Origin: Microvirga splendida | Lineage (GTDB): Bacteria > Pseudomonadota > Alphaproteobacteria > Rhizobiales > Beijerinckiaceae | Assembly: GCF_016427565.1 (NCBI RefSeq) | Contig: NZ_JAELXT010000007.1 | Location: 1-64,000, forward strand | DNA: 64,000 nt | Direction: 5' to 3' | Shown: positions 1 to 64,000 of the stretch, one piece after another | Position numbering within the stretch: position 1 is the stretch's first letter | How the letters are laid out: each line of letters starts with the position of its first letter | The notes under the pieces: model-generated | Told to the model about the DNA's origin: nothing | Databases searched by the model: none | What the model saw: the letters and a program-made list of their open reading frames with translations, nothing else | Position numbers and translations under genes: made by a program

Positions 1-94
1 GCGCGCGCCGGCAGGCCGCCCGGCAGATGCGGGCGCCGAGGGCCTCGCGCACCGCGGCGAGGCGCGCCGCGACCTCCACGATGCCCCTATCCAT
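1..94 (-). CDS. Unknown protein, N-terminal 31 residues only
   Basis: An open frame starts with ATG at 94 and runs off the left edge. It begins MDRGIVEVAARLAAV. It shares eight bases with the end of the upstream protease gene (the ATG lies inside ATGGATAG, which holds the protease stop), an arrangement typical of translational coupling. The two genes are therefore probably one operon. Too little is visible to name a family. Confidence 0.5.
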   Translation of the reverse strand, partial: MDRGIVEVAARLAAVREALGARICRAACRRA

Positions 95-2072
95 GGCGGC
101 CTCCCTTGCGCCGCGGCCGCCGGGCGGTGGCCGCGCGCGCGTAGGCGGTGAACAGCCGCAGGAAGTCCTGCCCGTCCATGTAGCGGTCCGCCTCAAGCAC
201 GCCGGCCACGGCCTCGACCAGAGGCCGGTGCTCCCGCACGAGGGCTTCGGCGCAGGCATGGAGGCGGTTGAGGTCGCCCTCGACGGCGCGGCGCAGGTCC
301 GGGTCGAGGGCGAGCAGGGATGCGGCGTTTTCCGGCGCGGCGCGGTACGCCAGCGAATCCCCGAGGCCCAGGCTCGCGTGCACGGCCGCCAGCCAGCCGG
401 TGGCGAGCGCCAAGTCGGAGCGGGGCGCGCCGCCCGCGCCCGTCGTGGCCGCGCCGCAGATGACCTTCTCGGCGGCGCGGCCGGCCAGGAGGACGATGAC
501 CATCGCCTCCAGCGCCGGCCGCGACAGGACCGGCTCGGCCGGGGCCAGCCCGTTCATGAATCCGCCGCCGTGCCGGTCCAGCAGGCTGATCTCCGCAACG
601 GTCCCGGCGCCGACGAGATGCAGCGCGACGGCGTGGCCGGCCTCGTGCACGGCGCAGTGGCGCAGGGCCTTGGGGGAGCGGGTGTCGGGCGGCAGGATTT
701 CGGCTATCAGATCGTGGAGCGCCATCGCCCGCCCGGCCATCCGGGCCCGGCGGCGGGCCGACTTGACCCACAGCGCGGCGTCGGCCCCGGTGGCTCCGGC
801 CGCGATCCGGGCCAGCGGGCCCAGGTCGGCCCCGGGGAGGTCGTGCTCGCCAAGATGGTACCTCAGGATCTTGGCGAGGGCCGCAGGATCGGGGATTGGA
901 ATCTCGATCACGCGGTTCAGGCGCCCGGGGCGCACGAGCGCGGCGTCGATCCGCCCCGGGTGGTTGGTGGCGCCGACGATGACCACCCGCGACGAGGGGT
1001 TCGAAAGCACCCGCTCGATGTCCAGCAAAATTTTGGTGACCAAAACCGACCAGTAGTCGCGGTTGCGCCCGTCCACGGTGGCCCGGTCGGGGAGCGCATC
1101 GAGCTCGTCGATGAAAAGGAGCGCGGGCCGCGACAGCGCCGTCGCCGCGGCCAAAGCCTTCTCCCACTCCCGGATGGTGACGTCCAGATATCCGGTTCCT
1201 TGGGAGAACCAGCCTCCCACCGAGGTCGACACCAGGGGCAGGTCGGCCGCTTTGGCGATGGACCTCGCCAAGGTCGTCTTGCCGGTGCCGGGCGGGCCGG
1301 CCCAGACGCAGGCCCGGTCGATGGCCGAGAAGTCCAGGGCGCCGCGCCGCCAGGCCTCAAGGTCCTGAACAAGGGCCTCGGCCCAGGTCATCGCCTCGCC
1401 AAAGCCGTGCAGGGCGGACAGCGCCGGCGCCTCGGCCACGGTCGCGTCGACCATGGTCCGGGCGCGGGCCGCAGCCTGCAACCGGCGCACGCACGAGGCC
1501 GGGGTCGTCCGGATCCTGATTGCCGAGCAGATGTCGGCGAAGTCCAAGGCCACGCCGAGGTCCGGCGGAACCCGCCGCGGGACGGAGCCGGTCGCGGCCC
1601 GGATCACCCGGCGCAGGACAGCCGGCGAAGGATGGGGGATCGTGATCTGAAGGTCGGCCGCCCCCATCAGGGCCGACGGGAGATGGCGGCCTGGATCCGG
1701 CGCGATGCCGAGAAACCGGCGGCTTCGGGACAGGTAGTCCATCGCGTGCTCGTTGCCCTTGGCGGGCTGGTGGTGGACGCGGTCCGTGCCGGTGCGGATG
1801 GCGACGCCGTCCCACGACGCCAGCGTGCGGGCGGCGAGATACATTGGCTCGACCCAGGCCGGCGTCGGGACGGCGATCACCGCGGCCAGCGTCGGCGCCG
1901 CGGTGAAACGGCGCCGGGTTCGCCGGTCGAGGGCCGCCTCCAGCGCATAACGGGCCAGGGTTTGGGCCGCGGGGGTGAACGGGGAGGTGTAAGGCTCTGG
2001 TGCCGATGCCTCGGCGTTGTCCTCCGCCGGCACCAGGAGATCGTCGAGGGTGATGTCGTCTGCTTCTGCCAT
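87..2072 (-). CDS. AAA-ATPase fused to M41 (FtsH-like) zinc peptidase, no membrane anchor
   Basis: This 661-residue protein resembles the cytosolic part of FtsH. An unrecognised N-terminal region (1-250) is followed by an AAA module with Walker A GPPGTGKTT at about 259-267, Walker B LLFIDELD at 318-325, GATN at 367 and an arginine-finger segment RPGRLNR at 381. A peptidase domain follows, with zinc motif HEAGH at 476-480 and a later RSDLALAT segment at the place of FtsH's third metal ligand. I see no transmembrane segments, unlike true FtsH, so it is probably a soluble ATP-dependent protease. A GAGG ribosome site seven bases before the ATG supports the start. A LexA-type box lies about 265 bases upstream. 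The substrate is unknown. Confidence 0.85.
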   Translation of the reverse strand: MAEADDITLDDLLVPAEDNAEASAPEPYTSPFTPAAQTLARYALEAALDRRTRRRFTAAPTLAAVIAVPTPAWVEPMYLAARTLASWDGVAIRTGTDRVHHQPAKGNEHAMDYLSRSRRFLGIAPDPGRHLPSALMGAADLQITIPHPSPAVLRRVIRAATGSVPRRVPPDLGVALDFADICSAIRIRTTPASCVRRLQAAARARTMVDATVAEAPALSALHGFGEAMTWAEALVQDLEAWRRGALDFSAIDRACVWAGPPGTGKTTLARSIAKAADLPLVSTSVGGWFSQGTGYLDVTIREWEKALAAATALSRPALLFIDELDALPDRATVDGRNRDYWSVLVTKILLDIERVLSNPSSRVVIVGATNHPGRIDAALVRPGRLNRVIEIPIPDPAALAKILRYHLGEHDLPGADLGPLARIAAGATGADAALWVKSARRRARMAGRAMALHDLIAEILPPDTRSPKALRHCAVHEAGHAVALHLVGAGTVAEISLLDRHGGGFMNGLAPAEPVLSRPALEAMVIVLLAGRAAEKVICGAATTGAGGAPRSDLALATGWLAAVHASLGLGDSLAYRAAPENAASLLALDPDLRRAVEGDLNRLHACAEALVREHRPLVEAVAGVLEADRYMDGQDFLRLFTAYARAATARRPRRKGGRHG

Positions 2073-2336
2073 GGGGCAACCTCGTGGGGCGAAGCGGCCG
2101 GGCGCGCCTTGGCGCTCGCCGGACGGGTCCGCCGTGGAACAGGAATGGGGTTGGGATCGATGGGCCCCGCGGCGGGGCCGGTGCCTGCCTCCGCGCGGCG
2201 CTGAGGGCGCGCCGCGGACAGGGTGCCTGGTCCCGTCGGCCGGGACGAAAGGGTGGGGAGGCGCTCCGTGACCTCCATGGTCCCGCAGCCCTGCTGCGGT
2301 GGTGGCCCCGTCGCGGTGGAGGCCTTGCGTATCTCA

Positions 2337-2351
2337 GAACAAATAGGGAAC
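2337..2351 (-). promoter_or_regulatory. LexA (SOS) box, alphaproteobacterial type
   Basis: The sequence GAACAAATAGGGAAC fits the alphaproteobacterial SOS operator GTTC-N7-GTTC, read on either strand. It lies in the 327-base gap 2073-2399, which I otherwise see as non-coding, upstream of the AAA-protease gene. The same 15 bases recur at 3128. LexA control is an inference from the motif. Confidence 0.6.
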
Positions 2352-2399
2352 AGATGTAAGCTTGTCAATTACCCCTTTCGGACAGGGAGGCGTCCCGGC

Positions 2400-3014
2400 T
2401 CAGCGCGGGTGGCGGCGACGCCGCACCGGGGTTTCGGGACCAAGCGGGGCTGCCGCCAGGTCCAGCTCGACGAGGTCGCGGCAAGCCAGGCCTAGAACCG
2501 CGGCGACGCCGTCGCCCTCGCGCACGGCCCTGGCCACCTCCGCCAGGGGCGCGGGATCGAGGCGCCTGAGCACCTCCAGCACCCGCACTTGGTCGGCGGC
2601 CAGAACCGGAACGCGCCGGCAGCCCCAGACGGAGCGTGCGTTCATGAGCAGGGGCGTGCCATGAACCTGCGGCGGCTCACGGCGCTCGTAGGCGACACCC
2701 TGGGCGGCGAACGCCGCCGCGGCGGCCTCGAACCGGCCGCGACCGACTATGATTCTGGCCGGATGGCACACGTCGATGACCACGGTGCCGCTGTCGGTTT
2801 CGAGCTGGTAGTCGGGGACATGGGGCAGCGGCAGACCGTCCAGGACGATGGTGACCGGATCCGCCGGCGCGATGGCGCGCACGGCGGGGTCCAGGGTCGC
2901 GACCAGCAGGGCGTCGAAGACATGGCGGTCGCGGGCGGCGATGGGGCCGCGGGTCTTGGCGCTTTCGAACTGGCGCGCCGGCGGGGCGGGCCGGGTGGAT
3001 TGGGGACGCAACAT
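2400..3014 (-). CDS. TnsA-like (PD-(D/E)XK fold) protein, probably catalytically altered
   Basis: This 204-residue protein follows the pattern of the TnsA N-terminal nuclease domain: a helix with an LDPAV-type segment (about 36-46), a PVTI strand, then HVPDYQLE (65-72) and a hydrophobic strand VVIDVC (78-83). In active TnsA the last strand carries a catalytic E/Q-x-K, and here the lysine is absent. The C-terminal half (about 135-185) looks like a small winged-helix region. AGGAG seven bases before the ATG fixes the start. No TnsB or TnsC gene is near, so it may be a domesticated or regulatory protein. The family assignment was made by eye and is tentative. Confidence 0.5.
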   Translation of the reverse strand: MLRPQSTRPAPPARQFESAKTRGPIAARDRHVFDALLVATLDPAVRAIAPADPVTIVLDGLPLPHVPDYQLETDSGTVVIDVCHPARIIVGRGRFEAAAAAFAAQGVAYERREPPQVHGTPLLMNARSVWGCRRVPVLAADQVRVLEVLRRLDPAPLAEVARAVREGDGVAAVLGLACRDLVELDLAAAPLGPETPVRRRRHPR

Positions 3015-3127
3015 GGACGCACTCCTACGAATCCCCGCGCGCCCGGCCGCCGCGGGGACGGCCAGGGTGGGCGGGGCGGCGCCGGACCCGGCCGGTCGCC
3101 ATGGGTTGTCAGGTGAACCGCATCTGC

Positions 3128-3142
3128 GAACAAATAGGGAAC
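3128..3142 (-). promoter_or_regulatory. LexA (SOS) box, second copy
   Basis: This is the same 15 bases as at 2337-2351 (GAAC, AAATAGG, GAAC), and both copies are followed by AAGCTTG. It lies about 114 bases upstream of the TnsA-like gene on the minus strand. Two identical boxes before two adjacent genes make chance unlikely. Confidence 0.6.
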
Positions 3143-3274
3143 AAAAAGCTTGGCCGTGTCAACGACTCGAAAGAGGTAGGAGTGAAGTCTTAGGCGCGTG
3201 CCACTTGGGCTTGCGCTGTGGAGAACGAGCTGGCCACTGAGATGCCGCGGTACCTGGGCTATGGCCGTTTCCAG

Positions 3275-3376
3275 TCAGAGGGACGTCTCCGGCCAGGCGA
3301 ACCTGAAGGTTCCGACATAGAACTTCTCGTACAGAAACCGGAGATCCTGCTCCCAGTGCTGGATGGCCATCTCCAT
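3275..3376 (-). CDS. Possible 33-residue small protein
   Basis: A short frame starts with ATG at 3376 and encodes a protein with a natural-looking composition (aromatic and acidic segments DLRFLYEKFY and FRFAWPE). No ribosome site is visible, and its 5' end overlaps the start of the divergent DUF6455-like gene by 14 bases, so both are unlikely to be efficiently used. I do not recognise a family. Confidence 0.25.
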   Translation of the reverse strand: MEMAIQHWEQDLRFLYEKFYVGTFRFAWPETSL

Positions 3377-3572
3377 TCGCGCATCGCGTCGGCGTTTCGC
3401 GGTCCGGGAGCAGTTCGAGGGCGGGTTCCCCACCGCGTGCCGCCGCTGCCTGGCGTGCCCAATCGCCACCGACTGCCAGCGCTGGCTGGAGGGCGGGGGC
3501 GCCGATGCCGCGCCCTCCTTCTGTCCAAATGCCGCGTTCCTCAACCGGGTTCGGACGTCAGCGGGCCCGTAA
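3363..3572 (+). CDS. DUF6455-family small cysteine-rich protein
   Basis: This 69-residue protein carries C..C...CP.A.DCQRWL, then A..FCPNA. The longer DUF6455 protein at 33406 shares the same cysteine order (C..C....C......W......YCPN). The spacing suggests a bound metal or iron-sulfur centre, but the function is unknown. The ATG at 3363 is the only ATG, GTG or TTG start between the in-frame stop at 3318 and the cysteine region. No clear ribosome site precedes it. It stands alone between the LexA-box block and a cupin gene. Confidence 0.5.
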   Translation: MAISIRASRRRFAVREQFEGGFPTACRRCLACPIATDCQRWLEGGGADAAPSFCPNAAFLNRVRTSAGP

Positions 3573-3641
3573 TCCGCGGGATGGCCGGAGCGGAAGCCCC
3601 GGGCACCGGGGCACGCGAATGGGCGCGGGGGCTGCCCCTGC

Positions 3642-3971
3642 TCACGGGTCGAACAGGATCGTGAGCAGCAGGGACGAGTTCTCAAGACCCTTGAGGGCGT
3701 GCCTGACTCCGCCGTCGAGGTAGATCCACTGGCCTGCGGACAGCTCCACGCCGGCGTCGGGGAGCTCCAGCACGACGCGCCCCTCCAGGCAGTGCAGGGT
3801 GATCGGCCCCGCCACCTCATAGGGCGCGATGTCCCGCCCGGCCGGAACGACCAGCCGGATCGCCTCGAAGGCCTCGGTCTTTGCAAGAGCCGTGGTCTTT
3901 GCTCCCGGCAATCTCTCCCCAAGGGGCCGCAGGTCGACGATTTCGCCGGACTTCACGTGGTTCAACGCCAT
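3642..3971 (-). CDS. Small cupin-domain protein
   Basis: This 109-residue single-domain cupin has a beta-barrel pattern, with a first motif around the segment ITLHCLEGRVVLEL and a second around YLDGGVRHALKGLENSS. Only one or two of the usual metal-binding histidines are obvious, so it may be a binding protein and not an enzyme. The ATG at 3971 is chosen because AAGGA lies nine bases upstream; an in-frame ATG at 3989 has no such site. Its substrate cannot be told from the sequence. It lies downstream of the receiver gene on the same strand, separated by about 110 bases. Confidence 0.65.
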   Translation of the reverse strand: MALNHVKSGEIVDLRPLGERLPGAKTTALAKTEAFEAIRLVVPAGRDIAPYEVAGPITLHCLEGRVVLELPDAGVELSAGQWIYLDGGVRHALKGLENSSLLLTILFDP

Positions 3972-4082
3972 GCTGCTTATTCCTTCCATCCTGCTAACCG
4001 CCGCCAGGTCTGCCTTACGCCGGCAGCCCGGGATGGCTGTCGTCAGCCATGCCTGTCGGGGCGCCTGCCCAATCCGGTATGT

Positions 4083-4463
4083 CTATGCGGAAACCGCCAG
4101 CGCGTTGCGGATCCCGTCAAGTAGCGAATTGTCCTCCAAGGGCTTCTCCAGCACTTGGCGGAACCCCACGCGGAGGGCCCGTGCCCGCACGGCCGGGGAG
4201 GACTTGGCCGTGATCAGAAGGGCCGGCAGGGTGACATGCCGCTGCCGCAGGCGCTCCACCAGGGTGATCCCGTCCATCCCGGGCATGGCGTAATCCACCA
4301 CAAGGCATCCGGTCGGCGGCAGGTCGGGGTCTGACAGAAGCCGCTCGCCGCTCTCGTAGAGATGCACCTCCAGTCCCTCCTGCTCCAGGGCGAACTTCAG
4401 CGACCGCCTCACGGCGTCGTCGTCCTCGATGACGAGGATGATGGATCCTGGGGTCTTCGGCAT
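4083..4463 (-). CDS. Single-domain response regulator (receiver only)
   Basis: This 126-residue receiver domain has the acidic pocket EDDD at 13-16, phospho-acceptor Asp57 in VVDYAMPG, a switch residue in LLITAKSS and the conserved lysine in LEKPLED. There is no output domain, so it probably passes signal by protein contact, as CheY or FixJ-coupled receivers do. GGAGGG six bases before the ATG at 4463 supports this start over an upstream in-frame one at 4511. A FixK/FNR-type box lies about 61 bases upstream, implying low-oxygen induction. fixJ lies just upstream on the same strand. Confidence 0.85.
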   Translation of the reverse strand: MPKTPGSIILVIEDDDAVRRSLKFALEQEGLEVHLYESGERLLSDPDLPPTGCLVVDYAMPGMDGITLVERLRQRHVTLPALLITAKSSPAVRARALRVGFRQVLEKPLEDNSLLDGIRNALAVSA

Positions 4464-4517
4464 GGTGAGCCCTCCACCGCTCTGGCCTTGGCATACCCCG
4501 CCTTGCGCCATCCGGGA

Positions 4518-4531
4518 TTGATCTCCCTCAA
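4518..4531 (-). promoter_or_regulatory. FixK/FNR-type box (TTGA-N6-TCAA)
   Basis: TTGATCTCCCTCAA matches the FixK/FNR palindrome exactly in both half sites. It sits between fixJ and the lone receiver gene, centred about 61 bases before the receiver start. A class II arrangement would place transcription start near 4483. Confidence 0.6.
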
Positions 4532-4574
4532 CGGGCCCGCCGGGACGCGCTCAGGACATGTCCTTAAGGGGCGA

Positions 4575-5192
4575 TCATGCGGCCGGTGCGGCGCCAGCCA
4601 TCAGGGCCATGCGCACAAGCTCGGACAGGCTGCCGGCCTGCATCTTGGTCATCACATTGGCCCGGTAGATCTCCACCGTCCGCGGGCTGATGCCGAGATC
4701 GTGTGCGATCACCTTGTTGGCCTTGCCGGTCACCAGACCGTCCAGCACCTGCCTCTCGCGCTCGGAGAGACCCTCCAGGCGGGACTGCACCGCGCGTACG
4801 TGGCCATCGCGTTCCACGGTCTGCTCCCGCACCACAAGGGCCGAGCGGACGGCGGCCAGGAAGAGGTCGTCATCGAACGGCTTCTCGATGAAGGCGACGG
4901 CTCCCTCCTTCATGGCCTCGACTGCCATCGGCACGTCGGCATGGCCCGTCATCACGATCACCGGAATGGCGAAACCTTGCTCCCTCAGGCAGCGCAAGAA
5001 CGCGATGCCGTCCATCCCGGGCATGCGCACGTCCGTCACGACGCATCCCGAGGGGGCCGCCACGGTTTCCAGGAAGGCGGCTGCGGATTCGTGCAGGCGC
5101 ACGGGCAGACCGTCCGAGGCGAGCAGGAACGACAGCGACTGCCGCACCGCGAGGTCGTCATCAACCACATGGACAACCGCCTCACTGGACAT
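4575..5192 (-). CDS. fixJ: FixJ-type two-component response regulator
   Basis: This 205-residue protein has an N-terminal receiver (DDD at 11-13, Asp54 in VVTDVRMPG, lysine in FIEKPFDDD) and a C-terminal LuxR-type helix-turn-helix (LSERERQVLDGLVTGKANKVIAHDLGISPRTVE region, about 140-175). This layout and sequence fit FixJ, which activates fixK under low oxygen after phosphorylation by FixL. Its start overlaps the end of the fixL remnant by 11 bases, as in intact fixLJ operons. Because the local fixL is destroyed, FixJ here must use another kinase or be inactive. Confidence 0.85.
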   Translation of the reverse strand: MSSEAVVHVVDDDLAVRQSLSFLLASDGLPVRLHESAAAFLETVAAPSGCVVTDVRMPGMDGIAFLRCLREQGFAIPVIVMTGHADVPMAVEAMKEGAVAFIEKPFDDDLFLAAVRSALVVREQTVERDGHVRAVQSRLEGLSERERQVLDGLVTGKANKVIAHDLGISPRTVEIYRANVMTKMQAGSLSELVRMALMAGAAPAA

Positions 5193-5481
5193 CAGCCATC
5201 TCCTCCCGATCCACCGCGCTCAGGCTGAACCGGAACGTCATCCCGCGGCCCGGATCCGAATCGACCGTGATCTTGCCGCCATGCGACTCGATGATGGTGC
5301 GGCAGATGGAGAGCCCGACCCCCATGCCGTGTTGCTTGGTGGTCACGAAGGGCTGAAAAAGCTGGGCCGCGACCTTGGGGGCGATGCCGGTGCCGGTGTC
5401 GCGGACGCTCACCTCAACCAGGCCGTCGTCCGTTTTCGCCTCCGTTTCGACGCTGAGCTCCCGGCGTTCCAAGCCCTCCAT
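5182..5481 (-). pseudogene. fixL: fixL remnant: C-terminal ATPase lobe only
   Basis: About 100 residues of a FixL-type histidine kinase remain: the G1 box DTGTGIAP, the segment LFQPFVTTK, the G2 box GMGVGLSI and the C-terminal strand. The PAS-heme sensor, the phospho-accepting histidine box and the N box are missing. Similarity begins at MEGLERREL, precisely where similarity to bacterioferritin ends in the overlapping frame, so a deletion has joined the two genes near 5482. A frame opening at ATG 5496 could still express the fragment, but it could not autophosphorylate. Confidence 0.8.
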
Positions 5482-5836
5482 GGTCCTTCGAGACACGGTC
5501 GCCGATGCTGTCGCAATATGCCGCCGCTCCCCCGCAGAGGTCGCGCGCGTCGGACTCGACCGCGAGGTCGTTCTCCAGGACCTCCCGCTTGCTCCGGCCG
5601 ATCCGCAGCGGGTTCAGCTCCTGCATGTTGGGGACGCCCTCCAGGAAGATGATGCGCTCGATGAAGCGGTCGGCGTGCTGCCTCTCCTCGGCAGTCTCCT
5701 CGTGCCACTTCTTGGCTAAGTCGTTGTATCCCCAGTCGGCCAGGGTGCGGGAGTGCTGCCAAGGCTGGTTGACCGCCGTCAGCTCATGCCGAAGGCCCCT
5801 GTTCAGGTACTCGATCACCCTGGCATCACCCTTCAT
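5414..5836 (-). pseudogene. bfr: Truncated bacterioferritin
   Basis: The frame from ATG 5836 encodes the first about 118 residues of bacterioferritin up to GDRVSKD, then about 22 unrelated residues read out of frame through fixL. The last ferritin helix and its iron ligands are lost. The remaining part is also altered: the heme-ligand methionine of the usual E-M-K-H segment is arginine here (EERQH), and the NQYW segment reads NQPW. Its start overlaps the bfd stop by four bases (ATGA), with GGAGG eight bases upstream, so it is still in the bfd operon. A ferritin core from this protein is very unlikely. Confidence 0.8.
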
Positions 5837-6138
5837 GGGCCCTGCCTCCGTGCGGAGCCATTGAGGGTAGAGCGCCGCCATCTCTCAAGCTTCCCCGGCT
5901 CGTTGGAATTGGCCTGCCGGGTCATTGGGCAGTCCGTTGCGCAGTCGGCCGTGCAGGCGTGCTTGTGGGCCATTTCCTGATCCATGATCGCGCGGATCGT
6001 GGTGGCGCAGCGCCCGCACTGCGGGCCGCAGCCGAGATTGCGGTAGACCTGGGCAGGGGTGCGGGGGCAGTCCGGGCCGGGGTTGAGGCAGTTCCGGACC
6101 TCGCCGTCCGAAAAGACGTTGCACGAGCAGACGATCAT
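5833..6138 (-). CDS. bfd: Bacterioferritin-associated ferredoxin
   Basis: This 101-residue protein has the Bfd [2Fe-2S] pattern: MIVCSCN at the N-terminus (C4, C6) and the later pair in GCGPQCGRC. Bfd reduces bacterioferritin and releases stored iron. The region after about residue 57 is longer than in short Bfd proteins and carries three further cysteines. It is followed by the truncated bfr with an ATGA overlap, so the normal partner is broken here and another bacterioferritin would have to exist elsewhere. A perfect Irr operator lies 13 bases upstream of the start. Confidence 0.9.
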   Translation of the reverse strand: MIVCSCNVFSDGEVRNCLNPGPDCPRTPAQVYRNLGCGPQCGRCATTIRAIMDQEMAHKHACTADCATDCPMTRQANSNEPGKLERWRRSTLNGSARRQGP

Positions 6139-6150
6139 GGGAGTCCTCAG

Positions 6151-6167
6151 TTTAGAAATATTCTAAA
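6151..6167 (-). promoter_or_regulatory. Iron control element (Irr box)
   Basis: TTTAGAA-ATA-TTCTAAA is a perfect 7-3-7 palindrome matching the ICE consensus TTTAGAA-N3-TTCTAAA bound by Irr in Rhizobiales. It lies 13 bases before the bfd start, overlapping the likely promoter. Irr represses bacterioferritin-type genes when iron is low, so this fits known logic. Confidence 0.85.
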
Positions 6168-6563
6168 TAATAAGTGATCTCAGAGACTTAGCCTAAGCCG
6201 CCTTGTATTGCCCATTCCGGGATTTCCCGGAGGGGCTGCGACGGGCGGACGCTGCCCCGCCCTGGATGAGATGACGTGGGGATCCCCGGGGGAGCTGGAG
6301 CGCCCTGTCAGGCCAATCTGTGATGCCAAGGGCCAGGGGGCCGGCGGCCCGACAAAGCCGCCAACACTTTGCTGCAGCACAAAGTGCAAGCCCCAGCGCC
6401 TGCTATCAGCCCATGGGCGGCTGCGGGGGCACAGCCGTCGCGGCCGGAGCGCCTCGCTCAAGCCATGTGGCGAGGAACTCCGGCCCTTTGACTGCCTGCT
6501 CCATGGTGGGCACAGGCCATACCACGCAGGCGGGTGCGCGATGGCCGGCAAGGAGATGACGAC
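6168..6563. other. Gap between bfd and osmC, non-coding
   Basis: About 400 bases with no convincing gene on either strand. It holds one palindromic FNR-family box at 6368-6383 and, just before osmC, an AAGGAG ribosome site. Confidence 0.5.
6368..6383 (+). promoter_or_regulatory. FNR/NnrR-family box
   Basis: TTTGCTGCAGCACAAA contains TTG-N8-CAA and lies inside a larger perfect dyad, CACTTTG-N8-CAAAGTG (6365-6386). It is about 188 bases before the osmC start and could serve that gene. Confidence 0.5.
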
Positions 6564-7007
6564 GTGACGGATCTATCTTTCCGCGTGACCCTGGGGTGGC
6601 ATGGCCAACCGGCGGACGGAGAGGGTGTCTGCATCATTGGGACCAAGCGCTTGAGCTATTCGGCTCCTGCCGAAATGGGTGGGCTTGGCCAAGGAGCCAA
6701 TCCGGAGACCCTGCTGCTGTCCGCGGTGGGCTCCTGCTACAGCATCACCCTGTCCCGCATCCTCAAGACTGCGGACCTGCCGTTCTCGCGCGTTCACGTC
6801 AGGGTGGAAGGCTCGGTGACCGGGTTTCCGCGGGAAATGCGGTTCACGACCATCTTGGTCCACCCCGAGATCCGCGATGCCGACGGGATCCGGGCCGAGG
6901 AGTACACGCGGGCGGCGCAGCGTGCCCGCGACCGCTGCTTCATCGGAAGCGTCGTGCGCGACAGCCTGGACTACAGGGTTGGTGAGGTAAGGCTGACCGG
7001 CCCATGA
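6564..7007 (+). CDS. OsmC/Ohr-family peroxide-detoxifying protein
   Basis: This 147-residue OsmC-like protein has the two family cysteines, one in SAVGSCYSITLSRIL and one in RARDRCFIGSVVRDS, which in known members form the thiol pair that reduces organic peroxides. The GTG at 6564 is chosen because AAGGAG lies eight bases upstream; an in-frame ATG at 6534 lacks a site. It is likely cytosolic. An FNR-family box upstream suggests micro-oxic control. Whether it is OsmC or Ohr in the strict sense cannot be told by eye. Confidence 0.8.
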   Translation: MTDLSFRVTLGWHGQPADGEGVCIIGTKRLSYSAPAEMGGLGQGANPETLLLSAVGSCYSITLSRILKTADLPFSRVHVRVEGSVTGFPREMRFTTILVHPEIRDADGIRAEEYTRAAQRARDRCFIGSVVRDSLDYRVGEVRLTGP

Positions 7008-7148
7008 GTAGGCGGTCTTTCCGCCGGCAGCCAGTCGGACATTCCGAACGTAGCCCGGAGCGGGACGCGCCACCGCAAATGTGTCGATCCGGCGCGAGCG
7101 GTTTCCGCTGAGAGTGCGGCATGAGCTAGGGCAACCTGGAGGAGAAAG

Positions 7149-7418
7149 GTGATCGTGTTCGAGCGTTTCATCAAAGGCGCGAAGTTTGTCCCGCAGAGGA
7201 CAGGCCCTCGTGGCGAAGGGTATGGCGTGGCGGCGTCGGCCGTCCCGCACGACGACAGGCTGCCAACAAAGAGCCTGATCATGATCCACTCCGATGAGGA
7301 GCTTCTTTACTATCTCCAGCGCGGCTACTCGGTGCGGATGGTTGGCGAGGACGGTACCGATGAGCATTTTGCGCGGGCCGAGGACGTCGCCGTGCGCTTT
7401 GTGCCGCCTTACCGCTAG
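7149..7418 (+). CDS. Conserved-looking small protein, unknown function
   Basis: This 89-residue protein has a well-formed GGAG ribosome site just before GTG at 7149 (a second GTG at 7155 is also possible). It contains an acidic/tyrosine-rich central segment (HSDEELLYYLQRGYSVRM) and ends VRFVPPYR. No membrane segment or signal peptide is visible. I do not recognise a family. It lies alone between osmC and the converging CBS-domain gene. Confidence 0.55.
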   Translation: MIVFERFIKGAKFVPQRTGPRGEGYGVAASAVPHDDRLPTKSLIMIHSDEELLYYLQRGYSVRMVGEDGTDEHFARAEDVAVRFVPPYR

Positions 7419-7530
7419 GCCAGCCCCCCTTCGGGCATGAGGTTCCTGCCCGCCTGGCCGGGACCTGTGCCTGAGCTCCCGCGGCAGGCTCCCGGGCGCG
7501 GGACCCCTCCGGACTGGAAGCACCGCTATG

Positions 7531-7974
7531 CTAGCGGTAGCCGACGCACATCACATAGTCGCGCAGAAGAGCCTCCTCGTGCTCGACCTCGCCCAGCAGG
7601 CTCTGGAGGGCATCGCGCGCATAGAGGATGCCCAGCGGTCTGCGGCCCCCGTCGACAACCGGAACGCGTTGGAGCCCATGCCGCATCATCGTCGCCCAGA
7701 CGTCCTTGAGATGGTCCTCGGGTCGGCAGGCCACCACATCGCGGGTCATGATGGACTCCACCTGGGCGGCGCATCCGCATCCGGTGCATTGCCGGATCTG
7801 GCCGACAATGTCGGTCTTGGTCAGAACGCCGACCATCTCCCCGTCGCGGCCGCACACGACGACCAGATCGGTGTGCGGCTTGGACATGAGTTCCGCCGCC
7901 TGTGTGACGGGGGCGTCGTTGTCGATCAGCGCGAGGCGGTCGCGGGCGGGTGGAAGGGTGCGCTCAACAAGCAT
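7531..7974 (-). CDS. Two-CBS-domain protein
   Basis: This 147-residue protein is made of two CBS repeats, roughly 10-65 (ending GVLTKTDIVGQIRQ) and 75-135 (VESIMTRDVVACRPEDHLKD to LGILYARDAL). Between them is a CTGCGC stretch that could bind metal. Such stand-alone CBS proteins sense adenine nucleotides and act on partners. The ATG at 7974 starts the first repeat cleanly, and the in-frame sequence upstream shows no family similarity. Its partner is unknown. Confidence 0.8.
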   Translation of the reverse strand: MLVERTLPPARDRLALIDNDAPVTQAAELMSKPHTDLVVVCGRDGEMVGVLTKTDIVGQIRQCTGCGCAAQVESIMTRDVVACRPEDHLKDVWATMMRHGLQRVPVVDGGRRPLGILYARDALQSLLGEVEHEEALLRDYVMCVGYR

Positions 7975-8209
7975 GATCGTCTCTCGTCTCCTGCCGGGTT
8001 GTACACTTTCAATGTCTACGGACCATCGTGATCGTCGGGTAGAGGGATTGCAATGCCGCCCCAGTGCTGCATGTGACGCATGCGGCGGCACGGCCTCTCC
8101 CGACGCCCCAAGCCGGTCGGTGCGGTCCAAGAGGGGGCCGGGGCGAACGCCCGAACCGGCACTCAGGAGCAGGTAATCTCGGGAGGCCGGCGGGCATTCG
8201 CCATCACTG

Positions 8210-8653
8210 TCATGCACCGGCCGTGAGGTATCGCTCGATTTCGTAGGTGGGATGCTTCGTCAGATCCTTGTTGACCTCGGCGAGAATCCGCTCCTTCACC
8301 GCCTCTGAGAACCGGCTGCGGAGTTCGGAGAGGGTGCGCGGGGGCGCCGCGACGACGATGGCTTTCAGCCCCCCGTTGAAGCAGGCGGCATTGACCGTCT
8401 CCGCAACCTCGCCGGCAAACTTCCGTTCGGCCAGATCATGCCAGTCGGTCTGCTCGACCGCGCCGTGCTGACCGCGCGCGCCTGCCTTGTCGGTTCCCTG
8501 CAGATGCGTCTGCGGATTGTCGGGCGCCTGGAGCACGCGCTCGACCTGGAAATTGGGGTGGACGTCATCCCCATGGTTGGTCAGGAACAGGGCCTTGCGC
8601 CCGTCGCTGACAAGAATCAGGCCATTCTGGGGAACCTTGAAGGTGTTGTGCAC
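8210..8653 (-). CDS. Host-attachment-family protein (baeRF-like)
   Basis: This 147-residue protein matches the host attachment family seen in Rhizobiales and related to archaeal/bacterial release-factor-1-like folds: an N-terminal LILVSDGRKALFLTN strand-helix, a DLAERKFAGEVAETVN helix and a C-terminal AAPPRTLSELRSRFSE segment followed by a KDLTKHP motif. The molecular role is unknown; the name comes from plant-attachment studies. It is probably cytosolic. It lies upstream of the CBS gene on the same strand with a 235-base gap, so co-transcription is uncertain. Confidence 0.75.
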   Translation of the reverse strand: MHNTFKVPQNGLILVSDGRKALFLTNHGDDVHPNFQVERVLQAPDNPQTHLQGTDKAGARGQHGAVEQTDWHDLAERKFAGEVAETVNAACFNGGLKAIVVAAPPRTLSELRSRFSEAVKERILAEVNKDLTKHPTYEIERYLTAGA

Positions 8654-9032
8654 GATATCGCTCCTGTCTTACGCGCACATGTTGCCTGACAGCCCCCGAG
8701 GGATCTTTGTTCCAGGTCACGTTGGTGTGCTTCACGGGCAGGCGCGTTCCGGACAGCGCCTTTGTGGCTGAAGCGGGTGCAGGGAGCCTGAAGATCCCGA
8801 ATCGGACTTTCGCATCAGCGGGCAGGGGCAACCCATATGCATGACCGAAGGCCTTGCCCTGCAACACCCGATTTTCCATCCGGGCCAAGTCAATCGGTGC
8901 CGCTGTTTGTGTTGTGTCAAAGACGAAGTTTCGTGCTCTGCTTCAATGGCGGGACGTGGAGATAGCCGGACTGTCCTTCCCCGGAGGCGGGGCTGTCACG
9001 AGGCATGGATCACACGACCCACGGAGGCGCCC
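8654..9032. other. Non-coding gap before the globin-like gene
   Basis: About 380 bases without a convincing gene. The only signal I see is the FNR-family box at 8906-8921. Confidence 0.45.
8906..8921 (+). promoter_or_regulatory. FNR-family box
   Basis: TTTGTGTTGTGTCAAA contains TTG-N8-CAA with extended T and A flanks. It is centred about 120 bases before the globin-like gene at 9033, and a class II promoter would start transcription near 8955. Confidence 0.45.
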
Positions 9033-9485
9033 ATGCACACGGAGCCAGAGATGCGCAGCAACCATGAGATTGACGAACCCGCACATCCGCGGGTGACACG
9101 GGCGGCCATCGCAGAGGTGGTGCGGGCCGTCTACGCCCAGGCGGGCGCAGACCACCTTCTCGCGGACCACCTGAAGGAGGCGACCGGCGGCAGCCGGGGA
9201 CCGCACGTTGCTCATGCGTGCCAGTTCTGGTCGTCCGTTCTTGCTTCTGACGGGACGGGGAACGGGAGCTTCGGACCACCTGATCCGGCAATTGCGGGCC
9301 TCTCCCCCTGCTGCCTCCAGCGTTGGATCGCCCTGTTCCGGATGATTGCAAGGGCGAGATGGCCTTCCGAGCTCGCGGAGCCATTGGTGAGGCGGCTAGA
9401 GGCAGTTGCGCACGGCATCAGGTCCGGGACACTCGTCGGGTCCGGCAGCCGAACACCGGATCCCGCGGAGGCGGGAGCCAGCTAG
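9033..9485 (+). CDS. Group III truncated-hemoglobin-like protein lacking the heme-ligand histidine
   Basis: This 150-residue protein follows the group III truncated globin pattern: a first helix VVRAVYAQAGAD, a central CQFWSSVL (63-70) and a C-terminal QRWIALFRM (96-104). The second globin at 25025 has the same landmarks with AAHRGM carrying the proximal histidine before HFERWLALF. Here that stretch reads PDPAIAG, with no histidine. It may therefore bind no heme, or bind it differently. GGAGG six bases before the ATG supports the start. An FNR-family box lies upstream. Confidence 0.65.
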   Translation: MHTEPEMRSNHEIDEPAHPRVTRAAIAEVVRAVYAQAGADHLLADHLKEATGGSRGPHVAHACQFWSSVLASDGTGNGSFGPPDPAIAGLSPCCLQRWIALFRMIARARWPSELAEPLVRRLEAVAHGIRSGTLVGSGSRTPDPAEAGAS

Positions 9486-9866
9486 GATGAGGGCCTAAGC
9501 GCCGGCCTGCCGTTGCGCCCGGCCCCGTCCGTTCGCCTGTGACGATGGAAATCATATCAGCCGCAACAGGGATCGCACTGCCCTCGGCCTCTCCGCCGGA
9601 TGCGATCTCGTGAGGTTGCCAAGCCGGCGCCGATGCACCCAGCATGGGATCACGCGCCCTCGCGCGTAACACCTGCCTCAAGCGCTGCGGGCGGAGAGTG
9701 CCACCATGGCAACGGCGCGATGCCGCAAAGGGCCAGTGACGAACAGGCCGGTCACCAGCCCCTCGTCCCCTTGCTCACGGCGTGTTCATTGTCGTTGCCG
9801 CTCTCAGGGCAATGCGGTTCAATCCACCTTCGATCCGCGGCTTGACTGATCAGAACGGAGAAACGA
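9486..9866. other. Non-coding gap before sdhB-like gene
   Basis: About 380 bases. I see no gene, no clear FNR-type box and no strong hairpin here. Confidence 0.4.
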
Positions 9867-10649
9867 TTGGCTCAGTTCACGCTTCCCAAGAACTCCCGCT
9901 ACACCGAAGGCAAGACCTGGCCGAGGCCGGATGGTTCCGCCAACGTCCAGGCGTTCCGCATCTACCGCTGGAACCCGGATGACGGCGCGAACCCGCGCAT
10001 CGACACCTATTACGTCGACCGCGACGATTGCGGCCCAATGGTTCTCGACGCGCTGCTCTGGATCAAGAACAACGTCGATTCCACGCTGACCTTCCGCCGC
10101 TCCTGCCGCGAGGGCATCTGCGGGTCCTGCGCCATGAGCATCATGGGCATGAACACGCTCGCCTGCACGCTCGGCATCGAGGATTGCGAGTCGGATTCGA
10201 TCAAGATCTATCCGCTGCCGCACATGCCGGTCATCAAGGACCTGGTGCCGGACCTCACCAGCTTCTTCGCCCAGCATGCCCTCATCGAGCCCTGGCTGCA
10301 AACCGAGACCCCCGCACCGGAAGGTGAATGGCCCCAGACGCCGGAGGAGCGCTCACGGCTCGACGGCCTCTACGAGTGCATCCTGTGCGCCTGCTGCACC
10401 ACCTCGTGCCCGAGCTACTGGTGGAACGGTGACCGCTATCTCGGTCCTGCGGCCCTGCTCCAGGCTTACCGCTGGCTTATCGACAGCCGCGACGAGGCCA
10501 CCGACAGGCGTCTCGATACGCTGCATGATCCGTTCCGGCTCTACCGCTGCCATACGATCATGAACTGCTCGAACACCTGCCCCAAGGGCCTGAACCCGGC
10601 CAAGGCCATCGCCGAGATCAAGAAGATGATCTTCGCGCGCCACACCTAG
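9867..10649 (+). CDS. sdhB: Succinate dehydrogenase iron-sulfur subunit, solitary
   Basis: This is a full-length 260-residue SdhB. The [2Fe-2S] ligands lie in CREGICGSC with a following C in TLAC, and the [4Fe-4S]/[3Fe-4S] ligands lie in [12 protein letters not shown] and [14 protein letters not shown]. SdhB carries electrons from the flavoprotein SdhA to quinone. The start is TTG at 9867, with GGAG six bases upstream. No sdhA, sdhC or sdhD is nearby, so it must be a second copy that joins subunits encoded elsewhere. The codon use resembles its neighbours, and no key residue is missing by eye. Confidence 0.9.
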
Positions 10650-10750
10650 TCCCGGATCTCCTGGCCGCACTGAACCGAGCCATTGCGCTGGCCGGCGCGG
10701 CCTGCGGCCTCCAGCCAAGGGCGAAAGCCTCCGGGTTCCCTACCGTTCCC

Positions 10751-11014
10751 TTAAGCGGCCAGTGCGTCCGCTTCGCCCGCAAGGGCCTGGTCCGGGGACG
10801 TCGAACCGACAGGGCCGAGGCGTCCTGATCGGGCCGCCCGTGTCCAGGCGCGGAGCAGGCCGGCTGCCTCGCGGGTAAAGCCTGCCCGCCGCTTGAGATC
10901 GTCAAAGGTGTCATCAGGGTGGCAGGCATCATAGGTTTGGCGGGCCAGGGCCTCGATGGCTGCATCGCTGGCGCTCGGCTGGCTCGGGAACTGGGGCTGT
11001 CTGGCTTGCGGCAT
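10751..11014 (-). CDS. Small hypothetical protein
   Basis: This 87-residue protein starts at ATG 11014, with GGAGG eight bases upstream. It appears to have helical segments (AIEALARQTYDACHPDDTFDDLKRR region split around the cysteine) and an arginine-rich middle. No membrane segment, signal or known motif is visible. I do not recognise it. Confidence 0.5.
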   Translation of the reverse strand: MPQARQPQFPSQPSASDAAIEALARQTYDACHPDDTFDDLKRRAGFTREAAGLLRAWTRAARSGRLGPVGSTSPDQALAGEADALAA

Positions 11015-11412
11015 CGGGAAAACCTCCGGTTGGATCCTGGCGAATGTGCCGCCCAGCCCAGCGGGGTTCGTTGCGCCAGCACAACCTTCCGGCGCCCTCC
11101 ACAGGCGGGGCCGCTCGTGCAGGAGCCGCTTGGGCAGGGCCTGCCTGCGGTCCGGGCCCATGCGGGCGCAACGGATCAGGCCTCCCCAGGCGGCACCCCG
11201 CGGCCGCAATGCCCGGCGGGTCCAGAGCGCCGCCATGCGGTCAGGACGCAGCCGAGGGCGACCCCGCTGGTTTCCTCCTCTCCATGCTGGACGAAAACAC
11301 GCCCGATGGGACGTACAACCGTGTCCATCCTTGCTCCTCAGCAAATAGACCTGACCGGAAACCGGCTATGGCTTGAGGCTCATGGGGCAATGTTCAGGCA
11401 CAAAGGGACGCC
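11015..11412. other. Gap between divergent genes, non-coding
   Basis: About 400 bases between the hypothetical gene on the minus strand and the YitT-like gene on the plus strand. I see no third gene and no recognisable operator. Confidence 0.4.
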
Positions 11413-12027
11413 GTGACGGATCAAGCCATCGCGAGCATGCATCGCCCTTACGAGGATGTGGCTGCCATCCTGACGGGCACCTTGATGGTGGCGCTTGGGG
11501 TCACCTTCTTCGGCTCCGCCGGCCTGCTGACCGGAGGCACGGCAGGCCTCGCCCTTCTCCTGGGGCAGGTAACCGGCTTCGAGTTCGGAGCCGCCTTCTT
11601 CGCCGTCAACCTTCCGTTCTACTATCTCGCCGTCAAGAGAATGGGCTGGAAGCTCGCGGTGCGAACCTTTCTGGCCGTCCTCCTGGTTTCCCTGCTCTCG
11701 AAGCTGACGGCCTCTTCGGTCAGCATAGGCCATCTCGATCCGGTCTTTGCCGCGGTCACCGGCGGGTCGCTCACTGGAATCGGACTTCTGATCCTCTTCC
11801 GCCACCAGGCCAGCCTCGGCGGCATCAACATCCTGGCGCTGTACCTGCAGGAGCGCCACAGCCTGAGGGCCGGATATGTCCAGTTGGCCCTCGACGCGCT
11901 GATCCTCCTTGCGTCTCTGTTCGTCCTCGCGCCGGACAGGCTCGCATTGTCGCTCCTGGGGACCGTCGTGCTCAACCTCGTGCTGGCGACGAACCACAGG
12001 CCCGGCCGCTACACCGGCGTCAGCTGA
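11413..12027 (+). CDS. YitT-family membrane protein
   Basis: This 204-residue integral membrane protein has about five to six hydrophobic helices, starting with GTLMVALGVTFFGSAGLLTGGTAGLALL, typical of the YitT/DUF161 family. The conserved GG-T-AG and FRHQASLGGINI segments are present. The family's transport role is not established. The start is GTG at 11413. It stands between a divergent hypothetical gene and the converging DUF488 gene (12-base gap). Confidence 0.8.
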   Translation: MTDQAIASMHRPYEDVAAILTGTLMVALGVTFFGSAGLLTGGTAGLALLLGQVTGFEFGAAFFAVNLPFYYLAVKRMGWKLAVRTFLAVLLVSLLSKLTASSVSIGHLDPVFAAVTGGSLTGIGLLILFRHQASLGGINILALYLQERHSLRAGYVQLALDALILLASLFVLAPDRLALSLLGTVVLNLVLATNHRPGRYTGVS

Positions 12028-12039
12028 GACTGCCCGGCC

Positions 12040-12573
12040 TCATCCCGCGGCGGGATAGACGATCCGTTCAGTGGACGGCCGGGCTCCGGGCGTGAGCGAT
12101 GCCGGCTCGATCTTGCCAGGTCCAAGGAGGTGGAACACGGAATGGCCGGAGGCGAGCAGGTAGTCGGCAATGATCCGGCGGTGGCAGCGCCACCACACCG
12201 CCTCGGCGCACATGATCGCCGTGACGCTCCGATTGCCGAGATCAGTCAGGCGGTCAAGGCCCTCCCGGAATCGGTCTGTCAGAGCGTAGTCGGCATAATT
12301 GCGGAAGCTCGTGTTCTCCCAGAAGGCGTTGGGGGACGGCCCGTCCCGGCGCTGCTTGCCGCGCAGCCCGCCGAGCTCGGCAATGTGTTCGTAGCCGATC
12401 TGATAACCCGCCAGGCTCTCGGGCAGGGCGTCACGGTTGAACTGCGGGTTCGTCCGGGAGCGCGGAACGGTCCGGACGTCCACCACCAGACGGACGTTTG
12501 CCTCGCGCAGGAGGTCCACGAATTCCGAAATGGTGCGGGTGGAATGCCCGATGGTGTAGAACGGATTTGTCAT
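12040..12573 (-). CDS. DUF488-family protein
   Basis: This 177-residue protein has the DUF488 landmarks: the N-terminal YTIGHSTRTISEFVDLL, VVDVRTVPRSRTNPQFN, and a CAEAVWWRCHRRIIADYL motif whose cysteines and histidine are family-typical. The biochemical function is unknown. It follows the PAS-domain gene on the same strand with five bases between the stop and its ATG, so the two are probably co-translated. Confidence 0.85.
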   Translation of the reverse strand: MTNPFYTIGHSTRTISEFVDLLREANVRLVVDVRTVPRSRTNPQFNRDALPESLAGYQIGYEHIAELGGLRGKQRRDGPSPNAFWENTSFRNYADYALTDRFREGLDRLTDLGNRSVTAIMCAEAVWWRCHRRIIADYLLASGHSVFHLLGPGKIEPASLTPGARPSTERIVYPAAG

Positions 12574-12578
12574 GCCGG

Positions 12579-13028
12579 TCAGTGAGGGCTCGGGGGAGCG
12601 GTTGCCTCCGCCAGCTTTTTCTTCAAGCCTCTGATCTCCTCGTAGCGGCTGGTCACGTCCCGCATGACGGCAGCAAGGCCCTGCATCTGCCCCTGCTCAT
12701 CCTTGAGCGGCACGATGGTGAACTCCAGCGAAATGCGCTGTCCGTCCTTGCGGATGCCTGGCACCGACAGGAGATCGCCCGCGCCATAATGGCTCTCGCC
12801 GGTTGCCATGACGTGCCGGAAGCCCTCCCAGTGGCGTGCACGCAGGCGATCCGGGATGATGAGGTCCAGCGATTGGCCCAGCGCCTCGTCGGCGTGGTGG
12901 CCGAAGATCCGTTCGGCTCCGGGGTTCCACACTCGGATGATTCCGTCGCGGTCCGTGGCCACCACGGCATCGGCCGCAGCCCTGAGGATCGCATCAGCCG
13001 CAAGCCGGGTCAGATCCATTTGGCGCAC
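12579..13028 (-). CDS. Single PAS-domain protein
   Basis: This 149-residue protein has one PAS/PAC unit: AVVATDRDGIIRVWNPGAERIFGH (about 20-45), GQSLDLIIPDRLRARHWEGF and the PAC strand ISLEFTIVPLKDEQG, ending in a short coiled coil (EEIRGLKKKLAE). There is no kinase or cyclase output, so it probably acts through a partner. GTG 13028 is chosen for the GGAAG upstream; ATG 13019 is the alternative. It overlaps no gene and precedes the DUF488 gene closely. Confidence 0.85.
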   Translation of the reverse strand: MRQMDLTRLAADAILRAAADAVVATDRDGIIRVWNPGAERIFGHHADEALGQSLDLIIPDRLRARHWEGFRHVMATGESHYGAGDLLSVPGIRKDGQRISLEFTIVPLKDEQGQMQGLAAVMRDVTSRYEEIRGLKKKLAEATAPPSPH

Positions 13029-13129
13029 CCGCTTCTACTTCCAGTCACATCGGACCTCGGGACATGATCATTCCTCCAACGGGATCTCGATCCCTGGTCG
13101 GGCCAACCTGCTGCCTCCAGGAACGGAGC

Positions 13130-13732
13130 TTATCCTGCGGCCGTCTGCCGTCGAGCGGGCAGATTCTCCTGGAATCTCGGGACGATCTCCCCTTGCGCCA
13201 TCTCCTGGGCGGTGTGCCTGAGCGCATGGCCGACGTTGGCCGCAGACGCGCGTGCGGCCTTCCCGAACCCGTCGTGTGGCATCTCGGGCGTCCGCTCCGG
13301 TTCGATCCCATCGGCAGGGGTCACGCCGACGCCATGCGCGTAAACCATCCGGCCGCCAAGATAGCCCGAATACGTAACAAGGGCGGCTCCCGCCAAACCT
13401 GCCAGCAGGTAGCCGGCGCTGGGCCGCCGGCTGCGGGCGCGGATCGCTGCCAAGCCCACCGACAGGGCCAGCAGGCCGATGTTGAGCGTGCGATGGGTGA
13501 CGAGGAGATCATGCGAGGCATCGCTGGTCCTGACCGCCTCCTGCGCGGCAAAGCCTGCGATCCCCGTCGCGGCCACGCTTGCGGCGGCCACCGGCATCAA
13601 CTGGCGCCCCATTTCCATCAACGAGTCGTTGTCGGTGAGCGTGCCGATGAGATCGGCCGCCACGGCGGTGGGCAGCAGGGCCACCGGGAAGTGGGCAAGG
13701 GCGGGATGGACTTCGTGAACGCGCATCGGCAT
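13130..13732 (-). CDS. DUF2231 membrane protein
   Basis: This 200-residue protein begins MPMRVHEVHPALAHFPVALLP, the signature of the DUF2231 family (histidines flanking the first membrane helix). Four hydrophobic helices follow to about residue 130, then a polar cytosolic or periplasmic tail. The family is thought to bind heme or take part in redox at the membrane, but this is not settled. The ATG at 13732 has a GAGG site and starts at the family motif; the in-frame region upstream has no similarity. Confidence 0.8.
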   Translation of the reverse strand: MPMRVHEVHPALAHFPVALLPTAVAADLIGTLTDNDSLMEMGRQLMPVAAASVAATGIAGFAAQEAVRTSDASHDLLVTHRTLNIGLLALSVGLAAIRARSRRPSAGYLLAGLAGAALVTYSGYLGGRMVYAHGVGVTPADGIEPERTPEMPHDGFGKAARASAANVGHALRHTAQEMAQGEIVPRFQENLPARRQTAAG

Positions 13733-14031
13733 CGCAAACCTCACGGTCAGAGAGATCGCCTCTTCCTCAGGAGGATGACGGTCATTGCCTCTCCTCCAGA
13801 CAGGCGGGTGTGGCATTGATTCGGGACCGTCTGTCCGGAATGTGGCCCGGAGGCTGCCTGAGAGGTCAATTAACCGCCGCAGCACAGGTTCCGACACCAG
13901 ATGCAGCGCGAGCGACCATCCTACTAAATAGTGAAGCTGGAACGGTCGAGGGGTCTTTCGATTGGAGGATAAGGCGCAAGGCCTGCGGGTGGGCCTCAGC
14001 AACACCCGCACCGTCCCGGTAAGGATTTGCC

Positions 14032-15762
14032 ATGCCAAAGTCAGCACGCGACAGAGCCAACGCAACTTCCGCCGGATCTGCGGCATGGACCGGGGGGCGC
14101 GCCGGCCGGAATTCGCGGCATTCATCCGCAGACATCGTTCTGGATGCCTTGGCAGGCGCGGCGGCAGGGGTGGCGGCCGTCTGGGTGATGGACCGCATCG
14201 ACTGGTTCAACTTCCGGCGCGGCCTCGACAACAGGCGGACACGCCAGCAGACCCGGCAGGCCCGTCCCGGCGGCATGGATCCGGCCCAGGTTCTGGCCGC
14301 AGAAACGGCAGACCAAGCTGGACGTGCCCTGACCCGGCGCCAGCGCGATGCGGCCGGTCTCATCGTGCATTACGGGCTGGGGATGGTGCCGGCGGCGCTT
14401 TATGGTGCCCTGCGCGGGCGCGTCGCCTACCTTGATGCAGGCAGGTGCAGCCTCTTCGGGCTGGGCCTGTTCCTGATCAAGGACGAGGGGATGAACGCCG
14501 CTCTGGGCCTGTCCGGCCGCCCGCAGGATTATCCCTGGACCGCCCATGCCCGCGGACTTGTCGCCCATTTGGCCTATGGGCTTGTGACCGACGCCCTCTG
14601 CCGGGCGATCAGTGGATCCTCTGGCGTTCGCGACGCGCGGCTGCCCGCCGGAAGAGGCTTTGCCTCAGGCCATCCCAAGGCAAAGCCGTCCTTCGTCCGC
14701 TACCGCGACGACGTGGAGGAGGTTGAGCCGGATGAGCAGGAGACCTTCGACAGGATCATCGAGGCGATGGCAGGTGGCGGCCGGGTCACGCGGGAGCGCT
14801 ACGGCCGTTCCGTGCGCACGTCCCATGCCAAGGCGCACGGCATCCTCAAGGGCGAATTGCGGGTTCTGGAGAATCTGCCTCCCGAGTTGCGCCAGGGGCT
14901 GTTTGCCGAGGCGCGGACCTACCCAGTCGTGGTGCGCCTGTCCCATGTGCCCGGCGAGTTCCTGGACGACCGTCGGGTGTCCACACCACGCGGCATGTCG
15001 CTCAAGATCATCGGTGTCGAAGGAGAGATGCTGCCCGGTCATCAGGAGGAGGTGACCCAGGACTGGGTGCTCGACACGGGCAAGGTGTTCATCGCACCCA
15101 CCGCCAAGGTCTTTCTGGCCCAGATCACCGCGACCGAGATGGCGATGCCGCTGCCGGAAGGGGTGAAGCAGGCCGTCTCCGCAACATCCCGCGCGGCCAA
15201 TGCGGCGCTCAACGCCGTGGGATTGGACAGCGCCAACCTCGACTTCTATGGCCATCCGTTCAACCACCCCTTGGCGGAGGCCTATTACAGCCAATGCCCG
15301 TTCCGTTATGGCGACTACATCGCCAAGCTCCGGGTCAGGCCCGACATGCCGCGTCTGCACGAGCTGCTGCAAGCCGGCTTCACACCCGCCGACGAGGATG
15401 GCCTGCGCACCGCTGTCGTAGAATACTTTCGCGACAATCCGGCCGAATACGAGGTCGCCATTCAGCTTTGCACCGACCTGGAGCGCATGCCGGTGGAGAA
15501 TGCCAATGCCGAATGGCCGGAGGACGAGAGCCCGTATCGGCCGGTTGCCCGCCTGATCCTGCCGCCGCAGGAAGCCTTCGATGCCAGGCGCCAGGCCCTG
15601 GACGAGGAGTTGCTGTTCTGCCCCTCGCACAGCCTTGCTGCCCACCGCCCGCTCGGCTCGATTATGCGCGCCCGGCTGAAGGCCTATGAGGTCCGGGGCA
15701 ACGCACGCCGCCAGGAGAACGGCCGTTCGATCAGAGAGCCACGAAGCATCGAGGAGCTCTAG
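14032..15762 (+). CDS. DUF1440 membrane domain fused to catalase-family domain
   Basis: This 576-residue protein has two parts. Residues 35-195 resemble DUF1440/YagU inner-membrane proteins (helices DALAGAAAGVAAVWVMDRI, GMVPAALYGALRG, FGLGLFLIKDE). Residues 220-565 match the catalase-related SrpA/y4iL-like family, with TSHAKAHGILKGEL near 264-276 (H269 probable distal histidine), VRLSHVPGEF, RGMSLKI and a terminal RARLKAYE segment whose tyrosine would be the heme ligand. The fusion would place a heme catalase-like domain at the membrane. No frameshift is seen between the parts. The reaction (H2O2 or organic peroxide) is not predictable. Confidence 0.75.
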   Translation: MPKSARDRANATSAGSAAWTGGRAGRNSRHSSADIVLDALAGAAAGVAAVWVMDRIDWFNFRRGLDNRRTRQQTRQARPGGMDPAQVLAAETADQAGRALTRRQRDAAGLIVHYGLGMVPAALYGALRGRVAYLDAGRCSLFGLGLFLIKDEGMNAALGLSGRPQDYPWTAHARGLVAHLAYGLVTDALCRAISGSSGVRDARLPAGRGFASGHPKAKPSFVRYRDDVEEVEPDEQETFDRIIEAMAGGGRVTRERYGRSVRTSHAKAHGILKGELRVLENLPPELRQGLFAEARTYPVVVRLSHVPGEFLDDRRVSTPRGMSLKIIGVEGEMLPGHQEEVTQDWVLDTGKVFIAPTAKVFLAQITATEMAMPLPEGVKQAVSATSRAANAALNAVGLDSANLDFYGHPFNHPLAEAYYSQCPFRYGDYIAKLRVRPDMPRLHELLQAGFTPADEDGLRTAVVEYFRDNPAEYEVAIQLCTDLERMPVENANAEWPEDESPYRPVARLILPPQEAFDARRQALDEELLFCPSHSLAAHRPLGSIMRARLKAYEVRGNARRQENGRSIREPRSIEEL

Positions 15763-15921
15763 GTCTGACGGGAGCAACCACGTGCAAGCTGGAGCATGTA
15801 TGGCCCGCCAAGGAAGAGGCGGCACCGATCCAATTGCACTGCCTGTGCGGTGACGGCGAGATCGTTGGGCGCATGGAACCGGCCATCAAGCCGCTGCCAC
15901 TGGGGCTGGACGCAAGGCCAG

Positions 15922-16392
15922 CTAACCTTCCGCAGGAGGAAGGAGGAACTCCAGGCCGTTTCTCCTGCCGATCTCCAGGACGCGCGGGATGTCAGGCTCG
16001 CCTGATGGCGGTGGAAGTTCGCGGGTGCCGGCCGGCATGGGGTCACCCGCCTCGCTGAAAAAGCCGTCATGAACCCTGCCGGGCGAGTTGATGATCAGGA
16101 GCCGCCCCGGCGCTTGGCCCACATTCTTGAAAGCGTGAACGGCTCCGTTCGGCACCTTCACGAAGCTGCCGCTGGTTGCCGTGATGGTCTCGCCCTCAAT
16201 CATGAACTCGAAGGAGCCGTCGAGCACGTAGAAGGCTTCGTCGTCGGAGGGATGCCGGTTGGGCGGAGCACCAGCCCCAGGCGCCGTCAGCGTTTCCACG
16301 AGGCAGTAAGCCCCGCCCGTGTCCGGACTGCGGGCATGAAACCGCAGGAGGTTGCCAAGGAGGTGGTAGGTGTCGGTCTGGGGAGCAGCCAT
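15922..16392 (-). CDS. Quercetinase-like cupin protein
   Basis: This 156-residue cupin has both conserved motifs: PPNRHPSDDEAFYVLDGSFEF with metal ligands H, E (and probably H) at about 50-70, and PNGAVHAFKNVG with the second-motif histidine. It probably binds a metal, as quercetinase-like dioxygenases do. The ATG at 16392 is preferred because GGAG lies eight bases upstream. It is divergent from a TetR regulator, with a palindromic operator between, so it is the probable target of that repressor. Confidence 0.8.
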   Translation of the reverse strand: MAAPQTDTYHLLGNLLRFHARSPDTGGAYCLVETLTAPGAGAPPNRHPSDDEAFYVLDGSFEFMIEGETITATSGSFVKVPNGAVHAFKNVGQAPGRLLIINSPGRVHDGFFSEAGDPMPAGTRELPPPSGEPDIPRVLEIGRRNGLEFLLPPAEG

Positions 16393-16455
16393 GACGTTCT
16401 CTCCCATTCTGCGCCGAGCATCAGTTGCTCAGGACGTGAGGCCACGGTATCATAA

Positions 16456-16471
16456 TGAGACTAGCGTCTCA
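16456..16471. promoter_or_regulatory. Probable TetR operator between divergent genes
   Basis: TGAGAC-TAGC-GTCTCA is a perfect palindrome with six-base arms and a four-base centre. It lies in the 93-base gap between the cupin gene and the tetR gene, 15 bases before the regulator start, as expected for an autoregulated TetR pair. Confidence 0.65.
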
Positions 16472-16485
16472 AGAGAGTTTCTCCT

Positions 16486-17103
16486 TTGCGTCTCGATACC
16501 GGACGAAGCAGCCAAAAGGCACGCACCCGGCAGGCTCTCCTGGCGGCGGCACGACAGGTGATGGAGCGCGGTGAGCCCGCCACGGTCTTGGCTGCGGCCC
16601 AGGAGGCGGGCATCTCCAAGGCGACAGCCTACCGCTACTTCTCCACGTCGGAGACCTTGGTCCTGGAGGCCGCTCTCGACGCGAAGGTCGCCACCCCTGA
16701 GGAGATCGTCGGAGACGCCCAGGACGTGCGGGAGAGAGTGCTCCGGGTGCAGCGGTATCTGTTCACGCTCACCCGTGCATCTGAGACCAAGTTCCGGCTG
16801 TTCCTGGCGCGGGCGTTGGATGCATCTGTTGCTGATCCTAGGGATGCCAGCCGTGAGATAAGAGGGGGGCGCCGCCTGCCGATGTATGAGCATGCGCTCG
16901 CTCCCGTGCGGTCGCGCCTGTCCCGGAAGCAGTTTCAATTCCTCGTTCTGTCCCTGTCTGCCGCTTCCGGAATGGAGAGCTATCTGGCTCTGAAGGATGT
17001 CTGCCGGGTCGACGACGCCATGGCTGACAGGATTGCGGCCTCAAACATCGAGGCCATTCTCGACAGGCTCCTGACCCAGGCGCTTGAAGGGACCAAACCA
17101 TAA
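16486..17103 (+). CDS. TetR-family transcriptional regulator
   Basis: This 205-residue protein has an N-terminal helix-turn-helix: RQALLAAARQVMERG, then AAAQEAGISKATAYRYFSTSETL (about 33-57). The C-terminal ligand domain has no recognised specificity. The frame begins at TTG 16486, and a weak GAGAG lies upstream. It is divergent from the cupin gene with a palindrome between, which suggests that it represses both. The ligand is unknown, probably a small hydrophobic or aromatic compound. Confidence 0.8.
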   Translation: MRLDTGRSSQKARTRQALLAAARQVMERGEPATVLAAAQEAGISKATAYRYFSTSETLVLEAALDAKVATPEEIVGDAQDVRERVLRVQRYLFTLTRASETKFRLFLARALDASVADPRDASREIRGGRRLPMYEHALAPVRSRLSRKQFQFLVLSLSAASGMESYLALKDVCRVDDAMADRIAASNIEAILDRLLTQALEGTKP

Positions 17104-17185
17104 GCTCGCATCAGGCCGTCGAAGCTCCCGCCATCTCCACAGCGGGCGCGATGTTATCGGTGGCGACCTTGAGGAGAGCGGATGG

Positions 17186-18268
17186 TCATGCGTCGCCGCT
17201 CAACCTGGACAACCTCGAAAGCGTCTCCGCGGCAAGCTGGCGTGTCAGGTCGCCCGCTGGGGCTTCTCGGCCGAGAGCGCCAGCCTGCCCGGACCAGAAC
17301 GGCGAGAAGTCTCCCGATCCAGCCTGCTCGGCCTTGGCCCTGAGGGGAGCGAGGGCACCCGTGGCCAGCGGGAACTCCGGCGAGAGTTCCGACATCGGGC
17401 CGACCTCGCGCACGATGCGGTTGGTGATCCCACGGGCCGGCCGGCCTGTGAAGACGTCGGTCAGCACGGTGTCGTTGTCCTTGGCGCGCCTGAGCGCCTC
17501 TCGGTGGAGCGGGCCGACCTTGGCCTCGGGACAGAACAGATACGCCGTGCCGATCTGGACCGCCGAGGCTCCCAGAGCAAAGGCGGCGGCGATGCCCCGC
17601 GCGTCAGCGATGCCTCCTGCGGCAATTACCGGCACCGCCACGGCATCCACGACCTGCGGCACCAATGCCATCGTGCCAGCCTGCGTGGTGATGTCCTGAG
17701 ACAGGAACAGGCCGCGATGTCCGCCAGCCTCGTAGCCCTGCGCAATGACGGCATTGCAGCCTTTGTCTTCAAGCCATCGCGCTTCTTCCACAGTGGTGGC
17801 CGAGGAGATGATCTTCGCGCCGGTCGCCCGGACCCGCTCCAGAAGGCTTCGCTCGGGTAGCCCGAAATGGAAGCTGACCACCTCCGGCGCGAACTCCTCC
17901 ACCAGGTCGCACATGGCGCTGTCGAACGGGGCACGGGCCGCCGCGGGAGCAGGTGTCCTTGGGTCGAGCCCGAGCTCAACGTAGTAGCTCTCCAGGCGCC
18001 GCTTCCAGGCCGCCTCGCGGGCCGGATCGGCCTGTGGCGGGTTGTGACAGAAGAAATTGAGGTTGATCGGTCGCGAGGTGCGTTGGCGAATGATCCCAAG
18101 TTCGGTCCGCATCTGCTCAGGGCTGAGCATCGCGCAGGGCAGGGAACCGAGGCCGCCTGCCTCGGAGACCGCGACCACCATCTCGGACCCAACCGAACCC
18201 GCCATGGGCGCCTGGATGATCGGCAGTTCGATCCCAAAGAGATCCTGAATGCGACGGTCTGCCCACAT
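17186..18268 (-). CDS. Nitronate monooxygenase / 2-nitropropane dioxygenase-family flavoprotein
   Basis: This 360-residue TIM-barrel flavoprotein has LPIIQAPMAGSVGSEMV at the N-terminus, INLNFFCHNPP, VVSFHFGLP, the FMN-binding AQGYEAGGHRG, VPVIAAGGIADARG and GASAVQIGTAYLFCPEA. These match nitronate monooxygenases, which oxidise toxic nitronates using FMN and O2. Some family members are enoyl reductases or unknown oxidases, so the substrate is uncertain. The ATG at 18268 begins the family's usual N-terminus; longer in-frame starts have no similarity. It converges on the TetR gene. Confidence 0.85.
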   Translation of the reverse strand: MWADRRIQDLFGIELPIIQAPMAGSVGSEMVVAVSEAGGLGSLPCAMLSPEQMRTELGIIRQRTSRPINLNFFCHNPPQADPAREAAWKRRLESYYVELGLDPRTPAPAAARAPFDSAMCDLVEEFAPEVVSFHFGLPERSLLERVRATGAKIISSATTVEEARWLEDKGCNAVIAQGYEAGGHRGLFLSQDITTQAGTMALVPQVVDAVAVPVIAAGGIADARGIAAAFALGASAVQIGTAYLFCPEAKVGPLHREALRRAKDNDTVLTDVFTGRPARGITNRIVREVGPMSELSPEFPLATGALAPLRAKAEQAGSGDFSPFWSGQAGALGREAPAGDLTRQLAAETLSRLSRLSGDA

Positions 18269-18757
18269 GCGTCCATCCCTTGCCCAATAACCACGGCGAT
18301 CCGCTGCCACGACAACGAGGTGTACAGGGAAGCAGGGCGGGGGAACAACCGGGCTTCTGGCGTGAGGCCCCCTGAATGCACGAAAACCCGCACGGGCCAG
18401 TCCGGGCCTTCTGGATTGCACAGGCCCGGACTGGCATTTGGCGTGGGGAACAAGTCTGTTAATGCTGCCTAGACAAGCTAGGCCTTGGAGGCGCAAGCCG
18501 CAGATCACCCTTGGCGCACGTGGATCCGAACCTGCATGATCGCTTCACCGTCATAGCCCTCCTGCGGGTCCGCCTGAAGGCAACGTCTACCGGATCCGGG
18601 TTCGGGGGCGGACATCGCCTGTCACGACGCCCAGCGCGGTGCAGTCCCGGCTGCTTCAGGGGGAGGGCTGCCGGCTGTCCTGTCAGTTCCCACGGACCCG
18701 CCCGATGGACGCCGCCGTTCTCACCGGCATCTGACCCTGAACAGGAGTGCCCGGATC
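18269..18757. other. Intergenic region with a long hairpin
   Basis: About 490 bases without a gene. The feature of note is the 14-bp inverted repeat at 18396-18435. No operator was recognised upstream of the channel gene. Confidence 0.45.
18396..18435. repeat. Perfect 14-bp inverted repeat (hairpin)
   Basis: GCCAGTCCGGGCCT and its exact reverse complement flank a 12-base loop. No T-run follows on the plus strand, so it is not a classic terminator there. The core AGTCCGGGCC recurs in the hairpin after nirK at 21287. Confidence 0.6.
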
Positions 18758-19549
18758 ATGAACGACACGCCCCGTGAGAACGAGGTGGAGGAGCGCTGGA
18801 GCACGCTCCACGACCTTGAGGAGTGGCTGCAAGCACCGATGATGGTGCTCAGCTTTGCCTGGCTCGTGCTCGTCATCGTCGAGCTGGTGTGGGGGACCAT
18901 CCGCCTGCTGGAGGTCTTCGGCACGGCAATCTGGGTTGCCTTCATCGTCGAGTTCGCGATCCGATTTGCGCTTGCTCCCCGCAAGACTTCGTTTCTGAGG
19001 CGCAACTGGCTCACGGTGATCGCCTTGGTCGTGCCGGCCTTCCGGCTGCTGCGGGGGCTCCGCTTCCTCAAGCTTGCCCGGGCGGCACGGGGCTTCCGGC
19101 TCGTGCGCATCGTCGGCACCGCCAACCGGGGTATGAACGCGCTGCGGGCCAGCCTGAGCCGGCGCGGGCTTGGATATGCCATTGTCCTGACCGTCCTGAT
19201 CACGCTGCTCGGGGCCGGCGGCATGCTGGCCTTCGAGCCCGCCCCGGAGGTTCAGGGCGGCTTCGCCAGCTATGCGGACGCGCTGTGGTGGACCGGGATG
19301 TTGCTGACCACCATGGGAAGCGAGTTCTGGCCCCGGAGCCTGGAGGGCCGCATCCTGTGCTTTCTGCTGTCTCTGTATGGCTTTGCCGTGTTCGGCTACA
19401 TCACCGCAAGCTTCGCCTCGTTCTTTGTCGAGCGTGATGCCGCCGCACCCGAGGCGGAGACCGCGAGCGGCGCCGACCTGGCCGCCCTGCGGGCCGAGAT
19501 CGCGGCGCTGCGGGCCGACCTCGCCAGGGACAAGGGCAGCCACTCATAA
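18758..19549 (+). CDS. Voltage-gated-like ion channel with unusual selectivity filter
   Basis: This 263-residue protein has the Ion_trans layout: four hydrophobic segments (about 28-45, 53-72, 82-95, 140-158), an arginine-rich S4-like helix (RLLRGLRFLKLARAARGFRLVR, split about 96-117), a pore loop and a last helix. The filter reads TTMGSEFWP at 184-192 where potassium channels have TVGYG, so it is probably not a standard potassium channel. The C-terminal AADLAALRAEIAALRADLAR-type stretch forms a coiled coil, which would support a tetramer. It acts in the inner membrane. The transported ion is unknown. Confidence 0.8.
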   Translation: MNDTPRENEVEERWSTLHDLEEWLQAPMMVLSFAWLVLVIVELVWGTIRLLEVFGTAIWVAFIVEFAIRFALAPRKTSFLRRNWLTVIALVVPAFRLLRGLRFLKLARAARGFRLVRIVGTANRGMNALRASLSRRGLGYAIVLTVLITLLGAGGMLAFEPAPEVQGGFASYADALWWTGMLLTTMGSEFWPRSLEGRILCFLLSLYGFAVFGYITASFASFFVERDAAAPEAETASGADLAALRAEIAALRADLARDKGSHS

Positions 19550-19771
19550 CAGGCAACCCAAACGGCACCGGCCATGGCCGCGTCGTCCGACAGCTGCCGA
19601 CGGGCTCGCCGTCCGCGATGTTCTCCACCAACGCCTCCGAGGGACAGGGTTTGGAACTTGGCGCCATGCATCGCACCGCCTTACCCGCCATCCTCAGTCT
19701 TATTGAGCCAGAGCAACGAGCGGGCCGCGCGGCTGCGGTAACGAGAAGGCTCAACTGATCCGGTGGTCCCG

Positions 19772-20407
19772 ATGAATTATCCAAGCTTCTTCGACGAGGC
19801 GCCCCGCCTCACGCTCTACGATCCCCTGAGCGCCTTCCTCGGCGCCACCGCAGATGGATTGGTCGAGTACAGTTACCTCGATGCGGTCAAGCTGGCCGGG
19901 CATTCCTGCCCGACCGTGGCCGGCGCCTACCTCATGACGCTGCAGGCGCTCAGGTATCTGTATCAAGGCGGAATCCCGGTGCGGGGCGACATCGACGTCA
20001 CGCTGGGCCAGGACGCCTCCGAGGGCGTGGCCGGCGTGATGGCTTCGGTGGCCACCCTCCTGACCGGAGCTGCGGGCGAGGGCGGGTTCAAGGGGATCGC
20101 AGGACGGTTCGAGCGCCGTGACCGGCTCGCCTTCGGGGCCGCCATCGACGGGGAGATCCAGTTCACCCGTCGCGATACGGGCGAGGGCGTCATCGCGAGC
20201 CTGAACTCCGCCGCCGTGCCGCTTCATGCCGACGCCCGACCGCTGTTCCAGCGGGTGCTTGGCGGCGAGGCCTCCCCGGCGGAAGCCCAGGAGTTCCGCC
20301 GGCTGTGGCAGGACCGCGTCCGGCAGCTGCTGCTCGACCACGCCGACGATCCGAATGTAGTCCTGCTGACGCTCGTGCCGGGCACAGCCTCCGCGTCAGC
20401 GGCCTGA
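19772..20407 (+). CDS. FmdE-like protein
   Basis: This 211-residue protein has the GHSCPTVAGAYLMT motif (about 44-57) of the FmdE family, in which H and C bind a metal (zinc or iron), followed by RGDIDVTLGQDASEG. FmdE is linked in methanogens to formylmethanofuran dehydrogenase, but bacterial members occur in other redox settings and have no settled role. No transmembrane segment is seen. ATG 19772 is preferred over GTG 19763. It precedes the DUF6522 gene by 45 bases, so the two may form an operon. Confidence 0.75.
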   Translation: MNYPSFFDEAPRLTLYDPLSAFLGATADGLVEYSYLDAVKLAGHSCPTVAGAYLMTLQALRYLYQGGIPVRGDIDVTLGQDASEGVAGVMASVATLLTGAAGEGGFKGIAGRFERRDRLAFGAAIDGEIQFTRRDTGEGVIASLNSAAVPLHADARPLFQRVLGGEASPAEAQEFRRLWQDRVRQLLLDHADDPNVVLLTLVPGTASASAA

Positions 20408-20452
20408 CGAAACCGTCTCCTCTGTCCGGCCGCATCACTGAAGGGAGCCCCC

Positions 20453-20743
20453 ATGCCCGAGATCGAGATCCAGGACGGCACGATCCAGGTTGATGCCTCG
20501 GTTCTCGGAGAGGGCCTGGGCGTGGAGCCGTCGCACGTGCCGGAGCTGCTCCGCCGCGGGGCGATCACCAGCCGCTGCGAGCGTGGCATCGGCGAGGACG
20601 AGGGCCGTTTCCGGCTCACGTTCTTCCATGCCGGTCGGCGGCTGCGCCTTGTCGTCGACGCGGCCGGGCGCATCCTGCAGCGCTCCAGCATCGACTACGG
20701 CGACCGGGCGCTGCCGGGAGCCCTGCGCCGGCCGGGCCGGTGA
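20453..20743 (+). CDS. DUF6522-family small protein
   Basis: This 96-residue protein has the DUF6522 features: an N-terminal VDASVLGEGLGVEPSHVPELLRRGAITS helix-turn segment, CERGIGEDEGRFRLTFFHAGRRLRL and VVDAAGRILQRSSID. The single cysteine and acidic GEDEG are conserved in the family as I recall it. Function is unknown; its members often lie near denitrification or heme-copper oxidase genes. GGGAG lies upstream of the ATG. Confidence 0.75.
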   Translation: MPEIEIQDGTIQVDASVLGEGLGVEPSHVPELLRRGAITSRCERGIGEDEGRFRLTFFHAGRRLRLVVDAAGRILQRSSIDYGDRALPGALRRPGR

Positions 20744-20783
20744 ACTCCCTCTGACAGGCATGATCGGCGCCCGGACTTGCGGG

Positions 20784-21179
20784 TCAGGCCGCTTGGCTGC
20801 CACGCAGGTCAAGTCCTCCAGCCCGGACCATGTCCTCGGCGCCGCGCGTTGCCGCCGCCCTGATGTCCTCGAACAGCAGCGCGATCTCTTGGAATACGCT
20901 CAGGTCCGTCTCGTCTGTCGAGACGGTGTCGAGCTCACCGACGAGTTCGAGCAACGCCCCAATGCGCTCCGCTTGGTGGCGGGCATCGAGGATCAGGCCG
21001 CGGAGCTGGCGCCGGTTCTCCAGGGCCTCGAACCGCTCCAGCGCGGCGTCGAGCTTGCCGCGGCAGCGGCAGTCCAGGTCGAGGGTGTCCATGACGGCGC
21101 GCACGCGCGTCAGCAGAGGCGAGGGGGCCGGTGGGGTGGCCGGGCCGGGAGCGGCGACCTCGTGCAGCTCGGGTTTCAT
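20784..21179 (-). CDS. Hypothetical protein under an NnrR-type box
   Basis: This 131-residue protein is mostly alpha-helical with a CRCRGK segment near residue 40. No known domain is recognised. ATG 21179 is chosen for GGAG seven bases upstream; the longer in-frame start at 21287 has no site and would run across the box. An NnrR-type box lies about 86 bases upstream, which ties it to the denitrification regulon, and nirK lies beyond a terminator. Confidence 0.6.
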   Translation of the reverse strand: MKPELHEVAAPGPATPPAPSPLLTRVRAVMDTLDLDCRCRGKLDAALERFEALENRRQLRGLILDARHQAERIGALLELVGELDTVSTDETDLSVFQEIALLFEDIRAAATRGAEDMVRAGGLDLRGSQAA

Positions 21180-21258
21180 CAGCAGTCTCCGTCGGGTTTG
21201 AGGTGGTGGCGGTGTTTGCCCTGCGACGCCAGAAAGACAGATGCCGGTCCTGGCTTCG

Positions 21259-21272
21259 TTGCCCTGGCGCAA
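21259..21272 (-). promoter_or_regulatory. NnrR/FNR-type box
   Basis: TTGCCCTGGCGCAA is TTG-N8-CAA with CG-rich halves. It lies between the nirK terminator and the hypothetical gene 20784-21179, which it probably controls. Confidence 0.55.
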
Positions 21273-21286
21273 AAACACGAGACGCA

Positions 21287-21313
21287 AAAAGTCCGGGCCA
21301 GGCCCGGACTTTT
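21287..21313 (-). terminator. nirK terminator hairpin
   Basis: AAAAGTCCGGGCC pairs perfectly with GGCCCGGACTTTT about a single central base, giving a GC-rich stem with A/T tails on both strands. It follows the nirK stop by about 20 bases and could stop transcription both ways. Confidence 0.8.
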
Positions 21314-21334
21314 CATCACATCGAATTGCCGCTG

Positions 21335-22435
21335 TCAGTGACCGCTGGTCGACATGGCCGACTTCTCGGGGTTGTGGTCCTTGAAGATCGTGGGGTTCTC
21401 GGGGCCCTCGACCTGCAGGATGCCGGCCAGCCCACGCTCAACCCGGCTCAGGGCATGATCGACCAGAACGTAGTTGCCGGGTACCTCGACCTTGAAGTCC
21501 ACCACGCTGGCGCCGCCGGGAGGGGTGGTGATCGTCTGGACGTCCTTCAGCGGATCGGTGGTCAGCGACCCCATGTTGTAGGCCTTGTCGAAGATCTCCC
21601 CGATCACGTGGAACGAAGAGGTGTAGTTGGGGCCACCGACGCCGAAGTAGACCCGGACCGTCTCGCCGACCTTCGCCTTGAGAGGGTTCTTCTTCAGGGC
21701 CTCGGTGCTGCCGTTGAAGATGAAGTACTCGGGACGCTCGCTGATCAGCTTGTCGTAGCTCTCCTCCACGAGTCCCTTCGTGCCGAACGCCTGCTCGGTG
21801 TAGATCTCGCCCTGCATGACGTAGAACTCGTGGTCGACCTTCGGCAGGCCGTCCTCCGGCTCCACCAGGATCATCCCGTACATGCCGTTGGCGATGTGCT
21901 GGGCCACCATCGGGGTGGCGCAATGGTAGACGTACAGGCCTGGGTTCAGCGCCTTGAATTCGAAGCCGCGGGTCTCGCCGGGCGCCGCCTCGGTGGCCTT
22001 CGCGCCGCCGCCGGGGCCGGTGACCGCATGGAAGTCGACGTTGTGCATCACCATGCTGTCGTCATGGTTCTTGAGCTTGACCTCGACGGTGTCGCCCACC
22101 CGCACCCGGACGAAGGGACCGGGAACCTTCTTGTTGAAGGTCCAGTAGTGGTAGCTGGTGCCGTCGGCCAGTTCACCCGTCACCTCGACGGTTTCCAGAT
22201 CGACCTTGACCCGCTGCGGGCCACGCTTGCCGATGGGGCCCGGAAGATCGGTGGGCAGGCGCACCACGCTCACCGGAGCTGCCTCGGTGGCAGCGTGGGC
22301 GTGCGTCGTGGCGGCCGCCACCTTGTCGCCTGCGTTGGCTGCGAGCGGGGCGCCGAGCCAGGCTGCGCCGGCAAGGGCTACAACGGCAGCGGTCGCAAGC
22401 AGCGGCCGGCGTCCCGGGATCTTCAGGGTCTTCAT
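21335..22435 (-). CDS. nirK: Copper-containing nitrite reductase
   Basis: This 366-residue NirK reduces nitrite to NO in the periplasm, receiving electrons from pseudoazurin or cytochrome c. It has a signal peptide (hydrophobic ALAGAAWLGAPLAANA region) and a leading RR. The type 1 copper ligands lie in MHNVDFHA, YHCATP, VAQH and NGMYG. The type 2 histidines lie in VDFHA, YHCATP and SSFHVIG. ATG 22435 is chosen of three consecutive ATGs for the GGAG spacing. It is divergent from hemN with two FNR-family boxes between, and it ends at a strong hairpin. Copper supply probably comes from the 53-57 kb module. Confidence 0.97.
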   Translation of the reverse strand: MKTLKIPGRRPLLATAAVVALAGAAWLGAPLAANAGDKVAAATTHAHAATEAAPVSVVRLPTDLPGPIGKRGPQRVKVDLETVEVTGELADGTSYHYWTFNKKVPGPFVRVRVGDTVEVKLKNHDDSMVMHNVDFHAVTGPGGGAKATEAAPGETRGFEFKALNPGLYVYHCATPMVAQHIANGMYGMILVEPEDGLPKVDHEFYVMQGEIYTEQAFGTKGLVEESYDKLISERPEYFIFNGSTEALKKNPLKAKVGETVRVYFGVGGPNYTSSFHVIGEIFDKAYNMGSLTTDPLKDVQTITTPPGGASVVDFKVEVPGNYVLVDHALSRVERGLAGILQVEGPENPTIFKDHNPEKSAMSTSGH

Positions 22436-22521
22436 CATCATCTCCTCTATGGGACCGCCTGGCGGATCGTTCTGGTCCGTCATCGGATGGAGACTTTGTA
22501 CTCCTCAGCTTCCCAGGCTTA

Positions 22522-22537
22522 TTTGCTGCAGCGCAAA
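22522..22537 (-). promoter_or_regulatory. NnrR-type box for nirK
   Basis: TTTGCTGCAGCGCAAA is a near-perfect dyad, with TTG-N8-CAA inside ATTTGC...GCAAAT (22521-22538). It is centred about 95 bases before the nirK start; a class II promoter would start near 22488. Confidence 0.75.
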
Positions 22538-22589
22538 TACATTGGCGAATGCGCTCGAAGGCGCGTGATTTTTGCTGAACGTCCTCAAG

Positions 22590-22605
22590 GATTTGATCCA
22601 GATCA
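22590..22605 (+). promoter_or_regulatory. FNR/FixK-type box for hemN
   Basis: TTTGATCCAGATCAAA is a perfect TTTGAT-N4-ATCAAA palindrome, of the FNR/FixK (TTGA-TCAA) type and not the TTGC type seen beside nirK. It is centred about 152 bases before the hemN start. Much of 22436-22749 is otherwise non-coding. Confidence 0.75.
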
Positions 22606-22749
22606 AATGATGTATGCACTGCGGTCGGAAAGCCGCCGGATCATATTGAGCAAGCGCAAGGAACCCCGGCGGAAGTTGCCGTACACCCCCTTGCATCAAG
22701 GGCGGACAGCCTCCCGGAGGATGGTCCGCCGCATGTACGGGATTGCACC

Positions 22750-24102
22750 ATGAAAGACGACCTGAGAGCGCGCTACGGCGAAGAGCGGCTTCCGCGCTAC
22801 ACAAGCTACCCGACGGCGCCGCAGTTCTCCGACGCCACGGGGCACGAGGCCTATGGGACGTGGCTCGCATCCCTGCCGGCCGAGACGAGCACTTCACTGT
22901 ACCTTCACGTGCCGTTCTGCCGCTCGATGTGCTGGTACTGCGGCTGCCACACCACCATCACCCAGCGCGATGCGCCGATTGTCGACTACCTTGATGTCCT
23001 CCGCCGGGAGATCGGCCTCGTCGCGGAGCGCCTGACCGGACCGCTGCCGGTCCGCCATGTCCATTTCGGTGGCGGGACGCCAACCATCATGGAGCCCTCC
23101 GAGCTGCTCGGCCTCATGGCCCTGATGCGGCAGAAATTCTCCCTCAGTGAGGAGACCGAGATTGCAGTCGAGATCGACCCGCGCACCCTGACCAAGACGA
23201 TGACGAAGACCCTGGGGGAGGCGGGCGTCACCCGGGCCAGCCTCGGCGTGCAGAGCTTCGACCCGGTGGTTCAGAAGGCCATCAACCGCATCCAGAGCTT
23301 CGAGCAGACGGCACGGGCCACGAACGGCCTGCGGGAGGCCGGTGTGCATGGGATCAACTTCGACCTGATCTACGGCCTGCCGCACCAGACGGTGGCGTCC
23401 TGTGTCGACACCGTGCGCAAGAGCATCGAGCTGCGCCCCGAGCGCTTTTCCGTCTTCGGCTACGCGCACATCCCGACGTTCAAGAAGCATCAGCGCAAGA
23501 TCGACGAGGCCGCGCTGCCCGACGGCGCCGCCCGCTACGAGCAGGCCGAGGCCATCGCCGAGGCGCTCGATGAAGCCGGTTACCGCCGGATCGGCCTCGA
23601 CCACTACGCCCTGCCTGAGGACACGATGGTGCAGGCCCAGGTCGACGGCGTCCTGCACCGCAACTTCCAGGGCTACACCACCGACCCCAGCGACGTGCTG
23701 ATCGGCTTTGGGGCGTCAGCCATCGGACGGCTGACGCAGGGCTATGCCCAGAACGAGGTCGTGCTGGGCCGCTATGCCGAGCGCATCTCGCGCGGCGAAC
23801 TGGCCACCGCGAAGGGCTATGCCCTCACGGCAGACGACCGCCTGCGGGCCGATCTGATCGAGCGGGTGATGTGCGACTTCAAGGTCGACGTGGCGCAGGT
23901 GTGCGGCCGGCACGGCGTGGCGCCTGAGACCATCCTGCAGTCGATCCCGCGGCTGCGGATGCTGGAAGGCGACGGCGTCATCCGGCTCGATGGCAGCGTG
24001 CTGTCGGTGAATGACGACACCCGCTTCCTGGTGCGGAGCGTGGCATCCGCGTTCGACGCCTACCTCGGCCAGTCGGGCAGAACCCACAGCCGCGCGGTGT
24101 GA
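22750..24102 (+). CDS. hemN: Oxygen-independent coproporphyrinogen III oxidase
   Basis: This 450-residue radical SAM enzyme has the cluster cysteines C57, C61 and C64 in CRSMCWYCGC, followed by the SAM-binding GGGTP segment and the C-terminal HemN region. It oxidises coproporphyrinogen III to protoporphyrinogen IX without O2, supplying heme for cytochromes of denitrification. Length and motif order are normal. It is divergent from nirK, has an FNR/FixK box upstream and ends before a strong terminator. Confidence 0.97.
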   Translation: MKDDLRARYGEERLPRYTSYPTAPQFSDATGHEAYGTWLASLPAETSTSLYLHVPFCRSMCWYCGCHTTITQRDAPIVDYLDVLRREIGLVAERLTGPLPVRHVHFGGGTPTIMEPSELLGLMALMRQKFSLSEETEIAVEIDPRTLTKTMTKTLGEAGVTRASLGVQSFDPVVQKAINRIQSFEQTARATNGLREAGVHGINFDLIYGLPHQTVASCVDTVRKSIELRPERFSVFGYAHIPTFKKHQRKIDEAALPDGAARYEQAEAIAEALDEAGYRRIGLDHYALPEDTMVQAQVDGVLHRNFQGYTTDPSDVLIGFGASAIGRLTQGYAQNEVVLGRYAERISRGELATAKGYALTADDRLRADLIERVMCDFKVDVAQVCGRHGVAPETILQSIPRLRMLEGDGVIRLDGSVLSVNDDTRFLVRSVASAFDAYLGQSGRTHSRAV

Positions 24103-24112
24103 TGGCATCATG

Positions 24113-24154
24113 AAGCCCACAGGAACCGAACGTCGGCCCGGCTCCTGTGGGCTT
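24113..24154 (+). terminator. hemN terminator hairpin
   Basis: AAGCCCACAGGA pairs perfectly with TCCTGTGGGCTT across an 18-base loop, followed by GCTTGTT. It begins 10 bases after the hemN stop. Confidence 0.8.
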
Positions 24155-24206
24155 GCTTGTTCCGTTCGTATCGGTGGCGGCCTTCACTTCGCCACCGGTG
24201 GGTTCG

Positions 24207-24446
24207 TCATGCGCAGGACCGCACCTGGTAGACGTCGCCGGTCTTGGCATTCCGCTCCTCGTGAACCGGGCACTCATGCCAGCGGCGGTACTTGGGCGTC
24301 TGGCTTGCCTTCACGGGAGGGCAGGAGACCGGAACGGTGACGTATTCGTTGGTCAGGTGGTTGTAGGCATTTCTGTAGATGCACTCGGCGGAGGCCGGCG
24401 CTGCCGAGAGCAGGAGCACGGCGGTCAGAATGGCTTTGGTCGTCAT
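24207..24446 (-). CDS. Small secreted protein with four cysteines
   Basis: This 79-residue protein has a clear signal peptide (MTTKAILTAVLLLSAAPASA, cut before E) and a mature part with cysteines in ECIY, SCPP, ECPV and SCA. That suggests two disulfides or metal binding in the periplasm. No family is recognised. It lies on the nsrR strand 33 bases after its stop, so it may be co-transcribed with nsrR. Confidence 0.6.
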   Translation of the reverse strand: MTTKAILTAVLLLSAAPASAECIYRNAYNHLTNEYVTVPVSCPPVKASQTPKYRRWHECPVHEERNAKTGDVYQVRSCA

Positions 24447-24479
24447 GGCTCTTATTTCCTTCCGTTAGATGTGTTGATC

Positions 24480-24947
24480 TCAGGCAGTGGCGGCAAGGCC
24501 GCGGTCGCTTCCCTCGCCGACCCCGAGGCGCTGGCGGAGGGCCATGCGCGGGGCGGCCAAGTCGGCCAGCGTCACCTCGTCGAGCGAGGCGAAGAAGGCC
24601 TCCATGGCGCGGCCCATGGTGTGGGTGAGCAGGCAGGCGCCGCTCAGGATGCAGGTGGTCGGTCCGTCGCCCAGACACTCCACCAGAAGGGTGTCGTCCT
24701 CCAGGGCGCGAACGACCTCGCCCATGCGGATCGTGGAGGCGGGCCGGGCGAGCTTCAGGCCGCCGGCGCGTCCACGCACGCCCGTGACGTAGCCGAGGCT
24801 GACCAGGGTCTGCGCCACCTTCATCAGATGGTTGCGGGACAGCCCGTGACGCCTTGCGAGCTCCTCGATGGTGACGAGGCGCTCTTCGACGACGGCGAGG
24901 CTTATCAGCAGGCGCAGCGCAAAGTCGGTGTGGGACGTCAGCCTCAT
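24480..24947 (-). CDS. nsrR: NsrR-type Rrf2 repressor (NO sensor)
   Basis: This 155-residue Rrf2 protein has an N-terminal winged helix and the three cluster cysteines C91, C99 and C105 in ECLGDGPTTC and SGACLL, spaced as in NsrR. NsrR binds an iron-sulfur cluster that NO destroys, releasing its targets. It is divergent from the truncated hemoglobin gene with an NsrR-type operator between. IscR has a similar fold, but the operator supports NsrR. Confidence 0.85.
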   Translation of the reverse strand: MRLTSHTDFALRLLISLAVVEERLVTIEELARRHGLSRNHLMKVAQTLVSLGYVTGVRGRAGGLKLARPASTIRMGEVVRALEDDTLLVECLGDGPTTCILSGACLLTHTMGRAMEAFFASLDEVTLADLAAPRMALRQRLGVGEGSDRGLAATA

Positions 24948-24959
24948 TCGAACTCCTCA

Positions 24960-24982
24960 AAGATGCATTTAAAGTACATCTT
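24960..24982. promoter_or_regulatory. NsrR operator
   Basis: AAGATGCATTT-A-AAGTACATCTT is an 11-1-11 inverted repeat, with 9 of 11 positions matched, fitting the NsrR consensus. It lies between nsrR and the truncated hemoglobin gene and could repress both. A further half site, AAGGCATCTT, lies near 25011. Confidence 0.75.
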
Positions 24983-24998
24983 TTTGATCTTAAGCAAA
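24983..24998 (+). promoter_or_regulatory. FNR-family box next to the NsrR operator
   Basis: TTTGATCTTAAGCAAA carries TTG-N8-CAA and abuts the NsrR operator. It is centred about 35 bases before the truncated hemoglobin start. Direct control of the hemoglobin by both NsrR and an FNR-type protein is inferred. Confidence 0.6.
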
Positions 24999-25024
24999 GA
25001 GGAATTCAGAAGGCATCTTTTGGC

Positions 25025-25474
25025 ATGAATTCAACGACCGCGATTTCCCTGATCGAGCCGGCAAGGGGCGTGACCGAGGATTTGATCCGGCGCCTGGTCG
25101 AGACCTTCTACGGCCGCGTTCTGCAGGACGAGGAGTTGGGACCGATCTTCCGCCGGGCCCTGTCCCATCGCTGGAGCGAGCATCTGGCGATCATGATCGA
25201 CTTCTGGTCGTCCGTCGCCCTCCGGACAGGGCGGTACCAGGGCAAGCCGCAGGCGGCCCACAGGGGCATGGCCCTGATGGAGGGGCACTTTGAGCGCTGG
25301 CTCGCCCTTTTCGAGGCGGCGGCTCGTGAGGTCTGCGAGCCTGATGTTGCGGAGTTCCTCATCGACCGTGCCAGGCGCATCGCCGACAGTCTGCAGATCG
25401 GTCTCAACATTGGGCCGAAGGCTTTGCATCTGCCCAGCCGCGCGGCCGGGGACGGCGTTCGCGGCCGAGGCTAG
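25025..25474 (+). CDS. Group III truncated hemoglobin
   Basis: This 149-residue globin has a first helix LVETFYGRVLQDEELGPIF, then HLAIMIDFWSSV, the proximal histidine H79 in AAHRGM and HFERWLALF (88-96). Group III globins bind O2 and NO, and this one probably protects against NO from NirK. It is read divergently from nsrR with NsrR and FNR-type sites in the 77-base gap, which supports a nitrosative-stress role. Its stop is 21 bases from the converging norD stop. Compare the ligand-less relative at 9033. Confidence 0.9.
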   Translation: MNSTTAISLIEPARGVTEDLIRRLVETFYGRVLQDEELGPIFRRALSHRWSEHLAIMIDFWSSVALRTGRYQGKPQAAHRGMALMEGHFERWLALFEAAAREVCEPDVAEFLIDRARRIADSLQIGLNIGPKALHLPSRAAGDGVRGRG

Positions 25475-25495
25475 GTTCGCCGGTGCTTCCGCTGT

Positions 25496-27409
25496 CTATC
25501 GAACGAGATGCCGGTAGATCGCCGGAAGGGCGGAAGGGAGTTTCGCCACCTGACCGACGATGGCATAGCCGCCCCGGCCGAAGAGGGTGGGGAAGTAGGA
25601 CTGCGCCTCACGGTCCACCGTCACGCCGAACACGGTGACGCCGGCGCGGCGCGCCTCCATGACGGCCTTGCGCGTGTCCTCGATGCCGAAGCGGCCCTCA
25701 TAATAATCGATGTCGTTCGGCTTGCCGTCGGTGAGCACCAGCAGCAGCTTCTGCCGGTTTGGACGCTCCGCGAGTTTCGCCGTGGCGTGGCGGATACCCG
25801 CCCCGATGCGGGTGTAGTAGCCGGGCTTCAGCGCCGAGATGCGTCGCACCACGGCTTGGCTCATGGGCTCGTCGAAGTCCTTCACGGTCTCCACCCGCAC
25901 CCAGGTGCGCCGCCGCGAGGTGAAGGTCAGGATGGAATGCGAGTCGCCGCAGGCGGCCATTCCGTGCGCCAGCACCATGAGCGCCTCCTTCTCCACGTCG
26001 AGCACGCGCCTGTTGTCGATCCAGGCATCGGTGGAGAGCGAGACATCGACCAGCAGCGTCACGGCGAGATCATGGGCCTGGCGCTTGCTGGCGAGATGGA
26101 CCCGATCCGAGCCGCAGCCCCCCGAAAGCAGATCGCTGCGGGCGCGCACGAGTGCATCAATGTCGAGCTCCTCGCCGTCCGGCTGCGCCCGAAGAACCTC
26201 GTGCTTCGGCCGCAGCGCCTCGAACTGCCGGCGAACCCGCCGGATCATCCGGCGGGCCTCGTCATCAGCGTCCCAGGCCTCACCCTGTTCGGAGGCAGGG
26301 GCTGCCAGCACGCGGCAATGGCTCGGCAGGTAGGCTTTGCGGGTGTAGTCCCACTCCGGATAGGTCAGGTCGGCCGTCAGGCTCGTGGTGTCGACGGCCT
26401 CGGGCGGCAGGTCGAGGTCGAACTTGAGCTTCGTGGCGGGCTTGCCCTTGTGCTTGGAGAGCGGAATCTCCTCCATCTCGTCCAGGGCCTTTTCGGCGTT
26501 CTCGTCCTCGTCATCGTCGGAGGGCCGGTTGACGTTGACCATCTCCGCCATCGCCAGGATCTTCTCGAACCGGTTGAGGATGAACGGATCGCTGCGCTGG
26601 GCCTGATCGGCCTCGCGCCTTGCGGCAAAGCGCTTGCGCGTGTCGGACGCGGCGAGATCGCTCGGGCCGGCGGGCTCGTCGCTGTTGCGGCCCGGCTCAC
26701 CGCCTTCGCGGGCCCAGGTGTCGCCCCAGAGCGGGACGGGCAGGAAAAGCTGGTAGCCGGCAGGGGCCTGCCGCGGCAGGGCCGCGTCGCCGGCGGCGGT
26801 GTTCCAGAGGGCAGGCGGCGATGCATCGGCGGCGCCCAGCAGCGAGAGCACGATCTGCTCGATCCTGCTCTCAGCGGCCGGCAGGGGGCGTTGCGGCCGC
26901 GCCTCGCGCATGGCGGTGCAGAGTTCGTTGTACGTTGGCGTCAGTCCGGGGCACTCCGCCAGGACGGCGGCGACCGTCTCCTGCACCCGCCGGAGGACCA
27001 TAAGGTCCCGGCGCAGCGGATCGGCCTCGGTGATCGGGCTTGTCGGCACATGGGCGAAGTAGGCCGCCAGCCACAGGTACAGTGATCGGTTGAGCACGCT
27101 CGACGGAAACAGCTCGATCCTCGGCGGCAGGAACAGGGTGGCCGCGTCCCGTCCCGGCTGCTCCAGCCGCTCCTCGGTGACCCCGAGCCGCTGAAGAAAA
27201 TTCAGGCGGTGGGACGAGGCGCGGGCGGCAGTGCCCGCGAGCTGTACGCCGGCCTCGCCGCCGAGCCCACGGAAGAAAACGGCGAGGGATCCGCGGACCT
27301 CATCGAGGGAGACGCCAAGCTCGGGGTAGCGCGGGTAGGTGACCGCACGGCCGACCAGCCGGTGCCAGAACTGGCCGACGGTTTCTTCGAGCTCCAGAAA
27401 GTCGAGCAT
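25496..27409 (-). CDS. norD: Nitric oxide reductase activation protein NorD (VWA domain)
   Basis: This 637-residue protein ends in a von Willebrand A domain with the metal site DVSLSTD (about 465-471) and TDGKPND. The N-terminal region matches NorD, including the acidic stretch DDDEDENAEKALDEMEE. NorD acts with the AAA protein NorQ to insert metal into or assemble the NorCB complex. It is last in norEFCBQD and is separated from norQ by 14 bases. No defect is seen. Confidence 0.95.
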   Translation of the reverse strand: MLDFLELEETVGQFWHRLVGRAVTYPRYPELGVSLDEVRGSLAVFFRGLGGEAGVQLAGTAARASSHRLNFLQRLGVTEERLEQPGRDAATLFLPPRIELFPSSVLNRSLYLWLAAYFAHVPTSPITEADPLRRDLMVLRRVQETVAAVLAECPGLTPTYNELCTAMREARPQRPLPAAESRIEQIVLSLLGAADASPPALWNTAAGDAALPRQAPAGYQLFLPVPLWGDTWAREGGEPGRNSDEPAGPSDLAASDTRKRFAARREADQAQRSDPFILNRFEKILAMAEMVNVNRPSDDDEDENAEKALDEMEEIPLSKHKGKPATKLKFDLDLPPEAVDTTSLTADLTYPEWDYTRKAYLPSHCRVLAAPASEQGEAWDADDEARRMIRRVRRQFEALRPKHEVLRAQPDGEELDIDALVRARSDLLSGGCGSDRVHLASKRQAHDLAVTLLVDVSLSTDAWIDNRRVLDVEKEALMVLAHGMAACGDSHSILTFTSRRRTWVRVETVKDFDEPMSQAVVRRISALKPGYYTRIGAGIRHATAKLAERPNRQKLLLVLTDGKPNDIDYYEGRFGIEDTRKAVMEARRAGVTVFGVTVDREAQSYFPTLFGRGGYAIVGQVAKLPSALPAIYRHLVR

Positions 27410-27423
27410 GGCGTGTCTCCGGA

Positions 27424-28236
27424 TCAGGCGAGCGTCGCGCGGGCGACCTCAATCAGGGCCTTCTTGACGTCGAGTTCGTCGGTCAGCGGCTCGATCATGG
27501 TGGCGAGCACGGCTTCTTCCGCCGGGAGGCCTGCCGCAATCAGGGACGCGCAGTAGACCAGCAGGCGTGTGGACACGCCTTCCTCCAGATCCTGACCTTT
27601 CAGTGCCCGCAGGCGGCGGGCCAGCAGCAGAAGCGGACGGACACGCTCCGTGGACAGGCTGCTCTCCGCTGCTACGACGGCGATCTCGTGGTCGATGGGC
27701 AGGAAGTCGAACTCGATGGCGACGAAGCGCTGACGCGTCGAGGGCTTCAGCGACTTGAGCAGGGTCTGGTAGCCGGGATTGTAGGACACGACCAGCATGA
27801 AGGAGTCCGGCGCCTGCAGCTCCTCACCCGTCCGGTCGAGCGGCAGGATGCGGCGGTCGTCGGTGAGCGGATGCAGCACCACGGTGACGTCCTTGCGGGC
27901 CTCCACGATCTCGTCAAGATAGCAGATGCCGCCTTCCCGGACGGCGCGGGTCAGAGGGCCGTCCGCCCACACCGTGTCACCGCCCTTGAGAAGGTAGCGG
28001 CCGGTGAGGTCGGCGGCCGTGAGATCGTCATGACAGGAGACCGTGTGGAGCGGCAGGCCGAGCCTCGACGCCATGTGGGCGACGAACCGGGTCTTGCCGC
28101 AGCCGGTCGGACCTTTGAGGAGCAGGGGCAGGCGCTTGCTCCAGGCGAGCTCGAACAGAGCGCATTCGTTGCCGGCAGGAACGTAATAGGGCAGGTCGAA
28201 GGCCGGCTGCGGCACGGCATGAAGAAGCGGCTTCAT
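27424..28236 (-). CDS. norQ: NorQ, MoxR-type AAA ATPase for NO reductase assembly
   Basis: This 270-residue MoxR/CbbQ-family ATPase has Walker A GPTGCGKT at 42-49, Walker B region GGICYLDEIVEARKD (so DE at about 106-107), an arginine-finger region and the family's C-terminal lid. NorQ works with NorD to activate NorCB. It lies between norB and norD, 67 bases downstream of norB, in a gap holding a hairpin. Confidence 0.95.
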   Translation of the reverse strand: MKPLLHAVPQPAFDLPYYVPAGNECALFELAWSKRLPLLLKGPTGCGKTRFVAHMASRLGLPLHTVSCHDDLTAADLTGRYLLKGGDTVWADGPLTRAVREGGICYLDEIVEARKDVTVVLHPLTDDRRILPLDRTGEELQAPDSFMLVVSYNPGYQTLLKSLKPSTRQRFVAIEFDFLPIDHEIAVVAAESSLSTERVRPLLLLARRLRALKGQDLEEGVSTRLLVYCASLIAAGLPAEEAVLATMIEPLTDELDVKKALIEVARATLA

Positions 28237-28269
28237 GGGGAGATTCCTTGAATAGGGGATTCTGGAAAC

Positions 28270-28293
28270 GGGGCGGCTTGCGACAGCCGCCCC
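28270..28293 (-). other. Intercistronic hairpin between norB and norQ
   Basis: GGGGCGGCT and its reverse complement AGCCGCCCC flank TGCGAC. With no T-run it is probably a partial terminator or an RNA-stabilising stem that would set norCB levels above norQD. Confidence 0.5.
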
Positions 28294-28303
28294 GAGGAGA
28301 CGC

Positions 28304-29650
28304 TCACTCTGCGGGCTGCAGACTTTGCGTCAGGCGTGGCGCCTTCTCGCGCCCGGGGACGAACACCGCGTAGACGAACATGATCGCCGAGATCAGCACG
28401 AACACGCCCGAGCCGAGGCGGATCCAGTAGAACAGGGCGAGCTGGTCCTGGACGTCCATGTACGACTGCCCGAGCACGCGTTGCAGATGGACCTGGATGA
28501 CGCCCGCGAAGGTGAGGGCGAAGGTCATCACCGACATCGCCGTGCACATGATCCAGAAGCTCACGATGCTGAGCATCTGGTTGTAGGGCTGACGACCCAG
28601 GATCTGCGGCATGGCATAAGCCATGAGGGCGAGGTTGAGCATCACGTAGGCGCCGAAGAAGGCGAGGTGCCCATGCGCGGCGGTGACCTGCGTGCCGTGG
28701 GTGTAGTAGTTCACCGACGACAGGGTGTGCAGGAAGCCCCAGACCCCCGCGCCGAAGAACGCCATCACGGAGCAGCCGATGGACCACAGCAGCGCTGCCC
28801 GGTTCGGGTGCTTGCGGCCGGCCTTCCAGGTCATCTGGAAGGTGAACACCACCATGGTGAAGAACGGTGCGACCTCAAGCGTCGAGAACAGCGAGCCGAT
28901 CCATTGCCAGTAGCCGGGGGCGCCGATCCAGTAGAAGTGGTGGCCCGTGCCGAGGATGCCGGAGAACAGCGCCATGCCGACGATGACATAGAGCCACTTC
29001 TCCACCACCTCGCGGTCGATGCCGTTGAGCTTGATCATCAGGAAGGCGAGCACGGAGGCCATGATCAGCTCCCAGACGCCCTCGACCCAGAGATGCACGA
29101 TGTACCACCAGTACATCTTGTCGACCGCGAGATTGATCGGGTTGTAAAAGGCGAACAGGAAGAAGATCGCCACGCCCCACAGGCCGAAGAGCAGGATGTT
29201 GGTGACGACGGTCTTGCGCCCCTTGAGCGCCGTCATGGTGATGTTGAACAGGAACATCAGGCACACGACGACAATGCCGACCTTGATGATGAAGGGCTGT
29301 TCAAGGAACTCACGTCCCTCGTGGATCTTGAACAGGTAGCCAACCACCGCGATACCGGCCGCGCCGAAGAACATCCAGAACTGGATCTTCGCGAGAAGCG
29401 GGCTGAAGAGCTCGGTCTCGGTTTCCTCCGGAACCAGGTAGTAGGTTGCGCCCATGAAGCCGATCAGCAGCCAGACGATCAGCGCGTTGGTGTGGATCAT
29501 CCTGACGACGTTGAAGGGCAGAAGTTCGGAAAGTGTGTTGGGAAGAACATAGATCGTGCCGGCGAGAACACCGAACAGGACCTGGGCGATGAACAGGGCC
29601 AGCGCTCCATAGAAATAGAGCAGGGCCACCTTCTGTGTTTGATATTTCAT
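28304..29650 (-). CDS. norB: Nitric oxide reductase large subunit (cNOR)
   Basis: This 448-residue protein has about 12 membrane helices and the NorB signatures: TNALIVWLLIGFMGATYYLVPEE, HLWVEGVWE, and GTGHHFYWIG with the metal-binding histidines. The histidines for heme b, heme b3 and the non-heme FeB are in the expected helices. With NorC it reduces NO to N2O in the inner membrane using periplasmic electrons. It starts 16 bases after the norC stop. The last about 20 residues are cytosolic. Confidence 0.97.
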   Translation of the reverse strand: MKYQTQKVALLYFYGALALFIAQVLFGVLAGTIYVLPNTLSELLPFNVVRMIHTNALIVWLLIGFMGATYYLVPEETETELFSPLLAKIQFWMFFGAAGIAVVGYLFKIHEGREFLEQPFIIKVGIVVVCLMFLFNITMTALKGRKTVVTNILLFGLWGVAIFFLFAFYNPINLAVDKMYWWYIVHLWVEGVWELIMASVLAFLMIKLNGIDREVVEKWLYVIVGMALFSGILGTGHHFYWIGAPGYWQWIGSLFSTLEVAPFFTMVVFTFQMTWKAGRKHPNRAALLWSIGCSVMAFFGAGVWGFLHTLSSVNYYTHGTQVTAAHGHLAFFGAYVMLNLALMAYAMPQILGRQPYNQMLSIVSFWIMCTAMSVMTFALTFAGVIQVHLQRVLGQSYMDVQDQLALFYWIRLGSGVFVLISAIMFVYAVFVPGREKAPRLTQSLQPAE

Positions 29651-29666
29651 GATGACGATCCTGGTC

Positions 29667-30119
29667 TCAGCCGGCCTTGTTCGGCGGCCAGTTCTGGGTC
29701 TTGATGCGGCTGGTCCATTCCAGGAAGTCCGCGAGATCGTCGAGTTCCTGGTCGGTCAGGTTGAATTGCGGCATCTGGCGGCGGCCTTCGATGCCGGTCG
29801 GCTGGGCCGCCATCCAGGCCTTCAGCGTCTCGCGGGCGCCAACCGGGTCTTCCTTGCCGCCATAGCGATCCCAAACATTGCCGAGTTCGGGGGCGAAATA
29901 GGCTCCCTCTCCCAGGATCGAATGGCAATTGATGCAGGAGTGCTTCTCCCACACGTGCTTGCCGCGGGCGACGGAGTCGGTCAGCGTGGAGACGTCGGTG
30001 GACGTGGTGTTCATGTAGTAGTGGCTATGGGCTGTCAGGCCCACGAAGATGGCGAAGAAGAAGAACGAGCCCCCGTAGAACACGTTTCTTGCCGCCGATT
30101 TGGTGAGGGCTTCAGCCAT
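29667..30119 (-). CDS. norC: Nitric oxide reductase cytochrome c subunit
   Basis: This 150-residue protein has one N-terminal membrane helix (FYGGSFFFFAIFVGLTAH region) and a heme c motif CINCH near 61-65, with a distal methionine in RRQMPQFNLT. NorC passes electrons from cytochrome c or pseudoazurin to NorB. ATG 30119 is chosen as the family's start; upstream in-frame residues cover the FNR-box region and do not match NorC. An NnrR-type box is centred about 89 bases upstream. Confidence 0.95.
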   Translation of the reverse strand: MAEALTKSAARNVFYGGSFFFFAIFVGLTAHSHYYMNTTSTDVSTLTDSVARGKHVWEKHSCINCHSILGEGAYFAPELGNVWDRYGGKEDPVGARETLKAWMAAQPTGIEGRRQMPQFNLTDQELDDLADFLEWTSRIKTQNWPPNKAG

Positions 30120-30200
30120 CACGGGTTCCTTTCTTGAAGAGCAGGGAGGCACAGGTGCGGCGTGCGCGCCCATTGGATGACAGGAGCAGCAGCCCTGCTC

Positions 30201-30216
30201 TTTGCGCTGGAGCAAG
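30201..30216 (-). promoter_or_regulatory. NnrR-type box before norC
   Basis: TTTGCGCTGGAGCAAG carries TTG-N8-CAA. Centred about 89 bases before norC, it places a class II start near 30167. It allows norCBQD to be transcribed apart from norEF. Confidence 0.6.
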
Positions 30217-30236
30217 CGTTGCGACGAAAGCCCGTC

Positions 30237-30512
30237 TCAGCCGCGCAGCAGGGGAAGGGCAGCGGTGGCCCACGGAATGACGGTGACCAGCGCCAGCCAG
30301 CAGAGAAACAGGGCCCGCCAACCGGCAGGCACGCCGCGCAGCTTGAGGAAGTCCATCAGCATCCAGCGTCCCTTGGCGAAGGCGGCGGCGAGGATCAGCC
30401 CGTTGGCCGCCAGTCCCGTCCAGCCGGAACCGCCTGCACCGAGGCTGAGAAGGGTGAGCAGAACAAGGAGCCCCCAGGCGCGGGTGACCTGGCGCGCGGC
30501 GGTCTGGGTCAT
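30237..30512 (-). CDS. norF: NorF-like membrane protein
   Basis: This 91-residue protein has two to three hydrophobic helices, including GLLVLLTLLSL, LAANGLILAAAFAKGRWMLMDFLKLRG and ALFLCWLALVTVIPW, as in NorF/COX4-like proteins. NorF helps NO reductase activity in Paracoccus. The ATG at 30512 is chosen; a TTG at 30524 would overlap norE. It starts a few bases after the norE stop, so the two are coupled. Confidence 0.75.
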   Translation of the reverse strand: MTQTAARQVTRAWGLLVLLTLLSLGAGGSGWTGLAANGLILAAAFAKGRWMLMDFLKLRGVPAGWRALFLCWLALVTVIPWATAALPLLRG

Positions 30513-30516
30513 GGCA

Positions 30517-31101
30517 TTATCCAATCAGGTAGACGAGCGGGTACATCACGACCCAGACCAGATCGACCATGTGCCAGAAGGCAGTGCCGGTCTTCAGGTT
30601 CTCGATGCTGTCCGAGAGCGCGACGGCGGCCAGGATGACGATGCCGAGCACGACATGGAGGAGGTGGAATCCGGTCAGAAGGAAGTAGAGCGTGAAGAAC
30701 GTGTCGGTCTCCAGGCCAATGCCTGCCTGGGCCTTCGCGGCGTACTCTGCGACCTTGATGACGATGAAGACGAGCCCCAGCGCCATCGCTCCCCCGAGCT
30801 GCAGCCGCGCCGCCCCACGCTGCCCGGTGGACCTGACCTCGACCGCCAGGGCGGCCAGCCAGCCGCTGGTGATCAGGACAAGGGTGTTGATGCCCCCGAG
30901 AACCGGGTCGAGCTGCGCTTGGCCCGCCGCGAAGAGATCGGAATGGACGGCCTTTGTGACCGCGAAGGTGAGGAAGAGAAGACCGAAGGTGACGACCTCG
31001 GTCAGGATGAGCACCCACATCATCGGGTGCCCGGGCAGGTCCGAGAGGGCGCCCCAGGGGCGGTCTTCCTGCGCAGCGTTCGCCGCTGTTGCCGGATCCA
31101 T
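30517..31101 (-). CDS. norE: NorE, cytochrome oxidase subunit III-like protein
   Basis: This 194-residue protein has about five to six helices of the CoxIII family, e.g. WVLILTEVVTFGLLFLTFAV, LVLITSGWLAALAVEVR and FFTLYFLLTGFHLLHVVLGI. In nor operons this gene is norE and is needed for full NO reductase activity. It is first in norEFCBQD and has a TTG-N8-CAA box about 70 bases upstream. Its end is closely coupled to norF. Confidence 0.85.
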   Translation of the reverse strand: MDPATAANAAQEDRPWGALSDLPGHPMMWVLILTEVVTFGLLFLTFAVTKAVHSDLFAAGQAQLDPVLGGINTLVLITSGWLAALAVEVRSTGQRGAARLQLGGAMALGLVFIVIKVAEYAAKAQAGIGLETDTFFTLYFLLTGFHLLHVVLGIVILAAVALSDSIENLKTGTAFWHMVDLVWVVMYPLVYLIG

Positions 31102-31165
31102 GGCTTTATTCCTTCAGGGCGGGTGGGCCGATGGCGCCTCGTACCGCCCGGTACCGCATTCTTCG

Positions 31166-31179
31166 TTGCGGTGGCTCAA
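31166..31179. promoter_or_regulatory. NnrR/FNR-type box between norE and a small membrane gene
   Basis: TTGCGGTGGCTCAA lies in the gap between norE (minus) and the 51-residue membrane gene (plus) at 31239. It could serve either promoter, centred about 71 bases before norE and about 66 before the plus gene. Confidence 0.55.
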
Positions 31180-31238
31180 ACAAATCCCGCGCGTTCTCGG
31201 CCATAGAGGGACAGCTTTGAACACAGGAGAGCCCTCTG

Positions 31239-31394
31239 ATGGGTGACGCCCAGGTTGGTTTGGTGATGGCGACGCCGTTGATCGTCATCTTCGCCGTCAT
31301 GCTGTACCGGATGGGGGTGCTGCGCCCGACCGGCACGATCACGGCGGTGACCATGTCGGTCGTGATTGCGGCCGTCCTTTTCCTCACGCAGTAA
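31239..31394 (+). CDS. 51-residue membrane protein beside norE
   Basis: ATG 31239 has AGGAG nine bases upstream and opens a 51-residue frame with two hydrophobic helices (about 8-23 and 32-49) joined by a short RMGVLRPTG loop, ending LFLTQ. This composition is typical of a bitopic or hairpin small membrane protein. A decayed second copy lies at 60635-60761, beside a second NorF-like gene, so the pair recurs. No family is known to me. A shared box at 31166 ties it to the nor genes. Confidence 0.7.
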   Translation: MGDAQVGLVMATPLIVIFAVMLYRMGVLRPTGTITAVTMSVVIAAVLFLTQ

Positions 31395-31441
31395 GATCCT
31401 CGGACTGGCCTGCCGGGATCCGCCCCCACCGTCCGGCAGAG

Positions 31442-32134
31442 CTATCCCAGGGCCGTGAGGCCGGCGAGGGGATCCACGCCGATGAGAAGCGCGTGTCCCT
31501 GCAGAACGAACCAGGCGTACAGGGCAGCGGCAATCAGCGCGGGCACGAACAGCGGCCGCAATGAGCGCCACCGGGCCCGTCCCGAGAGGAGCGCTGCGAA
31601 GGGAAGGACGGAGGTTCCAACAGCCAGCTCGCGCCAGCGCTCCGGGCCGAGGCGCTTGCAGGCCTTGACGTCAAGCAGGATGAACCCGAGCAGCGAGAAC
31701 AGGGCCATCGCGCCGAACAGCAGGAGCGCGACCGCGGTTCCGTTCGGTGGGATGTGAGCCGCCGCCCAGAGCAGGAAGGCCCACAGGACCGGGTGCCGTG
31801 TGATGGCCGTGATTGGGCCAGGCTCGCTGCCGCCGCGCAGGGAGATCGAGAGCGGATTGGCCGACAGGAGGCCGGCGACGAACAGGAATGCCGCGACCGG
31901 CATGACGATGAACGGAACATGCCACTGCCACGGGGCCGGATCCCACAGCCACACGGTGTCGGTGCGTTGGGCGGCCATGATCAGCCAACCGAGCAGGATG
32001 AGAGACAGGATCGAATAGACGGTCAGATAGGCTGTCCGGCCCATAAGCAGGATCAGGCGAGCCCGCAGGCCGCGGCTCGCCGGGATCAGATGGGCCGCCA
32101 GAAAGGTGGCCAGCGCGACGCAGAACTCGATCAT
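31442..32134 (-). CDS. nnrU: NnrU-family membrane protein
   Basis: This 230-residue protein has about six helices and the NnrU features: an N-terminal AHLIPASRGLRARL segment, GRTAYLTVYSILSLILLGWL, and a conserved ITRHPVLWAFLLWAAAH motif with the histidine. NnrU is needed for nitrite/NO reduction in Rhodobacter, but its exact role is unclear. It lies between the converging small gene and the DUF2249 gene. Confidence 0.9.
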   Translation of the reverse strand: MIEFCVALATFLAAHLIPASRGLRARLILLMGRTAYLTVYSILSLILLGWLIMAAQRTDTVWLWDPAPWQWHVPFIVMPVAAFLFVAGLLSANPLSISLRGGSEPGPITAITRHPVLWAFLLWAAAHIPPNGTAVALLLFGAMALFSLLGFILLDVKACKRLGPERWRELAVGTSVLPFAALLSGRARWRSLRPLFVPALIAAALYAWFVLQGHALLIGVDPLAGLTALG

Positions 32135-32216
32135 TGGTTGGCCTCCTTGACTGGCGCAGGCCCGCCCGGGAGGTGGAGCCCGATGCGGTCCATATCTGAT
32201 CCGCCGCCGGGCTCGC

Positions 32217-32462
32217 TCAGGCGGCGCGGCTTATGCGGACCCGCCAGAGCTCCGGCCCCTCTTCTTGGTAGTCCCAGCCGAACGCGCCCGGACGCTGGAC
32301 ATTGAACTGGTAGAACAGTGGCCTGGGGTCATGGTCGTTGACGAGCAGGAACGCCTCGCCGGGGGCGAGTTGGTCGAAGGTGTTGAAGATCAGGGGATGG
32401 CGCATCCGCGGCATGATCTGGCGGACGTCGATGACGGTTTCGGTGACATTGCAATTGCACAT
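32217..32462 (-). CDS. DUF2249 protein
   Basis: This 81-residue protein begins MCNCNVTETVIDVRQIMPRMRHPLIF and has the DUF2249 core LAPGEAFLLVNDHDPRPLFYQF, then a FGWDYQEEGPELWRVRI end. The family has a TusA-like fold and is common in denitrifiers. The CNC near the N-terminus could bind metal. The ATG at 32462 has AAGGAA upstream. The NnrR-type box at 32659 lies about 205 bases upstream. Confidence 0.8.
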   Translation of the reverse strand: MCNCNVTETVIDVRQIMPRMRHPLIFNTFDQLAPGEAFLLVNDHDPRPLFYQFNVQRPGAFGWDYQEEGPELWRVRISRAA

Positions 32463-32658
32463 CGGACAGCGTTCCTTGGTGCGCGGCCTGGAAGCTTCGG
32501 GCCGCGAGTGATGATGGGATCGGGACACCGGACAGGCTGCTCACCGGACCGTCGTCCCCACGGGAAGGCGACCTGACACCGACGCGCACGGCGCCCATCG
32601 GCAATCCTCGACCTCCCGTTTCGACGGCGCGACCTTGGCTGGCTGATCCGTCGTCTTC

Positions 32659-32674
32659 TTTGCCCTGCCTCAAA
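32659..32674. promoter_or_regulatory. NnrR/FNR-type box between DUF2249 and DUF1858 genes
   Basis: TTTGCCCTGCCTCAAA carries TTG-N8-CAA and lies between divergent genes, so it may act on either or both. Confidence 0.6.
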
Positions 32675-32710
32675 CAAAACACCGATTGGCCGGCCGGCGC
32701 GGACCGGTTG

Positions 32711-32724
32711 TTGTCGCCGCGCAA
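32711..32724 (+). promoter_or_regulatory. Weaker TTG-N8-CAA box before DUF1858 gene
   Basis: TTGTCGCCGCGCAA has the half-site letters but no TTTG start. It is about 70 bases before the DUF1858 gene start. Confidence 0.4.
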
Positions 32725-32787
32725 AGAGCGCCGGCACCGGACCTGCTAACCGTGGGGCCATGCAAGAACGCGACTTTGGAGGCGATC

Positions 32788-33045
32788 ATGCCTGTCGAAT
32801 CCACCCAGCTCGTTGATGACATCATGCGGCGATGGCCGGCGACCATCCGGGTTTTCCTGAACCACAAGATGCGCTGCGTCGGCTGCCCAATTGCCTGCTT
32901 CCACACCGTGGACGACGCGTGCCGCGAGCACGGGGCGGACCGCGAGCGGTTCCTGGCGGACCTGCGGGCCGCCATCGCAGGGCCGCCTGCTTCCGCCAGG
33001 GCGGAGCCCGAGCTTGTCGCGGCCCGCTGGCCCGCCGGTCCGTGA
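32788..33045 (+). CDS. DUF1858-domain protein
   Basis: This 85-residue protein has the DUF1858 core: LVDDIMRRWPATIRVFLNHKMRCVGCPIACFHTVDDACREHG (42 residues, shown here only as a region), with CVGC and C in CPIACF as the family's CxxC-like motif. Such domains often sit on redox or cluster-repair proteins such as RIC/ScdA; this is the domain alone. GGAGG seven bases before ATG 32788 fixes the start. A terminator follows at 33064. Confidence 0.8.
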   Translation: MPVESTQLVDDIMRRWPATIRVFLNHKMRCVGCPIACFHTVDDACREHGADRERFLADLRAAIAGPPASARAEPELVAARWPAGP

Positions 33046-33063
33046 GGAACCTGCCGCGCGGCC

Positions 33064-33088
33064 GAGGGACCGGTGAAGCCGGTCCCTC
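33064..33088 (+). terminator. Terminator hairpin after the DUF1858 gene
   Basis: GAGGGACCGG pairs with CCGGTCCCTC around TGAAG. It starts 19 bases after the stop. The remaining gap 33089-33405 is non-coding apart from the box at 33341. Confidence 0.65.
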
Positions 33089-33340
33089 TGAGCCTCATGG
33101 GCGCGCCGGAGTCCTTTGGGCAGGAGGGGACCGCGGACGGCAGGGCCGACAGGTCGATGCGCGGCATGGCCCTCGGATGCTCCGGATGCGCGAAGGCCGG
33201 TTACTGCCGCCCGGTCGGGATCAGGAGCCGCTCGCATCCGCTTGCATAGGGCAGGGCGTCCAGGCCGAGGCTTGGTAGGGCTTCAGGACACCGTCCGTGC
33301 CTTGCGCAGCGATGATCACAGCGGCAATATCGCCTGCCAA

Positions 33341-33356
33341 TTTGCGCCGGAGCAAA
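33341..33356 (+). promoter_or_regulatory. NnrR-type box for the DUF6455 gene
   Basis: TTTGCGCCGGAGCAAA is a clear TTTGC-N6-GCAAA dyad. It is centred about 57 bases before the DUF6455 start, giving a class II start near 33390. Confidence 0.7.
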
Positions 33357-33405
33357 GTCGCGGCGCCAGCCTGTGGCACCATTGTCGAACAGCATGGAGG
33401 CTCCC

Positions 33406-33792
33406 ATGGGTTTGATGACCACGATCACGCACTGGCGCTCCGGCCGAAAGGCCGGCCGGGAACTGACCTCTCTCGATGCGGACGGACTTGCGGCGTTGGC
33501 CCGGGACGTCGGGCTTTCCCCGGACCAGTTGACCCGCCTGACGGCGCGCGGCGGCAGGGCCGGAGAGGAGCTGCCGCGGCTCCTGGATGCCGTCGGGCTT
33601 GCCTCCGAGAGGATCGGGCGCACGCATCCGGACGTCATGCGCGACATGAGCCTCGTCTGCTCCGGCTGCGAGGCCGCCCGGCGCTGCCGGCGCGACCTCG
33701 ACCGAGGGTGGGCGCCCGTGGTGCAGCGCTACTGCCCCAACACCGAGACGATCAAGGCCCTGCAGGCGGAACGGTGCCACGTCGTCGCCTGA
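33406..33792 (+). CDS. DUF6455-family protein
   Basis: This 128-residue protein has a C-terminal cysteine set: CSGCEAARRC then W...YCPN (about 83-115), as in DUF6455. The N-terminal half is helical with a GLAALARDVGLSPDQL turn. It may bind a cluster or zinc, but the function is unknown. ATG 33406 has GGAGG five bases upstream; ATG 33394 and GTG 33373 are poorer. It has its own NnrR-type box. A shorter relative lies at 3363. Confidence 0.75.
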   Translation: MGLMTTITHWRSGRKAGRELTSLDADGLAALARDVGLSPDQLTRLTARGGRAGEELPRLLDAVGLASERIGRTHPDVMRDMSLVCSGCEAARRCRRDLDRGWAPVVQRYCPNTETIKALQAERCHVVA

Positions 33793-33811
33793 TGCAGCCG
33801 CTTTAGATCCC

Positions 33812-34174
33812 ATGCGCCGGCTTCATCTTTGTCTCGGCTACGGGAGCGTCACGCTGGCCGTGCTTGGCGTCATCCTACCGCTCCTGCCCACAACGCCGTT
33901 CCTGCTGCTCGCGGTGTGGTGCTTTGCCCGCTCCGATCCGGAGCGGGCCGAGCGGCTCTACCGCCACCCAAGGTTCGGATCCCTGCTCCTGAACTGGCGC
34001 GACGAGGGGGCCATCTCGCTTTCCGCGAAGGCGGTGGCTGTCGGCGCGCTTGGCCTCTCCTACGCAACGATCCTGTGGTCCACGGACAGCAGGCCTGTGC
34101 ATCTGATCCTGGCGCTCATCATGGGTGGTGTCGCGCTCTACCTGATCACGCGCCCACGGCCCAGCCGGACATGA
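33812..34174 (+). CDS. YbaN/DUF454 inner-membrane protein
   Basis: This 120-residue protein has three or four hydrophobic helices and the DUF454 landmarks: LGYGSVTLAVLGVILPLLPTTPFLLLAVWCFARSDPE (given as a region) and HPRFG. It is 19 bases after the DUF6455 stop, so the two may be one operon. Function is unknown; YbaN is a small inner-membrane protein in E. coli. Confidence 0.85.
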   Translation: MRRLHLCLGYGSVTLAVLGVILPLLPTTPFLLLAVWCFARSDPERAERLYRHPRFGSLLLNWRDEGAISLSAKAVAVGALGLSYATILWSTDSRPVHLILALIMGGVALYLITRPRPSRT

Positions 34175-34253
34175 CGGGTGCGGCCCGAGCCCGTCGGCTG
34201 CGGCTGAATGGCATGGCCTCTCCGCCTCCCCAAAGTCTTCGAGGGCAAGGTGC

Positions 34254-34267
34254 TTGCGCTCGGTCAA
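34254..34267 (+). promoter_or_regulatory. NnrR/FNR-type box before ccmE
   Basis: TTGCGCTCGGTCAA carries TTG-N8-CAA. It is centred about 67 bases before the ccmE start, and a class II start would be near 34302. Confidence 0.55.
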
Positions 34268-34327
34268 ATTCAGGTCGGCGCGCCGGTGCTACAGAAGGGC
34301 GCGACCGCAAGCCTGGAGACCTGACGC

Positions 34328-34786
34328 ATGACCCGCAAGCAAAGGCGCCTGACCCTGATCGGGACCGGACTGGCCACCATCGCCGCCGCGCTCGGCCTCG
34401 TTTCGTTTGCCATGCGCGACACCATCGTGTTCTTCCACACCCCAAGCGAAGTCGAGGCGAAGGGCGTTGCGCCCGGTGTCCGCTTCCGCCTCGGCGGCTT
34501 GGTGCAGGAGGCCTCGGTCCAACGGGGCAGGGATCAGGTCATCGCCTTCCGAATCGGGGATGCGAACGGGGCGGTGGGCGTGCAGTATCGGGGCCTCCTG
34601 CCCGACCTGTTCCGCGAAGGGCAGGGCGTCGTCGCCGAGGGCATGCTCGATCCGGCCGGCGTGTTCAAGGCCGACACGGTGCTGGCCAAGCACGACGAGA
34701 ACTACATGCCGCGCGAGGTGGCGGACGCCCTGAAGAGCCAGGGCCGCTGGCAAGGCGAGGATCCGGCCGCGACCGGATCGCCCTAG
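34328..34786 (+). CDS. ccmE: Cytochrome c maturation heme chaperone CcmE
   Basis: This 152-residue protein has an N-terminal membrane anchor and the heme-binding segment [10 protein letters not shown] (H near 122). CcmE carries heme in the periplasm for attachment to cytochromes c such as NorC and the cytochrome at 39 kb. No other ccm gene is near, so this is either the only copy split from its operon or an additional denitrification-linked copy. It has its own NnrR-type box. Confidence 0.9.
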
Positions 34787-34826
34787 CGCACCATCTCCCT
34801 GTGAACCCGCCGTCCTCGAACACCTG

Positions 34827-36134
34827 ATGAGACATCTGCCCATGCAATCCCGTCGTCCCCGCCGCGCAGCCTTGCCTTTCCTGGTGATCACGGTCGCCCT
34901 CGACCTGTTGGCGTTCGGCATCATCATCCCGGTCCTGCCGCGCCTGGTGCAGGACTTCCTTGGGGGCGAGGCCGTCAGCGCGGCGCAGGTCTACGGCCTG
35001 TTCGGCCTGACCTGGGCTGTGATGCAGTTCTTCGGCGCCCCTGTTCTGGGCGCGCTGTCCGACGCCGTCGGGCGCCGTCCGGTCATCCTGCTGTCCAACC
35101 TGGCGCTCGGCTTCGATTACCTGCTCATGGCCGTCGCTCCCGGCGTGGGCTGGCTCCTGGTCGGACGCGCCGCGGGCGGCCTCGCCTCGTCGAGCTTCAC
35201 CGCCGCCTTCGCCTATGTGGCCGACATCACCGACGCGGACCGCCGCGCGGCCGGGTTCGGCGTGATCGGCGCGGCGTTCGCCTTCGGCTTCATTGCAGGG
35301 CCGGCGCTTGGCGGCATGCTCGGCGCCATCGACCTGCGCCTCCCGTTCTGGGTGGCGGCGGGGCTGTGCCTGGCCAACGCGCTGTACGGCATCTTCGTGC
35401 TGCCGGAGTCGCTGCCGCGGGAGCGGCGGACGCCGTTCGCCTGGCGCAAGGCGAACCCCGTGGCCGCCCTGCGGCTGCTGCGGTCGAACACGGAGGTGTT
35501 CCGGGTCTCGGCGGTGCTGTTCCTCTCCAACCTGGCGCACGAGGTCTTCCCGGCGGTGTTCGTGCTCTACGCCGGCCACCGCTACGGGTGGGGCCAGGTC
35601 ACCATCGGCCTTGCCCTGGCCGCCGTGGGTGTCGCCTCGGCCGTGGTGCAGGGCGGGCTCGTGCGCCGTGTCGTGCCGCGGCTGGGCGAGCGGCCGACCA
35701 TGGTGGCGGGCCTCGCCTGCGGCGCCGCCGGCTCCCTGCTCTTCGGCCTCGCCCCGAGCGGGGGATGGATCTGGCTCGCGATTCCGTTGGCGGCCTTGTG
35801 GGGGCTGTTCAGCCCGGCGGCCCAGAGCCTGATGACGCAACGGATCGCGGCGTCGGAGCAGGGGCGGCTGCAGGGTGCGCTCAACAGCCTGCGCGGGGTG
35901 AGCGGCCTTATCGGCCCAGTTCTGTTCACCGCGAGCTTCGCCGCGGGCGTGGCCCAACCCGGCCCCTCCATCATCTGGGGCGCCCCGTACTTCGCGGCGG
36001 TCGTTCTGCTCCTGCTGGCCCTTGTCGCGCTTGCGCCCGCGGTTCTCGGTAAGGAAGCTGCCGGAGGGAGGGTGGTCCGGCGCCCGGCGCACGGCCTGGG
36101 CGACGGGCCGCTGCTCGCCCGGCCCCGCGCATGA
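34827..36134 (+). CDS. Tetracycline-resistance-type MFS transporter
   Basis: This 435-residue protein has about 12 membrane helices and the MFS motif PVLGALSDAVGRRPVIL between the second and third helices, as in TCR/Tet proton antiporters. The substrate is unknown, and similarity to Tet does not prove tetracycline export. It starts 40 bases after ccmE, so it is probably co-transcribed with it. Confidence 0.85.
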   Translation: MRHLPMQSRRPRRAALPFLVITVALDLLAFGIIIPVLPRLVQDFLGGEAVSAAQVYGLFGLTWAVMQFFGAPVLGALSDAVGRRPVILLSNLALGFDYLLMAVAPGVGWLLVGRAAGGLASSSFTAAFAYVADITDADRRAAGFGVIGAAFAFGFIAGPALGGMLGAIDLRLPFWVAAGLCLANALYGIFVLPESLPRERRTPFAWRKANPVAALRLLRSNTEVFRVSAVLFLSNLAHEVFPAVFVLYAGHRYGWGQVTIGLALAAVGVASAVVQGGLVRRVVPRLGERPTMVAGLACGAAGSLLFGLAPSGGWIWLAIPLAALWGLFSPAAQSLMTQRIAASEQGRLQGALNSLRGVSGLIGPVLFTASFAAGVAQPGPSIIWGAPYFAAVVLLLLALVALAPAVLGKEAAGGRVVRRPAHGLGDGPLLARPRA

Positions 36135-36145
36135 TCGCGTTTTTG

Positions 36146-36161
36146 TTTGCTGTGCCGCAAA
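36146..36161 (+). promoter_or_regulatory. NnrR-type box before the small membrane-P450-Crp genes
   Basis: TTTGCTGTGCCGCAAA carries TTG-N8-CAA and lies 12 bases after the MFS stop, centred about 64 bases before the small membrane gene. It is the likely promoter element for three downstream genes. Confidence 0.65.
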
Positions 36162-36217
36162 GCAGGCGTGCCGCCGATGGTGCAACAAGCACGCGTTGCC
36201 TGTCCTGGAGCCTGCCG

Positions 36218-36454
36218 ATGCCCGTCCCGTCTGATCGTCCCCTGCTGCGCCCTCTCGGTCAGGGGCTCGCCGTCGCGGCGCTGCTGGCCGGAATGGCCCT
36301 GATGGCCTTCGCTGCAGGGCTCGCGCTCCTGGGAGCCATGATCGGGCTGCCGATTGCCGTCGGCCTCATGGCGCTGCGGCAGCGCCTTCGGGGCGGGTCC
36401 GAACCTGCGGTGGCCGGCGCCTCGACTCTTGCTCCGCGCCTGACGCCGCGATGA
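36218..36454 (+). CDS. Small membrane protein upstream of P450
   Basis: This 78-residue protein has two hydrophobic helices (about 13-33 and 36-48 region, LAVAALLAGMALMAFAAG and [16 protein letters not shown]). ATG 36218 has GGAG seven bases upstream; a longer in-frame start at 36131 would read through the box at 36146 and is rejected. Its stop overlaps the P450 ATG by four bases (ATGA), so the two genes are translationally coupled. Function is unknown. Confidence 0.6.
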   Translation: MPVPSDRPLLRPLGQGLAVAALLAGMALMAFAAGLALLGAMIGLPIAVGLMALRQRLRGGSEPAVAGASTLAPRLTPR

Positions 36455-37680
36455 CAGCCGCCCGCCTCCGAGCGGGCCAACAGAACCCATACCATCCGTT
36501 CCACCAGATCATTCCCATGAGCAACAACCGACAGCCTGACTGGGATCCGCGGTCCCCGGCGGTTTTCGACGACCAGATCGCCGCCTACGACCGCATGCGC
36601 GGCCGCTGCCCCGTGGCCCGCAGCGACTATCTGCACTGGTCCGTGTTCCGGCACGCCGACGTGCTGCGGGTGCTGGAGGACCACGGCACCTTCAGCAATG
36701 TCGTCTCCCGCCACCCCTCCGTGCCCAACGGCATGGATCCGCCCGAGCACACGGCGTACCGGGCGCTCATCGAGCCGTACTTCGCGCCGGAGCGGGTGCG
36801 GGCCTTCCAGCCGGTCTGCCGGGGCGTTGCCGCCGATCTGGTGGGCCAGCTCCCGGCCGGCGGCGGGGTCGAGCTGATGGGCGGCTTCGCCCGAGACTTC
36901 GCCCTGCGGATCCAGTGCGCCTTCATGGGCTGGCCGGCGGAGCTGCACGAGCCGCTGCGGCAATGGACCCATCGCAACCAGGAGGCGACGCTCTCCGGCG
37001 ACCGGGCCGCCACCGCGGCCGTGGCGCTGGAGTTCGACGGCTTTGTCAGGGGCCTGCTGGACGCGCGCCGCAAGGCCGGCAACGCCGCGCCGGACGACGT
37101 GACCACCCGCCTGCTCCGCGAGCGGATCGGGGATCGGCCGCTGAGGGACGAGGAGATCGTCAGCATCGTGCGCAACTGGACCGTGGGCGAGCTGGGCACC
37201 ATCGCGGCGAGCGTCGGGATCCTGGCGCACTACTTGGCCGCCCATCCCGACCTGCAGCGGCGCATCCGGGAAGACCCCTCGCTGCTGCCTGCCGCCATCG
37301 ACGAGATCCTGCGCATCCATGCCCCCCTGATAGCCAACCGCCGGATGACGACGCGGGCGGTGGAGATCGGCGGCCGTCGGCTGGAGGCAGGGGCGCGCAT
37401 CAGCCTGATCTGGGCCTCGGCCAACCGCGACGAGGCCGTCTTCGGCGATCCGGACGAATTCCGGCTTGACCGGGATTCGGCGCACAACCTTCTCTACGGC
37501 GCCGGCATCCATGTCTGCCCGGGAGCGGAGCTGGCCCGGCTGGAGCTGCGCGTCGTGATGGAGGAGCTCCTGGCCCGCACGCGTGCGTTCGCGCTCATGC
37601 CGGACAAGCCTCCGGTACGGGCGACGTACCCGGCGGGAGGATTCACCTCGTTGGCTTTGTGGGTTGAACGATGCTCCTGA
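36451..37680 (+). CDS. Cytochrome P450 in the denitrification island
   Basis: This 409-residue P450 has heme-ligand Cys356 in YGAGIHVCPGAELAR, the ExxR pair E285/R288 and an I-helix segment VGELGTIAAS (about 245-254). In P450cam the matching segment is GGLDT; here the acidic residue is glycine while the threonine remains. P450nor, a fungal NO reductase, also lacks that acid. The start at 36451 is favoured by the ATGA overlap; ATG 36517 is an alternative. A Crp/Fnr regulator follows with an overlap of 10 bases. No redox partner is visible. Confidence 0.85.
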   Translation: MTAARLRAGQQNPYHPFHQIIPMSNNRQPDWDPRSPAVFDDQIAAYDRMRGRCPVARSDYLHWSVFRHADVLRVLEDHGTFSNVVSRHPSVPNGMDPPEHTAYRALIEPYFAPERVRAFQPVCRGVAADLVGQLPAGGGVELMGGFARDFALRIQCAFMGWPAELHEPLRQWTHRNQEATLSGDRAATAAVALEFDGFVRGLLDARRKAGNAAPDDVTTRLLRERIGDRPLRDEEIVSIVRNWTVGELGTIAASVGILAHYLAAHPDLQRRIREDPSLLPAAIDEILRIHAPLIANRRMTTRAVEIGGRRLEAGARISLIWASANRDEAVFGDPDEFRLDRDSAHNLLYGAGIHVCPGAELARLELRVVMEELLARTRAFALMPDKPPVRATYPAGGFTSLALWVERCS

Positions 37681-38477
37681 CTGAACGGCCCGGGCCCGCG
37701 CGTTGGTCCAGCGATGAACCAACAGATGCCGGAGACCGGGACGAGCCCATGCGTGATGGTGTGGAGACCATAGGCCTTCTGGCCGGGCTTGCGCCGGAGA
37801 TTGCCGCCGACCTGCTGCGGCAGGCGCAGCGGCGGACGGTGCATGCCGACGAGGTGCTCTTCACGGCCGGGCAGCCCGCCCGCTCGGTGCATGTGCTCGC
37901 CTCCGGCGCCGCCAAGCTGATGCAGACCACACCCAAGGGGGCTCGGGTCATCGTCAAGTATGTCCGGCCCGGCGAGGTCTTCGGCAGCCCCGCCCTGCTG
38001 GACAGGTTCTATCCCGTGGATGCCGTGGCGGTCATGGACGGCGTGGAGCTGCAATGGCCCTCGGAGCTGCTCAGGACCTTCATCGACCGGCAGCCGCGCG
38101 TGGCGTTCAATGTCATCCACGATCTGGAGACACGCCTGCGCGAGATGGAGGACCGGCTGCGGGACCTCTCGAACGAGCCGGTCGAGCACCGTCTGGCGCG
38201 CGCGATCCTCAAGCTCGTCGACACCTTCGGCCGTCAGACCGACGATGGTGTCGAGATCCCGTTCCCGGTTGGCCGCCAGGACCTGGCCGACCTCATCGGC
38301 AGCACCCTGCCCACCGTGAGCCGGACGCTGCGCGCCTGGGAGACGCAGCGGCAGATCCGGCGCTCCCGGCGCCGGCTGGTCATCGCCGATGTCGAGGCCG
38401 TGGCGCGGGTGCTATACCAGGACACCGCGCCGGAGCCGAAGCCCCGGCGAAGCCACCGGCGGGCCGCGCGGCGCTAG
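37671..38477 (+). CDS. Crp/Fnr-family regulator (NnrR/Dnr-like)
   Basis: This 268-residue regulator has a cyclic-nucleotide-like beta barrel (about 30-150) and a helix-turn-helix GRQDLADLIGSTLPTVSRTLRAW. In the recognition helix FNR's E..SR is P..SR here (TLPTVSR), as in denitrification regulators of the NnrR/Dnr group. FNR's N-terminal cysteines are absent, so it is not an O2-sensing FNR. Its start overlaps the P450 by 10 bases; ATG 37749 is an alternative. It may control some of the TTG-N8-CAA boxes here. Confidence 0.85.
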   Translation: MLLTERPGPARWSSDEPTDAGDRDEPMRDGVETIGLLAGLAPEIAADLLRQAQRRTVHADEVLFTAGQPARSVHVLASGAAKLMQTTPKGARVIVKYVRPGEVFGSPALLDRFYPVDAVAVMDGVELQWPSELLRTFIDRQPRVAFNVIHDLETRLREMEDRLRDLSNEPVEHRLARAILKLVDTFGRQTDDGVEIPFPVGRQDLADLIGSTLPTVSRTLRAWETQRQIRRSRRRLVIADVEAVARVLYQDTAPEPKPRRSHRRAARR

Positions 38478-38602
38478 TGTCCCTGCCCCTTCCAACGGTC
38501 AGCAGGCGAGCTTCACCTTCTCGCCCATGCGGGCCGAGCGGCTGTTGACGCCGCCTGCGCGGAGAGTGTGTCGCCAAAGGCCGCAACGGATGTCGCTGCC
38601 CG

Positions 38603-38833
38603 TCACGACCGCCAATGGTTGTTCGCCGCCGCTATCGTCTGGAAGTGGATGGCGATGACCTGCGAGATGGCGATGAGCTGGGCGGAATCCTGCTCATAGG
38701 CCGCCCGCAGCTTGTCGCGCACCTGATCGGAGGGTTGGGTCAGCTTGACACCCATCCGTGAGAGCCTGACGGCGAGGTCGAACCCCTCCTGGGGTGTCGC
38801 TGTCACCAGCGAAGGAAGCCAAGAATCGGACAT
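38603..38833 (-). CDS. Small hypothetical protein upstream-end of cytochrome region
   Basis: This 76-residue protein starts at ATG 38833 with GGAG eight bases upstream. It is helical and soluble, with a TQPSDQVRDKLRAAYEQDSAQL segment (about 36-57, given as a region). No domain is recognised. It lies downstream of the cytochrome gene on the same strand, with a 144-base gap. Confidence 0.5.
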   Translation of the reverse strand: MSDSWLPSLVTATPQEGFDLAVRLSRMGVKLTQPSDQVRDKLRAAYEQDSAQLIAISQVIAIHFQTIAAANNHWRS

Positions 38834-38977
38834 CGATGTCTCTCCTGGAGCCTGTGGAACGCAACCGGGATGGTTGCGCTTGGCGGATCGGTGGAGGTGC
38901 ATGAAGGAACCCGGCGGCAGGAACGGGTATGGTTCGCTCCCGTCCGCCTGCGGCCTCCATGCCTGCCGCTGGGGAGC

Positions 38978-39397
38978 TTACCGGGCCGCGAGCTGCTGAG
39001 GGTTCACAAGCTCCGCGGACTTCTGCCCCGCGGCATCGAACTGCTTGAGGTACGCGATCAGGTCGGCGATGCGCTTCTCGTCCTTCAGGCCGGCATAGAC
39101 CATCTTGGTGCCGGGCACCTTGGCCTTGGGATCCTTGATGTACTCGGAGAAGGTCGCCTCGTCCCAGGTCAGGCCGGAGTTCTTGTTGGCCGGCGAGTAG
39201 TTGTAGCCCTCCACCGTGCCGGCCTTGCGGCCGATGAGCCCGTTCAGGTGCGGACCGACGGCATTCTTGGCCGTGGGGCCGATCTGGTGGCAGGCGCGGC
39301 ATTGGGCGAACACCTTTTCGCCGTTGGCGGCATCCTGGGCCTGGGCGGCCGCGGGGCTGAGCGCCAGGACAACAGGCACGAGAAGGGCGAGACGCAT
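38978..39397 (-). CDS. Periplasmic class I cytochrome c
   Basis: This 139-residue protein has a signal peptide (ending AAAQAQ) and a heme c site CRACH near 32-36. An axial methionine is in GTKMVYAGLKD. The fold matches cytochrome c2/c550 electron carriers. It probably feeds NirK, NorCB or the CtaD oxidase. ATG 39397 is chosen of two adjacent ATGs for spacing to GGAG. No TTG-N8-CAA box is seen upstream. Confidence 0.9.
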   Translation of the reverse strand: MRLALLVPVVLALSPAAAQAQDAANGEKVFAQCRACHQIGPTAKNAVGPHLNGLIGRKAGTVEGYNYSPANKNSGLTWDEATFSEYIKDPKAKVPGTKMVYAGLKDEKRIADLIAYLKQFDAAGQKSAELVNPQQLAAR

Positions 39398-39536
39398 CAT
39401 AGACTCCCTAATGGTTCGTCGGAACGTCGAAGGCATAATAGGACGGAGGTCCGGCAGTTCCAGGCTGGCCAAGGCATTTCATGGCCAGACGGCCTACGCA
39501 TTTTACCTGGGTTGCGCTCTGGAACGCCCACCCTAA

Positions 39537-41264
<1,728 letters not shown>

Positions 41265-41296
41265 GCATCGGCATTGCCTGCCGGACTGCCATCGCC

Positions 41297-41350
41297 GGGA
41301 CATCCGGGGGAGAACCGAAGCGCCTTCGGCCCGTTCTCCCCGGGTGTCCC
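41297..41350 (+). terminator. Long hairpin between ctaD and fdxA
   Basis: GGGACATCCGGGGGAGAAC pairs, with a bulge, with the complementary run ending TGTCCC at 41350 around a nested CGAAG..CTTCGG stem. It is probably the ctaD terminator. Confidence 0.55.
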
Positions 41351-41366
41351 TGACGAAAGGCCTGTG

Positions 41367-41705
41367 ATGACGCATGTGGTGTTGGAGAACTGCATCCGGT
41401 GCAAATACACGGATTGCGTGGAGGTCTGCCCGGTCGACTGCTTTTACGAGGGCGAGACCATGCTGGCGATCCACCCGGACGAGTGCATCGATTGCGGCGT
41501 CTGCGTGCCGGAGTGCCCGGCCGAAGCCATCGTGCCGGACTCGGAACCCTTCGACCCGGTCTGGCTCGACATCAACCGGCAGTACGCCTCGCAGTGGCCC
41601 AACATCACCCAGAAGAAAACCCCGGCGGTCGATGCCGATGCCATGAACGGGGCGCCGGGCAAATACGGGCAGTTCTTCAGCCCTGAGCCGGGCACCGGCG
41701 ACTAG
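41367..41705 (+). CDS. fdxA: Seven-iron ferredoxin FdxA
   Basis: This 112-residue ferredoxin has the [3Fe-4S] set CIRCKYTDC...CP and the [4Fe-4S] set [12 protein letters not shown], in the typical FdxA arrangement with a long C-terminal tail. It transfers low-potential electrons in the cytosol. The ATG at 41367 starts the family N-terminus MTHVVLENC. It follows ctaD across a hairpin and converges on the DUF4142 gene. Confidence 0.93.
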
Positions 41706-41766
41706 GCGGGCGTGGGGCGGACGGCCGGTGACCCGGACCGCCCGCCACCGCCGTTTCTTCCATGTG

Positions 41767-42459
41767 TCAATCGGACTTCTTCTTCGGGTCCGTCACCGTG
41801 CCGGTCGACGTGGGCTGCCCGCCCGAAGCGTTGCTCGCGCTCTGGAGGATACTCTGGGCCTCCGAGAGCTGGGATTTCATCTCCGGCACGGCCGAACTCG
41901 CCAATTCCTGGAATTGTCCCTGCTGGCCGAGCTTCTCCAGGTCGCTGATCGCCTGCGGGTAGGACTGCACGACCCACTGCGCGACGTTCATGCCGAACTG
42001 GGTCTCGTCGGCATCCCGCGCCAGGCTGTCGAACGTCCCGCGCTCCTTCTCCGGCATCTGCACGTTGCCCAGCTCCGGAGCGGCGGCGGTCAAGGCGCGA
42101 TTGATCCGGCTGTTGGTGAGCAGCATCTTGTCGCCGAGTTCGTGGACAGCGCCGCTCGTGTGCCGCTTCGAGGCGAGGTTGCCGTATTGCTGGGCCGTGA
42201 TCGTGTTCCTGGCGAGACTCTCGGCGGTTGGCTTCAGGTCGGCCGGCAGGGGTGTGGACGCATTGACCTGGGGCGCATGCACCGTGCCGCCGTGGCTCTC
42301 AGGGCGGCCGCCGTCCTTGTGCGGGTCCGCCATCGGGCTGCTCGTCGGGTTCTGCTCGGCCCGGGAGGGGGTCGTGGAGCGGGACTGGTCCTGCTGGGCC
42401 GCTGCGGGGAGGGCCACGAGCAGGGCACAGAGTGCGGTGGCCGTGAGGTGTGCCTTCAT
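41767..42459 (-). CDS. Periplasmic DUF4142 protein
   Basis: This 230-residue protein has a signal peptide (ending ALPAAAQ) and a four-helix DUF4142 domain over about 75-200 (SLARNTITAQQYGNLASKRHT and RDADETQFGMNVAQWVVQ are parts). The C-terminus is low-complexity and lysine-rich. Function is unknown; members are linked to stress or stationary phase. AGGAG lies before ATG 42459. It is 74 bases after nosX on the same strand. Confidence 0.8.
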   Translation of the reverse strand: MKAHLTATALCALLVALPAAAQQDQSRSTTPSRAEQNPTSSPMADPHKDGGRPESHGGTVHAPQVNASTPLPADLKPTAESLARNTITAQQYGNLASKRHTSGAVHELGDKMLLTNSRINRALTAAAPELGNVQMPEKERGTFDSLARDADETQFGMNVAQWVVQSYPQAISDLEKLGQQGQFQELASSAVPEMKSQLSEAQSILQSASNASGGQPTSTGTVTDPKKKSD

Positions 42460-42532
42460 CGTCAAATCTCCTGCCGGTTGGGATGGGAGGTCAATGATCC
42501 GCGTCCGGCACGGTTCCTCTGCCGCGACAGGC

Positions 42533-43531
42533 TCAGACCTGGAGCATGATGGTTTCTCCTGATGCCGTGAGCAGATGGACCTGCCCTTCGCCAAGCCGCT
42601 GAACAGCCTGCCCGATGTCCCCGGGCGGCAGCAGGCTGAACGCGGTCGACAACGCGTCGGCGGCCATCGCGGACGGCATCACGACGGTGACGCTGCGATA
42701 CAGCCCGGCGGACGCGCCCGTGCGCGGATCGAGCAGGTGGTTAAAGCGGCCTTCGGGCTCGAAGCGGAAGCCGTAGCCGCCGGACGTGGCGACGGCTTGG
42801 TCGACCAGATCCAATGTCTCGCCAATCCTCTCGGGATGGTCCGGATCGGCAAGGCCGACGCGCCAGGGTTCGCCGGAGGGACGGGGGCCGATAGCCCGCA
42901 ACTCGCCCATGTCGACGAGGCTGCTGGCGATGCCGCCCGCGCGCAGGATATCGACGACCCGGTCGGTCGCGTAGCCCTGGGCGATGCCGTTCAGGGTCAG
43001 CCCCATGCCGCGCCGTGGCAGGACGATGCGGTCCGCGTCAAACGCGACCTGGCCGAAACCCACCCGCGCCAGAGCGGCCTGGAGTGCGGTTTCGGGCGGT
43101 CCCTGCGGGTCGGCGCCGGGCTGGGAGAAGTGGTCGCGGTAGAGGATCCACAGGGCCTGCACCGTCGGGTCGAAGGCGCCCCCGGTCAGCTCCCAGCAGC
43201 GGCGGCACTCCGACAGGAGCTCCACGAGTGCGGCGGGCGGCGCGATCAGGAAGCCTTGGCGGTTCAGGGTGGAGAGGGCCGAGTCGTCCCGGTGGAGGCT
43301 GAACACGGCCTCCAGACGGCGGACTTCCGCAAGCGCGCGTTCGACCAGCCGCTCGGCGGCGGCACGGTCATGGTGATGCACCTGCAAGGTCGCCACCGCG
43401 CCCATCGCCTGGCCTTGCCAGGTCACAAGGTGGGCCTCGGCCCTGGGCGCATGTCCGAACGGCACAAGCCCGAGGCCCGCCGCGGCCGCGGTGACCCCGA
43501 TGAAGCGCCGGCGCGAGAGGAGGGGGGACAT
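42533..43531 (-). CDS. nosX: NosX, ApbE-type FAD transferase for NosR
   Basis: This 332-residue ApbE-family protein has a Tat-type leader with SRRRFIGVTAAAAGLGL, then FSLHRDDSALSTLNR, GGAFDPTVQALW, GLTLNGIAQGYATDRV and DMGELRAIG motifs and C-terminal acidic metal site. NosX flavinylates NosR (FMN on threonine), which supports N2O reduction. GGGAG six bases before ATG 43531 fixes the start. It is last in nosRZDFYLX, 10 bases after nosL. Confidence 0.93.
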   Translation of the reverse strand: MSPLLSRRRFIGVTAAAAGLGLVPFGHAPRAEAHLVTWQGQAMGAVATLQVHHHDRAAAERLVERALAEVRRLEAVFSLHRDDSALSTLNRQGFLIAPPAALVELLSECRRCWELTGGAFDPTVQALWILYRDHFSQPGADPQGPPETALQAALARVGFGQVAFDADRIVLPRRGMGLTLNGIAQGYATDRVVDILRAGGIASSLVDMGELRAIGPRPSGEPWRVGLADPDHPERIGETLDLVDQAVATSGGYGFRFEPEGRFNHLLDPRTGASAGLYRSVTVVMPSAMAADALSTAFSLLPPGDIGQAVQRLGEGQVHLLTASGETIMLQV

Positions 43532-43541
43532 GAAGGACTCC

Positions 43542-44141
43542 CTAGTGGGCATGACCGTCTCTCGGCGCGGGAGGGGCCGCATGGCCATCATGCTGTCCGC
43601 CGGCGCCGTGCCCCTCCTCAACCGAACCCGTGGCCTCCGTGGTGGCGCCGAGGACATAGTCTTTCGGCACGTCCGCGAACGCCATCACGCGCCCGCCATT
43701 CTCCGAGGCAAATTTTTCGGCAGCGCTCTTGTCGGAGAACGGCACCGCCTCATCGGCGCCCATGCCGCCCTTCATGCGGCTGCCGATGACGAAGAACGCC
43801 TGTTTCGCATCAACCCAGTTTGCTTCCCCGGGCTTGTCCCAGCTCGGAGCCTTGGCCATGTCGGAGACGTAGATCGCGCTAATGTCCTTGGGCTCCTCCG
43901 GCAGCATGGTGAAGGAGATCGCGTCCCGCGCCGACGAGAACCACACCGGCTCCTTGCGGCTCGCCAGGATGATCTGTCCTTTCGGTCCCGTATGCTCCAG
44001 CACGTTCATCCCGCAGTAGTGACCGACGGCGGTGGCCGTCAGCTGCTGCGGGGGCGGCGGGGCCTCGGCGGTCTTCTGATCGTTGCAGCCGGCCAGGGCC
44101 AGCGCACCCGCGAAGGCGGCGAGGAGGACGGTCTTTCTCAT
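43542..44141 (-). CDS. nosL: NosL, copper lipoprotein for NosZ maturation
   Basis: This 199-residue protein has a lipobox LALAGC at about 15-20, so it is an outer- or inner-membrane lipoprotein, and a CGMNVLEH motif that binds Cu(I). It delivers copper for NosZ via NosDFY. Its start overlaps the end of nosY by four bases (ATGA). The C-terminus is histidine- and glycine-rich, which suits metal binding. Confidence 0.93.
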   Translation of the reverse strand: MRKTVLLAAFAGALALAGCNDQKTAEAPPPPQQLTATAVGHYCGMNVLEHTGPKGQIILASRKEPVWFSSARDAISFTMLPEEPKDISAIYVSDMAKAPSWDKPGEANWVDAKQAFFVIGSRMKGGMGADEAVPFSDKSAAEKFASENGGRVMAFADVPKDYVLGATTEATGSVEEGHGAGGQHDGHAAPPAPRDGHAH

Positions 44142-44968
44142 AGTTCTCTCCTGGAGAAGGCCAGCGTCGCGAGCCCGAGCGGGACGAGGGCCCAGGCGGC
44201 GAGAGCGGCAAGGAGGACGGACGGGTTCAAGGTGGCGTTCTGCGCCACCCCGGCCATGCCGGAGAACGCGCTGACGCCGGCAGAGCCCGTCAGGTTGAAC
44301 AGGCGGTAGGCGTCGGCCGGGTTGAGCAGGAGCAGGGCGTTGAGGAACCCGCCGGAGAGCGTCTGGCCTTGGTCCACCACGAGCAGCCCGAGCAGGGCCA
44401 TGTCGTAGATCAGCACGAACAGCAGCCAGATGCCGATGGCGATGCCGCCCGCCGTGCCCCGCTCCCGCACCAGCGCGCTCACCAGGTAGCCTACGGCGAT
44501 GAACGCGGCGCCGAGCAGGATCGAGGAACCGATCATGGACCCGAAGGCCGTCCAGCTCTGGGCGTCGATCTCCGCGCCCGTCACGGCCAATGCACCCGCG
44601 GCGGCGCCGTACCCCAGCAGGGTCGCAAAGGCCAGGATCGACAGGTGGCCCACGAACTTGCCGAGCAGCACCTGCCAGCGCGCCACGGGGTAGCTGAGAA
44701 GCAGCAGCATGGTGCCGCGTTCCATCTCTCCCACGATGGCATCGTGGGAGATGAGGAGCGCGATCAGCGGCACGAGGAAGATCGTGAGGCTGGACAGGCT
44801 GACGATCACCACGTCGAGCGCCCTCACGCCCACGGTACCCGTGGGGGCGCTGCCGAGGAAGGTGAGCGAAAGCGCCAGGCCCGCCAGCAGCAGGGTCGTG
44901 GCGAGCACCCAGCGGTTGCGCAGCCCCTCCTGGATCTCCTTGCGCGCGACGATCAGGATGTTTCTCAT
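44138..44968 (-). CDS. nosY: NosY, membrane subunit of the NosDFY transporter
   Basis: This 276-residue ABC permease has six hydrophobic helices (e.g. VLATTLLLAGLALSLTFLG, IVSLSSLTIFLVPLIALLI, GGIAIGIWLLFVLIYDMALLGLLV). With NosF and NosD it couples ATP hydrolysis to CuZ-site assembly in NosZ. Its N-terminus overlaps nosF by four bases and its stop overlaps nosL by four. Confidence 0.93.
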   Translation of the reverse strand: MRNILIVARKEIQEGLRNRWVLATTLLLAGLALSLTFLGSAPTGTVGVRALDVVIVSLSSLTIFLVPLIALLISHDAIVGEMERGTMLLLLSYPVARWQVLLGKFVGHLSILAFATLLGYGAAAGALAVTGAEIDAQSWTAFGSMIGSSILLGAAFIAVGYLVSALVRERGTAGGIAIGIWLLFVLIYDMALLGLLVVDQGQTLSGGFLNALLLLNPADAYRLFNLTGSAGVSAFSGMAGVAQNATLNPSVLLAALAAWALVPLGLATLAFSRREL

Positions 44969-45885
44969 CGCGCGGCCTCCTGCGTGAGAAGGAAGTGGGC
45001 ATAAAGCTCATCGAGGGTCGGCGGGATTACGTCGAGATCCTCGACCGGCGCACCTTCGTCGGTGGCGCGGCGCAGCACCTCGATCTTCCTGTCTGGCGCG
45101 GCGTCGATCTCGACCATTTGGCCGTTGATGCGGCGCCAGCCATCGACAGGGCCGAGCCAGTTCGGCACGTTGGCCAGCCCCGTACCGGTGACCTTGAGGC
45201 GGATTCGTGTCGGCAGGCGCGCGATGCGGCGCAACTCGTCGAGGGTGCCGTCGGCGACCTTGATCCCGCGGTTCATGATGATGACGCGCCCGGCACGCTC
45301 CTCCAGCTCCGTCAGGGCGTGCGACGACAGCAGGACGGTGGCCCCGCGTCCGCGCAGCTCCTCCACGATCTCGTAGAAGCTCTGGCGCAGGGCAGGATCG
45401 AGGCCGGTGGTCGGCTCGTCAAGCAGGAGCACCCGCGGCTCACCCAGCAGCGCCTGGGCCAGCCCGAGCCGCTGGCGCATACCCTTGGAATAGGTGCCGA
45501 CCCGGCGGCCTGCCGCATGGGTGAGGCCGACGCGGTCGAGGAGCGGTGCGACCGATTTGGCGGGCTCACGCTTCAGGCGAGCATAGAAGGCCAGCGTCTC
45601 GGAGCCCGTCAGGGCTGCATTGAAGGAGACGTTCTCGGGCAGGTAACCCAGCCTGCGGCGGGCTTCGAATTGCCCAGCGACGGGATCGTCACCGAGCACG
45701 GAGATGCTGCCGCTGGTCGGCTTGATCAACCCCAGCATCAGCTTCATCAGCGTGGTCTTGCCGGCGCCGTTGTGGCCGACGAGCGCCACCGTCTCGCCCT
45801 CGGGCAGGCTGAACGAGACGTCGCGCACGGCCTCGACCTTGCCGAAGCGCTTGACGACGTCGCGGATCTCCACCGTTCCGGTCAT
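44965..45885 (-). CDS. nosF: NosF, ATPase of the NosDFY transporter
   Basis: This 306-residue ABC ATPase has Walker A GHNGAGKTT, signature YSKGMRQRLGLAQ, Walker B LLLDEPTTGLDP and the switch histidine in SSHALTE. It powers NosY. Its start overlaps nosD by four bases (CATGACC), and its end overlaps nosY by four. Confidence 0.95.
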   Translation of the reverse strand: MTGTVEIRDVVKRFGKVEAVRDVSFSLPEGETVALVGHNGAGKTTLMKLMLGLIKPTSGSISVLGDDPVAGQFEARRRLGYLPENVSFNAALTGSETLAFYARLKREPAKSVAPLLDRVGLTHAAGRRVGTYSKGMRQRLGLAQALLGEPRVLLLDEPTTGLDPALRQSFYEIVEELRGRGATVLLSSHALTELEERAGRVIIMNRGIKVADGTLDELRRIARLPTRIRLKVTGTGLANVPNWLGPVDGWRRINGQMVEIDAAPDRKIEVLRRATDEGAPVEDLDVIPPTLDELYAHFLLTQEAAR

Positions 45886-47279
45886 GGCCGGCCTCCTTCC
45901 GCAACCGTCTTCGGGCGCACCGGCGGCGCCATGAGCGGCTTGCTGTCGACCACGCCGCCCGGCAGGAGGGCAGGGAACTGGGCCTGAGCCCAGCGGATCA
46001 CCTGCACGGCGGGGCTGTTCATCAGCACCTTCGCCTGCGGCGCGGTCCAGAGCACCTTGTCGACGAGGTCGTTGGGGCGGTAGGCGCTGTCGCCCAGCCC
46101 GTCGCCGTTGAGGTCGAAGGCCGGGTTGTCCGACCAGTAGTTGCCGCGACCGTCCTTGGACCAGTCGAGGTAGCGCGTGCTGACGTATTTCACCTGGTTG
46201 CGGTTCCTGATGAAGGCATTGCCGACCATCTCGTTGCGCTCGGAGCCGGCCGTGAAGTGAATACCGATCTCACAGCCCTCGAACCAGTTGTCGCGGAACC
46301 TGTTCTGGTTGGCGTTGTAGATGAACACGCACTTCGTCGGCCCGGGGCGGGCGTCGGCACCCTGTGTCAGTTCGGCAGCGTCCGATGCCGGAAGACCATG
46401 CTCCTTGTCGTCCTTGCCGCGCGTACCGGCGTTGGTCCAGCGCTCGGCGGGCTGGAGGCGTCCAAGCACGGTGTTGCCGCTGATCTGGGATCCGTTCGCG
46501 TAGTTGAACAGGAAGCCGTGATCGCGGTCGCCGTCCGAGACATTGCCCGTGATCTTCAGGCGGCTGGAGAACATCATCGCGAAGCCAACGGCGTTATTGA
46601 CCGACACGTTGTCCGTGATCTCGCTGTCATTGGTGTACATGTAGTGGATGGCGAAGCGCAGATCGCGGAAGCGGTTGCCCGAGAACACGTTGCGCTTGCT
46701 GGTGATCACGTAGATGCCGTCGCGCCCGAAGCGCACGTCGTTGTCGAGCACCTTGGCGCCAGTGGCGTTCCAGACCGAGATGCCGTTCCCGGCCTCGTTG
46801 AGGCGGCCCTCCTCGATGCCGATGATCGTGTTGCCGCGCGCGATGGAATTCTCGGCCCCGTGAAGGTAGATGCCGTAGAGATTGCCCTCGATCTGGTTGC
46901 CCTCGACAACGGCGCCCGCGGCCGTCTTCTCGACGAAGACCCCCGCGTCCATTTTCTCCAGGTCCGTGCCCGAGCCGCGGATGGTCAGCCCGCGCACGAC
47001 AGCACCCGGGGCCGAGACCGTGACGACGCTCCCCCGGCCCGGTCCGGTCAGGACGGCGCCCGCCTCGCCTTCAACGGTCAGCCGGCGGGTGATCCGGACC
47101 GGGCCGCGGTGCTCGCCGCGCTTCAGGACGATCACGTCGCCCTCGGCGGCGAGATCGATGACGTCCTGGACCGCATCGCCCGTCGCGACGGCGATGCGTT
47201 CAGCCCGGGCGGGCAGGGCGAGGCCGGCGGCGAAGATCGCCGCCAGCCCCATTCGTATCATGGTACGAAGTCCCATCAT
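45882..47279 (-). CDS. nosD: NosD, periplasmic beta-helix copper-assembly protein
   Basis: This 465-residue protein has a signal peptide (ending ALPARA) and a right-handed parallel beta-helix (many NxI and GN repeats, e.g. GNQIEGNLYGIYLHG, DNVSVNNAVG). It receives copper from NosL and passes it to apo-NosZ in the periplasm. It starts four bases after the nosZ stop, using ATG 47279 or 47276. A decayed copy of its 3' end lies at 52889-53115. Confidence 0.95.
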   Translation of the reverse strand: MMGLRTMIRMGLAAIFAAGLALPARAERIAVATGDAVQDVIDLAAEGDVIVLKRGEHRGPVRITRRLTVEGEAGAVLTGPGRGSVVTVSAPGAVVRGLTIRGSGTDLEKMDAGVFVEKTAAGAVVEGNQIEGNLYGIYLHGAENSIARGNTIIGIEEGRLNEAGNGISVWNATGAKVLDNDVRFGRDGIYVITSKRNVFSGNRFRDLRFAIHYMYTNDSEITDNVSVNNAVGFAMMFSSRLKITGNVSDGDRDHGFLFNYANGSQISGNTVLGRLQPAERWTNAGTRGKDDKEHGLPASDAAELTQGADARPGPTKCVFIYNANQNRFRDNWFEGCEIGIHFTAGSERNEMVGNAFIRNRNQVKYVSTRYLDWSKDGRGNYWSDNPAFDLNGDGLGDSAYRPNDLVDKVLWTAPQAKVLMNSPAVQVIRWAQAQFPALLPGGVVDSKPLMAPPVRPKTVAEGGRP

Positions 47280-47283
47280 GTCG

Positions 47284-49254
47284 TCAGGACGCCTGCGGCT
47301 CGACGAACATCCGGCCCTTCATCTCCATGTGCATGGCATGGCAGAACCAGGAGCAGAAGTACCAGTACACGCCGGGCCGGTCCGCCGTGAACGTGACCGA
47401 GGCCGTGGCCTGGGGCGCCACCTCCATGTTGATGCCGTAATTGACGATGGCGAAGCCGTGGGTCAGGTCCTCGACCTCGTCGACATTGGTCACGTACACC
47501 GTCACCTCGTCGCCCTGCTTCACCTGGAAGGACTCCAGCCCATAGGCAGGTGCGGCCGAGGTCATGTAGACCCGCACCTTGTTGCCGTCGCGGATCACCT
47601 CCGAGTCGGTTTCCAGGGTGATGCCGTCGGCCTTGGCCTGCTGCACCGCATCGGCGAAGAACGGGTCGTCGCGCTTCCAGGTATGCACCGGGTTGATCTT
47701 GGAACGGTGCACGATGGTGGCGTCGTGCGGCTCCGCGAAGCTCGGGCCGTCATGGACGAGCACCATGCGATCACCGGAGATGTCGATGAGCTGGTCGTTC
47801 TCAGGCTTGAGCGGGCCGACGTTGAGGTAGCGGTCCTTCGAGAATTTGTTCAGCGAGATCAGCCACTTGCCGTCCGCCTCCTTGGTCTGCCCCATGGAGG
47901 TGTGGTTGTGACCCGGTTGATAATGCACGTCGAGCTTCTGGATCACCGGATTGACCTTCTCGCCCGCGAAGGCACGCCGGGCGAGGTCGATGTTCCACTT
48001 CACCACCTGGCTGTCGAGGAACAGCGTCGTGTAGGCGTTGCCCTTGCCGTCATAAGCGGTGTGCAGCGGGCCGAGACCCAGCTCCGGCTCGGCCACGACC
48101 ACGTCACGCGGCTTGATCTTGTCCGCGAACAGGTCGTCGAGCTTGCGGGCGTCGAAGACCGTAACGGTCGGCGACAGCTTGCCGTTGGCCACGAAGTGGA
48201 TGCCGTCCGGCGCGGTGTTGATGCCGTGCGGGCTGTTCGCCACCGGAATGTAGCGGGTGAACTTCGAGCCCTGGCGGCCGTCGAGGAGGGGTACGCCGCC
48301 CACCGTCTGGGCTTCGCCGGCCTTCACGGCGTCCTCAATGGCCTTGAGGTTGAAGACGACGACCCAGTCCTGCTCCTTGGCCATCATCTCTGCCAGCGTC
48401 ACACCCTCTTCCGAGTTGTAGCAGGTGGCCCAGGCGTACTTGCCCTGGTAATCGGCGTCGACGTTGTCGAGGTTGCCGTCGACCCGGATCTGCCACGCCA
48501 CCTTCATGGTATCGCCGTCGACGGCCGTGAAGATCGACGAATACTGCTTCGGGTCGTCGAGGATCTTGCCGTCGTTCGGGATCGGCACGCGATCCTCGCC
48601 GTTGCAGAACACGTAGCCCGTGCGCGGGTACTTCTGCACGCGCAGCCCGTGGACCGTGTGCTGGTTGGGCAACTGGATGATCTTGTCGCACTTCATCACG
48701 TCGAGCCGGATTCGGGCGACGCGGGTGTTCAGCTTGTCGTTCACGAACAGGTAGCGCCCGTCGTAGGTGCCGTCCGTGAAGGACAGGTGGGGGTGGTGCA
48801 GGTCACCGGCCGTGTAGACCCCGCCCTTGTCCTTGAGATACTCGACGCTATCCGGCGTCAGGCCCTCGGTGAGGATCTTGCGGCTCTCGTTGGTCTGGCC
48901 CCAGCCGGTGGCGCTGTCGCGGTTGAAGACCGGGATGCGCATCAACTCGCGCATGGACGGCAGGCCGACGATGCGCACCTCGCCGGTCTGGCCGCTGGAG
49001 AAGAACACGTAGTACTCGTCGAGCTCGCCGGGCTTGACCTCGTACTTGTTGGCGACCGCGGGGCGCGCGGCCGGCGCGCCAGGAGCCGTCTGCGCCTCGG
49101 CCGGCGTGACCAAGCCCGCATCCTTCAGGGACACCCCGCCCGCGACGCCTGTCGCTCCGGCGGCCGCCACCGCGGCAGTCGTTCCAAGCAACTGGCGACG
49201 GCTGAGGCCGTTTTTGTTTTCTTCCTGTGACACGTGAGTCTCCTTCTTGGTCAT
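47284..49254 (-). CDS. nosZ: Nitrous oxide reductase (clade I, Tat-exported)
   Basis: This 656-residue NosZ has a Tat leader with [10 protein letters not shown] and a seven-bladed propeller whose histidines (for example DLHHPHLSF and AQH-type) form the CuZ cluster. Its C-terminal cupredoxin has the CuA ligands in [12 protein letters not shown]. It reduces N2O to N2 in the periplasm. The SRRxxL Tat motif and length indicate clade I. It lies between nosR and nosD and overlaps nosR by four bases. Confidence 0.97.
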
Positions 49255-51662
49255 GAAGCGGTGGTCGGAACGTCGGCCGCTGTCGGTTCGTCCGTGGGCG
49301 CTCCGACGGCCTTTCCCTTGTGGGTGATGATCGGTTTAGCGGGTCCGCTGCCGCCGTCTTTGCTCTGGCGCATGGACGGCGACGAAAGGGCCTCGCGCTT
49401 CTCGCGCTTCAGGCGGACCTGGATCATGTGCGGGCAGCGCTGATCGTCGTGGTACAGCTCCTGGCAATGCATGCAGTAGATGCACTCGTTGACGTTGATC
49501 ACGCCTTCCGGGTGGATCGACTGAACCGGGCATTCCTTGGCGCAGCGCTGGCAGGGCGAGCCGCACTCGGGCCAACGCTTGAGCCATTCGAACATGCGGA
49601 TTCTGCCGGGGATCGCGAGCGCCGCGCCCAAAGGGCAGAGATAGCGGCAGAAGAAGCGTTCGATGAACAGGCCGGCCGCGAGCAGCGTCAGGGCGTAGAT
49701 GACGAACGGCCAGTCGCGGACGAACTTCAGGATGATGGCGGTCTTGAACGGCTCGACCTCGGCGAAGACCTCGGCGAGCGCCACGTTGTAGAGCGAGAGG
49801 CCGAACAGGCCGAGGAAGATGATGTACTTGATCGGCCACAGGCGCTCGTGCAGGCCCCACGGCACGGTGATCTGCGGTACCTTCAGCCATTGCGCGATGT
49901 TGTTGGTCAGCTCCTGAAGCGCGCCGAAGGGGCAGAGCCAGCCGCAGAAGGGTCCGCGGCCCCAGAACAGCAGCGCCGCCGCGACCGCGGCCCAGAGGAT
50001 GAAGATCAGCGGCGCGGCGAGGAAGAACTCCCAGTTGAAGTCCGTGATGAGGGAATTCGTGAAGGTCAGGACGTTGACGACCGAGAGCTGGGCGTTGGCG
50101 TACCAGCCGAGCCAGACCAGCGTGAACGTCAGATAGGCGCGGCGCACCCAGACGTAGACCTTCGGGCGCTTCACCAAGGCATCCTGGAAGAAGAAGATCG
50201 CGGTGAGGACGGCAAGCGCAATGGCCGCGATGCCGATGGAAACGGTGTTCGTCTTCCAGATCTTGAGCCAGAGCGGCTCGTCGATCTCTCCGGCGGCCAG
50301 CGCGTCGGCATCGTTCAATGACGGCTCGGCAGGAGGTGCCGCCTGCACGGGCGCACTCGGCTGCCCTTGGACCTGGGCCTGCTGCGAAGGGGCCGGAGCG
50401 GGCGTCGGTGCCGGGGCGGGAGGCTGCTCGATCCGCAGATACTGGTCCGGCAGCGTGTATTCGAGATTGTAGGTCAGGAAGGCCCGGTCGCGGGCGCCGA
50501 CGTTGCGTTGGACGAGCAGCTGCACCTGCCATGGCTCCGTGAGGTCGAGCTTGAAGTCCTCCGGCACCACGAACAGGGCGATCTCGCGCAGGGCAGGCGC
50601 ACCCGCGGCCGCGAGGTCGCCGAGGCGGGTGTGGTTGCGGTCGCGGAAGCGGATGCCCTGGCCGCCCTGGAGCAGTTCGATGCGGTCGAAGATGCCGCCG
50701 CGGACATAGCCCGAGCCCTTGAAGGAGTAGACACCGTCACCGGCAACAACGATGGCCTGCTGGTCCGGCTTGAGGCGGGACTTGAGCTGCTCGTAGCCTG
50801 CGTCGCCAAGCAGGCTGCGCCCGATGGTGGGCACGCTCACGGGCGCGACGTACATGTCGATGAAGGTGTCGTTCGGGTCGCCAGTTTCCGCGTTGTTGGC
50901 CGCCTCCTGGTTGCCCGCCTGGAGGTAGGCCTCGTTGACCTCGCCAACGGTGAGTGACAGGCGCCGGACCGAGCCGTCGCCGAGAAGAGTCTGCCAGTCC
51001 CGGACCTCGCTCTTCGACAGGTCCACGGTCTTTACGGCCGCCGGAGCAGCCGCGGCCGCTCCGGCGGTTTGACCGCCACCTGCGCCGAGGCGGCCGCTGC
51101 GGATCAGCCGCACGGCGGAGCGCACGACGCTGTCGCCCATGACGAGAACCGTCACGGTGGCGCCGCTGACGATGTCGACCTGGGGCGGGCGCTCCGCGCC
51201 CGTCGAGACCGGCTTCATGTCCTTGCCGATGAGCTTGTTCATCGCGTCGACAATGCGACGCTCGGGGATGCCGATGAGGACGATGGGCTCCTTGTGGTCG
51301 ACGAGCTTGATGCCCGTAATGACGCCGTTCGGGTCGATGCCGACCAGCATGTGGATCGGCTTGCCCGAATAGCCGGTGGTGCCCGTGAAGTCGGAGTTGA
51401 GGTAGACGTAGCCGAGCAGGCGGTCGCCCTGCTGCACAGGGATGAGCGGCGGATCGCCTTGGGGCGTGCCGAAGCGGTCAGCGCCTGGGAAGAACTCGCT
51501 AGGCTGCGCCTTGGGGAGGAACTCCTGCACGCGCCCGGCTGCCAGGGCTTGCCCTGCCCACAACAGAAGGATCATGGCCCCCAGCAGGGCCAGAACCCGA
51601 AGAACCTGCAGAGTGGTGATGGAGAAGGATCGGGCGGGGTTTAACGAATTCGATCTTTCCAA
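49251..51662 (-). CDS. nosR: NosR, membrane flavin/iron-sulfur electron donor to NosZ
   Basis: This protein has an N-terminal periplasmic FMN-binding domain with SGATVT (flavin-linking threonine), about six helices, [12 protein letters not shown] and [11 protein letters not shown] motifs, and [4Fe-4S] sets [13 protein letters not shown] and CIYCMHC...CP. The frame is open to ATG 51833, but that region covers the FNR-type box at 51819 and would put a 58-residue tail before the signal helix. The TTG at 51662, with GGACGG upstream, gives a normal leader and is preferred; ATG 51779 is the alternative. It supplies electrons and supports nosZ expression. Confidence 0.9.
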
Positions 51663-51818
51663 CAGGGACCGTCCAGCGTCAGAGTGTGCTTCTGAACAGA
51701 AAACACGGAACGGTCGGCGGGCCAGAAAGGTTCCGCTTGCCGTGTCGTGATTTTCCGGGGCTGGATCGGTGAAGATCATGAAGCCCGGCACTCTATGAAA
51801 CAGCCGAGCTTGTATTGC

Positions 51819-51834
51819 TTTGATCTGGCGCAAA
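51819..51834. promoter_or_regulatory. Bidirectional FNR/NnrR-type box between nosR and a ferritin-like gene
   Basis: TTTGATCTGGCGCAAA carries TTG-N8-CAA with one TTTGA and one GCAAA half. It lies between nosR (minus) and the gene at 51898 (plus). Class II starts would fall near 51785 (nos) and 51868 (plus gene). Confidence 0.65.
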
Positions 51835-51897
51835 TTGACGGATCATGCATCCCTCGTCAACCTCTGGCGCCATCGTCAGCATCATGAGGAGAGTCCG

Positions 51898-52773
51898 ATG
51901 TCGCTTCTGAAAGCTGAGCCGACGGGAACCGTGAGGTCCCTGGAGGAGCTGTTCGCCATCGCCGCCGCCATGGAGCATGAGGCTGCGACCCGCTACGCCG
52001 AGATTGCCGCACGCATGCGCCATGAGGGCAATCCTGCGCTGGCGGAGGTGTTCGAGCGCCTGTCCGCCGACGAGCAGGGCCACCTCGACGGCGTCGTGCA
52101 TTGGTCGCAGAAGACCAAGGGGCAGGATCCCGATCCGGCGCGGATCCGCTGGGCGCTGCCAGAGACCTTCGACGACGAGGGGGCGGCCACAACGGATCCC
52201 AAGCTGCTGAGCGCCTACCGCGCGCTCTCGATGGCGGTGCGCAATGAGGAGCGCGCCTTCGCCTTCTGGAGCTACGTGGCGGCGCATGCGGAGGTGCCCG
52301 AGATCCAGCACGCGGCCGAGACAATGGCCCACGAGGAACTCGGACATGTGGCGACTCTTCGACGGGAGAGGCGGAAGGCCTTTCATGTTGAGCGCAGGCA
52401 TACGGGCGCTGCCGGGGAGGGCGGGCAAGCGGATCTTGCCGCCCTGGAGCGGCGGCTCGCCGATCTGCTCGATCCCCTCGCGGCCAAGGCTTCGCCTGAG
52501 GAGGGCGCACGCCTCAAGGGCTTTGCCGACGAGGCGCGGCATCACGCGCAGCAGCTTGAGCGATTCCCCATCGTCGTGCCCGGCGCACGGCCCATGGACA
52601 CAACACCGGATGACCCTGTCGCTTTGGCCGAACTGCTGACCGACCGCTACCTCGAAGCCGGCGACACTCTGCAGGACGAGCAGGCGCTGGGGCGGGTGCA
52701 GGCGCTCGCCGGACGCGCCATCGCCCGCCTCGCCTGGCTGCGGGCGGACCTTCCCGAGTTGCAACGAGCCTGA
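51898..52773 (+). CDS. Ferritin-like/rubrerythrin-type protein
   Basis: This 291-residue protein has a ferritin-like four-helix bundle with a first helix AIAAAMEHEAATRYAEIAARM (split over about 20-40), EQGHLDGVVHW and two more ligand-bearing helices with E..H patterns (NEERAFAFWSY, HEELGHVATLRRE). A second, shorter helical part follows after about 170. It may use a di-iron site for peroxide or NO. ATG 51898 has GGAGAG upstream. A shared FNR-type box lies before it. No rubredoxin cysteines are seen. Confidence 0.75.
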   Translation: MSLLKAEPTGTVRSLEELFAIAAAMEHEAATRYAEIAARMRHEGNPALAEVFERLSADEQGHLDGVVHWSQKTKGQDPDPARIRWALPETFDDEGAATTDPKLLSAYRALSMAVRNEERAFAFWSYVAAHAEVPEIQHAAETMAHEELGHVATLRRERRKAFHVERRHTGAAGEGGQADLAALERRLADLLDPLAAKASPEEGARLKGFADEARHHAQQLERFPIVVPGARPMDTTPDDPVALAELLTDRYLEAGDTLQDEQALGRVQALAGRAIARLAWLRADLPELQRA

Positions 52774-52888
52774 CCGCGCGGGCTCGCCCTGGCAGCAAAG
52801 TGGGCGGCTTCGAAGAATATCAAGGCCGCTGTCTTGGGGAATGGTGCCGCTTCGCCGGTGCCCGTGCCACCTGTCATGGGGCCGCCGG

Positions 52889-53115
52889 TTATGGCCGGCT
52901 TGCTGCGGCGGGCTTCGGGCGCGCGGGCGGCACCATGAGAGGGCGGCTGTCGCCGCCCGGCAGCAGGGCGGGGAACTGTGTCTGCGCCCAGCGGATCACC
53001 TCCACGGCGGGGCTGTTCATCAGCACCTTCCTGCGGCGCGGTCCAGAGCACCCGGCCCACGAGGTCGTTCGGGCGGTAGGCACCATCGCCAGTACAGTCT
53101 CCGGGCAGATTGAGG
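52889..53115 (-). pseudogene. nosD: Frameshifted copy of the nosD 3' end
   Basis: Read on the minus strand this matches the last about 75 residues of nosD: LNLPGDCTGDGAYRPNDLVGRVLWTAPQ, then after a two-base loss near 53030 the frame continues KVLMNSPAVEVIRWAQTQFPALLPGG and ends ASRP (shown by pieces). The match to nosD at 45882 extends into the first bases of nosF. It follows copCD directly. It is a remnant of a duplicated nos region and makes no protein. Confidence 0.8.
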
Positions 53116-53158
53116 AGATTGGGCGGGGTGACACCGGCTGCCGCGGGTGCATCTGGCT

Positions 53159-54754
53159 TCATGGCCGGAGCGTGATGCTCCCTTCAAGGCTGGCTTTCTC
53201 GAAGTCGCTGACAAGGATCTCGACCCTGAGCTGCCAGGGCCCCGCCAACGGCAGAACCAGGCCGTCGACCTCCCACCCCCGCTCCACCCTCTGGGCCTGG
53301 CGTTCGAGGGGCCCGATGCCGGCGTCGGGCCTGCTGAGGACGAGCGTCACCTCCTTCGGATCGACCGGCGCGGCACGTCCCGAGGCGATCACGACCCTGG
53401 CCCGGACGGTGCCGACGCGGCCCGGCGACAGGGTCACCTGGGCCATCAGGTTCGGCGTGTGCAGGTGGACGCTGGCCGATGAGGCGGCCTCGGCGGCCGG
53501 GGCCAGGGCCCGCGGCGGCGGCGTGAAGCGCCACAGGCCCACCAGCGCCAGGATGGCCAGCGACAAGACAATCTCCGCCGCGACCGAGCGGACAAGCCAC
53601 GTTCCGCCGGCTCCCTCCGGGTTCGCCAGGGCCGGGGTGAGCCAAAGCCGGTTCGCAGCCGCCAGGCCAAGCAGCCCCGCGACGAGCGCCAGCTTGGCGA
53701 TCAGGACTTGCCCATAGGCGGTTCCAATGAGGTTCATGGGAGCCTCCACTTGGACCACAGCGAGCGCGAGGCCGGCCAGCGTCAGGACGGCCACGGCGAC
53801 CAGAGCGCCGGCCGAGAAGCGGCGCGCCGCCGGGAGGGTCTGCGTGGGTGCCCGGCGAACCATGAGGGCTAAGGGGATCAGGGCTCCGATCCAGTACGCA
53901 ACCGCAACGGCGTGGAGGAACACGGCGGGACGCGTTAGCCATTGCGGGGCCGCCGCGCTGGCGTGGCCGCTCAGCGCGAGGGCCAGCCCGACGCCCGCCA
54001 GGGCGGCAAGGCTGCCGGCCCGCCGCCACCTTTCTCCCCGGGCATGCAGGCCGATCCACGCCAGGAGGAGGGCTGCCACCGCAGTCGCGACCGTCAGACC
54101 GAACGAGGTTTGCCATCCGGCAACCCATGGGGCCGCCGTACCCGAGGCGGCAAGCGGCTGCCCCAGGGCGTCGAGGCCCTGGAGCCCAAGTGAGAGCACC
54201 GCCGCAACGGCGCCCAGGACAAGCATGCCTGCCAGGGGACGTGCCGCCTTGCCGGGTGGCAGGCCCGGAGCGACCCAGGCTAGGAAGAACACGCCTCCGG
54301 TTCCCGCGAAAAGCCCGATGTAAAGGGTCACCCGGGCGAGCCAAAGCGCACCGCGGATGGCCTCGTTCCCCTCCGTGAGCGGCTGGGCCGCCGTGCCGGT
54401 CGGTGCGCCGATGGAAAAGACCAGGGAGCCGCTGATCGGATGGCCGTCGCCCGAGGCCACGCGGTAGCTGAGAATGTGGCTGCCGCGGGGAAGGTCCGCC
54501 GGCAGGCCGATCTCCAGCACCTCGTTGCGGCTGGTCACCGCCAGGTCCCGGTGCGTCCGGCCGCGGGCGTCGACAAGGGTGACGACCAGCGGGGACACGG
54601 GCTCGTTGAACTGCAACCGTGCCGCCCGGGGGGCTTCCTCCAGCACCACGCCATCGGCCGGATGGGCCTCGACGAGCGCCGCATGCGCAAGGACACGCTC
54701 GCTCCCGCCCAGGATCGCGAGCGTCAGCCATAGAAAGATGAGAACCAAGCGCAT
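53159..54754 (-). CDS. CopC-CopD fusion, copper-handling membrane protein
   Basis: This 531-residue protein has a signal helix, a CopC domain (HAALVEAHPADGVVLEEAPRAARLQFNEPVS region about 24-55, and SGDGHPISG with histidines), a CopD-like membrane domain with about eight helices (about 135-425) and a C-terminal beta domain. The order fits bacterial YcnJ proteins, which import or buffer copper. It follows ycnI and DUF2946 on the same strand and probably supplies copper for NirK and NosZ. Confidence 0.85.
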   Translation of the reverse strand: MRLVLIFLWLTLAILGGSERVLAHAALVEAHPADGVVLEEAPRAARLQFNEPVSPLVVTLVDARGRTHRDLAVTSRNEVLEIGLPADLPRGSHILSYRVASGDGHPISGSLVFSIGAPTGTAAQPLTEGNEAIRGALWLARVTLYIGLFAGTGGVFFLAWVAPGLPPGKAARPLAGMLVLGAVAAVLSLGLQGLDALGQPLAASGTAAPWVAGWQTSFGLTVATAVAALLLAWIGLHARGERWRRAGSLAALAGVGLALALSGHASAAAPQWLTRPAVFLHAVAVAYWIGALIPLALMVRRAPTQTLPAARRFSAGALVAVAVLTLAGLALAVVQVEAPMNLIGTAYGQVLIAKLALVAGLLGLAAANRLWLTPALANPEGAGGTWLVRSVAAEIVLSLAILALVGLWRFTPPPRALAPAAEAASSASVHLHTPNLMAQVTLSPGRVGTVRARVVIASGRAAPVDPKEVTLVLSRPDAGIGPLERQAQRVERGWEVDGLVLPLAGPWQLRVEILVSDFEKASLEGSITLRP

Positions 54755-54765
54755 AGCAAGCAGGC

Positions 54766-54790
54766 GGGAGCCGCCTGAGAGACGGCTCCC
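54766..54790 (-). other. Hairpin between ycnI and copCD genes
   Basis: GGGAGCCG pairs with CGGCTCCC around CCTGAGAGA. It is an intercistronic stem without a T-run, so partial termination or mRNA stability are the likely roles. Confidence 0.4.
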
Positions 54791-54800
54791 CGCTCCCTTG

Positions 54801-55337
54801 TCAGTGGGTGGCCTTGGCCGGAAGAAGCTTCAGCCCCGGTGCTGGATACTGGTAGTCGTCCGCGCTCTTGCCCTCGGCCGGGATCTCGATCCAGCGGTCC
54901 GCCTTGCCGCCTTCGCATTCCTGCACGACCGGGATGTAGAGCATGGTGTCCGGCTTGAGGCTGTTCGTCAGATAGGCGCGGAAGACGAACTCGTCGTAGT
55001 GCTCGTCGAGCAGCTTGCCCGTCCAGATGATCTCGCGCACGCCTTCGGACGTCGCCATGCCGTGGTAGTCGTAAGTCTTTTCGTAGGAAGCTTTGACGGT
55101 CTCCATCTCCCATCCCGGCTTGGGCATGGGCTTGACGTTGATGACGCCCTCTGGAATGCGCACCCGCAGCTTCAGGGTTGGCGCCCCTTCGCAGCCATGG
55201 CCGACGCGCAGCACCGCCTTGTAGGTGGAGGCGACGGGGGCCTGTTGCGCTTCGAGGGTGGTGTGGGCCAGCGCCGTGCCGGCGAGCGCGAGGAGGGCGG
55301 TGGCGGCAAGCGCCCCGCGAAGAAAGGTCGTGGTCAT
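54801..55337 (-). CDS. YcnI/DUF1775 periplasmic copper protein
   Basis: This 178-residue protein has a signal peptide (ALAATALLALAGTALA) and the mature N-terminus HTTLEAQQAPVASTYKA, where the first histidine is the family copper ligand. It carries GHGCEGAPT and EIIWTG motifs of YcnI/DUF1775. It lies upstream of copCD in the same operon, as YcnI does with YcnJ. AGGAAA before ATG 55337 supports the start. Confidence 0.88.
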   Translation of the reverse strand: MTTTFLRGALAATALLALAGTALAHTTLEAQQAPVASTYKAVLRVGHGCEGAPTLKLRVRIPEGVINVKPMPKPGWEMETVKASYEKTYDYHGMATSEGVREIIWTGKLLDEHYDEFVFRAYLTNSLKPDTMLYIPVVQECEGGKADRWIEIPAEGKSADDYQYPAPGLKLLPAKATH

Positions 55338-55380
55338 GATGTTTCCTGTCGGATTGAGGGATGTCGCTTGATCGAAGGCT

Positions 55381-55770
55381 TCAAGCCCGCGCAGGCGGCG
55401 CCCGGGCTCCGACAGGAAGGAGCAGGGGAATCCTTGGCACCGCCATAGGCCGGCCGGTGCCATAGACAGCAGCGCCAGCCTCCCGCCCCGGCAGGAACGC
55501 AAGGATGTGATCCGTGGGCGGACCAGGCAGCCCGGGGCAGACGCTCAGGATGCAGCACGGCGGCTTGTGCGCGGGACTGTCGGCGGGGCCGCCCGCATCA
55601 TGCTCGGCGAACGCCGCATGGTGGGCATGGACCTGCGCGGTTTCACCGCCAAAGGCCGACGGGCCCATCGTCCCAAGGGCCATGGCGGCAATGTGGAGAA
55701 CCAGCGCAAGGGCGGAGACAAGCGCCGTCGCCTGTCGCCTCCACTTCGCGCTGCGCTCCATCCATGCCAT
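55381..55770 (-). CDS. DUF2946-family protein
   Basis: This 129-residue protein has one N-terminal membrane helix (TALVSALALVLHIAAMAL) and a central histidine-rich stretch QVHAHHAAFAEH, then HKPPCCILSVCPGLPG with three cysteines. These are features of DUF2946, a family often beside copper genes. It could bind copper in the periplasm. It is six bases after the preceding membrane gene and 43 bases before ycnI. Confidence 0.8.
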   Translation of the reverse strand: MAWMERSAKWRRQATALVSALALVLHIAAMALGTMGPSAFGGETAQVHAHHAAFAEHDAGGPADSPAHKPPCCILSVCPGLPGPPTDHILAFLPGREAGAAVYGTGRPMAVPRIPLLLPVGARAPPARA

Positions 55771-55776
55771 GTCGGG

Positions 55777-56952
55777 CTACCTAGGCCTGCGCTCAGGCGG
55801 ATCAACGCGGACGCGATCCGTCACGTTTGGTTCTGCCGGACCGGGAGCCTTGCGGCCATTCCGCGATGTCATGGCCAGGCTGGCGGCAAACCCGGTGAGA
55901 GCGAGCAGCGTAAGGGCGCCGCTTGCCATCCGTCCGACGTCCCATCCCGCAAGCCCGGCGCCCGCCCGCACGGCAACAGACACGTGCAGCAGCGCGAGCG
56001 GCAGGTAGAGAATGGGGGCGTAGCGAAGCCTGAGGCGGGCAACGGCGGGCAGGATGATGAGCGCGTGCCCGAACACCATCGAGAGCACGAACCCGATCAG
56101 GACCGCGTGCAGGGCAAGGTCATATCCGAAGCTACTTTCTCCCGGAGGGAACGCGATCAACACGAGCCCAGCCACGCCCAACCAGGCGTAACCAGCCAGC
56201 ATGCACGCCGCCATGAAGCGGGTTTGCCCTGTCCTGCGGACATTCAGCAGGGCAATGTCATGCCGCATCAGCCACACGGTGGTGACGAGCAGCGCCAGGC
56301 CGAACAGGATCGCGCCGTTTTCGGTCATGAGGCCGTTTTGGGCGCCGACGACGAGCAAGCCGACGGCGAACAGGAACAGGACCTCGCTGCCGCGCCGCTG
56401 CGGCATCAGGCGGCTGAGCTCCAGGCGTTCGCCCGCGATGGTCAGGATCAGGAAGGCGAGCCACCAGCCCACCAGGTCGGGCACCGGGCCGTCCATGAGC
56501 CAGAGGACGTTCCCCGCCAGCCAGGCACAGGCACCGAACAGAAGGGCGCCGGTGAACACGGCCGGCTGCTGCCGGGTGATCAGCAGCGATGCGCCGGCCA
56601 GCACCGCCGCGGCGGCTGCGTACGCACCGGCGCCCAAGGCCTCCGGCGCTCCGGCGAGCAGGAGCAGCGTGCCAAGTGCCGAGAGGGCAGGGGCGCCATA
56701 GCTCCAGTCGCGGCCCAGCGCCACGGCGCGCTCCAGGCTGATCACCGTGCCGAACAGGCCGGAGATCATGAGGGGACCGTGCAGGGCGGCGAGGGAGGCA
56801 CCGGCCGGCAAGGTCCAGCCGAGCCGTCCCAGCGCCCCGTACAGGCCCGCGATCAAAGCGAGGGCTCCGAGGGCCAGGAACGCAAGCCGCAGCTCCAGGC
56901 GGGGCTTGGTGCCCGCCAGTGGCAGGGTGGCCGATGAAGACATGTCAGACAT
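55777..56952 (-). CDS. Polytopic membrane protein related to NnrS-type proteins
   Basis: This 391-residue protein has about 12 helices. The motif LHGPLMISGLFGTVISLERAVALG and a later HAVLIGFVLSMVFGHALIILP resemble the helix pairs of NnrS and related heme/copper membrane proteins, with histidines at helix ends. It is not a close match to the NnrS at 59145. It heads the DUF2946-ycnI-copCD cluster and has a TTG-N8-CAA box 52 bases upstream, so it is probably part of the same regulon. Confidence 0.65.
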   Translation of the reverse strand: MSDMSSSATLPLAGTKPRLELRLAFLALGALALIAGLYGALGRLGWTLPAGASLAALHGPLMISGLFGTVISLERAVALGRDWSYGAPALSALGTLLLLAGAPEALGAGAYAAAAAVLAGASLLITRQQPAVFTGALLFGACAWLAGNVLWLMDGPVPDLVGWWLAFLILTIAGERLELSRLMPQRRGSEVLFLFAVGLLVVGAQNGLMTENGAILFGLALLVTTVWLMRHDIALLNVRRTGQTRFMAACMLAGYAWLGVAGLVLIAFPPGESSFGYDLALHAVLIGFVLSMVFGHALIILPAVARLRLRYAPILYLPLALLHVSVAVRAGAGLAGWDVGRMASGALTLLALTGFAASLAMTSRNGRKAPGPAEPNVTDRVRVDPPERRPR

Positions 56953-56997
56953 TCAAGCAACTCTCCTGACGCCGGCATTCAAGGAACCGGTCTGCCA

Positions 56998-57011
56998 TTG
57001 TGCCGGTGCAA
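56998..57011 (-). promoter_or_regulatory. TTG-N8-CAA box before the NnrS-like/copper operon
   Basis: TTGTGCCGGTGCAA is centred about 52 bases before the start at 56952; a class II start would leave an 11-base leader. Its left half is the weaker one. Confidence 0.45.
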
Positions 57012-57059
57012 CGGCGGCCGCGGGATAGGCTCGGCCCGGGTCAGGCCGGGGCGGAGCCG

Positions 57060-57395
57060 TCATGCGGCCTTGCGCCGGGCGCGGCCCAACAGCTCCTGCC
57101 CCCGCGGCGTGATGCGGTCGGGCGTCCAGAGCGGACTCCACACCAAGTCGACCGCGATGCCTGGCGCCTCCGGAAACCGGCGCGCCAGGCGCTCGCGGGC
57201 ATCCTCCAATATCATCTCCCCGAGCGGGCAGGCCCGGGTCGTCAGGGTGAGCGCCACGGTAATGCCATCCTCAGTCCGTGAGGCCCGATAGACGAGGCCG
57301 AGGTCGACCACGCTGAGGCCGACCTCCGGATCCATCACGTCCTGAAGGCAATCGAGGATGTCAGGGTGGAGGGGATGAGTCGCGGTCCGGGTCAT
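57060..57395 (-). CDS. DUF59/MIP18-type iron-sulfur assembly protein
   Basis: This 111-residue protein has the DUF59 core LQDVMDPEVGLSVVDLGLVYRA, then LTTRACPLGEMI with the conserved cysteine and VDLVWSPLWTPDRIT. Family members (SufT, PaaD) assist iron-sulfur cluster assembly. AAGGAG lies before ATG 57395. An NnrR-type box lies about 60 bases upstream, tying it to the regulon. It lies upstream of the NnrS-like gene on the same strand. Confidence 0.85.
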   Translation of the reverse strand: MTRTATHPLHPDILDCLQDVMDPEVGLSVVDLGLVYRASRTEDGITVALTLTTRACPLGEMILEDARERLARRFPEAPGIAVDLVWSPLWTPDRITPRGQELLGRARRKAA

Positions 57396-57446
57396 GCCAT
57401 GCTCCTTGAAAATGAGCCCGACATAAGCCCTGAGGCCCGGACGCTC

Positions 57447-57462
57447 TTTGCCCCGGCGCAAA
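57447..57462 (-). promoter_or_regulatory. NnrR-type box for the DUF59 gene
   Basis: TTTGCCCCGGCGCAAA is a near-perfect dyad. It is centred about 60 bases before the DUF59 start, with a class II start near 57413. Confidence 0.7.
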
Positions 57463-57544
57463 CAGGGCCGCGAATGTCCCGAGGGCTGGATCCGGCGCAC
57501 GGCCGGACCGGCCGCCCGCGTGGTCGGCCCACCGCCTCCCTGTC

Positions 57545-58243
57545 CTAGCCGGGCGAGCCTTCGGCAAGCAGGAACAGTTTGTGCGGGTCGCGAAGGATGA
57601 TCCGCTGACGCCCGCCCTCGACCAGGCCCTGGCTCTCCCAGGCGCTCAGGACACGGCTCACCGTGTGCAGGGTGGTGCCGGTCATCTCGGCCACGTCCTG
57701 GCGCGTGATCGGAAAATCGATCTCGATCCCGGCCTCGATCCCCCGCCCGGACTGCCGCGCCAGCCGGAGCAGCGCGTGGGCGACACGGCGCTCGACCTCC
57801 TCGGTCGACATCTCCACCACCCGGGTGTGGGCGTCCTGCAGCCGGCTGCCCACGGTCTGGAGCGTGTTGACCGCAAGCCCAGGATACGTTGCCGCGAGAC
57901 GTGGCCACGCGGCGGAGGGCCAGACCAGGGCGATGCTGTCCACCACGGCATGGGCCGTCGCCGGATACGTCGCGCGGCCGATGGCCATGGCGATGCCGAA
58001 GACCTCGCCGGGGGTGACGAAGCGGACCACCACCTGCTGCCCATCGGGGGTGAGCTTGAACACGCGCAGGCGGCCGTGCAGCAGCACGAAGAAGGAATGG
58101 GCCCCCTCGTCCTGCTGGAACACGTTCGTTCCCTTGGCATAGCGGACCGACTGCGCCTCCTGGAGCAATTGATCGATCTGCTCCGGCGCAAGGCCGGCGA
58201 AGACAGGGACATTCGCCACGAGTGAACGATCAACACCAGCCAT
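57545..58243 (-). CDS. Crp/Fnr-family regulator, NnrR/Dnr-type
   Basis: This 232-residue regulator has a beta-barrel sensor (about 20-140) and a helix-turn-helix TRQDVAEMTGTTLHTVSRVLSAWESQG. The recognition helix has TLHTVSR, typical of NnrR/DnrD denitrification regulators, and it lacks FNR's cysteines. It probably senses NO through heme and activates the TTGC-type boxes. The NnrR-type box at 58372 is about 136 bases upstream. The two regulators in this window differ at the recognition helix (PTVSR and HTVSR). Confidence 0.88.
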   Translation of the reverse strand: MAGVDRSLVANVPVFAGLAPEQIDQLLQEAQSVRYAKGTNVFQQDEGAHSFFVLLHGRLRVFKLTPDGQQVVVRFVTPGEVFGIAMAIGRATYPATAHAVVDSIALVWPSAAWPRLAATYPGLAVNTLQTVGSRLQDAHTRVVEMSTEEVERRVAHALLRLARQSGRGIEAGIEIDFPITRQDVAEMTGTTLHTVSRVLSAWESQGLVEGGRQRIILRDPHKLFLLAEGSPG

Positions 58244-58371
58244 GCGCCTGCCTTTCCCTCAAATGACACGGGTGCTGCTCGCCGGTCCGCATCCGTGCCA
58301 GGATAACAGCCGTATGCCACGCTCTGTTCGCAAGGGCCAGACGCCCCGCGCGACGCGGCGCTCCCACGGTA

Positions 58372-58387
58372 TTTGCCCCAGCGCAAA
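58372..58387. promoter_or_regulatory. NnrR-type box between the regulator and pseudoazurin genes
   Basis: TTTGCCCCAGCGCAAA is a near-perfect TTTGC-N6-GCAAA dyad in the 289-base gap between the Crp/Fnr gene (minus) and the pseudoazurin gene (plus). It may autoregulate the former. Confidence 0.7.
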
Positions 58388-58433
58388 CAGCGGCTCGTTC
58401 CTGCGATGGCCTCCGCGCAAATATGCCAACTCC

Positions 58434-58447
58434 TTGCGCGAGATCAA
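58434..58447 (+). promoter_or_regulatory. FNR/NnrR-type box before pseudoazurin
   Basis: TTGCGCGAGATCAA carries TTG-N8-CAA, centred about 92 bases before the pseudoazurin start; class II start near 58482. Confidence 0.6.
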
Positions 58448-58532
58448 ACACAGACGAACCCGCGAGGCGTATCACCGGCCCAAGAGCTTCAGACAGGAGC
58501 TCAAATGTTTCGCATCGCAACAGGAGACAATC

Positions 58533-58988
58533 ATGCGGAAGATTATTGTGCTCGGCGCCCTGGTGGCGGCCCTTGGCTTTGCAGGTGCCGCCGGCGCGGC
58601 CGAGGTCGAGGTCAAGATGCTCAACAAGGGCACTGAAGGCGTCATGGTGTTCGAGCCGGCGCTCGTGAAGATCAATCCCGGGGACACGGTCAAGTTCGTC
58701 GCTTCCGACAAGGGGCACAACGTCGAGGTGATCGACGGCATGCTGCCGGAAGGCGGGCAGAAGTTCGTCGGCAAGATCAACGAGGAGCTCGCCATCACCT
58801 TCGACAAGCCCGGCGTCTACGGCTACAAGTGCAAGCCCCATTACGGCATGGGCATGGTCGGCATGATCGTGGTCGGCGACGCGACCAACGTGGATCAGGC
58901 CAAGGAGGCCAAGCATCCGGGCAAGGCCAAGCAGGCTTTTGCAAATCTCTTCGACAAGCTGGCCACGACCACGACCGCTGCGAAGTAA
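58533..58988 (+). CDS. Pseudoazurin, blue copper electron carrier
   Basis: This 151-residue cupredoxin has a signal peptide (ending AAGA) and the type 1 copper ligands: H in DKGHNVEVID, and C, H and M in YKCKPHYGMGM. It matches pseudoazurin, which donates electrons to NirK and probably NosZ. The ATG at 58533 has AGGAG nine bases upstream. It is preceded by two NnrR-type boxes and followed by nnrS. Confidence 0.95.
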   Translation: MRKIIVLGALVAALGFAGAAGAAEVEVKMLNKGTEGVMVFEPALVKINPGDTVKFVASDKGHNVEVIDGMLPEGGQKFVGKINEELAITFDKPGVYGYKCKPHYGMGMVGMIVVGDATNVDQAKEAKHPGKAKQAFANLFDKLATTTTAAK

Positions 58989-59144
58989 AAGTTTTGTCCG
59001 GACTCCTCGTGTCGCCGCGGTGAACCTGCCGCGGCGGCGCCAGCCATCTTGCATTTTCCGTCGGGCCGGGCGGCCGGTTGCCGTGTCCGACCTGCAGCCG
59101 CCGGGGTTCGCTTGCCGGCGTGAACCCAGCGAAGGAGGCCTGTA

Positions 59145-60326
59145 ATGGCTCCCATTCCCCGCCTGCGGGACTATCGGGGACCCGCGCTCCTCTCCTACGG
59201 CTTCCGGCCGTTCTTCCTCTTCGGTTCGCTCTATGCCGGTCTCTCGATCCTGGCGTGGCTGCCGATGTTCTACGGCGAACTCGCGCTGTCGACGGCCTTC
59301 GCGCCACGCGACTGGCACATCCACGAGATGCTCTACGGCTACCTTCCGGCGGTGATCACCGGCTTCCTGCTGACCGCGGTCCCGAACTGGACCGGACGCA
59401 TGCCGCTGCAGGGCCGGCCGCTGCTCGTCCTTGTGCTGGTCTGGGCTGTGGGCCGGGTCGCCGTCACCACCTCGGCCTGGATTGGCTGGGAAGCAGCGGC
59501 CGTGATCGACAACGCGTTCCTGCTGTTGGTCGCAGGGGCCATGGGCCGGGAGATCATCAAAGGAAAGAACTGGCGCAATCTCAAGGTCCTGATCGCTCTC
59601 GGGGTCCTCCTTGCCGGCAACACCCTCTTCCACATCGAGGCGCATGTCCTCGGCGCCGCGGACTACGGCATCCGTTTCGGGATTGCTGCCACGATGATGC
59701 TGATCATGCTGATCGGCGGCCGCATCATCCCGAGCTTCACCCGCAACTGGCTCGTGCGCGAGAACCCCGGCCGCCTGCCGGCGCCATTCGGCCGCTTCGA
59801 CATGGTCACCATGGTTGCCGCCGGTGCGGCCCTCCTGGCGTGGATCGCCGCGCCCGGCTGGAGCGTGACCGGGGCGATGCTGATCGCGGCCGGCCTGCTC
59901 CAGGTGGCGCGCTTGGCGCGCTGGGCCGGGGAGCGCACCTGGCGTGACCGGCTCGTCTTCATTCTCCATATTGCCTATGCCTTCGTGCCGCTCGGCTTCG
60001 TGCTGACCGGGCTGGCTGCCTTGGGTCTTGTGCCCACGGCCGCCGGGGTCCACGCCTGGTCGGGCGGCGCCATGGGCATCATGACACTGGCCGTGATGTC
60101 CCGGGCGAGCCTCGGGCACACCGGCCGGGCGCTGGTCGCGTCCGCGGCCATGCAGGGGCTCTACCTCCTGCTCATCGTCGGTGCGCTCGCGCGGGTCTGC
60201 GCCGCCGTACATCCGGCGTGGAGCGACGCGCTACTGCACCTGGCCGGCCTGTCGTGGGCCGGTGCCTTTGTCGGCTTCGCATTGGTTTACTGGAACGTGT
60301 TCACGTGTCCGCGCGTGACGGCCTGA
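59145..60326 (+). CDS. nnrS: NnrS, membrane protein for nitrosative protection
   Basis: This 393-residue protein has about 12 helices and the NnrS landmarks: FRPFFLFGSLYAGLSI, DWHIHEMLYGYLPAVITGFLLTAVPNW, GGRIIPSFTRNWL and MSRASLGHTGR, with the histidines for heme/copper. NnrS protects against NO and relieves cluster damage. It follows pseudoazurin by 156 bases and is probably under the same boxes. Confidence 0.95.
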   Translation: MAPIPRLRDYRGPALLSYGFRPFFLFGSLYAGLSILAWLPMFYGELALSTAFAPRDWHIHEMLYGYLPAVITGFLLTAVPNWTGRMPLQGRPLLVLVLVWAVGRVAVTTSAWIGWEAAAVIDNAFLLLVAGAMGREIIKGKNWRNLKVLIALGVLLAGNTLFHIEAHVLGAADYGIRFGIAATMMLIMLIGGRIIPSFTRNWLVRENPGRLPAPFGRFDMVTMVAAGAALLAWIAAPGWSVTGAMLIAAGLLQVARLARWAGERTWRDRLVFILHIAYAFVPLGFVLTGLAALGLVPTAAGVHAWSGGAMGIMTLAVMSRASLGHTGRALVASAAMQGLYLLLIVGALARVCAAVHPAWSDALLHLAGLSWAGAFVGFALVYWNVFTCPRVTA

Positions 60327-60654
60327 TCCCTTCCGTAGCGATGCGTGGATCCTGCGGCGGCGTGTCATCCCTGAATGATCGCCAGTCAACGCCGTAGGCG
60401 GCGAACAGCAGGCCGCCGATGACGACGAGATAGACGTAAAGGCGCGCTCGCCATCCAGGTGAGGCCCGTCGCAGCCCCAGAAAATGCCGCAGGATGGCGG
60501 CGGCCTTAAATCCTGAGACCGCGACCACGACGCCAGCGCCGGCCCAGCCGAGCAGGGAGACATCCCCTTTGGCTCCGCCGACCTCCATGGCGGTGAGGGT
60601 CGGGAGGGTGAGAATGAGCCAAGTGCCGTGCTGATTGCGGCCGTCGCCGATCAT
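60301..60654 (-). CDS. NorF/COX4-like membrane protein, second copy
   Basis: This 117-residue protein aligns by eye with the NorF at 30237: WLILTLPTLTAMEV, GVVVAVSGFKAAAILRHFLGLRRASPGWRARLYVYLV (given as a region) and a hydrophobic end. The conserved F/K-GxxM-L-R-F-L-x-L-R pattern is present. It is a paralogue of NorF. Its 5' end overlaps the remnant of a small membrane gene on the plus strand. Start 60654 keeps the first helix; no ribosome site is obvious. Confidence 0.7.
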   Translation of the reverse strand: MIGDGRNQHGTWLILTLPTLTAMEVGGAKGDVSLLGWAGAGVVVAVSGFKAAAILRHFLGLRRASPGWRARLYVYLVVIGGLLFAAYGVDWRSFRDDTPPQDPRIATEGIRPSRADT

Positions 60655-60761
60655 CGGCTTCGCTGCGGTCCTGCACTGGAAGGGACGCTGGACCCGGGCG
60701 GAATGGCGGTTGCCATCCTCATGACCACCGGGTTCGCGGCCATGCTGTTCCTAAGCCAATG
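60635..60761 (+). pseudogene. Decayed copy of the 51-residue membrane gene
   Basis: Two frames together resemble the small protein at 31239. One reads PSPIIGFAAVLHWKG (compare TPLIVIFAVMLYRMG). After a one-base loss near 60685 the other reads LDPGGMAVAILMTTGFAAMLFLSQ and stops (compare LRPTG...AAVLFLTQ). Like the intact gene it lies divergent to a nor-type membrane gene (norF-like here, norE there). The rest of the gap to 61041 is non-coding. Confidence 0.5.
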
Positions 60762-61041
60762 ATCATCGTGCCAGCGTCAGAACCGGACCTTGCCTTGGTG
60801 AGGGCCGGCCTGGTTGCGCGGGTGAGAAAGCTCCCACCTGTGGTGGTTGGCGCAGCGCTTATTGCAGCATCGTCTATTCCTGGGCGCTGCCCCAGCTCTG
60901 CCGCCGTGTGTTTTGCGGCCCAGCTGAAACCAGGCCAGGGCCTCGCGGGTTGCCGATAACCTAAGTTAATCAAGACGCTGCAAGGCATGGCGCCGCTTCC
61001 GCGCTATGCCTGGTGACTGATGCCAAAGCTATTGCGATCCG

Positions 61042-61203
61042 ATGAAACAGATTCCGAACAGCCTCAACCTGACCCAGGATCAGGTGAATCTCATCCTCGG
61101 TCAGATGCTGGCCAGCCTCTACCAGGACCTTGTGGACGCGCCCGTCCCCGAGCGCCTGAGGACGCTGCTCCACCAGCTGGAGGAGCAACGCCCGTTAGGC
61201 TGA
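61042..61203 (+). CDS. NepR-like small anti-sigma protein
   Basis: This 53-residue protein has the NepR core ILGQMLASLYQDLVDAPVPERLRTLLHQLEE (about 18-48), two helices split by a P-x-P-E-R turn, as in NepR that binds the general-stress sigma factor EcfG. No EcfG, PhyR or sensor kinase gene is adjacent, so it would be an orphan copy. The ATG at 61042 starts it. Confidence 0.65.
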   Translation: MKQIPNSLNLTQDQVNLILGQMLASLYQDLVDAPVPERLRTLLHQLEEQRPLG

Positions 61204-61528
61204 GGACAGGTCGCCGAACCCTCGATGGGAGGGAAGCTGGGCAGGCCAATGAGCGTGGGCGCTGGCCGCGCTGTGGCCATGCCACCATGGCCGGCAAAGA
61301 AACTCCCTCGCCGGGAAGCCCCGGGAGGGAGAGGGGATCCAGAGGGAGGAAGAACTCTGAAGCCCGCCCAGGCTGCCCGATTCCGGGTACGCCGACCATG
61401 ACCCAAGTTAAACGCGGCCGCGAATTGTGTGGGGACGGCCCGGCGGGATGTCGGCGGGTGCCTCCTGGCGACAATGCGCCTGCTCAGGTATTATTGATGG
61501 AGGCCATCGACCGTCAGGGAGTGACCGA
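61204..61528. other. Non-coding gap before the ChaC-like gene
   Basis: About 325 bases. I see no gene, box or strong hairpin. Confidence 0.4.
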
Positions 61529-62225
61529 ATGGCAGCCCGAATGGCGCTCACGCCGGAGCACGTGGCGCGGGTCCATCGCATCCTGGAGGATCCCGGTCCG
61601 GACCCCAACCTCGCCTATCACACGGCCGAGGATTATGAAGCCGTTGTGCAAAGCCTGCTTGCCTCGCATCCCGGCGGGCCGGACACCTGGCTGTTCGCCT
61701 ATGGCTCCCTGATCTGGAAGCCGGAACTGGAGCATGCCGAAGCGCGGCGCGGCGCGGCCCGGGGCTGGCACCGCTCGTTCTGCTTCCGGATCGAGCGCTT
61801 CCGCGGCACCAAGGAACAGCCCGGGCTGATGATGTCGCTCGACCGCGGCGGCATGTGCCGGGGTGTCGTCTTCCGGCTCACGCCGGATGACCTCGAAGGG
61901 CAGCTCCGAAAGCTCGTTCGGCGCGAGATGACCGTGAAGCCGCCCAACAACCTTCCGCGATGGATTGCCGTGGAGACGGCCCAAGGGCCGTTGCGCGGTC
62001 GCCTTCGTGATGAACCGGGCCTCGCGCTTCTACACCGGCCGGCTGCCGCCGGAGCAGGTGGCGGAGGTGCTGGCCACGGCCTGCGGGCATTGGGGCTCGT
62101 GCGCCGAGTATCTCCACAACACCGTCGCGCACCTGCACGAGCACGGCATCCGCGACCGCAACCTCTGGCGCCTGCAAGCCTTGGTGGCCGAGCGGATCAA
62201 GTCTGGATCCTCTGACATGGTGTAG
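61529..62225 (+). pseudogene. chaC: ChaC-type gamma-glutamylcyclotransferase with frameshift
   Basis: From ATG 61529 (GGGAG seven bases upstream) the frame encodes the ChaC N-terminal part: TWLFAYGSLIWKPELEHAEARRG with the family's YGSLxW motif. Near 61990 the family match changes frame: IAVETAQGPLR is followed, in another frame, by AVAFVMNRASRFYTG, HWGSCAEYLHNTV and IRDRNLWRLQALV to 62225. A loss of two bases in the CGCG run would explain this. It degrades glutathione in known members. It is either a pseudogene or a sequencing error. Confidence 0.75.
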
Positions 62226-62341
62226 GCTCCATTGGACTTTCGGAACGGCGGCCCCCCTGGAACCGTGCAGCCCCCTCGTTGCATCCCGAGCCACGTCTCG
62301 GGATCATGGTCTTGCCTATGGTTCGGTGGTAACGGTCGGCA

Positions 62342-63148
62342 ATGAACCGGAGGCACCGATTTCGGCCGAGACGGGGTCTGGTTGACCGTTATGCCCGCTC
62401 CGCCCGGCGGGTCATTGCCCCGGGGCGGTCGCGGAGGGCCGACACCCAGCTCGGGATGGTGCTCGCGTTTGTGGCGGGGGCCGCCAACGCCGGCGGCTTC
62501 CTGGTCGTCGGGCAGTACACCTCGCACATGTCCGGGATCTTTTCGGCCTTGGCTGACAATCTCGTCCTGGGAGCCTCCGCCCTCGTGGTGGCCGGGCTGA
62601 GCGGGCTGGTGTCCTTCGTCGCCGGGGCGGCCTGCTCGGCCATCCTGATCAACTGGGGTCGCCGCCGCAGCCGGCGCGACCTCTATGCCCGGCCGCTGCT
62701 GCTGGAGGCGGCCCTGCTGCTCGGGTTCGGGCTACTCGGTGGCTTGGCGCACGGCGCCTCCGGGTTCAACCCGCTCGCCGTTCTCATGCTCTGCTTCATC
62801 ATGGGGCTGCAGAACGCCACCGTGACCAAGATCTCCGGCGCCCGCATCCGCACGACCCATGTGACGGGCATGGTCACCGATGTCGGCATCGAGCTGGGCA
62901 AGCTCATCTACTGGAGCAGGGATCCGATCCGCTCGGACATCCTCCGGGTCCGCGCCGACCGGCCGAAGCTGCGCCTGCTGGGCCTGCTGCTGGGCTCCTT
63001 CTTCGCCGGGGGCGTGTTCGGAGCGTTCGGGTTCGAACGCTGGGGCTTTGCCACGTGCCTTCCCTTAGGTTTGCTCTTGCTGCTGCTGGCGGTCCCCTCG
63101 CTGGCCCATGATTGGCTCAACCGCCGCCGGGCGCTGAACAAGCTATGA
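62342..63148 (+). CDS. DUF1275 (YoaK-like) membrane protein
   Basis: This 268-residue protein has about six helices and DUF1275 landmarks: AFVAGAANAGGFLVVGQYTSHMSG, MGLQNATVTKISGARIRTTHVTGMVTD (parts shown) and a basic N-terminus. The family has no settled transport role. The N-terminal 30 residues are arginine-rich and may be cytosolic. It is downstream of the ChaC-like gene on the same strand with a 116-base gap. Confidence 0.85.
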   Translation: MNRRHRFRPRRGLVDRYARSARRVIAPGRSRRADTQLGMVLAFVAGAANAGGFLVVGQYTSHMSGIFSALADNLVLGASALVVAGLSGLVSFVAGAACSAILINWGRRRSRRDLYARPLLLEAALLLGFGLLGGLAHGASGFNPLAVLMLCFIMGLQNATVTKISGARIRTTHVTGMVTDVGIELGKLIYWSRDPIRSDILRVRADRPKLRLLGLLLGSFFAGGVFGAFGFERWGFATCLPLGLLLLLLAVPSLAHDWLNRRRALNKL

Positions 63149-63260
63149 TTTAGGCACCATCTCGGTTTCACGAGTGCCCCGACGCCAATTCGGCTCCTTT
63201 TTCGGGTCCGAAGGCCTCGGTGGGGGTCAGGAGTCTGCACTGGTCGATGGTTGATCCGTC

Positions 63261-64000
63261 TCAGTCCGGAGACGCGAGCAGCAGAGCCGTCTCCACCCGG
63301 TTTCGTCCGCCTGCCTTGGCTTGATAGAGCGCGCGGTCAGCCGCGGCGAGCAGGGCGTGCGGCATCCCGGCCGAGCCCCCGGTTCGGACAACGGCCGTAG
63401 CGGCGCCGATGCTGGCGGTGACCACCTTCCCGAGTACCGATGTGGCCTCATGCGGAAGAGCCAGGGCCTCAATCGCCGCGCGGGCGCGCCCCGCCACCGT
63501 CACCGCACGCTGCGCATCGGCCCGCGCCAAAATGATCGCGATCTCCTCCCCGCCGTAGCGTGCGATGAAATCGTCCGGGCCGAGCGTCAGGCCCTGGAGG
63601 GCGGCCGCGACCGCGCGGAGGCAGTCGTCGCCCACCAGATGCCCATAGGCATCGTTGAAGCCCTTGAAGTGGTCGAGGTCGAGCAGGAGGAGCGACATCT
63701 GCGCCGTCTCCCGAACGGTGCGGCGCCATTCCCGGGCCAGCGTTTCATCGAACGAGCGGCGGTTGGCGAGACCGGTCAGGCCATCCTTCGTCGCCATGGC
63801 GGTCAGCTGATCTTCCAGCGCCTTGCGTTCGGTCACGTCCCGTATCACCACGGCCCGGTCGCCAGGCTGGCCGAGGGCATAGTCGCCGATGGGTCGTGAC
63901 GTGACTTCGACCCAGACCAGTGTTCCATCCCCGCGAACGGCCCGGACTGTGACGGTTGAGCTGTCAACCTCCCCCGCCACCAGACGCGCCGTCGCGGCGG
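63261..64000 (-). CDS. PAS-GGDEF diguanylate cyclase, 5' part beyond the window
   Basis: The visible C-terminal about 245 residues hold the end of a PAS/PAC domain (GTLVWVEVTSRPIGD, VVIRDVTERKALE) and a complete GGDEF domain: DGLTGLANRRSFDE, LDLDHFKGFNDAYGH and active-site RYGGEEI. GGEE(F/I) is a usual active form, so it should make c-di-GMP from two GTP. The frame stays open to the right edge, where earlier PAS or membrane parts would lie. Confidence 0.88.
   Translation of the reverse strand, partial: AATARLVAGEVDSSTVTVRAVRGDGTLVWVEVTSRPIGDYALGQPGDRAVVIRDVTERKALEDQLTAMATKDGLTGLANRRSFDETLAREWRRTVRETAQMSLLLLDLDHFKGFNDAYGHLVGDDCLRAVAAALQGLTLGPDDFIARYGGEEIAIILARADAQRAVTVAGRARAAIEALALPHEATSVLGKVVTASIGAATAVVRTGGSAGMPHALLAAADRALYQAKAGGRNRVETALLLASPD

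Follow-up and report, generated by a model that had tools for sequence, protein, structure and literature searches.

Cytochromes P450 that activate O2 use an acid placed before the I-helix Thr for proton delivery, and the long-used rule is that this acid, together with an alcohol, drives O2 cleavage. The portions of the literature available to us describe P450-catalysed NO reduction in fungi, and CYP55 is reportedly also featured in a review on an alga (PMC7412212). In P450nor (CYP55A1, the Fusarium NO reductase; 1cl6, 1ehe, 1jfb), Ser286 contacts the NADH amide, according to the accessible part of one report (PMC4030948). TxtE and RufO also use NO, and their known members belong to natural-product pathways as described in the part of the source at hand (PMC9500659). 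The main text of a nitrogen-oxide regulon reconstruction, as far as it was available, contains zero occurrences of P450 (PMC1274295).

Here we describe a P450 gene from Microvirga splendida (GCF_016427565.1), located in a stretch of 64,000 nt (NZ_JAELXT010000007.1, positions 1-64,000; hereafter the window), within a region spanning positions 36,146-38,477. Consistent with the denitrification island named in the preliminary description, nirK, hemN, nor and nos genes surround the P450, and the models for nirK, hemN, nosZ and nosD pass their cut-offs. The copper nitrite reductase gene nirK lies on the minus strand at 21335..22483 (TIGR02376, 332.9 bits against a cut-off of 296.3), hemN, for oxygen-independent coproporphyrinogen III oxidase, on the plus strand at 22750..24102 (TIGR00538, over cut-off), and nosD with nosZ on the minus strand at 45882..49254 (TIGR04247 and TIGR04244, both over cut-off). 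Also on the minus strand are norD, norQ, norB and norC (25496..30215; VWA, CbbQ_C, COX1 and cytochrome c domains), followed by genes for a norE-like COX3 protein, nnrU and a DUF2249 protein (30517..32528); norQ and nnrU were called by Pfam, and norB, norC, norD and norE from domains and gene order. A hexameric tyrosine-coordinated heme protein (HTHP; 38603..38902, minus strand; PF11534) is a recurrent neighbour of the P450 family, present in 13 of 86 loci. The FdxA ferredoxin gene, placed about 4 kb from the P450 in the preliminary description, is found on the plus strand at 41274..41705 (NF045490, 159.1 bits against a cut-off of 135), 3.6 kb on.

The identity of the P450 itself (387 aa; 36517..37680, plus strand) is secure: Pfam PF00067 scores 71.8 bits against a cut-off of 22.8, the I-helix reads RNWTVGELGT and the heme loop LLYGAGIHVCPG, C356 is present in 85/85 family rows, and E285 and R288 are among the positions conserved in at least 98%. 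The predicted-structure model (pLDDT 91.3, pTM 0.92) matches known P450s along its whole length. A longer reading frame of 409 aa, from 36451, is less likely than the 387-aa version. Two observations make 36517 the probable start: in Microvirga L058 an in-frame stop leaves the shared MSN start as the next available ATG, and the alignments of 74 of 80 relatives (the best 80 of 314 stretches) begin no earlier than residue 14 of the long frame. The four-base overlap described between the small upstream gene and the P450 requires the start at 36451, probably a wrong one, and gives way to a 62-base gap.

That upstream gene (36218..36454, plus strand) encodes a small hydrophobic protein of 78 aa, with one or two membrane helices judged from the reading frame and its hydrophobicity; the single hydrophobic stretch of about 40 residues is long enough for the two helices originally described, and a longer version of the frame (36131-36454) matches no Pfam or NCBIfam family. 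Downstream, a 268-aa regulator (37671..38477, plus strand; PF00027, PF13545, PF00325) carries the PF00027 and HTH_Crp_2 domains of the Crp/Fnr family to which it had been assigned, and reaches the cut-off of no NCBIfam model. Its 10-base overlap with the P450 is real and recurs in Microvirga L057 and L058. The description of the P450 as locked in an operon holds within Microvirga but not beyond it: among the best 80 of 314 loci, an adjacent Crp gene occurs in two, and relatives of the small frame in three, all of them Microvirga (L057, L058, L059). A strict operon was thus rejected, as the complete three-gene unit is confined to the window and two Microvirga among these 80 relatives, and the Crp/Fnr gene is therefore not a general partner of the P450.

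The VGELGT motif is present in the I-helix as described, and the acid before the Thr is missing from 85/85 family rows (Gly 66, Ser 10, Ala 9; residue counts cover 85 of 86 loci, row L107, whose extracted sequence began upstream of a stop, having been dropped). A gapless I-helix alignment with P450nor and with 40 other P450s, which are matches of P450 searches covering the genome, the family and the class of the window rather than a survey of all P450s, restores no acid at the D251 position, and BLAST pairs G249 of the window P450 with Ala242 of P450nor. All 85 rows instead carry a Glu displaced upstream by two positions from the usual acid, three residues before the Thr, in a column that is Gly in 40/40 of the other P450s and in P450nor. 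In the window P450 the Glu, the Gly and the Thr are residues 225, 227 and 228 when counted from 36517, or 247, 249 and 250 of the 409-aa frame. Because this Glu occupies an otherwise invariant helix Gly, the acid has moved by two positions rather than simply been lost. The Thr is kept in 85/85 rows, and the acid-alcohol pair of O2-activating class I monooxygenases (Asp/Glu-Thr) is absent from the I-helix. At the column of P450nor Lys291, 85/85 rows have Arg, compared with R or K in 5/40 of the other P450s.

The relatives were collected by a genome scan with six seed peptides, one of which, VRNWTVGE, overlaps the I-helix motif while the other five lie outside it, so conservation of the motif is partly selected; plasmid loci L137-L141, found by tblastn without seeds (five of the six plasmid matches at 59% or above), carry the motif as well. 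The 314 stretches rest on a lax E-value of 1e-3 and may include other P450s, whereas the best 80 are 62-88% identical to the window P450 and mostly alpha-, beta- and gammaproteobacterial. No close relative was found in the window's GTDB family (149 genomes including its own) or class (385 genomes), where the best other matches are 33% and 39% identical. Horizontal transfer probably accounts for part of the family's spread. Two more distant sequences (L036 and L037, 37-39% identical) also lack the acid (VGIIAPT) and form a distant branch in the tree. Relatives at about 40-45% identity sit on two Deinococcus plasmids and one cyanobacterial plasmid, none beside denitrification genes, which counts against the NO reading; one adjoins a sulfate-assimilation cluster in which one gene bears the name nitrite/sulfite reductase.

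In 51/86 P450 loci we detected one or more of 20 nitrogen-oxide gene types, as opposed to 3/40 control stretches from the same genomes (Fisher p = 1.8e-8). These types, which include nar, nir, nor, nos, NnrS, Hmp, a NorR-type activator, hemerythrin, DUF2249 and HTHP, were HMMs picked for recurring near the P450 and run identically on the controls; the 40 control stretches are contigs known from other matches and not random (L170 is only 5.9 kb), and the P450 loci vary from 3.2 to 25 kb in length, with 18/86 from Halomonadaceae. A role in nitrogen-oxide metabolism is unproven for HTHP, hemerythrin and DUF2249. These three are excluded, as are norE, Hmp and the NorR type, from a narrower set of 13 types (nar, nir, nos, norC/Q/D, NnrS, nnrU), which occurs in 40/86 P450 loci and 0/40 controls. 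With the 18 Halomonadaceae loci removed, 33/68 retain any of the 20 types and 22/68 one of the narrower set; some norB matches are weak (L075 at 22%). A nitrogen-oxide gene type lies within 1 kb of the P450 in 34/86 loci, and the partner differs among lineages: the nir cluster in Halomonas, narGHJI-narK in Paraburkholderia and Caballeronia, a GAF-sigma54 activator in Pseudomonas, and nor genes in Cognatazoarcus. Hmp-type flavohemoglobins, a family known as NO dioxygenase, are encoded in 12/86 loci. The presence of the P450 in distant bacteria alongside nitrate and NO genes suggests that it may handle a nitrogen oxide rather than an ordinary organic substrate. Against a role in NO metabolism, 35/86 loci have none of the 20 types within the stretch examined, and the neighbours sampled there varied.

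A search for short ferredoxin-like frames (Cys motif, selected frames only) returned none within 3 kb of the P450 in 81 loci; redox partners of P450s are often encoded elsewhere. An SdhB-like iron-sulfur protein, considered as an electron donor, lies near the P450 in 17/86 loci (three of these being partial matches), and control stretch L178 also encodes an SdhB-like protein, at 60-68% identity.

The survey of nirK and nor co-occurrence called for in the preliminary description supports the link with nitrogen oxides: 50/50 P450-carrying genomes match narG, nirK, a d1-type gene or NorB. These genomes were chosen from the best 80 of 314 loci, a selection that omits small metagenome contigs as well as part of the Halomonas. 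Seven of the 50 have no nirK, strong d1 or NorB match, and all seven have narG over the cut-off; quinol-type NorB may have escaped detection at this threshold. A NorB-like gene is already present in 36/50, which counts against the NO reading. Within the Halomonas family (201 genomes), NorB occurs in 28/30 genomes with the P450 and in 29/171 without it, although Fisher values overstate independence because genomes within one family are related, and the 29 NorB-positive genomes lacking the P450 again speak against an NO role. In the Mesorhizobium family (199 genomes) the P450 is found in only two, one of which is the seed; both have nirK, but with nirK in 81/199 genomes overall this co-occurrence is uninformative.

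An 18-base NnrR-type box, GTTTGCTGTGCCGCAAAG (36145..36162), lies upstream of the operon and, as previously described, is a predicted site of this type: it matches 12 of the 14 specified positions of the NnrR consensus ctTTGcgnnnncgCAAag, as given in the available part of the publication (PMC1274295). Four sites as good as this one occur in the 64-kb window, where 0.05 are expected (100 shuffles), as do 27 copies of TTG-N8-CAA (7.1 expected), and Microvirga L057 and L058 have TTG-N8-CAA at about the same place with a changed centre. In the main box test, an FNR-like score from which one locus was excluded because its upstream sequence is too short, the best site upstream of the P450 reached at least 8/10 in 27/80 loci, against 8.0 expected; a plain upstream scan for TTG-N8-CAA found it in 19/81 loci (4.5 expected) and inside the gene in 3/81. 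No sigma-54 promoter pattern was found upstream of the P450. The predicted FNR/NnrR-type sites suggest expression under scarce O2, and the arrangement first described (box, reading frames, P450, Crp/Fnr gene, island) exceeds chance.

Based on these observations, we suggest, with a probability of roughly 0.45, that this is a P450 family of nitrogen-oxide metabolism, accessory to nitrate respiration and denitrification, that would most likely reduce NO along a route of its own. The earlier proposal that the P450 handles NO or another nitrogen oxide is upheld in its link to nitrogen oxides, through neighbourhoods, co-occurrence and boxes, while NO turnover is what we infer; gene association does not give a reaction. 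The P450 would be produced under low oxygen in the presence of nitrate, nitrite or NO, and NO would bind its ferric heme. With the acid for O2 protonation gone, protons for the Fe-NO species could come from the relocated Glu acting with the conserved Thr, and electrons might be supplied by a nicotinamide cofactor without an intermediary, or else by a shared donor encoded elsewhere. NO would then be reduced in the cytoplasm, most likely to N2O, the P450 backing up membrane NorB and possibly replacing it in nitrate reducers without a nirK, d1-type or NorB-like match. The most specific version is more tentative: a second, independent and bacterial P450 reductase of NO or another nitrogen oxide, soluble, whose acid may have moved from D251 to the position of the invariant Gly, where it would protonate NO on the heme. 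Having spread through denitrifiers and nitrate reducers, it would offer them an option besides membrane NorB and further NO reductases. If true, denitrifiers could possess an unrecognised cytoplasmic route of NO, and hence N2O, as could nitrate reducers in which the search turned up no NO reductase gene. The swap of Gly to Glu and of acid to Gly is also a natural experiment on P450 proton delivery, making the acid-plus-alcohol rule of O2 cleavage directly testable by mutation.

In the main rival, the P450 oxidises an organic compound as an O2-dependent monooxygenase and simply happens to sit in an anaerobic or nitrate regulon, the moved Glu delivering protons in place of D251 and a housekeeping ferredoxin such as FdxA serving as electron donor. 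We regard it as doubtful, although the fold and the nearest solved relatives are those of hydroxylases (which, together with the loss of P450nor Gly240 and Ser286, argues against the NO reading), the Thr is kept in all 85 rows with the Glu three residues ahead, FdxA is encoded 3.6 kb away, and loci without nitrogen-oxide genes have varied neighbours among those sampled. No substrate-pathway gene set stands out in the annotated recurrent neighbour clusters, however, whereas nitrogen-oxide genes do, and the FNR/NnrR-type sites suggest expression when the O2 such an enzyme depends on is scarce.

Loss of the O-O cleaving acid would also fit a NO scavenger, NO dioxygenase or sensor, in which a long-lived oxy- or nitrosyl-heme traps NO, makes nitrate from NO and O2, or signals NO to the Crp/Fnr regulator. 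The Hmp-type genes in 12/86 loci and the Crp/Fnr overlap in the window and two Microvirga are consistent with this, but an adjacent Crp/Fnr gene in only 2/80 relatives (the best 80 of 314) and the enzyme-like invariance of the Glu, Thr and Arg columns in 85 rows make it improbable. Nitration or nitrosation of an organic molecule with NO or nitrite, as in TxtE or RufO, seems more improbable still: these enzymes use NO according to the part of the source available (PMC9500659), neighbouring genes make NO, and one of the weak NCBIfam matches is to the TxtE model, yet several other P450 models match just as well and no biosynthetic gene set is found among the annotated neighbours.

How, then, does the nitrogen-oxide P450 family that we favour compare with known systems? 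It resembles P450nor in being a heme-thiolate P450 linked to denitrification, in lacking an acid before the Thr (Ala242 in P450nor; Gly, Ala or Ser here) while keeping Thr243, and in having a basic residue, Arg, at the Lys291 column. It differs in that Gly240 (A-G-x-A-T) is replaced by Glu in 85/85 rows, that Ser286 is Leu in 25/25 rows of the joint alignment (85/85 at window residue 293), and that it is bacterial, accompanied by prokaryotic denitrification genes and known from sequences alone. P450 families usually require more than 40% sequence identity; P450nor and the window P450 share 34% over 131 residues in a comparison covering the C-terminal 183 residues only. Membership in CYP55 was accordingly rejected on identity and on residues Gly240 and Ser286. 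The parallel drawn in the preliminary description thus stands for the missing acid but not for the relocated Glu or for relationship by sequence. P450nor is absent from the 50 rows listed in each of two structure comparisons, an absence that does not establish a difference.

Among solved structures, the closest are those of bacterial class I hydroxylases (EryK 3zkp/2jjo, EryF 1oxa, TbtJ1 5vws, P450cam) at about 22-30% identity; the predicted model resembles EryK, EryF and P450cam in fold (Z 42-43, rmsd 2.2-2.7 over 370-379 residues), but where P450s with the standard I-helix have Gly and Asp/Glu, the window family has Glu and Gly/Ala/Ser. With TxtE and RufO it shares the P450 fold and NO as a possible reactant, the TxtE model scoring 85 bits (4e-24) against a cut-off of 500. 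Finally, the NnrR consensus upstream of the P450 is a likeness to the NnrR/DNR/NorR/NsrR regulons, of which nnrS, hmp, nor, nir and nos, all neighbours in the P450 loci, are named members in the available text of their reconstruction (PMC1274295).

The weight of the sequence evidence places the window P450 in nitrogen-oxide metabolism. It lies within a denitrification island, as the preliminary description had it, with nirK (21335-22483), hemN (22750-24102), genes read as norD, norQ, norB, norC and norE, plus nnrU and a DUF2249 gene (all between 25496 and 32528), and nosD and nosZ (45882-49254) within the window. The P450 ORF (36451-37680) is a single reading frame and shares a 10-base overlap with a Crp/Fnr ORF (37671-38477), which we find again in two Microvirga loci (L057 and L058). 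After the P450 lie genes for a hexameric tyrosine-coordinated heme protein (HTHP; 38603-38902), a c550-like cytochrome, a CtaD-like subunit and FdxA. A small ORF (36218-36454) encodes a 78-residue product in which about 40 residues form a hydrophobic stretch, and the 4-base overlap with the P450 once attributed to it rests on the start at 36451. Because 74 of the best 80 relatives align no earlier than residue 14 of the long P450 ORF, and the shared MSN start in L058 is the first ATG past an in-frame stop, the P450 probably begins at 36517, 62 bases past the small ORF, which leaves the 4-base overlap unsupported. The proposed unit of small ORF, P450 and Crp/Fnr gene is kept in two Microvirga loci and is not general, the small ORF being present in 3/80 relatives (L057, L058 and a third Microvirga locus, L059) and an adjacent Crp in 2/80 (L057, L058).

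A candidate NnrR-type box ahead of the operon, GTTTGCTGTGCCGCAAAG at 36145-36162, agrees with the published consensus ctTTGcgnnnncgCAAag (PMC1274295) at 12 of 14 specified positions. This earlier-noted feature stands far above shuffle expectation: the window holds four sites with at least 12/14 matches versus 0.05 in 100 shuffles, and 27 instances of TTG-N8-CAA versus 7.1 (sd 2.6). L057 and L058 carry TTG-N8-CAA at a similar position, its centre differing from that of the window box. When the best match to TTGAT-N4-ATCAA was taken from the 400 bases before the P450 in 80 loci, 27 reached at least 8/10 (versus 8.0 expected from shuffles and 7/80 inside the gene) and 12 at least 9/10 (versus 1.0 expected and 1 inside the gene), while 53/80 had no site at 8/10 or better in those 400 bases. 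Just before the box in the window is an MFS exporter gene (34827-36134), TetA-pump-like (280 bits, under the curated cut-off of 475) and preceded by a CcmE-domain gene, in an order identical to that of L057 and L058. The genomes of these two loci (G530, G531) each hold two NorB copies 96-98% identical to the window NorB, and a third Microvirga genome holds one, 93% identical; the copies suggest that the Microvirga island was duplicated and recently exchanged.

Scanning one genome per species (84,980 species) gave 353 seed matches, and with a lax E-value threshold 314 of them encode a relative. From these 314 the best 80 were taken, which are 62-88% identical to the window P450 and mostly alpha-, beta- and gammaproteobacterial; three come from Acidobacteria MAGs and one from a MAG that carries an Actinobacteria label. 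Plasmid records held six matches at 59% identity or more, five of which (L137-L141) were taken in, and the best-scoring other match in the window's GTDB family (149 genomes) was only 33% identical. A 90-row tree puts the window beside Microvirga; in it, the five class labels require 12 changes versus a minimum of 4, and an uncultured Halomonas row (L134) groups with five betaproteobacteria (support 100/99). For these label changes and this placement, horizontal transfer of the family is the simplest account, with caution owed to labels, bins and paralogues. One Rhodoblastus isolate, BP08, has two P450 copies (L064, L078).

At genome level, the P450 co-occurs with nitrogen-oxide genes. Every one of 50 P450-bearing genomes searched, out of the 80, has at least one of NorB, NirK, a d1-domain protein and NarG: a NorB-like match (E <=1e-25, at which quinol-type NorB may escape) in 36, NirK over cut-off in 21, a d1-domain match at E <=1e-100 in 22 and NarG over cut-off in 38. 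Nine have neither NirK nor such a d1 match, and seven of these also lack a NorB match (five Burkholderiaceae, Neoroseomonas soli and an Acidobacteria MAG); all seven have NarG over cut-off. Within the family of a Halomonas genome (G544; 201 genomes), the P450 occurs in 30 and NorB-like proteins in 57, with both in 28, so that NorB is found in 28/30 P450-positive versus 29/171 P450-negative genomes (Fisher odds ratio 69, p = 3e-16, a value that overstates independence, the genomes being related). The family of a Mesorhizobium genome (G573; 199 genomes) is uninformative, with the P450 in two, one being the seed; nirK exceeds its cut-off in 81, the two P450-positive genomes among them.

Gene neighborhoods point the same way. 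With HMMs of 20 nitrogen-oxide gene types, at least one was found in 51/86 P450 loci versus 3/40 control stretches of the same genomes (Fisher odds ratio 18, p = 1.8e-8), the nearest within 1 kb in 34 loci and within 5 kb in 50; 13 narrower types (nar, nir, nos, norC/Q/D, NnrS and nnrU) gave 40/86 versus 0/40. Without the 18 Halomonadaceae loci, the counts are 33/68 and 22/68. Pfam identified representatives of recurrent neighbors as cytochrome d1-domain, NirDL-like, radical SAM (read as NirJ), flavohemoglobin (read as Hmp), NnrS and HTHP proteins and, in Pseudomonas, a GAF-sigma54 activator of NorR architecture. In annotated records of Paraburkholderia fungorum and Caballeronia sp. SBC1, the P450 comes after narGHJI and genes for a peptidylprolyl isomerase and a nitrate/nitrite transporter, and NnrS, hemerythrin and DUF2249 genes lie within 12 kb. 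The HMM scan found none of the 20 types in 35/86 loci. A sample of 20 neighboring proteins from 15 loci, some outside these 35, was varied (aldo/keto reductase, LeuA, an aspartyl-type tRNA synthetase, antiporters and others).

Several further associations were observed. HTHP is near the P450 in 13/86 loci (Halomonas, Microvirga, Rhodoblastus, Neoroseomonas) versus 0/40 controls. An SDH-type iron-sulfur subunit, which might serve as a common electron donor or belong to a second SDH, lies 0.1-3.5 kb away in 17/86 (three partial matches; L068, L072, L075, L124, L125 and Halomonas among them) and in one control stretch. A MarR-type regulator (140 aa) is encoded on the same strand within 200 bases upstream in 18/86 loci and anywhere in 22, and a Yip1-domain membrane protein in 18/86 (Pseudomonas, Stutzerimonas, Halomonas); loci with these genes include L068, L069, L071, L079 and L096. 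Peptidase U32 proteins, of the kind including UbiU/UbiV of oxygen-independent ubiquinone synthesis, occur in 11/86 (including L057, L058, L081 and L096) versus 0/40. On two Burkholderiaceae plasmids (L137, L138), the P450 lies between a PAS-domain protein and a "ribonucleotide reductase subunit alpha", a name doubtful for about 136 aa.

Among the open-access matches listed (titles and abstract openings), none reports a P450 in bacterial denitrification clusters; subscription journals are mostly outside this set, and earlier reports may exist. By its title, a 1972 paper reportedly concerned P450 and other heme proteins in anaerobic nitrate-grown Rhizobium. That title, in the reference list, is the only place where P450 appears in PMC6710368, and the main text of the nitrogen-oxide regulon reconstruction (PMC1274295) leaves P450 unmentioned.

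Among candidate reactions, we rank reduction of NO under low O2 first, since the predicted regulators would act under O2 shortage, the acid for O2 cleavage is gone and another stands elsewhere in the I-helix, and genomes with narG and no nir or nor match carry the P450. The main rival is that the family is an unusual monooxygenase. The AlphaFold model (heme-free; mean pLDDT 91.3, pTM 0.92) is an ordinary P450, a fold that does not tell function; EryK, EryF, CYP109 enzymes, TbtJ1 and P450cam are among its top-ranked Foldseek and VIA matches. The active site departs from usual P450s. When 25 family members, 40 other P450s and P450nor (CYP55A1, the Fusarium NO reductase) were aligned together with MAFFT, the I-helix was gap-free in the rows shown and the catalytic acid column (D251 position) held D/E in 35/40 other P450s. 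The acid described as missing before the I-helix Thr is not restored by this alignment; over a larger set of 85 family rows, the position holds Gly (66), Ser (10) or Ala (9), and Thr itself is present in 85/85. Two columns before, Gly in 40/40 other P450s is Glu in 85/85 family rows. Helix geometry would set this relocated Glu, three residues before Thr, on much the same side of the helix as Thr, from where it may extend into the distal pocket. Almost no variation is seen one to two turns earlier in the helix, at Arg241, Asn242 and Trp243. At the Glu position, two Deinococcus relatives (40-41%) carry Asp and a cyanobacterial one (45%) His, its helix one residue shorter. Another P450 group (L036, L037; 37-39% identical) reads VGIIAPT, with neither the acid nor the usual Thr position.

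Reduction of NO has a precedent in the P450 fold: P450nor catalyzes 2 NO + NADH + H+ -> N2O (PMC10743073). P450nor has Ala in the catalytic acid column (its Ala242, which BLAST independently pairs with Gly249 of the window P450) and Gly240 at the family Glu position. Its Ser286 is Leu in the family, and its Lys291 is Arg in 85/85 family rows (window residue 297), a column with R/K in 5/40 other P450s.
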